This document shows, in pieces, positions 1-41,880 of a stretch of DNA of 41,880 bases (position 1 is the stretch's first letter; each line of letters begins with the position of its first letter). The stretch spans positions 1 through 41,880 of the forward strand of contig CAADGK010000068.1 in assembly GCA_900696515.1 (NCBI GenBank), written 5' to 3'. Both the position numbers and the translations under genes were made by a program. The stretch is from an uncultured Nitrosospira sp. (GTDB lineage Bacteria; Nitrospirota; Nitrospiria; Nitrospirales; Nitrospiraceae). The notes below the pieces were generated by a model. It was not told where the DNA came from and did not search any database. It was given only the letters and a program-made list of their open reading frames with translations.

Positions 1-506
1 ACCGCCACATCGGTTTTGGGGTCTGTCCCGATCACCGTGGCTTTGAACGTTCGTTTATCCGGTAAGGAGACATTTAGTTCATCGGCTCCTTCGACGACGT
101 GATTGTTCGTGATGATGTAGCCATCCGATGTCACAATCACACCAGAACCCAACCCCTGCTGCTGAAACTCGCGTGGAGCCGGCATCCGGCGCTCGAATTC
201 TCCTCCAAAGAATCGGCGGAAGAATGGATCGTCGAAGAAAGGACTCTGGAAGCTCTGACCTTCCTGTTTGGTTTTCTTGACGGACGAGACGTTGACGACA
301 GAAGCCTTAGCGTGTTTAGCAATTGGCACAAAGAGCTGCCCGGGCAGTGCCTCTTCCGCTGTGGGGGCGTTCGTGAGCTGAGACGGGGCCGTTGACGATG
401 GAGACGCCACCGCAGTCGAAAACAACGAGAACACATTCGCACTGGAGACGAACAGTGTTCCTCCACACAACAAGGCAATTGCACCACGCCAGTGTAGTAC
501 CTTCAT
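1..506 (-). CDS. DegP/HtrA-family periplasmic serine protease, N-terminal part (cut by window edge)
   Basis: The reading frame runs off the left edge; about 168 residues are visible. An N-terminal hydrophobic stretch (residues 8-35) looks like a signal peptide. A Phe-rich loop with FFDDPFFRRFFG follows at about 90-101, as in Do-type proteases. The trypsin fold then starts with GSGVIVTSDGYIITNNHVVEG, placing catalytic His at 136. The catalytic Asp is probably 166 in DPKTDVA. The Ser and the PDZ domains lie outside the window. The ATG at 506 follows an AGGG-type ribosome site. Family members degrade or refold damaged envelope proteins. The next HtrA-like gene (2598-3749) is a different, membrane-anchored type. 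Confidence 0.9.
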   Translation of the reverse strand, partial: MKVLHWRGAIALLCGGTLFVSSANVFSLFSTAVASPSSTAPSQLTNAPTAEEALPGQLFVPIAKHAKASVVNVSSVKKTKQEGQSFQSPFFDDPFFRRFFGGEFERRMPAPREFQQQGLGSGVIVTSDGYIITNNHVVEGADELNVSLPDKRTFKATVIGTDPKTDVA

Positions 507-672
507 GATTGTTTCCCTATCCTTGGCCTATGCCGACGCACACTACTAAATCCTTCAGGCACTCGGCGTTGATAGTTCATGGTCGTTCACGGACGACATG
601 TAAAGAGCACCATCGCGAGCGGCCTGCTTATCACAAGCCGCTCGTGGTAACGAACCGACAGTCTGGGCACGA

Positions 673-849
673 TTAGGCCGCTTCTGGGAGCGACCCGAGA
701 TCGGCCTGATGGGATTGTGTAGGGACCGCTGATCCGGAGATGGACACGGTGCTAGATTCGGTGGACAACGTCCACAGCCCCATCAGCAGCACCACCATCG
801 CACCCCCTATCACGAGTCCGGCATACATGACCGCACTCCAATCCATCAT
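673..849 (-). CDS. Small single-pass membrane protein, unknown function
   Basis: A 58-residue protein with one strong hydrophobic helix (about residues 4-29, AVMYAGLVIGGAMVVLLMGLW) and a short polar Ser/Gln-rich tail. I place the start at the ATG at 849 rather than the GTG at 858, because a perfect AGGAGGTG ribosome site lies about 7 bases before this ATG and overlaps the GTG. It is monocistronic, between the truncated protease and a non-coding stretch. I do not recognise a family. The ribosome site and clean membrane helix support it being real. Confidence 0.6.
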   Translation of the reverse strand: MMDWSAVMYAGLVIGGAMVVLLMGLWTLSTESSTVSISGSAVPTQSHQADLGSLPEAA

Positions 850-1266
850 CGTGTTCACCTCCTTTCACCTTGCGACGGACAGCACATATGCGTGTAGTAT
901 CAGAACAGGTTGTGCGCCAGGGAGCTCGTGCACGGTTTGATCGAACGGTCGTCAGCCTCTCGCGCACGGCCTCCTCGCTGTCTCCGCAAAAACCAGGTCA
1001 GCCTCCCCGAAACTCCCTGTACGTGACGCCCTTCCTGTAGCTGGTCTTGTTCTCGGTTCTCGGCACGCCATCGTCTGAACAGCTTGTCTTGTCTCCTGTT
1101 CTCCTCGTTCACCTTCGTCACATGCCTGCGCTCTATCCACTATTTTGAGGACCTGATCCTTCGACTCCTGTCGCGTAACCCCGGGGATGCGAGGGAACCG
1201 CACCGCATGAGAACACTCGTGCGGCTTCCCTCGCTTGGACCACACTGGAGGAAGTTGAGCGGCTAT
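850..1266. other. Intergenic stretch without recognisable gene
   Basis: Open frames exist on the minus strand (for example 900-1121 and 952-1245), but they have no ribosome site and no family resemblance. I see no tRNA, strong hairpin or repeat here. Confidence 0.4.
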
Positions 1267-1704
1267 TTAAGTTTCTTCGATCATGATGCGTCGACACTTG
1301 GCCTCTTCCCGCTTCGGGAAGGTAATCGTTAAGAGGCCATGCTTGTGCGTCGCAGACGCCTTGTCTTGTTCGACAAAAGACGGTAACCGGAAGCGCCGTG
1401 TGAATTGTCCAACGGCAATCTCGTGGAGGTGGAATTTCACAGGATTGGTAGGCTCAGCACTCTGCTCACCCTTGACGCTGAGGATACGGTTATCGACCTC
1501 CAGACTGATGTTCTTGGGCTCCCATCCGGGCAGTGCCATCTGCACATAGAACCCATTGTCATCTTCCCAGGCATTCGCGGCTGGAGCCCAGGCCTGATCA
1601 GCGACATCAAAGGTTCGTACCGCGTCATGAAGCAGCCGATCAATCTGACGATCGAACGCATCGGTTTGGATGGTTGACACGACATTTGGCAAGTAGGTGC
1701 TCAT
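1267..1704 (-). CDS. Small heat-shock protein, Hsp20/alpha-crystallin family
   Basis: A 145-residue ATP-independent holdase chaperone. The N-terminal arm (1-45) precedes the alpha-crystallin domain. That domain begins near AWEDDNGFYVQMALPGW, includes ISLEVDNRILSVKGE, and ends with the characteristic HKHGLLTITFPKREEAK strand. The short C-terminal tail (RRIMIEET) has a weak I-x-I-like element. The start ATG at 1704 follows a very strong GGAGGAGGGA ribosome site. I looked for a CIRCE element upstream and found none. Family members bind unfolding proteins and pass them to DnaK or ClpB. It is transcribed alone. Confidence 0.93.
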   Translation of the reverse strand: MSTYLPNVVSTIQTDAFDRQIDRLLHDAVRTFDVADQAWAPAANAWEDDNGFYVQMALPGWEPKNISLEVDNRILSVKGEQSAEPTNPVKFHLHEIAVGQFTRRFRLPSFVEQDKASATHKHGLLTITFPKREEAKCRRIMIEET

Positions 1705-2203
1705 AACACTCCCTCCTCCTCTCTGCGAGAGGTCTGGTTATGGGTTAAGAGTTAAATTAGTGGATGGTGAGTCGGCTAAACCGGGGGTTGGGGCAATCGA
1801 TGCCGCCAGTACTCCGCCAGTGTTGGGCCTTACACCAATCCATCTGGTCAAGTATCAGCAACGGTTTGAAGATAAATACTCGCAACGGGAAGTCAAGAGG
1901 GGTCGTTCGATAACCCAGGATTCAATAAATATAGCTCTGGCCGTGGATCCGTGGAGGATGGCCCGTAGCTGATGGGGCGGGTATCCCGCCAGGCCCGGCC
2001 TACGAGTGTTTGTGTGTCGCCTGGTTGTCCAGGCTCGGATGTCTTTGCAGGGTGGTGGGCAGGCGGCGATCGACCTGCCACAGGAACGCCCAACGCTTCT
2101 CAGGACGATGGCAGGTTGGTCCCACGTAAGATCTCTCCCCTAATCACTTGAAGAGTTGGCTCACCCACACAGAAGGCTAACGCCTTCTTGGGCGGATTCA
2201 TGT
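1705..2203. other. Intergenic stretch, mostly without recognisable features
   Basis: No frame here resembles a known family. A perfect 7-base inverted repeat (AGAAGGC-TAAC-GCCTTCT) sits at 2171-2188, just downstream of the possible small gene 2204-2347. It could serve as its terminator, although no T run follows on the minus strand. Confidence 0.35.
2171..2188 (-). terminator. Possible hairpin terminator after small ORF
   Basis: AGAAGGC and GCCTTCT form a perfect 7-bp stem with a 4-base loop. It lies 16 bases past the stop codon of the minus-strand small ORF. The lack of a U tract keeps confidence low. Confidence 0.3.
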
Positions 2204-2347
2204 CTAACCCGACCACCTTCCGACCTTCTTCACAAAGAAAGGATAGGAAGACAGCTTGAAGGTCCGCCCGCAATGCGCCTGGACCTTCAAAACGGACAGA
2301 TCCAGCGGCACCGTGCTGTACCGGACTTTAAAGGATACCCGTCTCAT
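2204..2347 (-). CDS. Possible 47-residue small protein
   Basis: The frame starts at ATG 2347, preceded by a strong GGGAGGT ribosome site with 5-base spacing, and ends at a TAG followed by a hairpin. The product is basic (MRRVSFKVRYSTVPLD... ending KKVGRWSG) with no membrane helix. I recognise no family. The ribosome site is the main support. It may also be a decayed remnant. Confidence 0.35.
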   Translation of the reverse strand: MRRVSFKVRYSTVPLDLSVLKVQAHCGRTFKLSSYPFFVKKVGRWSG

Positions 2348-2597
2348 GTGTGACCTCCCAACGCACGAGAGTATGCGGCAGATCGTGGCCGGGTGCGCAG
2401 CGGTTTGGTTAGCAAGCCAGGCATCGGCGCGCATTGGCCGTATGGGAGTCGTCTACCGCCCAAATAGCACCGGGGCACCTCCTTGATGAGAAGCATGCAC
2501 CAACAAAGTACAAACGTTTAGGTACTTTATTGAGGTTACTCTTGGGGCACCATACAATGAAACCTCGGATGTTCGTCGAAGCGGGTCCATAAACAGG
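2348..2597. other. Intergenic stretch, nothing recognised
   Basis: No coding frame or strong secondary structure was seen between the small ORF and the HtrA-like protease gene. Confidence 0.3.
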
Positions 2598-3749
2598 TTA
2601 AGTGCCCGGTTGCAGTTCCACTCGTACTTCGCGGGTTGTGCCTTTTCGTTCAACGGTCAAACGGACGATGTCGCCAACACGATGATCGTCGATCCGTGCC
2701 AAGAGGCCAGGAACGCCGTCGATCGACGTGCCGTCGATGGCCGTGATCAGGTCCCCGGGGGTAATATGTTGCGAGGCAATGGTGATGCCGACCAATCCTG
2801 CCCTTTGAGCGGTGGACCCGGGTTGCACCCGCAGCACGAAGACGCCTTGGTGCCCGGTCACCATCTGCAGTCGCTGATTCAGTTGCTCGTCCACCTCAAT
2901 GCCTAAGGCAGGGCGGATGTACCGGCCAGATTTGACGAGCTGGGGGACGACACGCATGACCGTGTCGACTGGTACCGCGAAACCGATGCCTGCCGAGGCT
3001 CCGGAAGGACTGTAGATGGCCGTGTTAATCCCGATCAGTCGTCCCGCCGAATCTAACAGGGGGCCGCCGGAGTTACCAGGATTGATGGCGGCATCGGTCT
3101 GAATCAGATGCTCGATCGTCGGACCAGCGGCGTCACTGGCCAGGGAACGGTCGAGCGCCGAGATAATTCCTGTGGTCAGCGTCCAGTCCAGTCCAAACGG
3201 GTTGCCGATGACGAAAACCTTCTGGCCAGCCTTGAGGTCAGCGCTGGTGCCGATGGGGACTGCCGGCGGCCGCTTGAAGCCGACACCGATCTTGAGCACG
3301 GCGATATCGTGCGCTGGGCTTGTGCCAACGAGGGCGGCTTGATAGTCACGGCCATCGGTGAGCTTCACTATCGCCTGCGAGGCGTCCTGGATGACATGGA
3401 AATTGGTGACGACATGTCCCGCCTCATCCCATATGAACCCGGAACCGGTCCCACGCGGCACGGAAAACACATTGCGTGTCCACACATCCCGCACAAGCTT
3501 GACCGTCGAAATATATACGACCGAATCGCGGGATTTCTCGAAGAGTTCGATGGTCGCGCGCTCGTCGGCGGCCAAGTCGCCGCGCGGCGTGACCGTTCTC
3601 TCGACGGCCTGCCGAGGACTGAACCAGGCTTCGATGGCGGGCAGGAACCGCCAAAACAGCATGAGTGCCGCGACGGAGGCTGTGATAATGAGCCAGCGAG
3701 TCACAAACCGGTCAGACGCTACGTGACCGTAGGGATCGTGGGCAGTCAT
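2598..3749 (-). CDS. Membrane-anchored HtrA/DegS-like trypsin-type serine protease with one PDZ domain
   Basis: 383 residues. A short cytoplasmic tail and a single transmembrane helix (about 19-36) anchor it to the inner membrane. The protease domain carries His118 (VVTNFHVIQDA), Asp148 (AHDIAVLKI) and Ser227 (NPGNSGGPLL), a complete triad. The IGNPFGLDWTLTTGIIS segment is typical of the S1C family. One PDZ domain follows (about 280-380, with GVFVLRVQPGSTAQRAGL and PGDLITAIDG). The single-PDZ, anchored layout is DegS-like, so envelope-stress sensing or quality control is plausible. I chose ATG 3749, which has GGAG 7 bases upstream and gives a normal anchor. The longer frame to 3836 adds an unlikely N-terminus. 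Confidence 0.92.
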   Translation of the reverse strand: MTAHDPYGHVASDRFVTRWLIITASVAALMLFWRFLPAIEAWFSPRQAVERTVTPRGDLAADERATIELFEKSRDSVVYISTVKLVRDVWTRNVFSVPRGTGSGFIWDEAGHVVTNFHVIQDASQAIVKLTDGRDYQAALVGTSPAHDIAVLKIGVGFKRPPAVPIGTSADLKAGQKVFVIGNPFGLDWTLTTGIISALDRSLASDAAGPTIEHLIQTDAAINPGNSGGPLLDSAGRLIGINTAIYSPSGASAGIGFAVPVDTVMRVVPQLVKSGRYIRPALGIEVDEQLNQRLQMVTGHQGVFVLRVQPGSTAQRAGLVGITIASQHITPGDLITAIDGTSIDGVPGLLARIDDHRVGDIVRLTVERKGTTREVRVELQPGT

Positions 3750-4144
3750 GGCAAGTCTCCGCGGTGAAAATTCAGTGCCAGAAACGGTTGTATTCGGGTG
3801 GAGAGCGGATCTCCGTGACGAGTTTCGAGGCAACATAGCACCATTGGGTGCGCAGTGCCACGGCGAGCGGGGGACGCGAGTTCAAGCAGTTGGGCGATGC
3901 GATCCAGCGTGACTCGGTGGATGCGTAGCCCAGACGGTTCTGAATTTCGTCAGCTTGCCCGCTTCGTAGTTCACCCACTGGAACTTTGGTACTATCAATT
4001 TCTTGAGGGGCACTGTCCATACCATCACCATTTGCTTGCAGCCTGAGACCCAAGGCCATATTTTCGGCATGGTGCTGCGTTTGAACCGGTATCCGGTTCT
4101 ACACATTCCTGTGTCGGTCGGGAATAGCGGGTGCCTTCTCACCG
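3750..4144. other. Gap between protease and recombinase genes, no gene recognised
   Basis: Two overlapping minus-strand frames (3772-4059 and 3882-4142) show no family resemblance or ribosome site. The stretch lies just beyond the 3' end of the tyrosine recombinase and could hold degraded mobile DNA. Confidence 0.3.
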
Positions 4145-5125
4145 CTAGATCTGCGTCACCGCATCTTCCGCCCCTTCGAGCAACCGCTGCACTTCCTCCA
4201 CATAAATTTCGGTGGTGGCGTAATGCTGATGCCGCATCATCTTCTGCACCCGAGTGGGATTCGCATCATTGAGCAGCGCAAACGTGGGTGTCGAATGCCG
4301 CAAACTGTGCACCACAATGCCCGGCTTCTTCACTCCAGCTAACAGCAAGCCCTCCGTGATGATCCGATGAATCGCGCGCGTCGAAAGCTTCAGACCCGCG
4401 GGGGGCACCTCATTTCCACCCCGATCAAGGCACGCCGTCGTCGCAAAGAGCGGATCACGCCCCTGCAAGTGTCCCGGCCGGAGCGCGAGATACCTCTGCA
4501 TCTTCTCATGCACTTCCTTCAACACCTGCACCGACTCATCCGCCGCCGTGCGCCCCTTCCCATGCACCCACAGCCGCCACTTCTCACCCGGCACATGTTC
4601 TTGCAGATGCTCGACCCGCGCCCGACTCACTTCAATCGTGCGCAGCCCCGTCTTGAGCATCAGATAGGCCATCGCCACATTACGCGCGCGTTGCAGCTCC
4701 GACTTTCGGGGATCTGATTCCAACGCCGCGAGCAACGCTTTCGCATCCTCCACCGGCAGATGCCGCCGTGTGTGCGTGCGACTACAGCTCCAGCCCTTCA
4801 CAAATTCCGCGGCATTGATCAGGCCGGGATGATACGTGCCGAGAAACGTCAGAAAGTGACGGACGGCGGTGAGGTAGCCATTCTTCGTGCGGGGATTGGC
4901 AAACTTCTGATCAAGATAGGCGCGATAGGCTTCCAGACACGCGCGATCCAGTCGTCGGAGGTCCGGCGGTCTCCCCTGCTCCAGCCACAGGACAAAGGCC
5001 CGGCCCCGTTTGCGATAGGTGGCGACGGTTGCCGCCGAGGACGTGCGCTGGGCGAGCTGCCGGGTGCACTCCTCGAGGTAGACCCGTAACCCAATCAGCG
5101 TGGAGGACGACAGGGCAAGACACAC
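4145..5125 (-). CDS. Tyrosine recombinase / XerD-like integrase
   Basis: 326 residues with the two-domain phage-integrase layout. The N-terminal SAM-like core-binding domain is about 10-110, and the catalytic domain about 120-315. Catalytic residues seen: Arg162 (TGLRTIEV), Lys190 (VHGKGR), His273 and Arg276 (HSLRHS), His299 (MMRHQHYATTE) and the Tyr308 nucleophile (EIYVEE). The set is complete, so the protein may be active. It starts with GTG at 5125, preceded by AGGA about 9 bases upstream. No other mobile genes flank it on the left, so it is a solitary integrase. A 20-base sequence just upstream (5273-5292) recurs inside the 3' end of the second integrase gene. Confidence 0.88.
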   Translation of the reverse strand: MCLALSSSTLIGLRVYLEECTRQLAQRTSSAATVATYRKRGRAFVLWLEQGRPPDLRRLDRACLEAYRAYLDQKFANPRTKNGYLTAVRHFLTFLGTYHPGLINAAEFVKGWSCSRTHTRRHLPVEDAKALLAALESDPRKSELQRARNVAMAYLMLKTGLRTIEVSRARVEHLQEHVPGEKWRLWVHGKGRTAADESVQVLKEVHEKMQRYLALRPGHLQGRDPLFATTACLDRGGNEVPPAGLKLSTRAIHRIITEGLLLAGVKKPGIVVHSLRHSTPTFALLNDANPTRVQKMMRHQHYATTEIYVEEVQRLLEGAEDAVTQI

Positions 5126-5508
5126 CGGCGGGAGTTCCTAATCCTCTCCGAGACCTCCACTCAAACCCTTGTCATGGCATTGAAACGCCTCTCCAGTAGA
5201 AGCGTTTCGCTGTTTTACGTGTTCAGTTTGGCTCAGCCCAATTGAGGGGAATTTGGGCCTATTTTGCTGTGGAGAGAACACGCCGGGAACACGTAGGGTT
5301 AGTACCTAGCTTCTTCAGGTGCTCACACAGCCTGCTGACCAGCGCAGGAAGGATTCGTTTTTGCCGTTAGGACAAGCCGAAATACAACTTCTCACCTTCG
5401 GTTTATCATCAGTTCCCGACTTTTTCCTATTTCTTTCCATACACTCCTACGAAATCAAGAGACGGCAAGTCTATCGCAGGGGAAGAGGGTCAGACAGAAG
5501 CCATGTGA
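5126..5508. other. Intergenic stretch with possible integrase-tail remnant
   Basis: On the plus strand, the frame around 5241-5310 reads ...GENTPGTRRVST-stop. Its ENTPGT matches the C-terminus of the integrase at 40223-41332. This may be a remnant of a second integrase or a shared attachment core. Otherwise no gene is recognised; the plus frame 5319-5537 has no family match. Confidence 0.35.
5273..5292 (+). repeat. 20-base direct repeat, copy 1
   Basis: AGAGAACACGCCGGGAACAC occurs exactly here and at 41287-41306, in the same orientation and about 36 kb apart. The flanking bases differ. The right copy encodes part of the integrase C-terminus (ENTPGT). Confidence 0.7.
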
Positions 5509-6555
5509 TTAAAATCGAAACAGACTGCCGACTGTAACGGTGTTTATTTTGGCTGCCTCGTCTTCATAGCTGAGTTTCCATCGTCCGTGTAGATACCCGA
5601 TCGAAAGTGCGAGCGCATCAGTCAACTGATATCGCGCCATGACTTCTCCCTGATAAATTCTTTCACGCGTGCCGAGAAAGTCGTCACCAGGGATACCTGA
5701 CGTATAACTAGTTCGCTCAAGGTCGAAACCACCGATCAAGGTGAGCTTGTCCGTCACACGTGCCTCCAGCTCTGCTTCGACATAATGTGTGACATAGGAG
5801 ATGTCCTCTCCAATTTGTGGGTTGTGTCTCCCATCAGCCAGCCCTCGTTCGTAGTGGTATCCGACCAACAATCCGATTCCCGGCTTGATTTCCCACATGA
5901 CATGGGTCCCAAGAGTCCAAAAGCGAGTATTCCGATGGGCAAAACTCTCGTTGTACGATCGGTCTCCGTATCGGGCTAACCCGCGAATGGTGAGATTCTC
6001 GAGCAGTTTACGCTCCAGCTCTGCCGTTCCAAAGTGTGTCGTTACGTACTCGCCCCCGCGATCCGATGACCGTAACTCGCCAGGGCCGTGATTGCCCAAG
6101 AATAGGTGCGGCCCGTAGTGATACCGCATCCGGAAGATAGTCTCTCCTCCTGGGAGTGCTTGAGTCAGCTGTGCGCCATACGTGCCATGAGAAAAAGCGG
6201 TCTGGTCGGTAAAGACAAACCCTTGGGCTCGCGCCGTCAGGTCCGTTTTCCCCCAGCTCGACTGAAATGATCGCGTGACGTGGGCAAAGGGTTCAAACAC
6301 ACCGCTTGAACCTTGGCCGGTGGTCTGAATGACCGGTTGTGTAGGATCCTCTTGCAGCGACAATCGTTGAGACGCCGAGAACAGCGCGACGTCGTCGGTA
6401 TAGAACGCATTCATTTCTCCACCGACATGCCACCCTGATTCAGAGCCTGCATCAGCCTTCGCCTCCTTCTCATCAGTTTCAGCTTGAGCCTGGGAAGACA
6501 GCAACAACAAAACGAGGAAGGACCACCCACATGATGTCATTAACGGCAGTTTCAC
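5509..6555 (-). CDS. Outer-membrane beta-barrel protein, unknown function
   Basis: About 348 residues. A signal peptide (KLPLMTSCGWSFLVLLLLSSQAQA, cleaved after AQA) is followed by an acidic linker. A series of amphipathic strands with alternating aromatics comes next (TDLTARAQGFVF, FRMRYHYGPHLF, LTIRGLARYGDRSY, GIGLLVGYHYERG, ALSIGYLHGRWKLSY). It ends in ...VGSLFRF with terminal Phe, as Bam substrates do. I prefer the GTG at 6555, which gives the signal peptide a positive charge; ATG 6540 is an alternative. The frame extends to 6783, but that part has no coding character. Specific cargo is unknown. Confidence 0.75.
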   Translation of the reverse strand: MKLPLMTSCGWSFLVLLLLSSQAQAETDEKEAKADAGSESGWHVGGEMNAFYTDDVALFSASQRLSLQEDPTQPVIQTTGQGSSGVFEPFAHVTRSFQSSWGKTDLTARAQGFVFTDQTAFSHGTYGAQLTQALPGGETIFRMRYHYGPHLFLGNHGPGELRSSDRGGEYVTTHFGTAELERKLLENLTIRGLARYGDRSYNESFAHRNTRFWTLGTHVMWEIKPGIGLLVGYHYERGLADGRHNPQIGEDISYVTHYVEAELEARVTDKLTLIGGFDLERTSYTSGIPGDDFLGTRERIYQGEVMARYQLTDALALSIGYLHGRWKLSYEDEAAKINTVTVGSLFRF

Positions 6556-7070
6556 GAATATCACCAATTTCCGTTCAAAGCGTTTTGAATGCCGGAGTTC
6601 TTGTCTCCTGGATCTGGCAATCGCCTCAGACAACTGTGTGAACACACATAGCTTCTGCGCCAGTGTTCGATTGTCCGTCAGATTTTGTCCACCGGAGAGG
6701 CTTAACAGGGAGCTGTGTTCGGTGCGATGACTCCTCTGCTTACTCGTAGTAGATAAATCTGGTGTCGTGGCTTTGGTTCGCACTCTATATGGCGAGTAAA
6801 CAAATCTCTGTCATGTATAAGACAAGAAATACGAGTTTCTGGTACGTGACGATGGAAATGCTTCCCCTGAAATCAAGCTTCGTGTTGATTTCAGAGGAAC
6901 AAACATGGTCTTGAGAATGCCTGACGTGCAGCTGTGGGTGGGCGAGCAGCAACCCTCTTCCACCTGGGCTCGGCCTTGCAGTTCGTTGAATAGCTCTGGT
7001 TGCTGAAACCCGATGAGGGTTCGCCGCTTCTCAGGCGAAGTCTTGAGGTACAGATGTCAGAAGGCCTCTT
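6556..7070. other. Intergenic region upstream of beta-barrel gene
   Basis: It contains the inverted repeat at 6867-6894 and presumably the promoter of the minus-strand barrel gene. No gene is recognised. Confidence 0.4.
6867..6894. promoter_or_regulatory. 10-bp perfect inverted repeat (possible operator or hairpin)
   Basis: CTGAAATCAA and TTGATTTCAG flank an 8-base spacer. It lies about 310 bases upstream of the barrel gene start. No T run follows on either strand, so a protein-binding site is as likely as a terminator for the upstream cytochrome gene. Confidence 0.4.
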
Positions 7071-7547
7071 TTATTTTGCGAGGCTTCTCATATAGTGAAC
7101 AAGCTGCCACACTTCCTCATCCGACAAATCCGGGAACGCCATCATCCCTGTGCCTGAAGAGCCGTGCTTTGTAATCCAGAACAGCTGCCCATCCGAGATC
7201 TCACGCATCATCGCGCTGCATGTGAAATCGCGCGCTGGCGGCATCATTCCCCCGCTGACCGGTCCTTTCCCCTCTCCCCGCTTGCCGTGGCACAGAGCGC
7301 AGGCCATCGGTTTCGCGTCGTGAAGATACAGTCCTTTTCCTGCTTGGAGAACGTCGCTGGATGCCGGAAGCGGGTTCGTCTTCGTGAAGACGTCTTCTGG
7401 AGCGTTCGCAGTCTTCCTCGGTTGGACGCAGGAACGCTGTTGTCCCCCCTCAGGGTCAGCTGCCATAGTCTGTTGGTTGAATGGTAGAAACCAAAGAATC
7501 AAGGCCATCATTGCTACCACGTTCTGTTGTGCTCTCATTGAATTCAT
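7071..7547 (-). CDS. Small secreted class I cytochrome c
   Basis: 158 residues. A signal peptide (about 1-29, cleaved after TMAA) leads to a mono-heme domain. The heme site is CALCH (near residue 82). The distal Met is probably within GTGMMAFPDLSDEEVWQLVHYMRSL, the usual C-terminal helix of class I cytochromes. The segment GKRGEGKGPVSGGMMPPARDF is typical of single-domain periplasmic electron carriers. ATG 7547 follows AAGGAG with 7-base spacing. It is followed by msrA in the same direction upstream, so it may supply or take electrons in the same stress region, which is inference. Confidence 0.88.
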   Translation of the reverse strand: MNSMRAQQNVVAMMALILWFLPFNQQTMAADPEGGQQRSCVQPRKTANAPEDVFTKTNPLPASSDVLQAGKGLYLHDAKPMACALCHGKRGEGKGPVSGGMMPPARDFTCSAMMREISDGQLFWITKHGSSGTGMMAFPDLSDEEVWQLVHYMRSLAK

Positions 7548-7668
7548 CGCACGCTCCTTCTGTTAAAGAGGCCCTAGCCGGCGTCCTGTTGAGTCTAAAC
7601 ACATTCGACCGGTAACGGCTTGGTGATTACTGCAAGATCCCCCCTCCGAAATGATGAGCGCTCTCTCA

Positions 7669-8178
7669 TCAAGAACCGGCTTGAGGTGGTATCTTCCAAT
7701 GAGGTCTTGGAAAGTGGCACGTATATCCGTGGGGATTCCGCTCAAGATAATCCTGATGATCCGGTTCCGCCAGCCAAAATGGTCCTGCGGGCCGAACCTC
7801 CGTGACCACCTTACCGGGCCAGAGACCTGATGCATTCACCTCTGCGATTACCTGTTCTGCTGCTCGGCGTTGGGCTTCTGACGTGTAGTAAATTCCTGAT
7901 CGATACGACGGGCCGACATCGTTGCCCTGGCGATTCAGTGTGGTGGGGTCGTGGATCTGAAAAAACACCTCCAACAGATTACGGAACGTCAGCTTGCCAG
8001 GGTCAAACACGACTTCGATAGCTTCTGCATGGGTTCCATGGTTGCGATACGTGGCATTCGGCACATCGCCGCCGCTATAGCCCACCCTGGTCGAGAGAAC
8101 TCCTGGCAGCTTGCGAAGAAGATCCTGCATGCCCCAAAAACAACCGCCGGCGAGTATAGCCGTTTCCCTCTGACTCAT
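7669..8178 (-). CDS. msrA: Peptide-methionine (S)-S-oxide reductase MsrA
   Basis: 169 residues. It reduces the S-epimer of methionine sulfoxide in oxidised proteins. The catalytic Cys13 lies in AGGCFWGMQ, followed by [13 protein letters not shown] and the [11 protein letters not shown] substrate-pocket motif. [23 protein letters not shown] and [13 protein letters not shown] are also standard. ATG 8178 follows AAGGAG with a short spacer. The longer frame to 8286 is not supported. The partner msrB lies 5.3 kb away (13464-13955), so both methionine epimers can be repaired from this region. No signal peptide is seen, so it is cytoplasmic. Confidence 0.95.
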
Positions 8179-8361
8179 GTGACGCTCCTTATCATCCAAG
8201 CGAATGAGAGGCCGACGACTCTTGCATAAAGAGACCGTATTTCCGCAAAGGTGAACCGTTGACGGTCTTGGTCTATAGAGAAACACATGACGACGATGTA
8301 CCCCACAGACATCATTGATGACCTAGGTTCTCCGTATAGCAACAACAAGGAGGCGGCGTCT

Positions 8362-8718
8362 TCACGTACCGCAGAACGTTTGATAACAGGCCGTCACTTC
8401 AACAGGAGCAGGAGAGGCATAGGCATCCAACTCAGGATCTTGCTCAAACGGTCGAGTGACGGCGTTCAACAGGCGATCGAATGGTGCTAGGTCTGCGTGA
8501 TCGGTGGCTGCAGCCAGCGCTTCTTCCACACGATGGTTCCGTGGAATGTACAGCGGGTTTGTGTGCCGCAAGCTTGTATTCAATCGAAGAATTTCTGGCA
8601 AAGGCACTTTGGCGGGCTGCCAGGGAACATACGTGCCTTCGTGTTCCCTGGCATAGGTATTGTCGAATTGAATGTGCGTCGTCATCAGGAACATGGATGG
8701 AGCATCACCATCCGCCAA
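8362..8718 (-). pseudogene. Remnant of selO (protein adenylyltransferase SelO / UPF0061), C-terminal piece
   Basis: The last ~75 residues (NPLYIPRNHRVEEALAA..., FDRLLNAVTRPFEQ, then ...TFCGT-stop) match the conserved C-terminus of SelO, including the terminal CGT. SelO is normally around 480-520 residues. Here the kinase-like catalytic part is absent, and the preceding ~40 residues are not SelO-like. No ribosome site precedes the frame, and the P460 gene begins 40 bases away. I read it as a deletion remnant rather than an expressed small protein. Confidence 0.75.
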
Positions 8719-8758
8719 CCATCCCCTTAAGAGTCACTACACGGACATACGCCTTGAC

Positions 8759-9370
8759 CTATTGTTTTTGCAGAATCGGATAGCCAAGCGTATAGATCCA
8801 TTTATCCGCATCTGCAGCAGTTGCAGGAGCAAGGCTCTTGGCAGGAATATGACAAGGGATACACTCTACCTTGTAGTTTTTTGTGACGGAATGGGTCATA
8901 TCGCCTTTATTAAAGAGACCCCAAGCCCATCCATTTCCCCAGACCGGCGAATCTTTGTACCGCCCCTTTGTGTCGCGTACGAGAACAAACCAGCCCTTGA
9001 CGGTAGTGGCATGACCGACCGCAGGTCCTGTGCTCATTGCCATCGTCTCCGCATTTAAGAGTTCCTTGACCAATATCGCGCCGTCAGGGAACTGCCCTGT
9101 TTTTTTATAATGGGCAATCGTTGAAGGCTGCGTGTACACCGTGTGGTATTCATGAAGACCGGGTCCATTTTTTTCCAATTTCTCATCGGTATTGGCGTGA
9201 GCCCATGTACCAAGCGTGGGCCATTCTGTGTAGTTGTCTGGCACACGGAGAGCCCCCGTGGCGACGTCGACGTTCAGTGCGAACGGTTTCTCTTCTTCTG
9301 CATTGGATAATCCGGTCAGCCCAATAGCTCCGCATGCGAGAACAACAACTCCGAACAGCATGTGTTTCAT
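8759..9370 (-). CDS. Cytochrome P460-family protein (copy 1)
   Basis: 203 residues with a Sec signal peptide (cleaved near LSNA-EE, residue 24). The P460 fold is recognisable from YTEWPTLGTW, HEYHTVYTQPSTIAHYKKTGQFPDGAILVKEL and VRDTKGRYKDSPVWGNGWAWGLF. The heme c site is CIPCH at 170-174. Lys102 in ILVKEL aligns with the Lys that cross-links to the heme in Nitrosomonas europaea cytochrome P460 (recalled from the literature). Known P460s oxidise hydroxylamine or bind NO in the periplasm. This copy is the most diverged of the three here. It lies downstream of crp1 on the same strand, with operator 9465-9480 about 100 bases before its ATG. Confidence 0.88.
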   Translation of the reverse strand: MKHMLFGVVVLACGAIGLTGLSNAEEEKPFALNVDVATGALRVPDNYTEWPTLGTWAHANTDEKLEKNGPGLHEYHTVYTQPSTIAHYKKTGQFPDGAILVKELLNAETMAMSTGPAVGHATTVKGWFVLVRDTKGRYKDSPVWGNGWAWGLFNKGDMTHSVTKNYKVECIPCHIPAKSLAPATAADADKWIYTLGYPILQKQ

Positions 9371-9464
9371 GATTTTCCCCTTTCCTCAAAGACAGTTATC
9401 ATCACTCCAACATACGGAGTGGTTGAATGACGACGCAATCCTACATTTTGTTCATCCGATTTTC

Positions 9465-9480
9465 TGTCATCTAGACGACA
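9465..9480. promoter_or_regulatory. Crp/Fnr-type palindromic operator, site 1
   Basis: TGTCATCTAGACGACA: two TGTCA-type half-sites separated by six bases, one mismatch from a perfect palindrome. It lies about 100 bases upstream of the P460 copy 1 start. It overlaps the last codons and stop of crp1, whose final residues (...LSSR-stop) are encoded by it. The same sequence recurs at 11276, 13255 and 20259. Confidence 0.75.
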
Positions 9481-10177
9481 AATCATGGAGACCTTTGGCC
9501 TGTATGAAATCAGGCACCGCGATGCGACCGAGAGCGTCAAGGTCTCGCACGCACACATAGGCCCGTCTGTAAGAGAGGACGCCTTGGTCACTCAGAGCTT
9601 TCATAATGGCACTCACATTGGGGCGAGAGGCCCCGACAAGTTCAGAAAGCTCCTCATGTGTCATCCGGACATCCACGACATAACCGACACCATGGTTGCA
9701 CGGCCGTCCCTCGAAGCACATCAGATCAACGAGTGCCATCGCAACGCGCTTTTGTAACGGCGAGGTCAGCTGCCACTGCAGCCGACGATCAAGGAAATGC
9801 AACTGATGGCCATAGGTTTCCAAAAGCCCCTGCCGGAGAGACTCATCAATCCTGGAGGCCTTTTCAATACTCGATCGATCAAACTCGAGCACGATGGCCG
9901 TCCCATTTGCGGCTGCCGATTCTGCATTCTGGAAGGTCGTCAACCCAAAGGGGAGGTCTCCCCAAATCCCCCCGGCTCCTAACAACAAACGAGTGACGTA
10001 TCGGCCGCTGGCTTCCGCAGAGACAATGCGGACATACCCGGCCTCGATGACATACGTTTTCCCAGGCATGAAGGACTCATATACCAACATCTTGTCCTTC
10101 AGCCTGCGTCGCCGGATGGGATGGAGGCTCTGGAGAGCAGTGAGCAATCTTGTGGAGAGCGAGTCTGGAATCCTCAT
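9467..10177 (-). CDS. Crp/Fnr-family transcriptional regulator (paralog 1)
   Basis: 236 residues. The N-terminal cyclic-nucleotide-binding-like beta-roll is about 15-110, followed by the dimer helix (about 112-155). The C-terminal winged helix carries HEELSELVGASRPNVSAIMKAL (about 174-195) as helix-turn-helix. FNR-type N-terminal cluster cysteines are absent. Cys153 and the motif PCNHGVGY (Cys160, His162) sit just before the DNA-binding domain, a position also occupied in the other two paralogs. The recognition helix lacks the RET of E. coli CRP and FNR, consistent with a different half-site. It likely controls the adjacent P460 gene and itself. The signal is unknown; NO or redox state is a guess. 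Confidence 0.9.
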   Translation of the reverse strand: MRIPDSLSTRLLTALQSLHPIRRRRLKDKMLVYESFMPGKTYVIEAGYVRIVSAEASGRYVTRLLLGAGGIWGDLPFGLTTFQNAESAAANGTAIVLEFDRSSIEKASRIDESLRQGLLETYGHQLHFLDRRLQWQLTSPLQKRVAMALVDLMCFEGRPCNHGVGYVVDVRMTHEELSELVGASRPNVSAIMKALSDQGVLSYRRAYVCVRDLDALGRIAVPDFIQAKGLHDLSSR

Positions 10178-10434
10178 GATGGAGGCCTCTTATTCATGGT
10201 GCCTTACAATAAGATGGATCGCAGTCAGCCCCTGATGGTCCGGAATCAGAAGGAATCACTCAGATACGATCCATCAGCCAACCACTTCGGGCGATATCCT
10301 CTTTCCCGTTCATCTCTGTTCTGAAATGGGCGGAACGAGAGCAGTCGTCTCGGGATCCTGCCCAACCTCCATGCGATGACTATGCTGAGGACAAACTCGC
10401 GTCCATCGACTTGTATCGATGATGACACCGGATA
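10178..10434. other. Intergenic region between crp paralogs 1 and 2
   Basis: It presumably holds the promoter of crp paralog 1. I found no copy of the TGTCA palindrome and no clear terminator. Confidence 0.35.
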
Positions 10435-11100
10435 TTAGGACGCAATCGCCTGAAGTGCCTCCAGGTTACGAATACAGAAACAGGACCTGGTGTAGGAGAC
10501 TATCTGTTTCCTCTTCCACTCTTTCATGAGGGAGTTGAGTGTTTGACGAGCGACACCGAGGAGTTCGGCGAATTCCTCTTGAGTCATTCGAATTTGTATC
10601 AAATAACCAGGCCCGTGAGGGCATGGCCCTGCGCCGAGAACCAAAAGATCGATGAGAACAAGGGCCGCCCGACGTGCTAATGGATTGGTGAGTCGCCACC
10701 GGAGGCGCCGCTCTCCAAAGCCTAAGAAGGCCCCATATGTTCTCAGGAGGGTCCGATTAAACGCTTGACTACGCTCCGCTTCCCTCTCCAACGCAGCACG
10801 AGAAAACTCCCAGAGGTAGGTTGGGCCACTCGCCATGGCATGCTCTATGTGTTGAGACGTAGTGAGAGCAAACGGCAGATCTCCAAACATTCCTCCAGCA
10901 CCTATTAAATCCCAGAAATTGGTGCGTCCGTCGCCCTCAATGTGAATGAGCCGAATGCAACCCTCCTGTACCACGTATGTTCGGCCAACCGCGAGAGTCT
11001 TGTATACGATCGCTCCATGATTCAGCTTGGTCCTGCGAATAGGTCGCAAGGCACCTAATGAGGTAAGAAGCGGAGCCGCAATTGTGAGAGGAAGCTTCAT
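10435..11100 (-). CDS. Crp/Fnr-family transcriptional regulator (paralog 2)
   Basis: 221 residues, with the same layout as the regulators at 9467 and 19467. The N-terminus is LRPIRRTKLNHGAIVYKTL, then GRTYVVQEGCIRL in the beta-roll, then GMFGDLPFALT. The helix-turn-helix is QEEFAELLGVARQTLNSLMKEW. The motif GPCPHGPGY precedes the DNA-binding domain, keeping the Cys-x-His spacing. It is divergently placed to the barrel/binding-protein pair, and operator site 2 lies about 180 bases from both starts. ATG 11100 has only a weak ribosome site (AGAAG). The sensing mechanism is unknown. Confidence 0.9.
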   Translation of the reverse strand: MKLPLTIAAPLLTSLGALRPIRRTKLNHGAIVYKTLAVGRTYVVQEGCIRLIHIEGDGRTNFWDLIGAGGMFGDLPFALTTSQHIEHAMASGPTYLWEFSRAALEREAERSQAFNRTLLRTYGAFLGFGERRLRWRLTNPLARRAALVLIDLLVLGAGPCPHGPGYLIQIRMTQEEFAELLGVARQTLNSLMKEWKRKQIVSYTRSCFCIRNLEALQAIAS

Positions 11101-11275
11101 CGTCTTCTGACCGGCTCCATGTACAATTGCTCTCTCAGTCTAGAAAAGAGCGGCGCAGCCTGTTCCACACCCCTCCATATATTCAAACCATCTTTATTGA
11201 TGGCCGGAGGAGCAGATTCTCAAACACCACAAGATATTTATGCACTGCGTTTACCTCAGATTAACCACGGCTGTC

Positions 11276-11291
11276 TGTCATCTAGAAGACA
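11276..11291. promoter_or_regulatory. Crp/Fnr-type palindromic operator, site 2
   Basis: TGTCATCTAGAAGACA, extended to TCTGTC...GACAGA outside the core. It lies in the divergent region between crp paralog 2 and the outer-membrane protein gene starting near 11460. Confidence 0.75.
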
Positions 11292-11459
11292 GAGCTCCAT
11301 GGCCCCCCCCTGGTATCTTTCATCAGGACATCGAGTGAAGCCATTTAAGTTACATGCGTGCGATCTTCATGTAGGAATCAAATTGACCGACGCATGGTTG
11401 GCGTGGGTTCGATGGCGCGGCATATTTCTCCTGAGGCAAACGTTTCCACAACGGCCGAT

Positions 11460-12104
11460 ATGATTGGACGACACTGCGTGAGCAGGTGGGCGTTGAAGGC
11501 GTATGGCTACGGCTCTGGACTCCTTCTCATCCTGCTACTCTTCGCCTCAGCGCTGCCGTGCGAGGTCGCTGCTCAGGAAGCCGTACTCAACATGCTCCCC
11601 CTCCGGCCCTTTAACTTCGATGTGTCCTTCAATCACCGAACGTTTGCGCCAACGCGCCGGGTCCTTATGCTTCAAGCAGGGTTCACTGCTCTTCAGTACG
11701 GACCACTTGAAGTGAGAGCCATCTACCAGTACTACAGCCACCACACTCCGACGTTCACCACGGATCAACATTCGTTGTACCTCAACCCCCGGTGGAATAA
11801 TTTCATCGACTACTTGGATTTTCCAAAAACCTGGCCGATCAATCGAGTCATTCGACATGTGCTCTTCGGGCCGCTGGAAAATCGTGCAGTGCCATACGTT
11901 GGAGCGATGTTGGGTGGAACCCTCCCTGGACATGGTGAACATTCTCCGGGGTATCTCTACGGTGGGCAGGTCGGGGTGCGATTCCCAGTGACCCATGGGC
12001 TGTCGGTCGACATGGGTCTTCAATACACGCGATTTGAAATCGATTTCAAGGGACAGTCTGACCTGTCTGAGCAATGGTTATTCACGGTTGGATTTCGACT
12101 CTAA
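11460..12104 (+). CDS. Outer-membrane beta-barrel protein, possibly PagL-like
   Basis: 214 residues. The signal peptide is long (LLLILLLFASALPCEVAAQ). The short barrel has repeated amphipathic strands (VLMLQAGFTALQY, LEVRAIYQYYS, AVPYVGAMLGGTLPG, GYLYGGQVGVRFPV, LSVDMGLQYTRFEI) and ends WLFTVGFRL. Size and the PYVGAMLGG / GGQVGVRF pattern recall lipid A 3-O-deacylase-type or OmpW-size barrels, but I cannot assign a family. Start uncertain: ATG 11460 is chosen because it places the signal peptide well; no strong ribosome site is visible. It is followed after 4 bases by the binding-protein gene, so the two form an operon downstream of operator site 2. Confidence 0.7.
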   Translation: MIGRHCVSRWALKAYGYGSGLLLILLLFASALPCEVAAQEAVLNMLPLRPFNFDVSFNHRTFAPTRRVLMLQAGFTALQYGPLEVRAIYQYYSHHTPTFTTDQHSLYLNPRWNNFIDYLDFPKTWPINRVIRHVLFGPLENRAVPYVGAMLGGTLPGHGEHSPGYLYGGQVGVRFPVTHGLSVDMGLQYTRFEIDFKGQSDLSEQWLFTVGFRL

Positions 12105-12108
12105 TGTT

Positions 12109-13152
12109 ATGTCGTTGATTGATGACATGAGACAAGCCATCGATGCACGCGTCATGCTCCGTATCCTGATGCTGTTGGCAGTGGTCTTCTTGCAGGGGTG
12201 CGGACTGGTGTACGACGCAGCCACCATGGTCCATCCATTGAACCGCGATGAGCTGTCATCCATATGCGCTGGCGGACGATTACGTGTCGGTATTTCTGTT
12301 GAACCGTTTCGGCCATTCATCTTTCCTGCCATGTACACCGACGAAGGCATCAGAGTGACCGGGTTCGATATTGAACTGATCCGCGAGGTTGCGGACGCGT
12401 TGTCTGCTCATTGCGGTATACCCCATTCCGTCGTTCCAACCCTGCATGTGACTCGATTTCCAGACCTGTTCATTAAAATGAATGAGGGACAGCTCGATCT
12501 CTTTGTCTCGTCCGTAAGCGGGACCGTTCCGGGCACAAGACCAACGGGGTTATGGTTTTCAGCTCCCTATTTTCGCGGTGACGGGATCGCCGCGATCGTC
12601 CAAGAACCTAAGATCGCAGAACGTGTGCGGGCACACTTTGGAAAGCCGACCGGGAATTGGGACACGCTCGAAGCCGTTCAGGATGCCTTCACTGGCTTGA
12701 CCCTAGCGGTTCAGAAGGGACGATCCGCTCACCTCTATGCCCAAGCCAACCTCAAACAGAGCCGATTGGTGGTCTGCGATTCTCTCCCTGCAGCGATCGA
12801 AACCAAAGACCCGAAGATCGATGTCATCCTGTCTGACCATTCCATACTCGACTATGTGACGAAGCGGGTCTGGCAGGATTGGCAGCTGTTGATGCAAGCA
12901 GACGGTACTCCGCTGATTGTGACGCAGGAAGACCTCTCCGTCGTGACAAGCGACGAGCACCGACGCCTCCAATGGTTCTTGAACAACTTGCTCTTTCGTT
13001 TGGAAGAATCAGGACGGTTGAAACAGATGCGCTCACGTTGGATCGAAGCGGACTATGCGCCCATTCGGCGGGCGACCGCGGAAGGCTTGCCGCTTGAGGT
13101 GACACAAGTTCCTGATCACTATGATCAGGGACAGTGCCGCTTAGCCGAGTGA
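12109..13152 (+). CDS. Lipoprotein-type family 3 extracellular solute-binding protein
   Basis: 347 residues. A lipoprotein signal ends in VVFLQGC (Cys31). The two-lobed type 3 substrate-binding fold follows: GGRLRVGISVEPFRPFIF..., VTGFDIELIREVADAL, GQLDLFVSSVSGTVPGTRPTGLWFSAPYF, then LAVQKGRSAHLYAQ and VILSDHSILDYV. Family members bind amino acids or small organic acids for ABC uptake or sensing, but no permease or ATPase gene is nearby. The ATG at 12109 comes 4 bases after the barrel gene stop, suggesting coupling. Internal ATGs at 12127 and 12154 would also give a working lipoprotein signal. Confidence 0.82.
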   Translation: MSLIDDMRQAIDARVMLRILMLLAVVFLQGCGLVYDAATMVHPLNRDELSSICAGGRLRVGISVEPFRPFIFPAMYTDEGIRVTGFDIELIREVADALSAHCGIPHSVVPTLHVTRFPDLFIKMNEGQLDLFVSSVSGTVPGTRPTGLWFSAPYFRGDGIAAIVQEPKIAERVRAHFGKPTGNWDTLEAVQDAFTGLTLAVQKGRSAHLYAQANLKQSRLVVCDSLPAAIETKDPKIDVILSDHSILDYVTKRVWQDWQLLMQADGTPLIVTQEDLSVVTSDEHRRLQWFLNNLLFRLEESGRLKQMRSRWIEADYAPIRRATAEGLPLEVTQVPDHYDQGQCRLAE

Positions 13153-13463
13153 CAATGACTACGCCGAGGTATTGATGATCGTCCCGTCGAACGCACTGAC
13201 GCAAGATGACGGCATGGTGTGAAAGACCCCTGATGTCTGCACGTTGATCACGATGGTCATCTAGATGACAGACAGGGTCAAAGACAATGGCGTATGACAG
13301 TGCGTAGTCAACCCAAAAGCTGAGCAGAGAATTACGATCTGGGCAACTCGGTCCAGGCACCCAGTATCTTGGAGAAGGATCTGAGGATCATGACGCCCGA
13401 ATATCCAATGGTAGAAAAGGGGTCCCGAAGGGCGCGGTTGAATGGATCACCAACGGAGCGTTT
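13153..13463. other. Intergenic region carrying operator site 3
   Basis: No gene recognised. It contains the palindrome at 13255-13270, about 200 bases upstream of msrB. Confidence 0.5.
13255..13270. promoter_or_regulatory. Crp/Fnr-type palindromic operator, site 3
   Basis: GGTCATCTAGATGACA; its inner 14 bases are a perfect palindrome (GTCATCTAGATGAC). It lies upstream of msrB and the DyP peroxidase gene. Confidence 0.72.
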
Positions 13464-13955
13464 ATGACAGAACACAAAGAACATCATTTGCCGTCGGTTG
13501 ACATCCTCACGTGGAATGAGGTGACGCACTGGGCAACGCACGGCAATCCGTCCCCTCCCTTTCGTGTCGAGAAGACCGAGGCGCAATGGCGCGAACTGCT
13601 GACCGACAGGCAATTTCGGATCACCCGTCTGAAGGGGACCGAACGGGCCCACAGCTCGGAGCTCTGCCAACTGTTTGAACCTGGTCGGTACGAGTGCCTG
13701 TGTTGCGGCACAGAGCTCTTTGATGCGGCGACCAAGTATCAAAGCCATACGGGGTGGCCTAGTTTCACGCAACCGGTCTCGCCAGGGGTCGTGGCCTATC
13801 ATCAGGATACCAGCCACGGCATGCACCGAATCGAGGTGACCTGCAATGTCTGTGATGCTCACCTCGGCCATGTGTTCCCCGATGGACCGGAGCCGTCAGG
13901 GTTGCGGTTTTGCATCAATGCCGTCTCTCTCCACAAAGGTCCTGTGCGCGACTGA
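13464..13955 (+). CDS. msrB: Peptide-methionine (R)-S-oxide reductase MsrB
   Basis: 163 residues. It reduces the R-epimer of methionine sulfoxide. The zinc site is formed by Cys78/Cys81 (YECLCCG) and Cys127/Cys130 (TCNVCDAHLGHVF). The catalytic Cys150 is in LRFCINAVSL. SHTGWPSF is the usual pocket motif. No signal peptide is seen. A DyP peroxidase gene starts 51 bases downstream and likely shares its transcript. Operator site 3 lies upstream, linking it to the Crp-type regulators by inference. Confidence 0.95.
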   Translation: MTEHKEHHLPSVDILTWNEVTHWATHGNPSPPFRVEKTEAQWRELLTDRQFRITRLKGTERAHSSELCQLFEPGRYECLCCGTELFDAATKYQSHTGWPSFTQPVSPGVVAYHQDTSHGMHRIEVTCNVCDAHLGHVFPDGPEPSGLRFCINAVSLHKGPVRD

Positions 13956-14006
13956 GACCGGCTCTCGTAGCAGATGAGGAAATACGTCCACACACGCGAA
14001 GAAGAC

Positions 14007-14888
14007 ATGGTGATCATGCAACCAGGGATTATTGCTCCTCTCCCCAAAGCAGCCTGGTACGTAGAGTTCGCCGTTCACGATATCGCCGGCCTCTCCCGCG
14101 TTATCAAGACCCTGCAGACTCTTGTTGATGGCGAGCGAACCGTGGTCGGACTGGGTGTACCGCTCTTCCGCGCACTTGGGAAAGACATTCCTGGATTGAG
14201 GGTGTTCCCCACGCAGTTTGGGAGTGGGTTGACAGTCCCTTCAACGCCAGCGGCTTTGTGGTGTTGGCTTCGAGCAGAAGACCGTGGAGAACTCTTTCAT
14301 GTCGAGCGTCGTCTGGTTGAGCAGCTGACGCCGGCGTTCACAGTCTGTGAGTCCACGGAAGGATTTCTGTACGGGACGGGGCGGGATCTGACCGGTTATG
14401 AGGATGGTACCGAAAACCCCAAAGGCAAGCTTGCGGAAAAGGCTGCCATCGTGCGGGGCCAAGGGGCCATGCTCGATGGGTCAAGTTACGTCGCCGTTCA
14501 ACGATGGGTCCATGATTGGAAACGGTTCGACGAGATGTCGGATCCGCGGCACGATGCCATGATCGGTCGGCGGCGGCGGGACAATAAAGAGTTGGCTACA
14601 GCACCGACCTCCGCACACGTGAAACGCACGGCACAGGAGAGTTTTCAACCGGCCGCGTTCGTCCTGCGCCGCTCGATGCCATGGGCCGATGAGCATGGGA
14701 GTGGATTGTATTTTGTAGCCTTTGGGGCCTCGCTTGACCCGTTTGAAGCGCAGTTGAAGCGGATGGTAGGAGCGGACGACGGGATTGCGGACGCACTGTT
14801 CACGTTCACACGTCCAGTAACAGGGAGCTTCTATTGGTGCCCGCCGATGGAGAATGGCCGACTCAATTTATCTGCCATTGGCGTCTAG
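14007..14888 (+). CDS. DyP-type heme peroxidase
   Basis: About 293 residues. The signature GxxDG is GYEDG at 130-134 (TGYEDGTENP), holding the catalytic Asp. The proximal heme-ligand His is probably His204 (SAHVKRT). The C-terminal ferredoxin-like part includes GLYFVAFGASLDPFEAQLKRMVG and the FTRPVTGSFYWCPP ending. No Sec or Tat signal is seen, so it is likely cytoplasmic. DyPs use H2O2 to oxidise a broad range of substrates. Start chosen at ATG 14007 just before MQPGIIAPLPKAAWYVEF, the normal family beginning; the frame extends to 13974. Likely co-transcribed with msrB. Confidence 0.92.
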   Translation: MVIMQPGIIAPLPKAAWYVEFAVHDIAGLSRVIKTLQTLVDGERTVVGLGVPLFRALGKDIPGLRVFPTQFGSGLTVPSTPAALWCWLRAEDRGELFHVERRLVEQLTPAFTVCESTEGFLYGTGRDLTGYEDGTENPKGKLAEKAAIVRGQGAMLDGSSYVAVQRWVHDWKRFDEMSDPRHDAMIGRRRRDNKELATAPTSAHVKRTAQESFQPAAFVLRRSMPWADEHGSGLYFVAFGASLDPFEAQLKRMVGADDGIADALFTFTRPVTGSFYWCPPMENGRLNLSAIGV

Positions 14889-15119
14889 GGGAGAGCAGGC
14901 TATACGTGGTGAACGTCGTCGGAGAGCCCGATGGTGGTCCGATACCAAAGGGTGTGTGCTGATAGATGAGAGTAGCCATTGGTGCCCGGAAATGCTGAGA
15001 GTCGGAGACCGTCAGCAGAATGGCCCTGGTGGTCATAGGGTGGAGCACAGGAAGAACGGCAATTTGAGGGACGACCGCATACGCACTGGTATGATTTTTC
15101 AATTCAAGGAGGTCTGAAG

Positions 15120-16442
15120 ATGACAACTCGCCATAGCCAGTTTCTGTATATCCAAACGAACGACATCCGTGAGGGGCAAAATGCGGTACTGGGTTATCAC
15201 CGAAAAGACGATGGCACGCTGGATCCGTTGCCTGAAAATCCGTTCTATACAGGGGGCACGGGCATCAACAATGACACCCATGGCAAACTCGGTCCACATG
15301 ACAACGACACGCCGCTTATCATCAGCCCTGACGGGAAACGTCTCTTTACCGTCAACACGCACAGCAATACCGTGGCGGTCTTCGATGTTCAATCCGATGG
15401 ATCATTACGACATGTAAAGGGTTCGCCGTTTTCGTCGCACGGTGTCGCGCCGAACAGTCTCTCGCTGAGCGGCACGACGCTGCTCGTCTCAAACCGGAAT
15501 GAAGACTATCATCAAAGAGAGGCATTGCGTGGTGCCGCGAAGGCGAGCTACGTCTCGTTCGCCATTGAACAGAACGGCACGTTACGATTTGTTTCCAAGA
15601 TTGACGTGGAGAATTCGCACAAACCTACGCAGGTGTATGTCCCTCGTTCGAATCCTGAGGTTGCGTTCGGCAATGACTTTCAAGTGGATGTGGACTTCGA
15701 TGGCGAGGGCACGCGCTCGTTCCTGGCCGGTCTCAAGCCGAGTGTACAGGGACAACTCCACGTCTTTCACGTGGGGCGAGACAGTCGGTTAACCGAGCGA
15801 AGCCTGGTACAGCTACCGGAGACAAACGCCGGCTATAAATACAAGGGAATGGAGGGTGTTCCCTCGATGCCGCTCGGCATTTGGGCGCACCCGACCGAAC
15901 CGTTGCTGTACGTCGGATTCGTGACCCGCAATGAACTCGGGGTCTATCGATTCGGCAAGAATGGTGAAATGACGTTTTTAGGATCTGTTGAAAATAGTGG
16001 GCAAGATATTTGCTGGTTACTCGCCAATAAAAAGGGGACTCGGCTCTATACGGTCAATAATCTGCCCCGGTCAGATAAAGATGATAAGGCTGCTACCGTG
16101 AGCACTTACGACATTGCCGGCGAGCGCGCAACCAAGCCGGTTGAAATCAGCCGGTTGCAACTGCCCCACCCCGGAGAATGGTTCACTAACAACCGCATGT
16201 TCTCTCAGCCTGGGAGTACTGCGTTTCAATGCACTCTGAATCCAGAAGAGACCATTCTCTATGTCATCTGTCAGCGGATTAATCAATCAGATGAAAACAC
16301 CAAAGAGGAAGGCAACATCTTGCACAGCCTGCGGCTCAATGGTGAGGGAATCCCCGCCGTCGCACACTCACGACATCTCGGCCAAGACGGGGTGCACTAT
16401 CGGTCCCGGCCGCAGGGCATCGCCACGTGTGACCGATCATGA
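15120..16442 (+). CDS. Lactonase-type seven-bladed beta-propeller protein
   Basis: 440 residues with repeated propeller strands. Examples are SPDGKRLFTVNTHSNTVAVFDV, LRHVKGSPFSSHG, LLYVGFVTRNELGVYRF, LYTVNNLPRSDKDD and NPEETILYVICQR. This matches the 6-phosphogluconolactonase (Pgl/YbhE-like) or surface-antigen propeller superfamily. No signal peptide is obvious. ATG 15120 follows AAGGAGG with ideal spacing. The precise substrate cannot be inferred. It stands alone between the DyP gene and P460 copy 2, with 231 quiet bases before it. Confidence 0.82.
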   Translation: MTTRHSQFLYIQTNDIREGQNAVLGYHRKDDGTLDPLPENPFYTGGTGINNDTHGKLGPHDNDTPLIISPDGKRLFTVNTHSNTVAVFDVQSDGSLRHVKGSPFSSHGVAPNSLSLSGTTLLVSNRNEDYHQREALRGAAKASYVSFAIEQNGTLRFVSKIDVENSHKPTQVYVPRSNPEVAFGNDFQVDVDFDGEGTRSFLAGLKPSVQGQLHVFHVGRDSRLTERSLVQLPETNAGYKYKGMEGVPSMPLGIWAHPTEPLLYVGFVTRNELGVYRFGKNGEMTFLGSVENSGQDICWLLANKKGTRLYTVNNLPRSDKDDKAATVSTYDIAGERATKPVEISRLQLPHPGEWFTNNRMFSQPGSTAFQCTLNPEETILYVICQRINQSDENTKEEGNILHSLRLNGEGIPAVAHSRHLGQDGVHYRSRPQGIATCDRS

Positions 16443-16581
16443 TAACGTACACATTTGATGGGCACCTAATCATGCAGAGGGATCATTATTCGATCCATCT
16501 GGACATCGAGTGGCGTTGATAATAGCACTCTCGTCACTATTTAAGACCACGAGCTGGCTCTCAAACAAAGAGGAAGATGCA

Positions 16582-17148
16582 ATGAAATCGAGCTGCAAAA
16601 TGGTTGTACTAGTTGGAACCCTCATCTTATCGGCATTCATGGTAGGAACAGGCTCCGCAGCCGAAGAGAAGGTTGTTTTCAATAAGGATGGTTCGCTTGA
16701 TCGGCCGGTCGGCTACCGTGGATGGGTTCATGTGGGCTCAACCGTTCTGCCGAAAGGTCAGGCTAATATTATTGATAACATCCCAATACCAACAAATGAA
16801 ATCATAAATACGTATGTGAAGCCTTGGGCTTATGCAGCTTATATGAAAACTGGCCTGTGGCCTGAAGGAACAACCATTGCGAAAGAATTCGTGGTGCTAG
16901 GCGAACCCGATGAAGATGGCACAGTTCATGAAATGTATTTTGCTGGACTATGCGTTCTTGTGAAGGACAGCAAGATATTTCCGGCACAGACCGGGCATTT
17001 GGGCTATTTTCCTTTTGGCCATCAGCGAGAGCCGTACCTCGATCGCGCTGCTCTAGCGGATCGGTCAAAATGTTCGTCGTGCCATGAACAGCATGCATCA
17101 GACCAGCAATATATCTTTTCGGACCACCACATTGGCCTTCGACGATAG
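16582..17148 (+). CDS. Cytochrome P460-family protein (copy 2)
   Basis: 188 residues with a signal peptide (cleaved near GSAA-EE, residue 27). P460 elements: YRGWVHVGSTVLPKG, YVKPWAYAAYMKTGLWPEGTTIAKEF, then VLVKDSKIFPAQTGHLGYFPFGH. The heme site CSSCH is at 164-168. Lys101 in TIAKEF takes the position of the heme cross-linking Lys. The ATG at 16582 follows AGAGGAAG with 5-base spacing; the longer frame from 16510 is not supported. Unlike copies 1 and 3, no good TGTCA palindrome is seen upstream and no regulator gene adjoins it. Confidence 0.87.
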   Translation: MKSSCKMVVLVGTLILSAFMVGTGSAAEEKVVFNKDGSLDRPVGYRGWVHVGSTVLPKGQANIIDNIPIPTNEIINTYVKPWAYAAYMKTGLWPEGTTIAKEFVVLGEPDEDGTVHEMYFAGLCVLVKDSKIFPAQTGHLGYFPFGHQREPYLDRAALADRSKCSSCHEQHASDQQYIFSDHHIGLRR

Positions 17149-17214
17149 GTAGTAGGTTTTCCATACGTACATACTCACGAGAGGGAGTTCTGCGCGTGAC
17201 CAACAGATGAGCAG

Positions 17215-17469
17215 ATGACCTCAATGCCGTCGGTGCATGAATTGGTTAGCCTAGTGGACCTCTCCGTCTCACCAGGCCCCACGCTGCACCCCGGCCATCC
17301 CTTCGCAAATGTTCAGGCAGCCCACTACTGGTCGGCCTCATCGTTCGTGGGTAGAGGGTCCTCCGCGTGGAACGTGGGCTTTGTCATGGGCATATCACAT
17401 GACATCAAAGTCACCGATAGCCATAACGTATGGTGCGTGCGGGGCGGAAATAATGCGGCTGCCTATTAA
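17215..17469 (+). pseudogene. C-terminal remnant of a DUF1566 (Lcl-like) domain protein
   Basis: The 84-residue frame starts at MPSVHELVSLVD and ends with HYWSASSFVGRGSSAWNVGF...VWCVRGG, the usual end of DUF1566 domains. The preceding part of the domain (normally ending GWRLP before SVHEL) and any signal peptide are missing. It sits about 65 bases after P460 copy 2 with no ribosome site. Probably a decayed fragment. Confidence 0.7.
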
Positions 17470-17687
17470 AGGCTGAGAACAGTCCAGTATTGGTTGAAAG
17501 ATGTCCGTTGAGTAAGTAGGGCACCGCAACATGTCTATGTTGAATGTGCGCCATGTCATTGTTCCCAACACCGCTGACTTCATCAACCACTGTCGAGGAG
17601 GTGGGGAATCTCCACGCTCACCTTCCGACGTGACCCTGTAGGAACAATGGCACGAACACGCTTTTAGCTGGGATAATAGGAATCGCT
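17470..17687. other. Intergenic region upstream of alkA
   Basis: No gene or strong structure recognised. Confidence 0.3.
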
Positions 17688-18683
17688 TTGTCCATTTCCA
17701 AAGAAGCAGATCCCCATCTGAAACTTTTTGACACTCAGAAACCGCTCTCCCGTTGTGACGACGCGGTACAGTGCGATCTCGGATTTCATCCCCCATATGC
17801 CTGGGATGCACTGCTTGCGTTTCTCGCAGACCGACTCATTGCAGGCGTCGAGCACGTCGACAAGAGACACTACCTCCGCAGTCTCGCGCTTGAATCGATG
17901 GGGAAGGCGTACGTCGGATGGGTCCACGTGTCTCTGAGTCTCCATAAACCGGCCTTGAGCGTCACAGTATCCTCGTCTTTATCTCGTGCAATTCCACTGG
18001 TCCTCGAACGCGTGGGGCGATTGTTCGATGTGTTTTACAATCCTCAGGAAGTTGCTCCGGCGGTACAGGCATTGCTGCCCATTGCCGGGTTGCGGGTGCC
18101 TGGTGCCGTCGATGGGTTTGAGTTGGGGGTGCGGGCAATTGTGGGGCAGCAAGTGTCCATCAAAGCTGCAAGGACCCTCCTCGGGCGCATCGCCCGGCGA
18201 TTTGGAGGTACCGTAATCACGCCCAACGCAATGGTGACCAAGACGTTCCCGAATGCCAAGACACTGGCTGAATGCGCCCGTGGTGACTTGACAACCCTTG
18301 GTATTACGACAAAGAGGGCCACCTCTATCATGGCCCTTGCACAGGCCGTCGCCACCAACACACTTATTCTAACCCCGAAGGCCCATATCTCCCAGACCAT
18401 CGCGCAACTGAAAGACCTGCCGGGAATCGGTGAATGGACTGCTCAGTACATCGCCATGCGCGCCCTATCCTGGCCGGACGCCTTTCCGCACACCGACTTG
18501 GGGGTAAAGCGCGCATTAGGGGAGCACCGGCCGCAGAAGATCCTCGCCATGGCCGAAGCCTGGCGACCCTGGCGAGCCTACGCGACGATAGGGCTGTGGG
18601 CGTCCCCGTCGCCCCATGCGCACGACCGACCCGACAGACCAAGGAGTCACCATCATGGAGTATCTGAGCACGGAGACCATTGA
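17688..18683 (+). CDS. alkA: DNA-3-methyladenine glycosylase II (AlkA family)
   Basis: 331 residues. It removes alkylated purines from DNA. The N-terminal beta domain is about 25-125. The helix-hairpin-helix motif is LPGIGEWTAQYIAMRAL (about 244-260). The catalytic Asp270 is in FPHTDLGV. WRPWRAYATIGLW is the conserved family end; a 25-residue His/Arg-rich tail beyond it is unusual and overlaps the start of ogt. No Ada-like regulatory domain is present. The start is a TTG at 17688 preceded by TAGGA; no in-frame ATG exists before residue 71. It overlaps ogt by 29 bases and forms an alkylation-repair operon. Confidence 0.9.
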   Translation: MSISKEADPHLKLFDTQKPLSRCDDAVQCDLGFHPPYAWDALLAFLADRLIAGVEHVDKRHYLRSLALESMGKAYVGWVHVSLSLHKPALSVTVSSSLSRAIPLVLERVGRLFDVFYNPQEVAPAVQALLPIAGLRVPGAVDGFELGVRAIVGQQVSIKAARTLLGRIARRFGGTVITPNAMVTKTFPNAKTLAECARGDLTTLGITTKRATSIMALAQAVATNTLILTPKAHISQTIAQLKDLPGIGEWTAQYIAMRALSWPDAFPHTDLGVKRALGEHRPQKILAMAEAWRPWRAYATIGLWASPSPHAHDRPDRPRSHHHGVSEHGDH

Positions 18684-19245
18684 CACCCCTATCGGGCCCA
18701 TGCAAGCCGTTGCGTCCGCACAAGGGCTCTGTGCGCTGGAGTTCGTGACGCCGGATCGGCAACATCTGTTGCAGGCACGACTCGCCAGGTGGTATCACGG
18801 CCATCGAATTGAACAGAGAAGTCATCCATCGATCAGGGCAGCCGCCCGATGGCTACGGTCCTATTTCAACGGCCGGTTCGACGAGCTGACTGAACTCACG
18901 CTGGATCTGCGAGGGACGCCGTTTGAGGTACGGGTGTGGCAGGCATTGCGCCGCCTCCCCATCGGCGAGACCATCGCCTATGCCGCATTGGCGACCCACG
19001 TCGGCAGCCCGAAGGGAGCCCGAGCGGCCGGGGGAGCCTCACGACGCAATCCCCTATCCATCATTATTCCTTGCCATCGGGTCATCGGCGAGCAGGGACA
19101 ACTCACGGGCTACGGCGGGGGGATTGAGCAAAAACAGTATTTGCTCACCCACGAAGCAGCGGCGGGCCATCCGCATGTCAAGGAGACTCACCGCGAAGCC
19201 CTCGACAGGGTGGCTCCGCCGGCCAACTCGACGTCGGTGAAATAG
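18655..19245 (+). CDS. ogt: Methylated-DNA--protein-cysteine S-methyltransferase (Ogt)
   Basis: 196 residues. It transfers the alkyl group of O6-alkylguanine to its own Cys140, in the signature IIPCHRVIG. The DNA-binding part includes GTPFEVRVWQALRRLPIGETIAY and RNPLSI. GYGGGIEQKQYLLTHE is the usual C-terminal helix. It is a single-turnover suicide protein in the cytoplasm. ATG 18655 follows AAGGAG with 8-base spacing, inside the alkA tail, so the two genes are translationally close. Confidence 0.95.
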   Translation: MEYLSTETIDTPIGPMQAVASAQGLCALEFVTPDRQHLLQARLARWYHGHRIEQRSHPSIRAAARWLRSYFNGRFDELTELTLDLRGTPFEVRVWQALRRLPIGETIAYAALATHVGSPKGARAAGGASRRNPLSIIIPCHRVIGEQGQLTGYGGGIEQKQYLLTHEAAAGHPHVKETHREALDRVAPPANSTSVK

Positions 19246-19466
19246 AAGGCCTCCATTTGAGTCAGCTAGCACGGCGTCCGATCGGGTACAAGCGGACAAA
19301 CCTGCTCGAACTTCTTCCTTAATGATGGTCTGCCCGGCACACCTGAGCACTGGGCCACTGCCGAGTCGGGTGGCCGGCGGAGGTCTCGGCGATCCTTCGG
19401 CGGTCTCACGATCGTACCCCGGCACAGGCCCTATGGTACCGTGAGATGGGCGTGCTGCGGGATGGG

Positions 19467-20207
19467 CTAGGGTATTCTGGTATATATGGGTGGGTAGTGT
19501 GCTGGACGCGATCCCAAGCTGGCGCTATTTCGTATGGCAACGTCTCCGACGATCTTTGCCAGCGCATCGAGCGTCCGAACACAGATATAGGCCCGTGAGT
19601 AGGAAATGACGTTCTGAGCACGGAAGGTGTTCAGAATAGGAGTCACGTTTGATCGGGCCGCCAGGACGAGCTCTGAGAGCTCTTGATGCGTCAGCCGGAT
19701 ATCGAGAACGTACCCGGGGTGGTGTGGGCACGGCTTCCCTCCAAAACACATCAAGTCCAACAGCACTGTTGCAATGCGCCTCTCTAGCGGCATGACAAAC
19801 TGCCACTGCAGTCGACGATCAAGAAACCGAAACTGAAGCCCGTAAATTTCCAGCAGTAGCTGGCGCAAAGCCTCATCCTGTTGCACAGCTGCCTCTAAAG
19901 CGTGACGTTTCAGTTCGAGCACGTAGGTTTCTCCGCTCGCAACAGCAACTCCGTTTTGCTCGGACGTGGCAGGACAGAACGGAAGGTCTCCAAAGATCGA
20001 AGCTTTTCCCAGCAATGCCCGAGTAGTCAGGCGACCATCTGTTTGGGTCGCTCCTAGACGCACATACCCTTGCTCAACGACATACACTTTCTCCGGCTCG
20101 AATGAGCCATAGATCAGGGCTTTGTCGTTGAACACATTCCGCCGAGCAGTTTTGAGATGTGCCGCAACCATTACAAAATCCGTTGCGAGTGATGCTGGAA
20201 TCTTCAT
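19467..20207 (-). CDS. Crp/Fnr-family transcriptional regulator (paralog 3)
   Basis: 246 residues. The N-terminal part (LKTARRNVFNDKALIYGSF, KVYVVEQGYVRLG, SIFGDLPF) aligns with the other two regulators. The helix-turn-helix is HQELSELVLAARSNVTPILNTF. The motif MCFGGKPCPHHPGY keeps the Cys-x-His before the DNA-binding domain and also the upstream Cys seen in paralog 1. It is transcribed divergently from P460 copy 3, with operator site 4 centred about 60 bases before its own ATG. This suggests control of both genes. The ligand is unknown. Confidence 0.9.
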   Translation of the reverse strand: MKIPASLATDFVMVAAHLKTARRNVFNDKALIYGSFEPEKVYVVEQGYVRLGATQTDGRLTTRALLGKASIFGDLPFCPATSEQNGVAVASGETYVLELKRHALEAAVQQDEALRQLLLEIYGLQFRFLDRRLQWQFVMPLERRIATVLLDLMCFGGKPCPHHPGYVLDIRLTHQELSELVLAARSNVTPILNTFRAQNVISYSRAYICVRTLDALAKIVGDVAIRNSASLGSRPAHYPPIYTRIP

Positions 20208-20258
20208 GTGAAGCGCGTTCGCTCTCGTACCAGGTTTTTGTACGGTTTTATTTCATTT

Positions 20259-20274
20259 TGTCATCTAGATGACG
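20259..20274. promoter_or_regulatory. Crp/Fnr-type palindromic operator, site 4
   Basis: TGTCATCTAGATGACG lies in the divergent region between crp paralog 3 (ATG 20207) and P460 copy 3 (ATG 20344). A second isolated half-site, TGTCATCTA, lies at 20294-20302, also between the genes. Tandem sites are common for Crp-family control. Confidence 0.8.
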
Positions 20275-20343
20275 GTTCTTCGTCCGACGAATGTGTCATC
20301 TATGGGCACGTGATATTGGCACCCTAATCTTAAGGAGGTCTGT

Positions 20344-20982
20344 ATGTATTTAACAAGTGGCAGTCGCACAGTACGTATCGTCTTAGCAGCAACCATCGCG
20401 CTTGGCGCAATGGCCTGGTCGACCGTCGGCAGCCCTAGTCCTGCAACGGCTGGCTCTCCTCCGCCCGGCTCTCCCCCATCTACAATAGTCGGGGCGATTG
20501 AATACACCCCTGAGGGCAAAATGAAAAGGCCGCCATTTTCTGCCTTCCGGCATTGGGTGTACATTGGAACTCCCCTCACTCCGAACGATATGAACGATGG
20601 AAAGGCGAATTTCCCTGAGTTTCATAACGTCTATATGGATCCGGAGAGTTTTGCCTACTATGAAAAGAACGGTAAATATCGAGACGGCACAGCGATCGTG
20701 AAGGAATTGGTCAGTGTCGGCACAAAAGAAGCGGCCAGCGGTTCAGGGTATTTCCAAGGGGAGTTTATCGGGCTTGAAGTTTCAGTTAGGGATTCCAAGC
20801 TCTTCCCGAAGGACCCGGGCAACTGGGGTTTCTTCAGCTTTGGCCACTCGTACCCGCTCAAAGACGTGTCAAAGCCCAACAAGATCGATGAGTGCAACAA
20901 GTGTCATGAAACGAATGCGATAGATTTCGTCTTCTCGCAGTATTACCCGGTGCTGCGCGCGGCGAATCCCATGAAAAAGTAG
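20344..20982 (+). CDS. Cytochrome P460 (copy 3, closest to Nitrosomonas CytL)
   Basis: 212 residues with a signal peptide (about 1-36) and a Pro/Ser-rich linker. The mature part closely follows N. europaea cytochrome P460 as I recall it: TPNDMNDGKANF, VYMDPESFAYYEKNGKYRDG, VKELVSVG, GLEVSVRDSK and PGNWGFFSFGH. Lys120 (AIVKEL) corresponds to the cross-linking Lys70 of mature CytL. The heme site is CNKCH at 184-188, followed by VFSQYYPVLRAA as in CytL. It probably oxidises hydroxylamine and/or handles NO in the periplasm. ATG follows AAGGAGG. Operator site 4 is about 75 bases upstream. Confidence 0.93.
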   Translation: MYLTSGSRTVRIVLAATIALGAMAWSTVGSPSPATAGSPPPGSPPSTIVGAIEYTPEGKMKRPPFSAFRHWVYIGTPLTPNDMNDGKANFPEFHNVYMDPESFAYYEKNGKYRDGTAIVKELVSVGTKEAASGSGYFQGEFIGLEVSVRDSKLFPKDPGNWGFFSFGHSYPLKDVSKPNKIDECNKCHETNAIDFVFSQYYPVLRAANPMKK

Positions 20983-20997
20983 CCGTCCGTTGGACTC

Positions 20998-21028
20998 GGC
21001 AGGCGTTGACGTGTGGTCATCGCCTGCC
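20998..21028 (+). terminator. Possible hairpin terminator after P460 copy 3
   Basis: GGCAGGCG and CGCCTGCC form an 8-bp stem with a 15-base loop, 15 bases past the stop codon. No U tract follows. Confidence 0.35.
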
Positions 21029-21065
21029 CTGTTCGACCAATTCGTTCGCTTTATAACGCGCGCAC

Positions 21066-22277
21066 ATGAGATCGTCGCTCAAGGTCACGTCACTATTGTT
21101 TGTTTTTTCTCTTGGCGTAAGTGGGTGCCTTTCTCCTCTCGCAACCCATCGCGCCGTGCTGGAGTACGACCGGACTGTCAGTTACGTCGAAGCAGATCTG
21201 TTGCTGCTCAACATCGCACGCGCACGATACCATCGACCCGTGCATTTCACGGCAGTGTCAAGCGTCGCGGCGACATTCGATTTTCGAACGGATGCGGGAA
21301 TCCGTGGAGGGATTGGGCATGCCGTAGATCCAACGGAATACCCGGTTGGCCTCGAATACGGTGTGAGCGTCGCGGAAAACCCGACCATCACTATTATCCC
21401 CATCACGGGTGAGGAATTTACAAAACGAATCCTTCATCCCCTCGGTGAAAATACATTGAGATCTTTGGTGCACCAAGGCTATGAGCTCAACATGTTGTTC
21501 CGTTTGATGGCCAGAGGATTTTCTATCGAAGAAAGTGATGGTCGGCACTTCTTAATTAACCGCCCTTCTGAGGGAGATGGATTCATTGAATTTCGTCGTC
21601 GGCTCTTGCACCTGGCTAGTCTCGAAAAAAGCCGGTCTCTCTATATCGAACCGCTGCTGTTCAACGACACCCAGACCTTGTACGTCCGTCCCCCAGATCC
21701 ACGTGAGGTCGTCGAAGCGACAGAGAAGGGATATCGCTGGGAGGCCGATGCCAAGACCGGCACTCATACCGTGTGGCGCCCGACAGTCGGTCGGCTCTTG
21801 ATTTCCAACTACGACTCCAAGCGCCTGTCCAACGAAGAACGGCGACAACTGCACCTGGAGGCCATCCAGTATCCGGAGAGCCAAGTATTGGTTGATATTC
21901 GACCTGGTTACCCCGGAGGCGATTATCCGCTTCATGGCACATTAATCCTGAGAAGCATCAATAACATCATTGGATTTGTAGGCCGCAACTTCGAGGAGGA
22001 TCGCGAATTCGCCGTTGCGCCGGATCCAAGAACCCGGACGCCAGTGCGCAATCCGGTGCACACGTTGGAAGTCGTCGAGTCGGCCACGAAACCGGAAGGG
22101 ATCGAGTTTGCCGTTCAGTTTGAAGGCCGGTGGTACTCGTTAAGAAAGTACTTAGCTGGACAAGAAGCGGCGTCCAATTGGAACCAAGAAGCGTTTGCCG
22201 TGTTATCGCACCTCTTTCAGATGGCCGTGACAGATTTAGGTAAATATCCGACACCAGCGATTACCATTCAGAAATGA
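21066..22277 (+). CDS. Lipoprotein of unknown function
   Basis: 403 residues. A lipoprotein signal ends in SLGVSGC (Cys21). The rest is a mixed globular protein with VEADLLLLNIARARYHRPVHF near the N-terminus and a conserved-looking block VLVDIRPGYPGGDYPLHGTLILRSINNIIGFVG. I cannot name a family or activity. No membrane helix follows the lipid anchor, so it is a periplasmic or surface lipoprotein. The next gene (MauG-like peroxidase) starts 50 bases later and may be co-transcribed. Confidence 0.75.
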   Translation: MRSSLKVTSLLFVFSLGVSGCLSPLATHRAVLEYDRTVSYVEADLLLLNIARARYHRPVHFTAVSSVAATFDFRTDAGIRGGIGHAVDPTEYPVGLEYGVSVAENPTITIIPITGEEFTKRILHPLGENTLRSLVHQGYELNMLFRLMARGFSIEESDGRHFLINRPSEGDGFIEFRRRLLHLASLEKSRSLYIEPLLFNDTQTLYVRPPDPREVVEATEKGYRWEADAKTGTHTVWRPTVGRLLISNYDSKRLSNEERRQLHLEAIQYPESQVLVDIRPGYPGGDYPLHGTLILRSINNIIGFVGRNFEEDREFAVAPDPRTRTPVRNPVHTLEVVESATKPEGIEFAVQFEGRWYSLRKYLAGQEAASNWNQEAFAVLSHLFQMAVTDLGKYPTPAITIQK

Positions 22278-22327
22278 TGGATCTGCTGAGATTACGAGTA
22301 ATGAGTTCTCCTCGCCCTGGTTGAACA

Positions 22328-23443
22328 ATGGCGTGCAGCACATTATCGAGGCTTATCGACATCCGACGGCTCGTGCCAAGTCCTTCCTGGCAGGCTTTAT
22401 CCTTCACGCTTACCCTCGCGAGGATTTTCATTGGTTGTGGATTGTTCGTTCTCAGCGCGGACGCGATGGCGACGGATTCTCTTCGTGCAGCAGACGTAGA
22501 AATCTCTCACCACCTTGGATTAGGTGACCCGAATGACTCTCTCCCATGTGAGAGTCGTCCCACCAAACAGTCCATTGAGCTCGGTCGACTTCTGTTTTTC
22601 GACAAGCGGCTCTCTGGAGATGGCACGATCGCCTGTAGTTCGTGCCACCTGCCTTCTCGGGCGTTTACCGACGGGAAAGCTGTTTCAAGCGGTATCAATG
22701 GCCAACGCGGGCATCGGAATGCCCCCACTGTTATCAATCGACTGTACGGGCGGTCCTTTTTTTGGGACGGACGCGCTCGCACACTTACAGAACAGACCCT
22801 TGAACCCTTTCGCAATCCTGTTGAACACGGTCTCTCTCAGCATGACCTCCTCTCGATGATCAAGGCCATCCCCGGCTATCGACACCTGTTTCGAGAAACA
22901 TTCGGCACGGATGTGACCGAAGAGAGCATTGCGACCGCCTTGACCCATTTTCAATGGACTATTCTCTCCGGCAACAGCCCGGTAGACCGCTTTGACTATC
23001 GGGGAGATACGGCCGCGCTCTCTGCCGCCGCACAACGCGGATTCCTCGTGTTTCGAGGTAAGGGCGGCTGCGTGCGATGTCATGCCGGCCCTAACTATAC
23101 CGATGAGCAATACCACAATCTTGGCGTGGGGTGGGAGACTCCTCACATCGATCTCGGCCGTTATGCCGTTACCCGGCGACCGGAAGATATCGGCGCGTTC
23201 AAGACGCCGACATTGCGAGAGATCGCGCGGACCGCTCCCTATATGCACGATGGTCGGTTTAAGACACTCAGAGAAGTGGTGAATTTCTACAACCACGGAG
23301 GCGTGAACAACCCGCATCAAGATCCCATTATGCGACCTCTGTTTCTGAGTGACGACGAACGAGCGGACTTGGAAGCCTTTCTCAATAATCTCTCTGGTGA
23401 GGGATGGCAACAGACGGTTCCTCCCCGCGTTTTCCCGGAGTGA
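22328..23443 (+). CDS. Di-heme cytochrome c peroxidase / MauG-family protein
   Basis: 371 residues. An N-terminal hydrophobic segment (about 23-47) exports it to the periplasm. The two heme c sites are CSSCH (103-107) and CVRCH (248-252). Typical family segments are SIELGRLLFFDKRLS, RNAPTVINRLYGRSFFWDGRA, FKTPTLREIARTAPYMHDGRFKTLREVVNFYNHGG. Members reduce H2O2 with electrons from small cytochromes or, like MauG, oxidise other proteins. The start at ATG 22328 is uncertain; the N-terminus before the hydrophobic core is long. The cytochrome c at 7071-7547 is a possible partner, by inference only. Confidence 0.92.
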   Translation: MACSTLSRLIDIRRLVPSPSWQALSFTLTLARIFIGCGLFVLSADAMATDSLRAADVEISHHLGLGDPNDSLPCESRPTKQSIELGRLLFFDKRLSGDGTIACSSCHLPSRAFTDGKAVSSGINGQRGHRNAPTVINRLYGRSFFWDGRARTLTEQTLEPFRNPVEHGLSQHDLLSMIKAIPGYRHLFRETFGTDVTEESIATALTHFQWTILSGNSPVDRFDYRGDTAALSAAAQRGFLVFRGKGGCVRCHAGPNYTDEQYHNLGVGWETPHIDLGRYAVTRRPEDIGAFKTPTLREIARTAPYMHDGRFKTLREVVNFYNHGGVNNPHQDPIMRPLFLSDDERADLEAFLNNLSGEGWQQTVPPRVFPE

Positions 23444-23586
23444 CGAACCTCTGTTCCCCTCTGAATTGGGTCGTAGCGTAAGGGTTTTTTTAGATATCTG
23501 CGATAGGCGAGCATGCCTTACATCGCTCTCTATGTTGGCCAAGATCTGTACGCCCCTACTAGCTGGTTAGGACACATTGGATAGGG

Positions 23587-24225
23587 ATGAGGATGCCAGT
23601 GTTGAGCCCCACAGACAGTCAGTCGACGACTGGCCTGATCGCCTGCAACGAGTGCGACCTCCTTCAAAGGCCGATCGCGCTTCCCGCGGGCGGGTGGGCG
23701 GTCTGTGGAGGATGCGACGCTCCCCTCTATCGATACACACCAGGCAGTCTCGATCGGGCACTTGCCTTCTCACTCGGCGCGGCGGTGCTGTTTCTCATCG
23801 GCCTCACATTTCCGATCTTGGAGCTGGAGATACAAGGGAATGTGACCTCTTCGAGTCTATCCAGAACAGTGCAACAACTCTGGAAGGATGGCCTGCATGT
23901 CTTCGCGGTTCTCATCGCAGCCACGACCATTCTGCTGCCGGCCCTTGAGTTGGCGGTCATGATCTCGGTGCTGCTCTTATTGCGAGTACGACGTGCGTCT
24001 GCGTGGATGCCCAAGTTGCTACGCCTGCTGACACTGGTGCGCCCGTGGGGCATGACCGAAATATTTTTCATGGGAGTGCTCGTGGCGCTCGTCAAGTTGG
24101 CGCACATGGCTGATATCGTAACCGGGATTGCTCTGTGGTCATTGGGGGGCATGATGCTCTTGCTGATTGCTGCGAGTCGGTCGTTCAATCTTCGGCATCT
24201 CTGGGAACAGGTGGCTCCCCAATGA
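23587..24225 (+). CDS. pqiA: PqiA-type membrane protein, first half-size protein
   Basis: 212 residues. It starts with a zinc-ribbon-like segment (ACNECDLLQRP...CGGCDAPLYR). About four membrane helices follow (AFSLGAAVLFLIGLTFPILELEI, LIAATTILLPALELAVMISVLLLL, GVLVALVKLAHM, GIALWSLGGMMLLLIAA). This is one PqiA domain; E. coli PqiA has two fused copies. The PGSLDRALAFSLGA and FPILELEIQG signatures are typical. It forms the inner-membrane part of the Pqi lipid-transport system. The stop overlaps the next ATG (ATGA), so they are co-translated. ATG 23587 or 23593 is the start. Confidence 0.9.
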   Translation: MRMPVLSPTDSQSTTGLIACNECDLLQRPIALPAGGWAVCGGCDAPLYRYTPGSLDRALAFSLGAAVLFLIGLTFPILELEIQGNVTSSSLSRTVQQLWKDGLHVFAVLIAATTILLPALELAVMISVLLLLRVRRASAWMPKLLRLLTLVRPWGMTEIFFMGVLVALVKLAHMADIVTGIALWSLGGMMLLLIAASRSFNLRHLWEQVAPQ

Positions 24226-24860
24226 GACCCTCCCCACGCACGGCGCATGCACTCGGACTCTACGCCTGCCATACCTGCGGTCTTCTTTCGCGACCTGCTC
24301 GTGAAGGCGCGTCATCGTGTGGTCGGTGCGGTAGTTCTCTCCGTTTCCGTAAGACGAATAGCATCGAACGTGCCGCCGCCTATCTGATCGCCGCCTATAT
24401 TCTCTATATCCCTGCCAACGTGCTCCCAATCATGGAAACTCATTCCGTGTTCGGCCGTGAGGAGAACACGATTGTGAGCGGAGTCGCATACTTATGGCAT
24501 GCTGGATCGTGGGGGCTGGCCCTCATCGTGTTCATCGCCAGTGTCGTCGTACCCGTGCTGAAACTCCTGGCAATGACCCTTCTCCTGATTACCGCCCATT
24601 ACCAATCTGCCTGGCGGCCGCTCGAGCGGGCGAAACTGTATCGACTCGTCGAGCTGGTCGGACGCTGGTCCATGCTTGATGTCTATGTTGTCGCGATTCT
24701 GGCGGCGCTGGTGCAATTTCGCCCGCTCGCCACGGTGACGCCTCGCAGTGGGGCCCTCTACTTTGGGGCCGTGGTGATACTCAGCATGTTGTCCGCTATG
24801 GCTTTTGATCCGCGGCTGATCTGGGATCCGGCTCACAAGGAGTCTCACACCCATGCATGA
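24222..24860 (+). CDS. pqiA: PqiA-type membrane protein, second half-size protein
   Basis: 212 residues. The N-terminal zinc-ribbon-like CHTCGLLSRP...CGRCGSSLRF precedes four membrane helices: AAYLIAAYILYIPANVLPIM, LALIVFIASVVVPVLKLLAMTLLLI, VVAILAALVQF, ALYFGAVVILSMLSAMAFDPRLIWD. It corresponds to the C-terminal half of a full PqiA, so the usual fused protein is encoded here as two genes. ATG 24222 overlaps the previous stop by 4 bases, and its own end overlaps pqiB by 8 bases. Confidence 0.9.
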   Translation: MRPSPRTAHALGLYACHTCGLLSRPAREGASSCGRCGSSLRFRKTNSIERAAAYLIAAYILYIPANVLPIMETHSVFGREENTIVSGVAYLWHAGSWGLALIVFIASVVVPVLKLLAMTLLLITAHYQSAWRPLERAKLYRLVELVGRWSMLDVYVVAILAALVQFRPLATVTPRSGALYFGAVVILSMLSAMAFDPRLIWDPAHKESHTHA

Positions 24861-26493
24861 TAATCACACAGACGAGCCATTTGAAGTTGCAAATGCAGTG
24901 GCTGCACCGAAAGGGCGGTGGTCGCTTCACCTTGTGTGGTTGGTGCCGATTGTCTCCGCTCTGATCGGCGGATGGATCGCGATCAAAGCTGTGCTCGAAC
25001 ATGGCCCCACGATCACCATCACCTTCAGAGCCGCAGAGGGGCTGGAACCCGGCAAGACGAAAATCAAGTACAAGAATGTCGACGTGGGAGAAGTGCGGCA
25101 GATTAGCATCAGTGAGGACCTCTCTCACGTCGTCGTGACCGCTGACATGGTCAGCAACTTCTCTGCACATCTCGTCGAAGACACACGGTTTTGGGTCGTC
25201 CGCACGCGGGTGACGGGCGGACAGGTGACGGAACTCGGCACGCTCTTCTCCGGATCGTACATCGGCCTGGATGTGGGGAAATCTTTGGCGTCGAAGCGGG
25301 ACTTTGAGGGGCTCGAGGTCCCTCCGATCATCACCGGAGATATCGCAGGCCGTCAATTTGTCCTTCGAGGGACAGACCAGGGGTCACTCGACACCGGCAC
25401 CCCCGTCTACTTTCATCGAGTGCCCGTAGGAAAGGTGTTGTCCACCGAGTTGGATACGGATGGAGCCGCTGTGGTGACACGAATCTTTGTCGCCGCGCCC
25501 CATGACCGATACGTGACCACCAACACGAGATTCTGGAACGCAAGCGGTGTGGACGTGACCGTAGACGCTGCCGGACTGAGGATGCGTACACAATCCCTGC
25601 TCTCGATCTTGGTTGGTGGCATAGCCTTTGAGACCCCGCCGAATGTCTCGGTCGCGCCGCAGGCCGCTGACAACACCAGTTTCGTGATGTACCCAGATCG
25701 AGACATGGCGATGAAACGACCCGACCAGGGGACGCTCCGATTCACGGTACATTTCACGGAATCCTTGCGAGGGCTGGCGCTCGGGGCTCCGGTTGAGCTG
25801 CACGGGCTCCCGGTCGGTGAGGTGGTAGGCATCGAGATGGACTACGACGAAAAGGCCGGGACCTATCGCTTTCCTGTTGAACTGGCACTCTACCCCGATC
25901 AATTGGCACGACACGTCCAACCTGATGATATGAAGATGGCCCACGCGGGGGCTCCCACAAGGCAGGAGCTCGATGCGCTTGTTGCTCGTGGGCTACGGGC
26001 ACAACTCACCACGGGCAGCCTCCTCACCGGACAGCTTTTCGTGGCGCTCGACTTTTTTCATGACGCAACCAAAGCATCGGTCAATTGGGGGAAAGTTCCA
26101 CCGGAACTGCCCACGACTCCGAGTAGTCTTGCGAGCCTACAGCATACCTTGTCCCACTTTGCGCAGAAGTTGGACAAGCTGCCGGTGGAGGAACTCATCG
26201 TAGATGTTCGCCGAACCCTCGGTTCCCTGCAGGCGATGCTGCGGAGCACGGATGCGTTGGCGCAGCAGCTGGACAAACAGGTTGCGCCGAAGGCTGAGGA
26301 AGCATTGCAAGAGTTGCGGCGCACGCTGCTCGCCGCAGAACGCCTTTTGGCGACCGATTCGCCCCTTCAGCAGGATGCCCGTGATGCGTTGCGTCAGCTG
26401 GGACGGGCATCCCAATCACTTCACGAACTAGCGGAATTTCTCGAACGCCACCCCGAATCCCTCATTCGGGGAAGAACAGAGGAGAGACCATGA
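24853..26493 (+). CDS. pqiB: PqiB: MCE (MlaD-like) domain lipid transport protein
   Basis: 546 residues. A transmembrane helix (about 27-47, HLVWLVPIVSALIGGWIAI) is followed by three MCE domains. They begin near ITITFRAAEGLEPGKTKIKYKNVDVGEV, FVLRGTDQGSLDTGTPVYFHRVPVGKV and FTVHFTESLRGLALGAPVELHGLPVGEV. The C-terminal ~130 residues are helical (LDKLPVEELIVDVRRTLGSLQAML...), as in the PqiB needle. It forms a periplasm-spanning tunnel for lipids between membranes. It sits between pqiA and pqiC with overlapping reading frames, a tight four-gene operon. Confidence 0.95.
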   Translation: MHDNHTDEPFEVANAVAAPKGRWSLHLVWLVPIVSALIGGWIAIKAVLEHGPTITITFRAAEGLEPGKTKIKYKNVDVGEVRQISISEDLSHVVVTADMVSNFSAHLVEDTRFWVVRTRVTGGQVTELGTLFSGSYIGLDVGKSLASKRDFEGLEVPPIITGDIAGRQFVLRGTDQGSLDTGTPVYFHRVPVGKVLSTELDTDGAAVVTRIFVAAPHDRYVTTNTRFWNASGVDVTVDAAGLRMRTQSLLSILVGGIAFETPPNVSVAPQAADNTSFVMYPDRDMAMKRPDQGTLRFTVHFTESLRGLALGAPVELHGLPVGEVVGIEMDYDEKAGTYRFPVELALYPDQLARHVQPDDMKMAHAGAPTRQELDALVARGLRAQLTTGSLLTGQLFVALDFFHDATKASVNWGKVPPELPTTPSSLASLQHTLSHFAQKLDKLPVEELIVDVRRTLGSLQAMLRSTDALAQQLDKQVAPKAEEALQELRRTLLAAERLLATDSPLQQDARDALRQLGRASQSLHELAEFLERHPESLIRGRTEERP

Positions 26494-27104
26494 TCAGCTG
26501 CCCGTCCAGACTCGCCATTGCCGGACTCGCAGGTCTTGTGTTGACGACCGGCTGCGCATCGTCCGTTACCCTCAACCACTACACGCTCAGCAGTCACACC
26601 ACCGGAGACAGTAAAACTCCCCAGACCGAGGCGTTCGCGCAGTCGGTCGGCCTGGGACCCGTTACACTGCCGGAAATGGTCGATCGCCCGCAGCTCGTCT
26701 TGCGCACAAGTGCGCATCGTGTGGTCCTCGCCGAGACGCATCGCTGGGCCGGACCGCTTAAAATAGAACTCGCGCGTGTCCTGGCCGATAACCTTGCCGC
26801 GCTGCTGGGCAGCCGGTCGATCCCCTCTTACCCTCAGCGTGGGGCAGATCACGCCGAGGTGAGGGTGTCGGTCGATGTTCAACGTTTCGAGTCGATCCTG
26901 GGGAAAACGGCAACGATCGACGCCGTCTGGACAGTACACTGGGCGAATGGAACGCAGCGAACTGACAGCGCATCCGTGCAAGAGCCGGTATCTGACGAGA
27001 GCTACGATGCCCTGGTCGCTGCTCATAGTCGTGCATTAATGACCCTCAGCCAGAACATTGCCTCGACCATTCGAGGGGGTGCTGCGCCTCACCCACTTCC
27101 CTGA
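26490..27104 (+). CDS. pqiC: PqiC-type lipoprotein of the Pqi system
   Basis: 204 residues. A lipoprotein signal ends in LVLTTGC (Cys22). The ABC-type transport auxiliary lipoprotein domain (DUF330/PqiC) follows: LNHYTLSS, VGLGPVTLPEMVDRPQLVLRTSAHRVVLAETHRWAGPLKIELARVLADNLAALLG and RVSVDVQRFE. It is the outer-membrane partner of PqiB. ATG 26490 overlaps the pqiB stop by 4 bases. Confidence 0.93.
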   Translation: MISCPSRLAIAGLAGLVLTTGCASSVTLNHYTLSSHTTGDSKTPQTEAFAQSVGLGPVTLPEMVDRPQLVLRTSAHRVVLAETHRWAGPLKIELARVLADNLAALLGSRSIPSYPQRGADHAEVRVSVDVQRFESILGKTATIDAVWTVHWANGTQRTDSASVQEPVSDESYDALVAAHSRALMTLSQNIASTIRGGAAPHPLP

Positions 27105-27168
27105 GCCGGCACCACCGATGCACGGGTAGAGGCCCAATACTCGTACGCACCGACCAAAGGAATACGAT

Positions 27169-28128
27169 ATGAACACCTTACAGTTTTTGGTGGACTACGG
27201 AGCATGGGTGCTCTTCGCCATCGTATTTTTAGAGCAGGCTGGTCTTCCTATTCCCGCGGTCCCTCTCTTAGTGACAACAGGCGCCTTAGTCGGTGCTGAT
27301 AAGATGAACGTCGGCGTGGCGGTGCTGGCTCCCCTCGTCGCCGCTGTTCTTCCCGACCTCTGCTGGTATTACTTAGGGCGCGTGAAGGGTGGCCGGGTCT
27401 TGGGGCTTCTCTGTAAGATCTCGCTTGAGCCTGACTCGTGTGTGCGAAGTTCGGAGGATATGTTCCGCCGGCATGGGACAAGCACCCTATTGATCGCAAA
27501 GTTCGTCCCCGGCTTGAGCACCATTGCTCCTCCCTTAGCCGGCATCACCGGTATGACGCTTCCGGCATTCCTACTCTATGATACGGGTGGCGCTCTCCTG
27601 TGGATCATCCTGTCCGAGGGCGTGGGCGCGCTGTTTAGCAACCAGTTGGAATCCGTCATGGCCGTCTTCGACCAGGTCGGTGGTTGGGTGCTCGCGATCG
27701 CGCTGATCGGTCTCGCCACATTTGTGGCGTACAAGTTTTATCGAAGACATCAGGTCCTGCGAGAGCACCGCATGGCCAAGATTTCTGCTGTCGAGTTAAA
27801 GAACCTGATGGATGACGGTCAGCAAGTGATTATTGTCGATGTGAGAAATCCTCTGTCGCGCAAGACAGATCCCGAAGCCATTCCTGGAGCCATCCATTTG
27901 CTGTTCGAGGAGATCGAGCATCGCCAGGACGAACTGCCGAAAAACCAAGAAATTGTGCTTTACTGCACCTGTCCCAACGACATCTCCAGCGCCCGGACGG
28001 CGCTGAAGCTAAAGAGACAGGGAGTTCAACGTGTCCGTCCGCTTGAAGGAGGACTTGATGCATGGCGGGAACGACGGTTTCCGACGGAGCGGGTAGCGCC
28101 GCGCACGGACCCGCAACATCTATCCTGA
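27169..28128 (+). CDS. DedA-family membrane protein fused to a rhodanese domain
   Basis: 319 residues. The N-terminal ~195 residues are a DedA/SNARE-associated membrane protein: LEQAGLPIPAVPLLVTTGALVG, then FRRHGTSTLLIAKFVPGLSTIAPPLAGITGM, then a final helix WVLAIALIGLATFVAY. The C-terminal part (about 205-310) is a rhodanese: ISAVELKNLM, VIIVDVRNPLSRKTDPEAIPGAIHL, active loop YCTCPNDISSA (Cys266 and Cys268), LEGGLDAWRE. DedA proteins act in lipid flipping and membrane homeostasis; the rhodanese may add a sulfur or redox function. ATG follows AAGGA. It is 64 bases beyond pqiC and may belong to that operon. Confidence 0.92.
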   Translation: MNTLQFLVDYGAWVLFAIVFLEQAGLPIPAVPLLVTTGALVGADKMNVGVAVLAPLVAAVLPDLCWYYLGRVKGGRVLGLLCKISLEPDSCVRSSEDMFRRHGTSTLLIAKFVPGLSTIAPPLAGITGMTLPAFLLYDTGGALLWIILSEGVGALFSNQLESVMAVFDQVGGWVLAIALIGLATFVAYKFYRRHQVLREHRMAKISAVELKNLMDDGQQVIIVDVRNPLSRKTDPEAIPGAIHLLFEEIEHRQDELPKNQEIVLYCTCPNDISSARTALKLKRQGVQRVRPLEGGLDAWRERRFPTERVAPRTDPQHLS

Positions 28129-28621
28129 TCAAGAATGAGTGATGGAACACGCCTCGCCTTCGCGTTGGCTCCGGCCCACTTGGGCAATCGAACCCGGCTC
28201 ACCTGCTGCGCCCTCATCAAAGGTTGGTAAACGCCCATTGAGTACATCCAGCCCAATCCCCTATAAGTGGCAATAGAGTCCGGCCACAAATACTCCTTGG
28301 ATATAGCCATCCAGTTCCCGCCGCGAACACCCGGCCGCTATCATTCGCACATACAGGACCGAGTAGCGCGAGAGTGAGGCCATCACGCTCAGCTATTCGT
28401 CCACATCTTCTGGGGATAACTTTGTTAGCAAGTCGAGTGATGAGCAAGCATCACCGCGAAGCACGGGCTGTCAAGCATGTTGCCTATTTTTTAGGCGTCC
28501 GCTGTGTCAGAAGCAGACCACCACTTGTGGTAGGGACCTGGAATCTTCCGAATGTGTCGACATGCGTCATGTGTTCAAAAGTATAGTCGACGGGAAGTGT
28601 GACAGGACGTTCGCTGTCGTC
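28129..28621. other. Intergenic stretch at the probable left edge of the mobile island
   Basis: No family-like coding frame. A weak tRNA T-arm-like string occurs on the minus strand near 28180-28190, but it does not fold properly. This is the transition from the pqi/dedA block to radC and mobilisation genes. Confidence 0.35.
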
Positions 28622-28918
28622 TCACAGCGGCCAGCCATCATCTGCGAAACTATAGAGACGGTCGTCACCGAGAATGAGATGGTCAAGCAGTCTGATACCC
28701 AGGAGTTCTCCAGCTTCGCGCAGCCGTGTGGTGAGGGTCCGATCCTCCGGACTCGGCGTGGGATCTCCGGAGGGATGATTGTGGACAGGTACGACGTGAA
28801 GTCGCGTTGATGATTGTTCAATACGAAAGGAACACCGTAAGCGAACCTTCGCTTCCGTGCGTAGTAGCCTATCGGCACAGGCATGACTGGTAACGGTCGG
28901 TCGAAGCTGCCGAGACAA
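28622..28918 (-). pseudogene. RadC-family (JAB/MPN domain) C-terminal remnant
   Basis: The frame holds the JAMM-type motif HNHPSGDPTPSPED, then LTTRLREAGELLGIRLLDHLILGDDRLYSFADDGW, the normal end of RadC-like proteins on mobile elements. RadC is usually ~160-220 residues. Here only the last ~60 are recognisable, and the upstream ~38 residues do not match. An overlapping frame (28567-28884) suggests an ancient frameshift. The fragment sits downstream of the relaxase gene in the island. Confidence 0.75.
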
Positions 28919-29055
28919 TGTACCCTCGCCTGTCAGGGCGCGGCGGCTGCCTGAGGGAGCCGAAGGTGTCGTATTCGTGTCATTGAGCAGACAACGGTCG
29001 CGGTCGATCGATCGTCTTTGCCGTTGCCTCCCTGTGTCGTCGATGACAGACCGCC

Positions 29056-30039
29056 TTACCGTTCACGATCTTTCCCTCTATCCCGCTGTACCTCCGAAGT
29101 TCGCCTTCGTCCCCCCAGATAGCGGACGAGATCCATTGCCAATTGCCGATCCTCACCTCGATCGGATCGCGCGAGCGTCTTCATGACGTGTTCGTAGTGA
29201 TGCATCACCTCACGCTGCTTCCTCGGCAGATGCGTCTGGCGTTGCTGACGATCCAGCACTTTCGCCTTTGTTATGCGATCACGGAGATGTTGTACCCTCC
29301 ACCGTTCATGCGTCGTGTGGTGAATTCGGCTCGTGGTCGTGGCCTCAATCCCATGCTCTCGTAACGCCTCCGCAAACCCCTCTCGCCAGCGTTGCAGATC
29401 AGCCTTCCTTGGATTCAAGCGAATCCCGTCAAGGCCCGCCGCTTTGACCGTGAGATGCACATGTGGATGCGGAGACGGGTTCGGATCCGGATCGGTCTCG
29501 AAGGTGTGGAGGACCATCGCGTATTGAAACCCTAAGAACTCCCGTGTCGCGAAGTCTCGGGCCGCGCGCTGCACCGATAACGGATCGGTGCGTATCGGCA
29601 TGGAAAGGACGAGATGAAAAGCATCACGCATGGTCGAGTCCACGGCGATCGGCATGCCGCCGTCGCGCCATTCGGCTTTCAGATCCGCCACGGCCTCCTT
29701 CCCGAGAATCACCTGGCCATCCTGATCCTCGATCTCGAGTTGGCCATCACGCGAAATGTAGGTGAGGTTGTTCGAGATGCCCTTGATCCCTTTCGGCGCC
29801 CTGACGAGTTTCACCGCGACTTGTGGCGCGCGGCGGACCATGGCTTGCAGTTTCTGCCGCACATTATTCGCACGAGCCTGTAGCGTGTTGAGTCTCCCAC
29901 CAGTGCTTGATGACTTGAGTGAACCAAGACGAACACGCTTGCTGGACCGTGGCCGTGGCAGGGTCTCCGTTGAGACATTGAAGAGCCGACTCCCCCACTC
30001 ATCCAGACGCTCGTCGATGTGGCTGATGGTTGGACTCAT
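29056..30039 (-). CDS. Relaxase/mobilisation nuclease (MOBP/VirD2-like)
   Basis: 327 residues. The metal-binding three-His motif is HPHVHL (His191, His193, His195). It is preceded by FQYAMVLHTFETDPDPNPSP and followed by KAAGLDGIRLNPRKADLQRWREGFAEALREHG, typical of relaxases with the VirD2 fold. A candidate catalytic Tyr is Tyr94 in NLTYISRDG. ATG 30039 overlaps the mobC-like stop by 4 bases; the frame upstream of that is the mobC region read in another frame. It should nick the transfer origin and stay bound to the 5' end of the moved strand. No coupling protein or type IV secretion genes are seen, so the element would need a helper. Confidence 0.88.
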   Translation of the reverse strand: MSPTISHIDERLDEWGSRLFNVSTETLPRPRSSKRVRLGSLKSSSTGGRLNTLQARANNVRQKLQAMVRRAPQVAVKLVRAPKGIKGISNNLTYISRDGQLEIEDQDGQVILGKEAVADLKAEWRDGGMPIAVDSTMRDAFHLVLSMPIRTDPLSVQRAARDFATREFLGFQYAMVLHTFETDPDPNPSPHPHVHLTVKAAGLDGIRLNPRKADLQRWREGFAEALREHGIEATTTSRIHHTTHERWRVQHLRDRITKAKVLDRQQRQTHLPRKQREVMHHYEHVMKTLARSDRGEDRQLAMDLVRYLGGRRRTSEVQRDRGKDRER

Positions 30040-30587
30040 TGGAGCTGCCAGCGCTCCACCGTCCCGCGTAAGACATCGGACACCTTCTTCGTATGGGCCT
30101 GAATCACGCGAGAGAGTTCGGTGATGACCTCGACCCGAAAGGATCCCCGATTTTGAGGCGCGGTATTCAAGACTTTCGCAATCTGGTTCAAGTTCCTGCC
30201 TAAGGCCAGCAGTTGCTGATTCGACCGGGCCAAGGTCTCTAATTCCGGCTCCCCCACCTGCGGCTGCCCGGTCAACTTGGTACGGACCATCGCCACCAGC
30301 CATTTCGTCGGCACATAGCCTTCTTGACCGGCCATCTTCTTCAGGGCGGCGAGCTCTGAGGTCGTCAGGTTCAATTCGATGCGAGCGGTTGCTCGCTCAC
30401 GCTTCGGGGTGACACGACTCCGAGGCGTAGGGGCCGGGGTGGCTCTCCGATCCATGGTCTGCCGAATGGCGTTCCGCAGAGCATGGCTCGGTGTGAGTCC
30501 ATGGGCCTGACACCAGGCCTGCCAGGGCGCTTTGATCTCCCCCAGATCCACCGTGACTGTGGTCGTCCGTTTCGCTCGCTGCCCCAT
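30036..30587 (-). CDS. MobC-like plasmid mobilisation (relaxosome) protein
   Basis: 183 residues. The basic N-terminal part carries RTTTVTVDLGEIKAPWQAWCQAHG and a ribbon-helix-helix-like ARIELNLTTSELAALKKMAGQEGY. The C-terminal half contains LARSNQQLLALGRNLNQIAKVLN, the MobC signature. It helps the relaxase bind and open oriT. ATG 30587 follows a GGTGAG site. It is the first gene of a two-gene mob operon, with the candidate oriT immediately upstream, the usual arrangement. Confidence 0.87.
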   Translation of the reverse strand: MGQRAKRTTTVTVDLGEIKAPWQAWCQAHGLTPSHALRNAIRQTMDRRATPAPTPRSRVTPKRERATARIELNLTTSELAALKKMAGQEGYVPTKWLVAMVRTKLTGQPQVGEPELETLARSNQQLLALGRNLNQIAKVLNTAPQNRGSFRVEVITELSRVIQAHTKKVSDVLRGTVERWQLQ

Positions 30588-30703
30588 CAACTCACCCGTA
30601 CCAGCCTCAAATCAAGATACCCAACTCCCCTCACCGACCGGTGGCTGATTCTGGTCATTGGAGGGTCAGAAAGCCTGGGCACAAGAATACGATAAACCCA
30701 TAA

Positions 30704-30761
30704 TGTAAGACAACTACGGGCTATAGCCATATCCTGCTAACCTCTTAAAATCCGTCTTACA
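30704..30761. other. Candidate origin of transfer (oriT)
   Basis: Upstream of the mobC-relaxase operon lies ATATCCTGC (30729-30737). It matches the MOBP/IncP nick consensus ATCCTG/C, predicting cleavage between 30736 and 30737. The site is enclosed by an 8-bp inverted repeat (TGTAAGAC 30704-30711 and GTCTTACA 30754-30761) and preceded by the palindrome GGCTATAGCC (30719-30728). The position and motif agree with the relaxase type; function is inferred. Confidence 0.6.
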
Positions 30762-30904
30762 CCATGCCTCCGGCAAGCGAAACATGCTGGCATGAGGAGT
30801 CGGCTGGTCCGGTTTCCAGCCATTCGGGGGTCCCGATTTGAGGGGGGAGCTCTTCCTGTTATCCTGTGACAGGGAACACCCTGTACGCTGTTGAGGTCAC
30901 AAAC

Positions 30905-31720
30905 ATGCGCATGACTGGGACACACGTTCTTCGAGGCCTTCTGGCACTCGGCATGATAAGTGGGCTCGTGGCCTGTGGCAGCTTCGCCAACTGCTTCAAT
31001 AGTGGGTTCGCCCCCGCCGCCTGTGGCGGCGGGTATAGCGAGGGCGACGTTTCCTCTCCTCCGCAGCCCACGGCCACTTCGGCGGAAGGTCGCTGGACGG
31101 GTACGACTTCTACCGACCGCACCGTCGCTGGACTCGTCCTGGAGGACGGCTCCTATTGGCTGTTCCATTCGGCAAAAAACAATCCCAATATCCTAGCTGG
31201 AATGATTCACGGAATGGGCACGTCACACTCTGGCTCCTTTGGGTCCTCGAATACGAGAGATTTTAATGTGGAAGGCGCGGGTATTCGCGCAGCGACAATG
31301 CGTGGCAGCTATGTGCCGAACAAGAGCTTTGACGGGAGGATCGCCTACTTCACTGGTGACACAGAGAACTTCACAAGTACGTACGATGGGGACTCTAAGT
31401 CGGCCCCGAATCTGACTCTGGTGACCGGGACCTATGCTGGGCTCCGTTCCGACAATCACCAGGTCACCGTGACCGTGGAATCAGTTGGAACGCTTTCCGG
31501 TCATTCGACCGATGGATGCACCGTTGCTGGGACCTTGTCTCCTGATGCGAAAGGCGATGTGTTTCATACCTCTCTGACATTCGATGATGGCTCCTGTCGC
31601 CAGGGAACCGAGACGCTCACGGGGGTCGCCTTCTACGATATCGCCACACAACGGCTGTACATTGCCGCCCTCAACCATACCCGGACCACCAGCTTTCTCT
31701 TTCTCGGCACAAAGCAGTAA
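30905..31720 (+). CDS. Lipoprotein of unknown function, beta-rich
   Basis: 271 residues. A lipoprotein signal ends in ISGLVAC (Cys24), then a Gly/Pro/Ser linker. The mature part has repeated beta-type segments: EGRWTGTTSTDRTVAGLVLEDGSYWLFHS, MIHGMGTSHSGSFGSSNTRDFNVEG, GRIAYFTGDTENFTSTYDGDS and DGCTVAGTLSPDA. ATG 30905 follows GAGGT with 7-base spacing, giving a proper lipoprotein signal, so the longer frame from 30866 is rejected. I recognise no enzyme. It is a surface or periplasmic lipoprotein carried in the island next to the oriT. Confidence 0.75.
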   Translation: MRMTGTHVLRGLLALGMISGLVACGSFANCFNSGFAPAACGGGYSEGDVSSPPQPTATSAEGRWTGTTSTDRTVAGLVLEDGSYWLFHSAKNNPNILAGMIHGMGTSHSGSFGSSNTRDFNVEGAGIRAATMRGSYVPNKSFDGRIAYFTGDTENFTSTYDGDSKSAPNLTLVTGTYAGLRSDNHQVTVTVESVGTLSGHSTDGCTVAGTLSPDAKGDVFHTSLTFDDGSCRQGTETLTGVAFYDIATQRLYIAALNHTRTTSFLFLGTKQ

Positions 31721-31763
31721 GCCTCACCGGTTCGATGTTCTGTCTTAGGGTATTTATTTTGAT

Positions 31764-31793
31764 GGGGGCATGACCTGGTCAGATCATACCCCC
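31764..31793. terminator. Hairpin between convergent genes, probable terminator
   Basis: GGGGG and CCCCC close a stem that continues with ATGA/TCAT. It lies between the lipoprotein stop (31720) and the stop of the minus-strand gene at 31811. The flank on the left is A/T-rich. Confidence 0.5.
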
Positions 31794-31810
31794 TGAAAGG
31801 ATCGACGAGA

Positions 31811-32236
31811 TTACGGAGACAGGATCTCTCGCACCGCGGTCGAGGCAAAGAAGCCCTGCTCTCGGAGCGTGGCAAACCAGGCTCTGGCAAACTCCTTCAA
31901 GTCCTGCTTCAGCGAGGACACAACGTGGGTGCGCCTGCCCGCCTCGTCATACCGATACACTTCTTGCGAAAGCCCCAGGTAGTCGTTCCGGAACGACACC
32001 GGTTCGGCTGCCGCGCCGTCGGACAGATCCGTGACCATGAACACTAGATCGCAATCACGCATCAGATCGCCGTTCTGTTCACCATACTGACAGAGGGACA
32101 CCAACCGGTGCCCGTCTCCACTGGTTCCAATCTCCTCGATCGAAAGTGGAAGGTAGCCGCGGACTGTGATCCGCACCGCGCGTGCGCCAGCGAGGAGCTC
32201 GTCAAGAAGCTTCGCGCATTCCAGATAGGTTTCCAT
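31811..32236 (-). CDS. Probable DUF6908-type protein of mobile elements
   Basis: 141 residues, acidic. Segments such as VRGYLPLSIEEIGTSGDGHRLVSLCQYGEQNGDLMRDCDLVFMV and FRNDYLGLSQEVYRYDEAGRR match my memory of the DUF6908 family found on plasmids and integrative elements. No catalytic motif is visible and the function is unknown. ATG 32236 follows AAAGGA. Its upstream leader lies within the segment duplicated at 36184. It is downstream of the 80-residue protein gene on the same strand, separated by a hairpin terminator. Confidence 0.65.
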   Translation of the reverse strand: METYLECAKLLDELLAGARAVRITVRGYLPLSIEEIGTSGDGHRLVSLCQYGEQNGDLMRDCDLVFMVTDLSDGAAAEPVSFRNDYLGLSQEVYRYDEAGRRTHVVSSLKQDLKEFARAWFATLREQGFFASTAVREILSP

Positions 32237-32261
32237 TGAATTGTTCCTTTCTTCAAATGCA

Positions 32262-32293
32262 GGAAGCCCCCGGCGCGAGGGCCGGAGGCTTCC
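32262..32293 (-). terminator. Hairpin terminator after 80-residue protein gene (copy 1)
   Basis: GGAAGCC(T/C)CCGGC arms pair around a GCGAG loop, directly after the stop at 32302 on the minus strand. The paired copy is at 36206-36237. Confidence 0.6.
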
Positions 32294-32301
32294 TGTGACG
32301 G

Positions 32302-32544
32302 TCAGCGGTCTGACCGCTCCGCGATCCAGCGTGTCGCCTGTTGGGCGACGACGATCAACGCGTCAAGGTCTGCGCCTCCGAAGGAGTCGGAATTCTTCCA
32401 GACTCCATCCTGCCCCTTGTACGAGCGGGCGACGGTCACGTTGTAGAACGGACCGTTCATGCCCTCGTTCTTCCAGATGCTCGCCTTGATGCGGCTGCAT
32501 CGGAGCGTGGTGACCGGCTGGGGTTTCTTGTCTTGAGGTGCCAT
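32302..32544 (-). CDS. 80-residue protein of unknown function (copy 1)
   Basis: It starts MAPQDKKPQPVTTLR, with the core IKASIWKNEGMNGPFYNVTVARSYKGQDGVWKNS and the C-terminal helix LIVVAQQATRWIAE. The pattern (short beta-strands with aromatic residues, then a helix) looks like a small nucleic-acid-binding fold, but that is speculation. The copy at 36247-36489 differs at only three positions (Asp/Glu, Gly/Val, Ala/Pro near residues 53-58). Both copies have a GGAG ribosome site and share the same upstream structured region, suggesting selection to keep it. Similar small proteins occur on mobile elements as far as I recall. Confidence 0.75.
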   Translation of the reverse strand: MAPQDKKPQPVTTLRCSRIKASIWKNEGMNGPFYNVTVARSYKGQDGVWKNSDSFGGADLDALIVVAQQATRWIAERSDR

Positions 32545-32643
32545 AGTGTTGTCTCCTTGAGTTAGAGTTGATGTGTTGGCCTCTCACGAAGCAGTGGAGG
32601 CCACACAGCGACGACAAAGGAGACAGAGAGGCCGTCGGCACCG

Positions 32644-32731
32644 GGCGGGCCGGTGGGCGCGAAGCGGAGGAATGCCCGTGAAAAGGAGCCGCCTCAGAGG
32701 CGGCGCGCGGGCATGATCGACGCAGCCCGCC
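32644..32731 (-). ncRNA. Nested hairpin element upstream of 80-residue protein gene (copy 1)
   Basis: Three nested helices: outer GGCGGGC (32644-32650) with GCCCGCC (32725-32731), middle ATGCCCG (32672-32678) with CGGGCAT (32708-32714), inner GCCGCCTC (32688-32695) with GAGGCGGC (32697-32704). In copy 2 the outer and middle helices are kept, while the inner helix has a different sequence that still pairs. It lies 100-190 bases before the gene start. It could be a leader RNA, small RNA or single-stranded DNA structure. Confidence 0.5.
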
Positions 32732-33020
32732 GGTGGAAAGCCAGGGCGACGGCCGGATGCCACAGGCACCGGACCTGAAACCACAAGCTGGTTCCCGCTC
32801 ATCACCAGGACAGCATTGGAGAGCAGATCCAACGGACGAGGCGAGAAGGTCCTGTTCAGAAAGGCCGAAGCGACCAAGCTCGTTCACCAAGATGGAAGCG
32901 AGTCAACGAATCGGCTTCGAGATGATCTTGAGATTGTGACGGTTATCAGCCAGCAGGCGACTATGCTCCCGGCTTTATTGGTTGCTGAACGCGGAAGAAG
33001 GCCGAACGGCCCGAGTAGGC

Positions 33021-33188
33021 GGAAGACGAAATGTTCCGTGATCACGGGGAACTCTGGAGGCTATGGGCACGTGTCGCTGCACACGATCGCTCTCAACCGA
33101 GCACGATCGGTGCTCCGGCCTTCCGAAATCTTCGCAACCGCTCGCATGGTTGACTTGCGTAGCACGATAAACGTCGCTACAGTCGACC
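33021..33188. other. Stretch between duplicated segment and brnT remnant
   Basis: No gene recognised. The plus frame 32816-33196 has no family match. Confidence 0.3.
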
Positions 33189-33302
33189 ATGCGTGATAAG
33201 CGGGTCGTGGCGATGGCTCACTCCCCGTGCGGGCACAAAGTGACGCGCATCATCTCCATGCGAAAGGCGAACCGACGCGAGCAGAGAATCTCTCAGAAGT
33301 GA
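33189..33302 (+). pseudogene. BrnT toxin C-terminal remnant
   Basis: The frame reads MRDKRVVAMAHSPCGH..., then TRIISMRKANRREQ. The latter is the conserved BrnT ending (RIISxRKAxxxE). Only 37 codons remain of a ~90-residue toxin; the catalytic N-terminal part is absent. Its stop abuts the brnA-like frame that follows, as in an intact brnT-brnA operon. Confidence 0.75.
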
Positions 33303-33303
33303 T

Positions 33304-33594
33304 TTGGCGAGACTTGACCGACTGAAGGATCGGGACATCGACTACTCCGATACCCCGCCATTAGATGACGCATTTTTCAAGAAGGCCAGGATGGTCGCCT
33401 GGCCACCGGCGAAGCAACAAGTCACGGTGCGTCTCGACGTCGATGTGCTCGACTGGCTCAAACTGCATGGGAAGGGCTATCAAACGCGGCTGAACCGCAT
33501 TTTACGCGCAGCCATGGAGCACCAGGATCCGTGCCGATCACGCACGCCGAAGAGTCGTGCACGATCGCGTCGACGCCCCCATACGACGTCATGA
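33304..33594 (+). CDS. BrnA-family antitoxin (toxin partner broken)
   Basis: About 96 residues. DRDIDYSDTPPLDDAFFKKARM leads to VTVRLDVDVLDWLKLHGKGYQTRLNRILRAAME, the ribbon-helix-helix DNA-binding domain of BrnA antitoxins. In-frame homology (ERRTDAS...SDLARLD) continues upstream of the TTG at 33304 into the brnT remnant, and no ATG exists in that frame. The true start is therefore unclear and the gene may be 5'-damaged. BrnA normally neutralises BrnT RNase and represses the operon. Here it is an orphan antitoxin, possibly a repressor or anti-addiction factor. Confidence 0.72.
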   Translation: MARLDRLKDRDIDYSDTPPLDDAFFKKARMVAWPPAKQQVTVRLDVDVLDWLKLHGKGYQTRLNRILRAAMEHQDPCRSRTPKSRARSRRRPHTTS

Positions 33595-33675
33595 AGATTC
33601 GCGTGATCAGCGCCTGTCCAGAGCATTGAGGAGAGCGAAGCCACTATGACACGAGGGGACGTGAAGTCATCCCCT
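33592..33675 (+). pseudogene. Remnant of a second BrnT-like toxin/antitoxin junction
   Basis: MKIRVISAC... followed by a GGAG ribosome site and ATGACACGAGGGGACGTGAA matches the junction of the BrnT-like toxin and its antitoxin at 38370-38455. Only the last toxin codons and first antitoxin codons survive, and the segment is cut by the abiE operon. Confidence 0.65.
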
Positions 33676-34536
33676 CTCCCCCAATTTCAATACCTGGCTG
33701 AGCGGCAATTCGAGAAATGTGCGCACTTCGCGAACCACGATGTCCAGGGTCGGCCCTTCCAGGCGATTCTTCGCGAGAAACGCGTTCCACTGAGCCTGCT
33801 TGACCTTGTCCCGAGCAAACTGATCGTCCAAACCCAACAACATACCGACCGGTAGCGGTGTACGGCGCCGTTCGAAGGTTGCGCGTATCGCTTCAGAAAG
33901 GATGAGTGGGTCGATAGCTCCCTCGCGCGCGAGCGCCCGTAGATCGAAATAATCTTTCATCCGACTGTTGGCGATGCCGAGAGTTGCAATCGCCTCCAGC
34001 TTTTCTGCAATCACGGTCTCGCGCGGATACACCTTCAATCGCGGGGCGGGGAGATCGTCGAGCAGCGTCGGATACAGTGCTTCTTCCGGCCCCGGGGTCA
34101 CCGCGTCGCCATAGCCAACATCGAGCTGCACTGGACACCGTGCGTTCTTCAATCTGCCCGTCAGCGTGACCCGCAATCCTCCGTAGCGCGCATCTTCTCG
34201 GATCTCACGAACCCGTATCGAATCCGGCTCATAGCGCATGCCGTCCGGCACGTCGATCGTGCACGCATCGTGGACCATGGATTTCAGTGCGTCCTGATCC
34301 GCCGATCCGAAGCCCAGAAAATCTGCATCGCGCGTCGGTCGATGCGGCACGTCGAACCACAAGTCAAAAAGCAGGGCGCCCTTGAGCCACAGGATGTCGC
34401 GCGCAGGAGTGAGGGAAAGCCGGTATAGGAATCGCTCGATACCGTAGCGGGTGAGCACCTCCTGAAAAATTTCGCCACGCACCTTTGCGCGGGCAGAGAG
34501 CCGCGCATGGATGGAGGCAGCAAGGTCTGCCTTCAC
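33667..34536 (-). CDS. AbiEii/AbiGii-type nucleotidyltransferase toxin
   Basis: 289 residues. The nucleotidyltransferase motif is LKGALLFDLWFDVPHRPTRDADFLG, with the Asp pair in DAD. The family segments YPRETVIAEKLEAIATLGIANSRMKDYFDLRALAR are also present. Type IV abortive-infection toxins of this family transfer nucleotides to RNA, as shown for MenT, blocking growth upon phage attack. The GTG at 34536 overlaps the antitoxin stop in a GTGA, supporting this start over the ATG at 34599. The operon appears complete. Confidence 0.9.
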   Translation of the reverse strand: MKADLAASIHARLSARAKVRGEIFQEVLTRYGIERFLYRLSLTPARDILWLKGALLFDLWFDVPHRPTRDADFLGFGSADQDALKSMVHDACTIDVPDGMRYEPDSIRVREIREDARYGGLRVTLTGRLKNARCPVQLDVGYGDAVTPGPEEALYPTLLDDLPAPRLKVYPRETVIAEKLEAIATLGIANSRMKDYFDLRALAREGAIDPLILSEAIRATFERRRTPLPVGMLLGLDDQFARDKVKQAQWNAFLAKNRLEGPTLDIVVREVRTFLELPLSQVLKLGERG

Positions 34537-35135
34537 ACCGTCGCCTCCAAGTATGGGCGCATCACATTGGCAACCCGATTCACTTTTGCGCAGCGCCACA
34601 GCTCGTCGGCCGTCGCCTTTCGTTCACGCAGCGCGTCCCTAAGGGCATCGAGCGCCACGTCGAGCCCAACCTTGTTCCGGAATTTGAAACAATCCGCCAC
34701 CGTCTTCGCCGGGCTCGTGATCCGCAGGGCCACACCTTCCACCTTTCTCACTTCCACACCATACCGCAGCGAGGAATCAGAAAAGCGCACGGTCCGCAGC
34801 GGCGGATCGTCGAGACGAGGTGGATGCTCGTTGTTCGCAATCGCGATCCACACATCGAACGGCGATTGCGTTGTCATCTCGTGGAAGCGCAGCGCAGTCA
34901 GCAGACAGAACACGACCTTCGGCGCTCGCTTCGCCACGGCAGCGAGCGCGCTGTGTTCGGTGCCCTGATAGTCCGTAGACGCATACAGCCCGCGCCCGAT
35001 CTTTTGGAGCTTTCCTGCCGACACCAGCCGCACGATCTGTGTACGGGTAATCCCTGCTTGCTCCAACTCGCGTGTGCGTACCGCGCCTGCGCTGCGCAGC
35101 GCATTCCTCAGCCGATCTTCTATGGGTTTCACCAT
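34533..35135 (-). CDS. AbiEi-type antitoxin/transcriptional regulator
   Basis: 200 residues. The N-terminal winged helix (LRSAGAVRTRELEQAGITRTQIVRLVSAGKLQKIGRGLYAS) precedes the AbiEi antitoxin domain (VVFCLLTALRFHEM, DVWIAIANNEHPPRLDDPPLRTVRFS, RITSPAKTVADCFKFRNKVGLDVALDALRDAL). It represses its own operon and counters AbiEii without direct binding (type IV). ATG 35135. A candidate promoter at 35146-35174 would give an almost leaderless transcript. Confidence 0.9.
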   Translation of the reverse strand: MVKPIEDRLRNALRSAGAVRTRELEQAGITRTQIVRLVSAGKLQKIGRGLYASTDYQGTEHSALAAVAKRAPKVVFCLLTALRFHEMTTQSPFDVWIAIANNEHPPRLDDPPLRTVRFSDSSLRYGVEVRKVEGVALRITSPAKTVADCFKFRNKVGLDVALDALRDALRERKATADELWRCAKVNRVANVMRPYLEATV

Positions 35136-35145
35136 TGCACCATGT

Positions 35146-35174
35146 TACATAGTTTCGGTAATTAATAACAACAA
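35146..35174 (-). promoter_or_regulatory. Candidate sigma70-like promoter of abiE operon
   Basis: On the minus strand TTGTTG (35174-35169) and TATGTA (35151-35146) are 17 bases apart. The -10 box lies about 10 bases before the abiEi ATG. Matches to consensus are moderate. Confidence 0.35.
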
Positions 35175-35490
35175 CCGAAGAAAAGCAACGGGCCTGCGCA
35201 GAGCTGAATGCAAGTCTTGAGGGCGGCTGAACTCTAAAAGCCGTGTCGGCGCTGGGCTAACTTCCATCGGTCCGTGGCGTCACCGGCCATCTCGCAGAAC
35301 TTCTCGGCAATCTCGATCCGCACATCGTCTGGGACGATGCCACGTCTTGCCCCCCCACTGAAGCGCCAAACCGATACTGACCGGCCTTACACAGCGGATT
35401 TGCACACCGGCTTCTGTTCAATAGATTGTTGCGCCCCTCACCGACGCTGGGAGCGCAGCACACCTCCCGAATCTGTGGCAGGACGTCCTG
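35175..35490. other. Intergenic stretch with repeat copy at its right end
   Basis: No gene recognised. The right part (35353-35480) is a repeated segment, see next entry. Confidence 0.35.
35353..35480. repeat. Repeat B copy 1 (second copy 37829-37950)
   Basis: The two copies align over ~120 bases. Both include TGTTGCGCCCCTCACCGAC and a closing arm (GCGCAGCA here, GCGCAACA in copy 2), so a hairpin is kept with a G-U to A-U change. No coding frame is evident. Confidence 0.65.
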
Positions 35491-35709
35491 CTAATAGTAT
35501 CCAGGCTGGCTCCGGCTATACGGATCACGTTGAGAAGCCGGCGGAGGTTCGTCGTAACGGTGCTGTTGGCCCGGCTGCGACGATCCCATATTCACGTTGT
35601 CATAGCCAGGCGCGGGTCGTTGCCGACCCGAAAAAGAATCATCGGCACAGCCAGCGATCATGGCACCCGCCAAAAGAGCAACGGGCAGCGTGCATAGCAT
35701 ACGAATCAT
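35491..35709 (-). CDS. Small lipoprotein, unknown function
   Basis: 72 residues. A clean lipoprotein signal (LCTLPVALLAGAMIAGC, Cys21) is followed by a short Pro/Gln/Tyr-rich polar tail. ATG 35709 follows AAGGAGG with 6-base spacing, so expression is likely. No family recognised. Entericidin-like or other small toxin-associated lipoproteins are of similar size, but nothing specific supports that. Confidence 0.65.
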   Translation of the reverse strand: MIRMLCTLPVALLAGAMIAGCADDSFSGRQRPAPGYDNVNMGSSQPGQQHRYDEPPPASQRDPYSRSQPGYY

Positions 35710-35824
35710 ACGAAACCTCCTTCGTCATTCGGAATTACTTCGATGCCGTTTTCATCCAACCAGTCTACTGTACATACAAAATATCGTTACCTTGCAAGCC
35801 TTCTTCACCCTAGCTGGCCAGCAG

Positions 35825-35889
35825 TGGTCCATGTCTGGATACAACTGTTCGCATTTATCTGTAAGTGTATGCATATTTATCCATACCTA
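35825..35889. promoter_or_regulatory. Repeat A copy 1: operator-like inverted repeats before abiEi remnant
   Basis: TGGATA...TATCCA flank an inner imperfect repeat around GCATTTA...TAAGTG. The segment ends directly at the ATG of the abiEi remnant (35890). The second copy at 37698-37757 keeps the outer repeat perfectly (GCATGGATAA/TTATCCATGC). Probably an AbiEi-type binding site. Confidence 0.5.
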
Positions 35890-36200
35890 TGAAGCGCGTT
35901 GAGCTGGATCGCTACACTAAAGCTGTGTTCCGCCGCCATCGAGGCATCCTACGAACCTCTCAAGCCCTACAGCTCGGGATCCATCCACGCATTCTCTACC
36001 GACCCTCATCTTCTGGCCTACTCTCCTGAGAGTGCGATCGCGGAGAAATTTCAGTCGATGGTGCAGCTGGATTCGGCGAACAGCCGAATGAAGGATTATT
36101 ATGACATTTGGCTGCTTGCCAGCGGTCATCCATTGGTGGCTCTGTTGTCAGCGAAGCGCTCCAGGCCACGCTTACGCAGCGGCTTGTTTCCTTTCTTCAG
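35890..36200 (+). pseudogene. Deleted abiEi-abiEii operon remnant
   Basis: The frame from ATG 35890 reads MKRVELDRYTKAVFRR...GILRTSQALQLGIHPRILYR, the winged-helix start of an AbiEi antitoxin, and stops soon after. An overlapping frame then reads LLAYSPESAIAEKFQSMVQLDSANSRMKDYYDIWLLASGHPL, the C-terminal half of an AbiEii toxin, and shifts frame again near 36120. A large internal deletion has joined antitoxin start to toxin end. The fragment is cut at the edge of the duplicated segment. Confidence 0.75.
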
Positions 36201-36205
36201 ATGCT

Positions 36206-36237
36206 GGAAGCCCCCGGCGCGAAGGCCGGAGGCTTCC
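36206..36237 (-). terminator. Hairpin terminator after 80-residue protein gene (copy 2)
   Basis: Same GGAAGCC...GGCTTCC hairpin as at 32262-32293, just past the stop at 36247 on the minus strand. Confidence 0.6.
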
Positions 36238-36246
36238 ACACTGTGG

Positions 36247-36489
36247 TCAGCGGTCTGACCGCTCCGCGATCCAGCGTGTCGCCTGTTGGGCGACGACGAT
36301 CAACGCGTCAAGGTCGGGGACTCCGAAGGACTCGGAATTCTTCCAGACTCCATCTTGTCCTTTGTACGAGCGGGCGACGGTGACGTTATAGAACGGACCG
36401 TTCATGCCCTCGTTCTTCCAGATGCTCGCCTTGATGCGGCTGCATCGAAGCGTGGTGACCGGCTGGGGTTTCTTGTCTTGAGGTGCCAT
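36247..36489 (-). CDS. 80-residue protein of unknown function (copy 2)
   Basis: Nearly identical to the protein at 32302-32544, with substitutions only near residues 53-58 (NSESFGVPDLD instead of NSDSFGGADLD). Start, ribosome site and terminator hairpin are conserved. Most nucleotide differences between the two copies of the gene are silent, indicating purifying selection or a recent duplication. Function unknown. Confidence 0.75.
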   Translation of the reverse strand: MAPQDKKPQPVTTLRCSRIKASIWKNEGMNGPFYNVTVARSYKGQDGVWKNSESFGVPDLDALIVVAQQATRWIAERSDR

Positions 36490-36588
36490 AGTGTTGTCTC
36501 CTTGAGTTAGAGTTGATGTGTTGGTCTCTCACGAGGCAGTGGAGGCCACACAGCGACGACAAAGGAGACAGAGAGGCCGTCGGCACCT

Positions 36589-36676
36589 GGCGGGCCGGTG
36601 GGCGCGAAGCGGAGGAATGCCCGCGAAAGACGACGCGAGTTCTCGCGGTGCGCGGGCATGATCGACGCAGCCCGCC
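36589..36676 (-). ncRNA. Nested hairpin element (copy 2)
   Basis: Outer GGCGGGC (36589-36595) pairs with GCCCGCC (36670-36676). Middle ATGCCCGCG (36617-36625) pairs with CGCGGGCAT (36651-36659), two base pairs longer than copy 1. Inner CGCGAG (36634-36639) pairs with CTCGCG (36642-36647). The inner helix shares no sequence with copy 1 but occupies the same place. Confidence 0.5.
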
Positions 36677-36960
36677 GGTGGAAAGCCAGGGCGACGGCCG
36701 GATGCACACAGGCACCGGACCCGAAACCACAAGCTGGTCCCCGCTCATCACCAGCACAGCATTGGAGAGCAGATCCAACGGACGAGGCGAGAAGGTCCTG
36801 TTCAGAGAGACCGCAGCAACTAAGCTCCTTCGCCACAGTGGAAGAGAATGAACACGTCGGCTTCGAGACGGTGTTGACCTTGACGCGCTTGTCGGCCAGC
36901 AGGCGACCAACTACACCTCAGATGGTTGCTGAACACCGTGGAATGCTGAACGGCCCGGTT

Positions 36961-37116
36961 GAAGCCGAGGGGAACTGTGATGGGATCGGAGACGCGAAAT
37001 CGTTGAGGTGCGCGACAGGTTGAACGCATGAGCGAGTCGTGAGCAAGATGAAAAGCAAGCCATGTCGCGAGAGATGCCTATCCATCCATTGGGACGGCCC
37101 CTGATCGTGTTCCCAC
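36961..37116. other. Short gap, nothing recognised
   Basis: No family-like frame between the duplicated segment and the toxin remnant. Confidence 0.3.
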
Positions 37117-37302
37117 TCACCGTCCGTCAAACAGGTCGGCGTGCGTGCCTGTCCGTTCGAGGATGAGGAAGGTGGCTTCGATTCTGTAGATCAGAAGCCA
37201 GTCTGGTTGGAATGCCACACAAGGGTTACGTGCCCGTGCGGCTTCTGATGGCGCGAAAGTTTTTAAATGATGGGAGTTGCTCGGGATGCTTCGCTTCTTC
37301 AA
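37117..37302 (-). pseudogene. YafQ/RelE-type toxin C-terminal remnant
   Basis: The C-terminal ~35 residues (FQPDWLLIYRIEATFLILERTGTHADLF) match the YafQ end (PDxxLIYRxx...LxRxGSHSELF). The first ~50 residues of the toxin, including most of the fold, are missing; the frame's N-terminal part is unrelated and overlaps the antitoxin gene. Without that part, ribosome-dependent RNase activity is unlikely. Confidence 0.7.
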
Positions 37303-37504
37303 AGGCCTCCCGCGTATGTACGTTTGGGATTATGAGCGGAAAGGGAATACCCTGGTGGAGTTCCACCTGAGCATAAAAGAGACGAATGGCTTCGGCTTGA
37401 GTCAAACCGAGTCGCTCAAAAACTTTCACGGCCTTCCTCTTCAGGCCAGCATCAATACGAGTATTGATACGGCCAGACGTCGCGACCCGTCCGGCTTTTC
37501 TCAT
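37226..37504 (-). CDS. RelB/DinJ-family antitoxin
   Basis: 92 residues. The ribbon-helix-helix part RINTRIDAGLKRKAVKVFERLGLTQAEAIRLFYAQVELHQGIPFPL is characteristic of DinJ. The C-terminal toxin-binding tail follows (THTREAFEEAKHPEQLPSF-like). ATG 37504. The linked YafQ-type toxin is truncated, so this is an orphan antitoxin; its tail overlaps the remnant frame. It could still repress its promoter or neutralise related toxins elsewhere. Confidence 0.85.
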   Translation of the reverse strand: MRKAGRVATSGRINTRIDAGLKRKAVKVFERLGLTQAEAIRLFYAQVELHQGIPFPLIIPNVHTREAFEEAKHPEQLPSFKNFRAIRSRTGT

Positions 37505-38004
37505 GTTCCCAGTACGCCAGTTGTCGTGCTCATGAACGATGATTCTCCGTAGTACTCTGTGGGTTGGGTGAAGGTAGCCACCTTCAATAGCCCATTTTCT
37601 GCGCTTGCGCGTCGTGGGTGAGCGATGCGTGCCTGTCCATCCACCACTGGACCTGGTTGGGTCGAATAGTCCCCGCAGAATCGAGAGCTAGCCGAGAGTG
37701 GTCCATGCATGGATAACACTGTTTGCATTTAATTGTAAGTGCATCTTTATCCATGCCACCTCTGACGTGGTGCCATTCATGAAAAGAGTATTTCCTTCTG
37801 ATCTCTTCCTCACTCCTTCTCAATCCCCATTGAAGAACCAAACCGATCCTGAACGGTCACACACAGCGGATTTGCCGACGGACCTCTTCGTAACACATTG
37901 TTGCGCCCCTCACCGACACCGGAGCGCAACAGAATCTCCCAGTCTGTGGCCACGCACGACTGCAAGCGTGACACCGTCCTCGGTGGCGCGGTTGCCTCAG
38001 GCGT

Positions 38005-38058
38005 GCCACACCCCTTGACGGGCGACGGCTATTCTCTCGGCACGGCGCGTGCCCGAGA
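38005..38058. repeat. REP-like repeat unit 1 with hairpin
   Basis: GCCACACCCC, an 8-base variable part and CGACGGCTATTCTC are shared with 39657-39688. A strong hairpin follows (TCTCGG-CACG...CGTG-CCCGAGA, 38035-38058), unlike in sequence to the one after the second copy. The second copy abuts a truncated REP-associated transposase. Confidence 0.55.
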
Positions 38059-38078
38059 TCCCCGGTACCGTTCCTAGA

Positions 38079-38106
38079 ATAGTGTTAGGATAGTGTCCTG
38101 ATAGTG
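38079..38106. promoter_or_regulatory. Three 11-bp direct repeats (ATAGTG) upstream of brnT
   Basis: ATAGTG begins at 38079, 38090 and 38101, exactly 11 bases apart, 28-55 bases before the toxin ATG. One helical turn per repeat suggests cooperative binding by a ribbon-helix-helix antitoxin. Confidence 0.5.
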
Positions 38107-38133
38107 GCGTATGGTGACATGGCTGTTCGCTGA

Positions 38134-38466
38134 ATGGTTGTTGATCTGGCCTTAAACACGACGACGTTCGCGTTCGAATGGGACGAGGGCAACCGCACTA
38201 GGAATGCGACCAAGCACGACGTGACCACTGACGAGGTGGAGAGCGTGCTTCGCCTCAAACGAGCCGTCCCTCTCGGCGTACAGACCAGCCCTGTCGTCAA
38301 CGAACTACGCCTGGGACTGGTGGGGCGATCAGACCGTGGACGCGTGCTGCAGATCACCTTTACCTTCCGAGGAAGCAAGATCCGCGTGATCAGCGCCCGG
38401 CCGGCTCATCGAAAGGAGCGAAGCCAATATGACACGATGGCGCGTGAAATCTTCCCCGACTTATAA
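38134..38466 (+). CDS. BrnT-family toxin (RelE-like RNase)
   Basis: 110 residues. The core FAFEWDEGNRTRNATKHDVTTDEVESVL, then LGLVGRSDRGRVLQITFTFRGSKIRVISARPAHRKERSQY, matches BrnT (FxWDxxKxxxNxxKHxV ... RxISARxAxxxERxxY). It appears full length and intact. The antitoxin gene immediately downstream (38429-38655) is frameshifted, which would be harmful unless the toxin is inactive, silent or neutralised by another antitoxin such as the orphan BrnA at 33304. Iteron-like repeats precede it. Confidence 0.82.
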   Translation: MVVDLALNTTTFAFEWDEGNRTRNATKHDVTTDEVESVLRLKRAVPLGVQTSPVVNELRLGLVGRSDRGRVLQITFTFRGSKIRVISARPAHRKERSQYDTMAREIFPDL

Positions 38467-38655
38467 AGGCCCGTGTGACCTCGCACCCGAGCATGTGCTC
38501 GCGGCCATGCGACGATACAAGACGGCGAAGAAGAAACCGACGAGCGTACCCTCAAAGAACTGAAGACGCTGGCGGCCCACCAAGGCATTCCCTATCAAGT
38601 CCTCATGCGCGTCTTTATTCTCCGTGGGATCGAGAGCATGAAACAAGCCTCGTAA
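38429..38655 (+). pseudogene. Frameshifted antitoxin gene paired with the BrnT-like toxin
   Basis: The frame from ATG 38429 gives a 44-residue product (...MRRYKTAKKKPTSVPSKN-stop at 38561). A second frame continues the expected antitoxin: DERTLKELKTLAAHQGIPYQVLMRVFILRGIESMKQAS, ending at 38655. A small indel near 38520-38550 separates them. The second part is a ribbon-helix-helix-like segment of CopG/BrnA-type antitoxins. A strong AAGGAG lies upstream of the ATG inside the toxin gene. Confidence 0.75.
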
Positions 38656-38854
38656 CTCACGTGCCCACACTGTATGGGCCCAGATAATGCTGACGCTCTC
38701 TTTGTAACTGTGCTACCTGCTACATACCCAGTCGCAGCAATGCCCGGCAGGCCATCGAGAAAGAAACGGGGGGGCGTTCTTTGGAGCCTGTACGCAAGCC
38801 GATGATCTACTGGGTGATAATTGTACGCGTAGTGGGTCGACCTTGGGCGAGGAT
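38656..38854. other. Gap between the two toxin-antitoxin loci, nothing recognised
   Basis: No frame or structure worth naming was seen. Confidence 0.3.
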
Positions 38855-39187
38855 CTAATACAGCTCAATGAGCCGCTCACCTTGTTCAAGGTTGGCGATC
38901 ACTTGAGAGAACAGGGGCTGAAACCACCGGACAAGTGCCGCGTTGGAGCAGTTACCGATCCGGACCCAGACAACGGGCGTTATCGGTAGAGAGGCAAGTA
39001 AGAGAATATTCTTAAAGTCTTCATCCTTTGTGATGATGGTCTGGGCATTGGCCACGGCGTAGTTCCAGATCGCCTGGTCCGTTGCGAGGAGTATGCCTAC
39101 TTCTTCGACGTGAACGGCTCCATGGCCGAGAGATATGATAAGACGAGCTAATGCTGGAGGGAGCTGAGCGTCAATCAGGAAGTTCAT
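38855..39187 (-). CDS. DUF5615 PIN-like toxin
   Basis: 110 residues. FLIDAQLPPALARLIISLGHGAVHVEEVG, TKDEDFKNILLLASLPITPVVWVRIGN and the C-terminal helix match the DUF5615 PIN-like family, with acidic residues Asp7 and the TKDEDF pair as likely metal ligands. Such proteins are putative RNases. ATG 39187 overlaps the DUF433 stop by 4 bases. The pair looks intact. Confidence 0.88.
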   Translation of the reverse strand: MNFLIDAQLPPALARLIISLGHGAVHVEEVGILLATDQAIWNYAVANAQTIITKDEDFKNILLLASLPITPVVWVRIGNCSNAALVRWFQPLFSQVIANLEQGERLIELY

Positions 39188-39408
39188 CCGGCCCGGAGCA
39201 TGACATGATCGGACTGAGCCGCTGCAAATTCAAGGGCCGCCTGAATATCTTCTTTCTCAAGATAGGGGTAATCCTGCAGGATGGTCTCCGTTGACACACC
39301 AGCTGCCAGCAGGTCGAGGATGTCTTTCACACGGATCCGCATCCCACGAATACAGGGGCGACCACCGCACTGGGACGGATTGACGGTAATGCGCGCGAGT
39401 ACACTCAT
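39184..39408 (-). CDS. DUF433 antitoxin
   Basis: About 74 residues. RITVNPSQCGGRPCIRGMRIRVKDILDLLAAGVSTETILQDYPYLEKEDIQAALEFAA is the DUF433 signature, a helix-turn-helix antitoxin usually found with DUF5615 toxins. ATG 39408 is the family-like start; the frame upstream to 39444 is less likely. The order antitoxin-toxin with a 4-base overlap is standard. Confidence 0.88.
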   Translation of the reverse strand: MSVLARITVNPSQCGGRPCIRGMRIRVKDILDLLAAGVSTETILQDYPYLEKEDIQAALEFAAAQSDHVMLRAG

Positions 39409-39508
39409 GAGAATATGGTACCGCCGTCTATTGCTGAAGATCAATGTTATTTATTGAACTGTCCTGGTCACGAATGCTGGAACGAAAATGGGGGCTTCTG
39501 CTTTTGCC

Positions 39509-39673
39509 ATGTCCCGTCGCCTACGCACTAGAACTGGTGCCGTCTACCATGTCACCAGTCGTGGTAATACCCGACAAAACATCGTTGCAGTTGATCGAGC
39601 CCGCATACTGTCGCAGGAACGGCTTACCCACGTCATCGATCGATTCAGGTGGCGCTGCCACACCCCCTCATAA
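39509..39673 (+). pseudogene. Truncated REP-associated tyrosine transposase (RAYT)
   Basis: MSRRLRTRTGAVYHVTSRGNTRQNI...ERLTHVIDRFRWRCH matches the first ~50 residues of RAYT/TnpA(REP) proteins, including AVYHVTSRGN. The His-x-His and catalytic Tyr regions that follow are gone; the frame stops within a repeat shared with 38005. It is inactive but points to REP mobilisation. Confidence 0.8.
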
Positions 39674-39727
39674 ACGACGGCTATTCTCCTGGCACGGTCG
39701 AGTCGCCCGACGCGACACGACGGTGCC
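39657..39727. repeat. REP-like repeat unit 2 with hairpin
   Basis: Shares the head of unit 1 (GCCACACCCC...CGACGGCTATTCTC). Its hairpin is GGCAC (39691-39695) with GTGCC (39723-39727), enclosing GTCGC/GCGAC (39702-39716). Confidence 0.55.
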
Positions 39728-39738
39728 CAACTCCACCT

Positions 39739-39764
39739 GGCACGGCGTCTCCGGACGCGGTGCC
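39739..39764. repeat. Strong palindrome next to REP-like unit 2
   Basis: GGCACGGCGTC and GACGCGGTGCC form an 11-bp stem with one central mismatch and a 4-base loop, followed by GGCATGCC. The cluster of hairpins fits a REP/BIME array next to the RAYT remnant. Confidence 0.5.
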
Positions 39765-40038
39765 TCAGAGGCATGCCTGCCGAAGCCCCTCGCTCAGTAC
39801 AGGCCAGCAATGCCTCAGTAGAAACTCGCCCGAATCTCAGCCATTCTGCGGACCCAGGGCACAGACATGCACCTACCTAACCCATGGTCCTTTCTTTCGT
39901 TCGTACCCCTACTTTTTCGGTATGGTCATAAAATCTGAACCCTTTCATAAGTGCTCGTCTCGATGGGGGTACGCATGTGTCAGTTGGCTCACTCGGGCAC
40001 ATGAGGTAGCGCCTGGAGGAAAGGCCTCTTGAAACACC
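39765..40038. other. Gap before the excisionase gene, nothing further recognised
   Basis: Presumably holds the promoter of the excisionase-integrase operon. No gene seen. Confidence 0.35.
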
Positions 40039-40236
40039 ATGAATAACCTTTTGACAATGGATGAGGCCGCGAAGTATTTAGGCATATCCAAATTGACCCT
40101 GTACGGATGGGTCTCCGCAAGGAAATTGGGGTACGTCAAGATGGGACGGCTGGTGAAGTTTAAGCAGGCTCAGCTGGATGCCTGGATCGATCAGCACACG
40201 ATCACACCACGGAGAGACAGCCATGGGACTCACTAA
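40039..40236 (+). CDS. Excisionase-family helix-turn-helix protein
   Basis: 65 residues. LTMDEAAKYLGISKLTLYGWVSARKLGYVKMGRLVKFKQAQLDAWIDQHT is the MerR-type/excisionase (HTH_17) domain, covering nearly the whole protein. It lies directly upstream of and overlaps the integrase gene by 14 bases, as recombination directionality factors often do. It probably steers integration versus excision or controls int expression. Confidence 0.88.
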   Translation: MNNLLTMDEAAKYLGISKLTLYGWVSARKLGYVKMGRLVKFKQAQLDAWIDQHTITPRRDSHGTH

Positions 40237-41332
40237 GCGGCGCGATGGTTACTATGTCGAGTTCCGTGTGAGGGAAAGTGCGGACGGCACAGCGTGGAGC
40301 CTCGCGAGTGGCGTACCCGGTGCCAGAAAAAAACGATGGAAGGTGGGGTGCCTGAACAAGACGATCGCGCGCGAGATGGAAGCCGCGATCAAAACTCGTT
40401 TGCTCTTGGGACACGAAAAAACCGAACAGGCCAAGCCGATTCTCTTCAAGGAATGGGCAACGGCCTACCTGAACCTCGAATCAATCAAGACGCTCCGCAG
40501 CTATCAAGATCGACTCGAGATCATGGAGCGGCAGCTGATCCCCTTCTTCGGTGGAAAGGTCCTAACGGAGATCAGGCCCCATGATGTAGAGGCTTTCCGA
40601 GCACAACGGAAGAAGAAGAATGGAACAAAGCCGAGTATTCAGACCGTGAACAATGACCATGTCGTACTTAAACACTGTTTGAACGTGGCAATCCGACGGG
40701 GGCTCTTACAGATTAATCCCGCTACTAGGGTTCCGCTTCCTGATCCACAGAACGCCAGAGATAGAGTATTAACTGAAGAGGAATGGACGAAACTCTACGA
40801 GGCCGCAAAGGGACATCTCAAGCCCGTCCTGTTACTCGCCTATCAGCTGGGCCAGAGATTTGGGGAGATCGTCGGTCTGACCTGGGACAGGGTTGATCTC
40901 AAGAGAGGCTTTATCATGCTTCGTAGTCAGGACACGAAGACGAAGAAACCTCGCCAAGTCCCAATGACTCCAGATATACGAATGACCCTTCAACGTCTGG
41001 CGAAGGTCCGTTCACTCTCAACACGTCATGTCTTTACATTCAGAGGCAAACCTATACAACGTATCAGCCGATCTTTTCGTACAACCTTGAAGGATGCCGG
41101 AATTACAGACTTCCGGTTTCATGATCTTCGGCATTGTGCATCTACGAACTTGCGACGGGCAGGAGTCGACACAGCCACGGCAATGAAGATCGTGGGTCAT
41201 AAGTCTGAGAAAATGTGGAAGCGTTACAATGCAATCGAGGAACGCGACTTGGTTCAGGCAGCGCTGAAAATTCAAAAATATCTCCAAGAGAACACGCCGG
41301 GAACACTTGACCCCAAGACCGAGAGTCTGTAA
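40223..41332 (+). CDS. Tyrosine-type site-specific integrase
   Basis: 369 residues. The N-terminal arm-binding segment starts MGLTKRRDGYYVEFRVRE. The SAM-like core-binding domain is about 80-175, and the catalytic domain about 185-345. Catalytic residues: Arg212 (YQLGQRFGEIVGLTW), His300 and Arg303 (FHDLRHCAST), His326 (IVGHKSEKMW) and Tyr335 (WKRYNA). The set is complete. ATG 40223 follows GGAGAG. It reads towards a tRNA fragment that starts 28 bases after its stop, a usual integration-site context. Its tail (ENTPGT) contains the 20-base repeat shared with 5273-5292. Confidence 0.93.
   Translation: MGLTKRRDGYYVEFRVRESADGTAWSLASGVPGARKKRWKVGCLNKTIAREMEAAIKTRLLLGHEKTEQAKPILFKEWATAYLNLESIKTLRSYQDRLEIMERQLIPFFGGKVLTEIRPHDVEAFRAQRKKKNGTKPSIQTVNNDHVVLKHCLNVAIRRGLLQINPATRVPLPDPQNARDRVLTEEEWTKLYEAAKGHLKPVLLLAYQLGQRFGEIVGLTWDRVDLKRGFIMLRSQDTKTKKPRQVPMTPDIRMTLQRLAKVRSLSTRHVFTFRGKPIQRISRSFRTTLKDAGITDFRFHDLRHCASTNLRRAGVDTATAMKIVGHKSEKMWKRYNAIEERDLVQAALKIQKYLQENTPGTLDPKTESL
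41287..41306 (+). repeat. 20-base direct repeat, copy 2
   Basis: Identical to 5273-5292; located in the 3' end of the integrase gene. Confidence 0.7.
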
Positions 41333-41359
41333 AAGTGCAAGTTATTGATATTTGGCCTT

Positions 41360-41395
41360 GCCCCCGTAGCTCAGTTGGATAGAGCAGCGGTTTCC
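41360..41395 (+). tRNA. 5' half of a tRNA gene, probably tRNA-Arg(CCU)
   Basis: GCCCCCG acceptor strand, TA, D-arm GCTC/GAGC with AGTTGGATA loop, then GCGGT-TT-CC leading into the anticodon. In tRNA-Arg(CCU) this continues TAAACCGC; here it changes to CAGCCTGC and no T-arm (GTTCGA) or acceptor end follows within the window. The break falls inside the anticodon loop, a favoured crossover site for tyrosine integrases. Confidence 0.7.
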
Positions 41396-41880
41396 CAGCC
41401 TGCCCGGCGGAGCGCGGTCGTGGCCAGCGGGACCAAGGCCGTTTCTTCGTGCGGCTTCTGAGGCAGGGGGTCACGACTCACAGGCACCAGATCCATAACT
41501 GCACGGTCCTCCTAGAACCTCACAGGGAGCGGGGTCCGACCGGGGTCGCCGCCAACGGCCAGGGACTGCTCCATTTCGACATCTATATAAATGGAGTCGG
41601 TCTCGCGTTGCTCGTGACCGGGACGTCCAGCCGTCCTCCATTTCTATGGATAGAAGCGGAGGGATCCTCGACCCGTTCCCTCCGTGGGGCTCCCCTCCTC
41701 AGTCTCCTCTTCCTGCTCTCTCTACATATAATGGTGGATCTGTACCCCCTACCAATCCATGCGACCCACCAGGAGACGATTTCCTCTCGACCCGAGTTCC
41801 CCGGTCTTTCCCTTCCCCGCCCCGACCTTACCCCTTCCCCATCCGAAGATCAAGGCATCCGAGAAGGGTGCCATCCCGGA
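41396..41880. other. Non-coding, pyrimidine-rich region with hairpins at window end
   Basis: No convincing frame on either strand. Two hairpins share the string CTCCATTT: CTCCATTT/AAATGGAG (41569-41596) and CCTCCATTTCTAT with ATAGAAGCGGAGG (41635-41662, one mismatch). The rest is C/T-rich on the plus strand. It could belong to another mobile element joined at the tRNA. Confidence 0.4.

Follow-up and report, generated by a model that had tools for sequence, protein, structure and literature searches.

A lone tRNA-Arg(CCU) 5′ half beside an integrase gene very probably marks the end of a 36-kb element integrated at a secondary site in another element's recombinase gene

Introduction

The window, that is, the whole stretch of 41,880 nucleotides analysed here, is the entire contig C68 of a genome assembly of 4.59 Mb in 144 contigs. 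Close to its right end, the 5′ half of a tRNA-Arg(CCU) gene breaks off at CC of the anticodon, at position 41395, beside a tyrosine integrase gene, and C/T-rich DNA follows. The locus raises the question of where this half comes from and why that DNA stands behind it. An earlier note on this DNA considered the half a result of site-specific integration, unusual for its 5′ side, and suggested either a host 5′ half displaced by integration or an insertion within the tRNA gene. The analysis described here compares the half, the integrase and both flanks with related loci in other genomes.

Results

The tRNA half and its integrase

The integrase belongs to a stretch that is delimited below and called element A. 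The features at its right end are as follows.

40039..40236, + strand: probable excisionase of 65 aa directly upstream of the integrase (PF12728 HTH_17, E 1.3e-13; role judged from position)
40178..41332, + strand: tyrosine integrase of element A (PF00589, E 1.6e-29)
41360..41395, + strand: tRNA-Arg(CCU) 5′ half borne by element A, very probably its right att half-site (identical to the start of the intact tRNA at C49:2507)

The half is identical to the first 36 bases of an intact tRNA-Arg(CCU) present elsewhere in the same genome (C49:2507-2583), a gene for which the earlier note had proposed a search. As this match is exact and a control pattern gave 0 matches, chance is excluded. Between the stop of the integrase ORF at 41332 and the half lie 27 bases; the more likely start of the ORF is ATG 40223 (residue 16), near where the match of several relatives begins. 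Against 1,115 phage records, the integrase had identities all below 60% and thus no close relative.

The absence of a 3′ half behind the break was confirmed, as ARAGORN found no tRNA in the window and the sequence beyond 41395 is not tRNA-like. In a search of 40000-41880 against Rfam, the single match was a sub-threshold miRNA; no covariance model of a group I intron matched, and no 3′ exon was found. A second 5′ half, with 3 mismatches, lies at C49:1397, 1.1 kb ahead of the intact tRNA-Arg(CCU) (L012, 1397-2583), which points to an earlier insertion at the primary site that has since been largely lost.

Extent and gene content of element A

A near-identical copy of element A in a second genome, G011, listed under the same genus, delimits the element. 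In blastn, window positions 5135-13864 (8,730 bp) matched G011 at 100% with no mismatch, 13865-33866 (20,002 bp) at 99.8% and 34576-41395 (6,820 bp) at 98.9%; positions 33867-34575 correspond to the gap between the G011 contigs C4 and C77. The outer matches end at window 5135 and 41395. The G011 copy sits at tRNA-Arg(CCU), with a 5′ half and the left end at C4:28727 and the intact tRNA at C77:6782. The flanks of tRNA-Arg(CCU) are only 82-90% identical between the window's genome and G011, in five BLAST pieces, whereas the element is nearly the same in both, suggesting that at least one of the two genomes acquired element A only recently.

5135..41395, + strand: element A, 36.26 kb, integrative, probably mobilizable (both ends coincide with those of the G011 element on C4 and C77, at tRNA-Arg(CCU))
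5276..5292, + strand: left repeat GAACACGCCGGGAACAC, putative integrase arm site (same strand and sequence as 41290-41306)
41290..41306, + strand: right repeat GAACACGCCGGGAACAC, within the 3′ end of the integrase gene, putative arm site (copy of 5276-5292)
29056..30303, − strand: MobA/VirD2-like relaxase of element A (PF03432, E 2.7e-9, one ORF)
33667..34599, − strand: AbiEii nucleotidyltransferase (type IV toxin-antitoxin) of element A (PF08843, E 2.7e-47)

The two GAACACGCCGGGAACAC repeats are probably arm sites of the integrase; a longer form of the left one, ending GTAGGGT, is exact in five of the seven related loci scanned and absent from L096 and L103. Because a relaxase is present and no conjugation apparatus was seen among the up to 25 larger ORFs run on Pfam, beside the integrase and the HTH_17 protein, element A is predicted to be mobilizable through its relaxase. 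Its cargo at 17688-27104 includes AlkA, an O6-methylguanine methyltransferase, a Crp-type regulator, cytochrome P460, a MauG-type peroxidase and PqiA/MlaD/lipoprotein transport genes.

Normal integration layout in relatives

Two integrase searches gave 63 loci among the matches listed, the window's included, and 48 distinct loci were left when 15 exact-sequence repeats had been dropped. The 33 named loci with a related integrase, among the matches listed, comprise 30 named Nitrospira and 3 named Nitrospirae or Nitrospiraceae bacterium, so that the window's genome presumably is a Nitrospira. An intact tRNA follows on the same strand, 10-29 bases past the integrase stop, in 37 of the 48 distinct loci among the matches listed; the tRNAs that follow integrase relatives are tRNA-Arg(CCU), tRNA-Arg(UCU) and tRNA-Thr(UGU). 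Again among the matches listed, the tRNA is on the opposite strand in 5 of the 48 (L053, L054, L058, L086 and L093), and in 6 no intact tRNA was found, namely the window, three loci at contig ends (L044, L079 and L088), L052, with an apparent tRNA piece on the other strand after the integrase, and L091. The last is decayed and reads integrase remnant, 5′ half, and left end with arm repeat, a layout that two joined element ends would be expected to give.

At the far end of the elements in relatives (e.g., L096, L105, L106, L107 and L108), a displaced 5′ half ending TTTCCTAA is followed by the left end. The intact tRNA at the integrase side together with the displaced half at the far end indicates that these elements carry the 5′ half themselves and cross over in the anticodon loop. 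Element A has the 5′ tRNA part at the end adjoining the integrase and the phage-integrase domain PF00589, as is typical of the 5′-half type; the restored intact tRNA and the displaced 5′ fragment at the far end are found with the G011 element, and the window copy shows neither.

At L086 (1086-2291), an integrase relative lies on the 3′ side of tRNA-Arg(CCU) and converges with it (77% identical, residues 133-373, two frames); related integrases may use either half of the near-palindromic anticodon site. In L033 and L034, a close relative of the integrase lies upstream of tRNA-Arg(CCU), and downstream of it lies a distant relative or part of one (31-33% identical).

Junctions and the interrupted recombinase gene

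Both ends of element A in the window abut parts of a tyrosine-recombinase gene, assigned to a further element, B.

4145..5138, − strand: C-terminal part of the interrupted tyrosine recombinase of element B (PF00589, E 1.3e-14; 80-87% identity to 14 copies)
5135..5138, + strand: left junction with common core TTCC (recombinase gene ...GGCGGGAG, TTCC, TAATCCTCTCC)
41392..41395, + strand: right junction with common core TTCC (tRNA 5′ half ...AGCGGT, TTCC, CAGCCTGCC of the recombinase gene)
41396..41496, − strand: start of the recombinase gene, 101 bases or 33.7 codons (one open frame with the other flank)
41497..41880, no strand: upstream region of the element B recombinase gene, the C/T-rich DNA (about 41761-41880 matches 12 contigs at 72-83%)

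The sequence TAATCCTCTCC is the left end of the element, as in G011, and the right junction can also be given as ...AGCGGT, TTCC, then CAGCCTGCCC. When the flanks are joined with a single TTCC, an uninterrupted frame of 364 codons results. Of the 16 loci compared, 14 align with this frame from 1 to 364, and the remaining two are the window itself and a decayed copy; some of the 14 aligned copies are nearly the same as each other. The joined frame and the 14 alignments show that the C/T-rich DNA is the start and the upstream region of the recombinase gene. Furthermore, 11 of the 12 contigs that match about 41761-41880 carry a copy of the element B recombinase (the exception is G004:C9), and the right-end DNA, 41398-41880, is matched without interruption and over its full length by a homologue in another genome (G001:C7, 66%). 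The gene thus appears to have been severed from its start and its upstream region, though GTG at 5125 could still initiate a 326-aa product with both recognised domains.

Element B

Among the 98 genomes searched, the element B recombinase has 14 other near-full copies, all with an uninterrupted start and 80-87% identical to the window's gene over residues 1-326 or 2-326; two of them are in the window's own genome (C101 and C51). Contig C51, another copy of element B, is joined by a 127-base overlap to contig C22, which encodes a ParA-like ATPase (Pfam) and a protein with no Pfam match that shares 35-40% identity with proteins from the ten best-matching plasmid records, five of them annotated as replication protein. 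On the strength of these two products, we call element B plasmid-like; the window ends before the region that corresponds to these genes. C22 was also tried as the continuation of the window and rejected, as its match to the right end covers 35 bases, not the 127-base assembler overlap, and it joins C51 instead. The element B recombinase had no close relative in 120 plasmid records, with identities all below 60%. The left flank, 600-4144, matches in 59 of the 59 genomes searched, its own included; outside the window, at most 936 of its bases are covered (G007) among the matches listed.

On contigs G031:C81, G018:C9, G004:C398 and G057:C2, short 3′-end pieces of the element B recombinase gene recur along the contig, as if every cassette or old insertion terminated in a copy of the recombinase 3′ end. 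A chlorite dismutase gene (PF06778) lies at 7306-8100 of C22, the contig adjoining the other element B copy, and the gene end that precedes the recombinase on C51 resembles it.

A second left end in a protein gene

The left-end pattern occurs once more in the window's genome, with 1 mismatch, at C70:806-833. There, the left end (L116, 1-1348, G000:C70) abuts an interrupted gene for a glycerophosphodiester phosphodiesterase (GDPD; PF03009, E 3.2e-12), not a tRNA half; read in the G006 copy, it resembles the left end of element A in the window at 78% along about 212 bases. The same junction is present in G006:C55 (L171; 2,333 bp at 99.96%), and in G034, G027 and G024 the GDPD frame continues upstream unbroken at that point. 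The right end of this element was sought through the N-terminal part of GDPD in both genomes with the junction and was not found: the search gave just a 33-residue piece on C47 in the window's genome (G000), with no tRNA or integrase nearby, and a 44% match in a different frame of 380 aa in G006. An old deletion is possible. The second left end in the GDPD gene points to loose site choice and suggests that the element A family occasionally enters protein genes.

Discussion

Considering these results, we propose that the half tRNA is, very probably, the right att half-site of a 36-kb element integrated at a secondary site in the recombinase gene of element B. The direct observations behind this proposal are the element ends, the junctions, the intact tRNA elsewhere in the genome, the twin at the tRNA and the open frame that the joined flanks restore. 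The scenario would run as follows. The integrase of element A would usually cross over in the anticodon loop of tRNA-Arg(CCU), with a copy of the 5′ half carried beside the integrase gene, so that a normal insertion would give integrase, 5′ half (element) and 3′ half (host), that is, an intact tRNA, and would leave the host 5′ half displaced at the opposite end. In a circular form of the element, TAATCCTC would follow on the 5′ half. In the window, the element would have entered a secondary site instead, at codons 34-35 of the tyrosine-recombinase gene in the plasmid-like element B, with exchange within or beside the 4-bp common core TTCC; insertion there would explain why recombinase sequence stands behind the 5′ half.

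Most likely, the element's own integrase made this insertion, in a recombination between attP and a secondary site of poor fit. Counting TTCC, the target and the tRNA core agree at 10 of 17 positions, and in the 7-base anticodon-loop stretch they differ at two (TTCCTAA versus TTCCCAG). Since 34 of 83,726 window positions reach this likeness with TTCC in place, the site itself is no proof of integrase action, for which we rely on the exact element ends. The same insertion was not found in a second genome: in 79 genomes of the genus, the pattern of the empty site matched 6 times, always with 3 mismatches, and a reversed control pattern also gave 6, so that these matches are at chance level. The right junction had no match in viral contigs.

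The earlier note was thus right that the half stems from site-specific integration, belongs with the integrase and is of the unusual 5′ side, but neither origin that it suggested fits. A displaced host half is followed in relatives by the left end of the element, which is not so in the window; nor is there an insertion within a tRNA, as the half is element A's own and reached a protein gene, its secondary site, together with the element, which means that no 3′ half would ever have stood behind 41395.

That a tRNA gene is split by an intron or an inner element, with its 3′ half beyond the window, is extremely improbable. The break does lie in the anticodon loop, where both introns and integrases act, but Rfam gave neither an intron nor a tRNA match at 40000-41880, and the DNA past the break is the 5′ end of the recombinase gene, with recombinase coding sequence at that place in the homologues read, which refutes an interrupted tRNA. 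It is very improbable, too, that the half tRNA is the attP of a tandem array or circular form, followed by a left end that belongs either to element A itself or to another member of its family. Such a junction occurs at L091, yet in the window the left end of element A, reading TTCCTAATCCTC, is at 5135 on the same contig, which refutes that reading; CAGCC and recombinase sequence lie beyond 41395, and the window's ends share no overlap over 20-299 bases.

The assembly itself could be suspected of having fused a tRNA-integrated element with an unrelated contig. The contig is from a k-mer assembly with 127-base overlaps at contig ends, the assembly is broken into 144 contigs, and 127-base repeats are present at both contig-end pairs compared (C68/C20 and C51/C22). 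However, the two junctions lie 36 kb from each other, coincide precisely with the element ends and together restore a single open frame as long as that of other copies, which a chimera would not achieve, and we regard such a fusion as highly unlikely. An assembly break at 41396, which the earlier note had raised, is likewise contradicted by the one-stretch homologue in G001:C7 and by the matching left junction on the same contig.

A programmed insertion, in which plasmid-like elements would offer this integrase clade a second home in their recombinase genes, is quite improbable. The interrupted gene does belong to a mobile element, and a precedent for one element inside another's gene has been published with the helper-embedded satellites (PMC10111431). 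Against this, the window is a single case beside 14 other near-full recombinase copies with an uninterrupted start, the target resembles the tRNA core weakly, and the second non-tRNA left end, in the GDPD gene, speaks for loose choice. Improbable as well, in our estimate, is the idea that the clade has its home at a chromosomal tRNA and at other times rides on plasmid-like elements as vehicles, where landing in the recombinase gene would fix the vehicle and provide a second way to move.

Both 5′-half islands and integration at secondary sites have already been published, and the window is essentially a known kind of event. In the Islander report, 159 of 3919 islands have a 5′ tDNA fragment and thus form a recognised minority; as with element A, they are described with a tyrosine integrase, a crossover in the anticodon loop and a 5′ part of the element that restores the tRNA, whereas the window copy is not in a tRNA and the Nitrospira relatives are at tRNA-Arg(CCU), tRNA-Arg(UCU) and tRNA-Thr(UGU) (PMC4383910). 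According to a review, tRNAs restored from the 5′ part of an element and expressed from an integrase promoter are seldom met in bacteria; unlike the archaeal pTN3-like integrases described there, the integrase gene of the Nitrospira group stops short of the tRNA and stays whole when the element integrates (PMC8371274). SGI1 reportedly has an intergenic second site that is used with or without the first (PMC2297512). For mycobacteriophage Fionnbharth, four secondary sites in protein genes, with only three well-conserved bases in common, were described in phage without its tRNA (PMC10865867). Like element A, both are site-specific elements found at a second site; in the window's genome, however, an intact tRNA gene is available as the primary site, and the element sits in the recombinase gene of another mobile element. 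Our literature search, in which subscription journals were poorly covered, found no report of a tRNA element inside the recombinase gene of a plasmid-like element.

What is special here is that nearly the same element is seen at its regular site and at a stray one, both junctions being available in either case, and that the stray site is another mobile element's recombinase gene. This natural pair reveals the exact element ends and how little likeness to the core (TTCC, 10/17) may suffice for an integrase of this kind, to which the second left end, in the GDPD gene, likewise points. For programs that use tRNA fragments to detect islands, it is relevant that a lone tRNA half next to an integrase is not always the sign of a tRNA locus. 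Furthermore, the Nitrospira integrases constitute a well-populated group of the minority 5′-half type.
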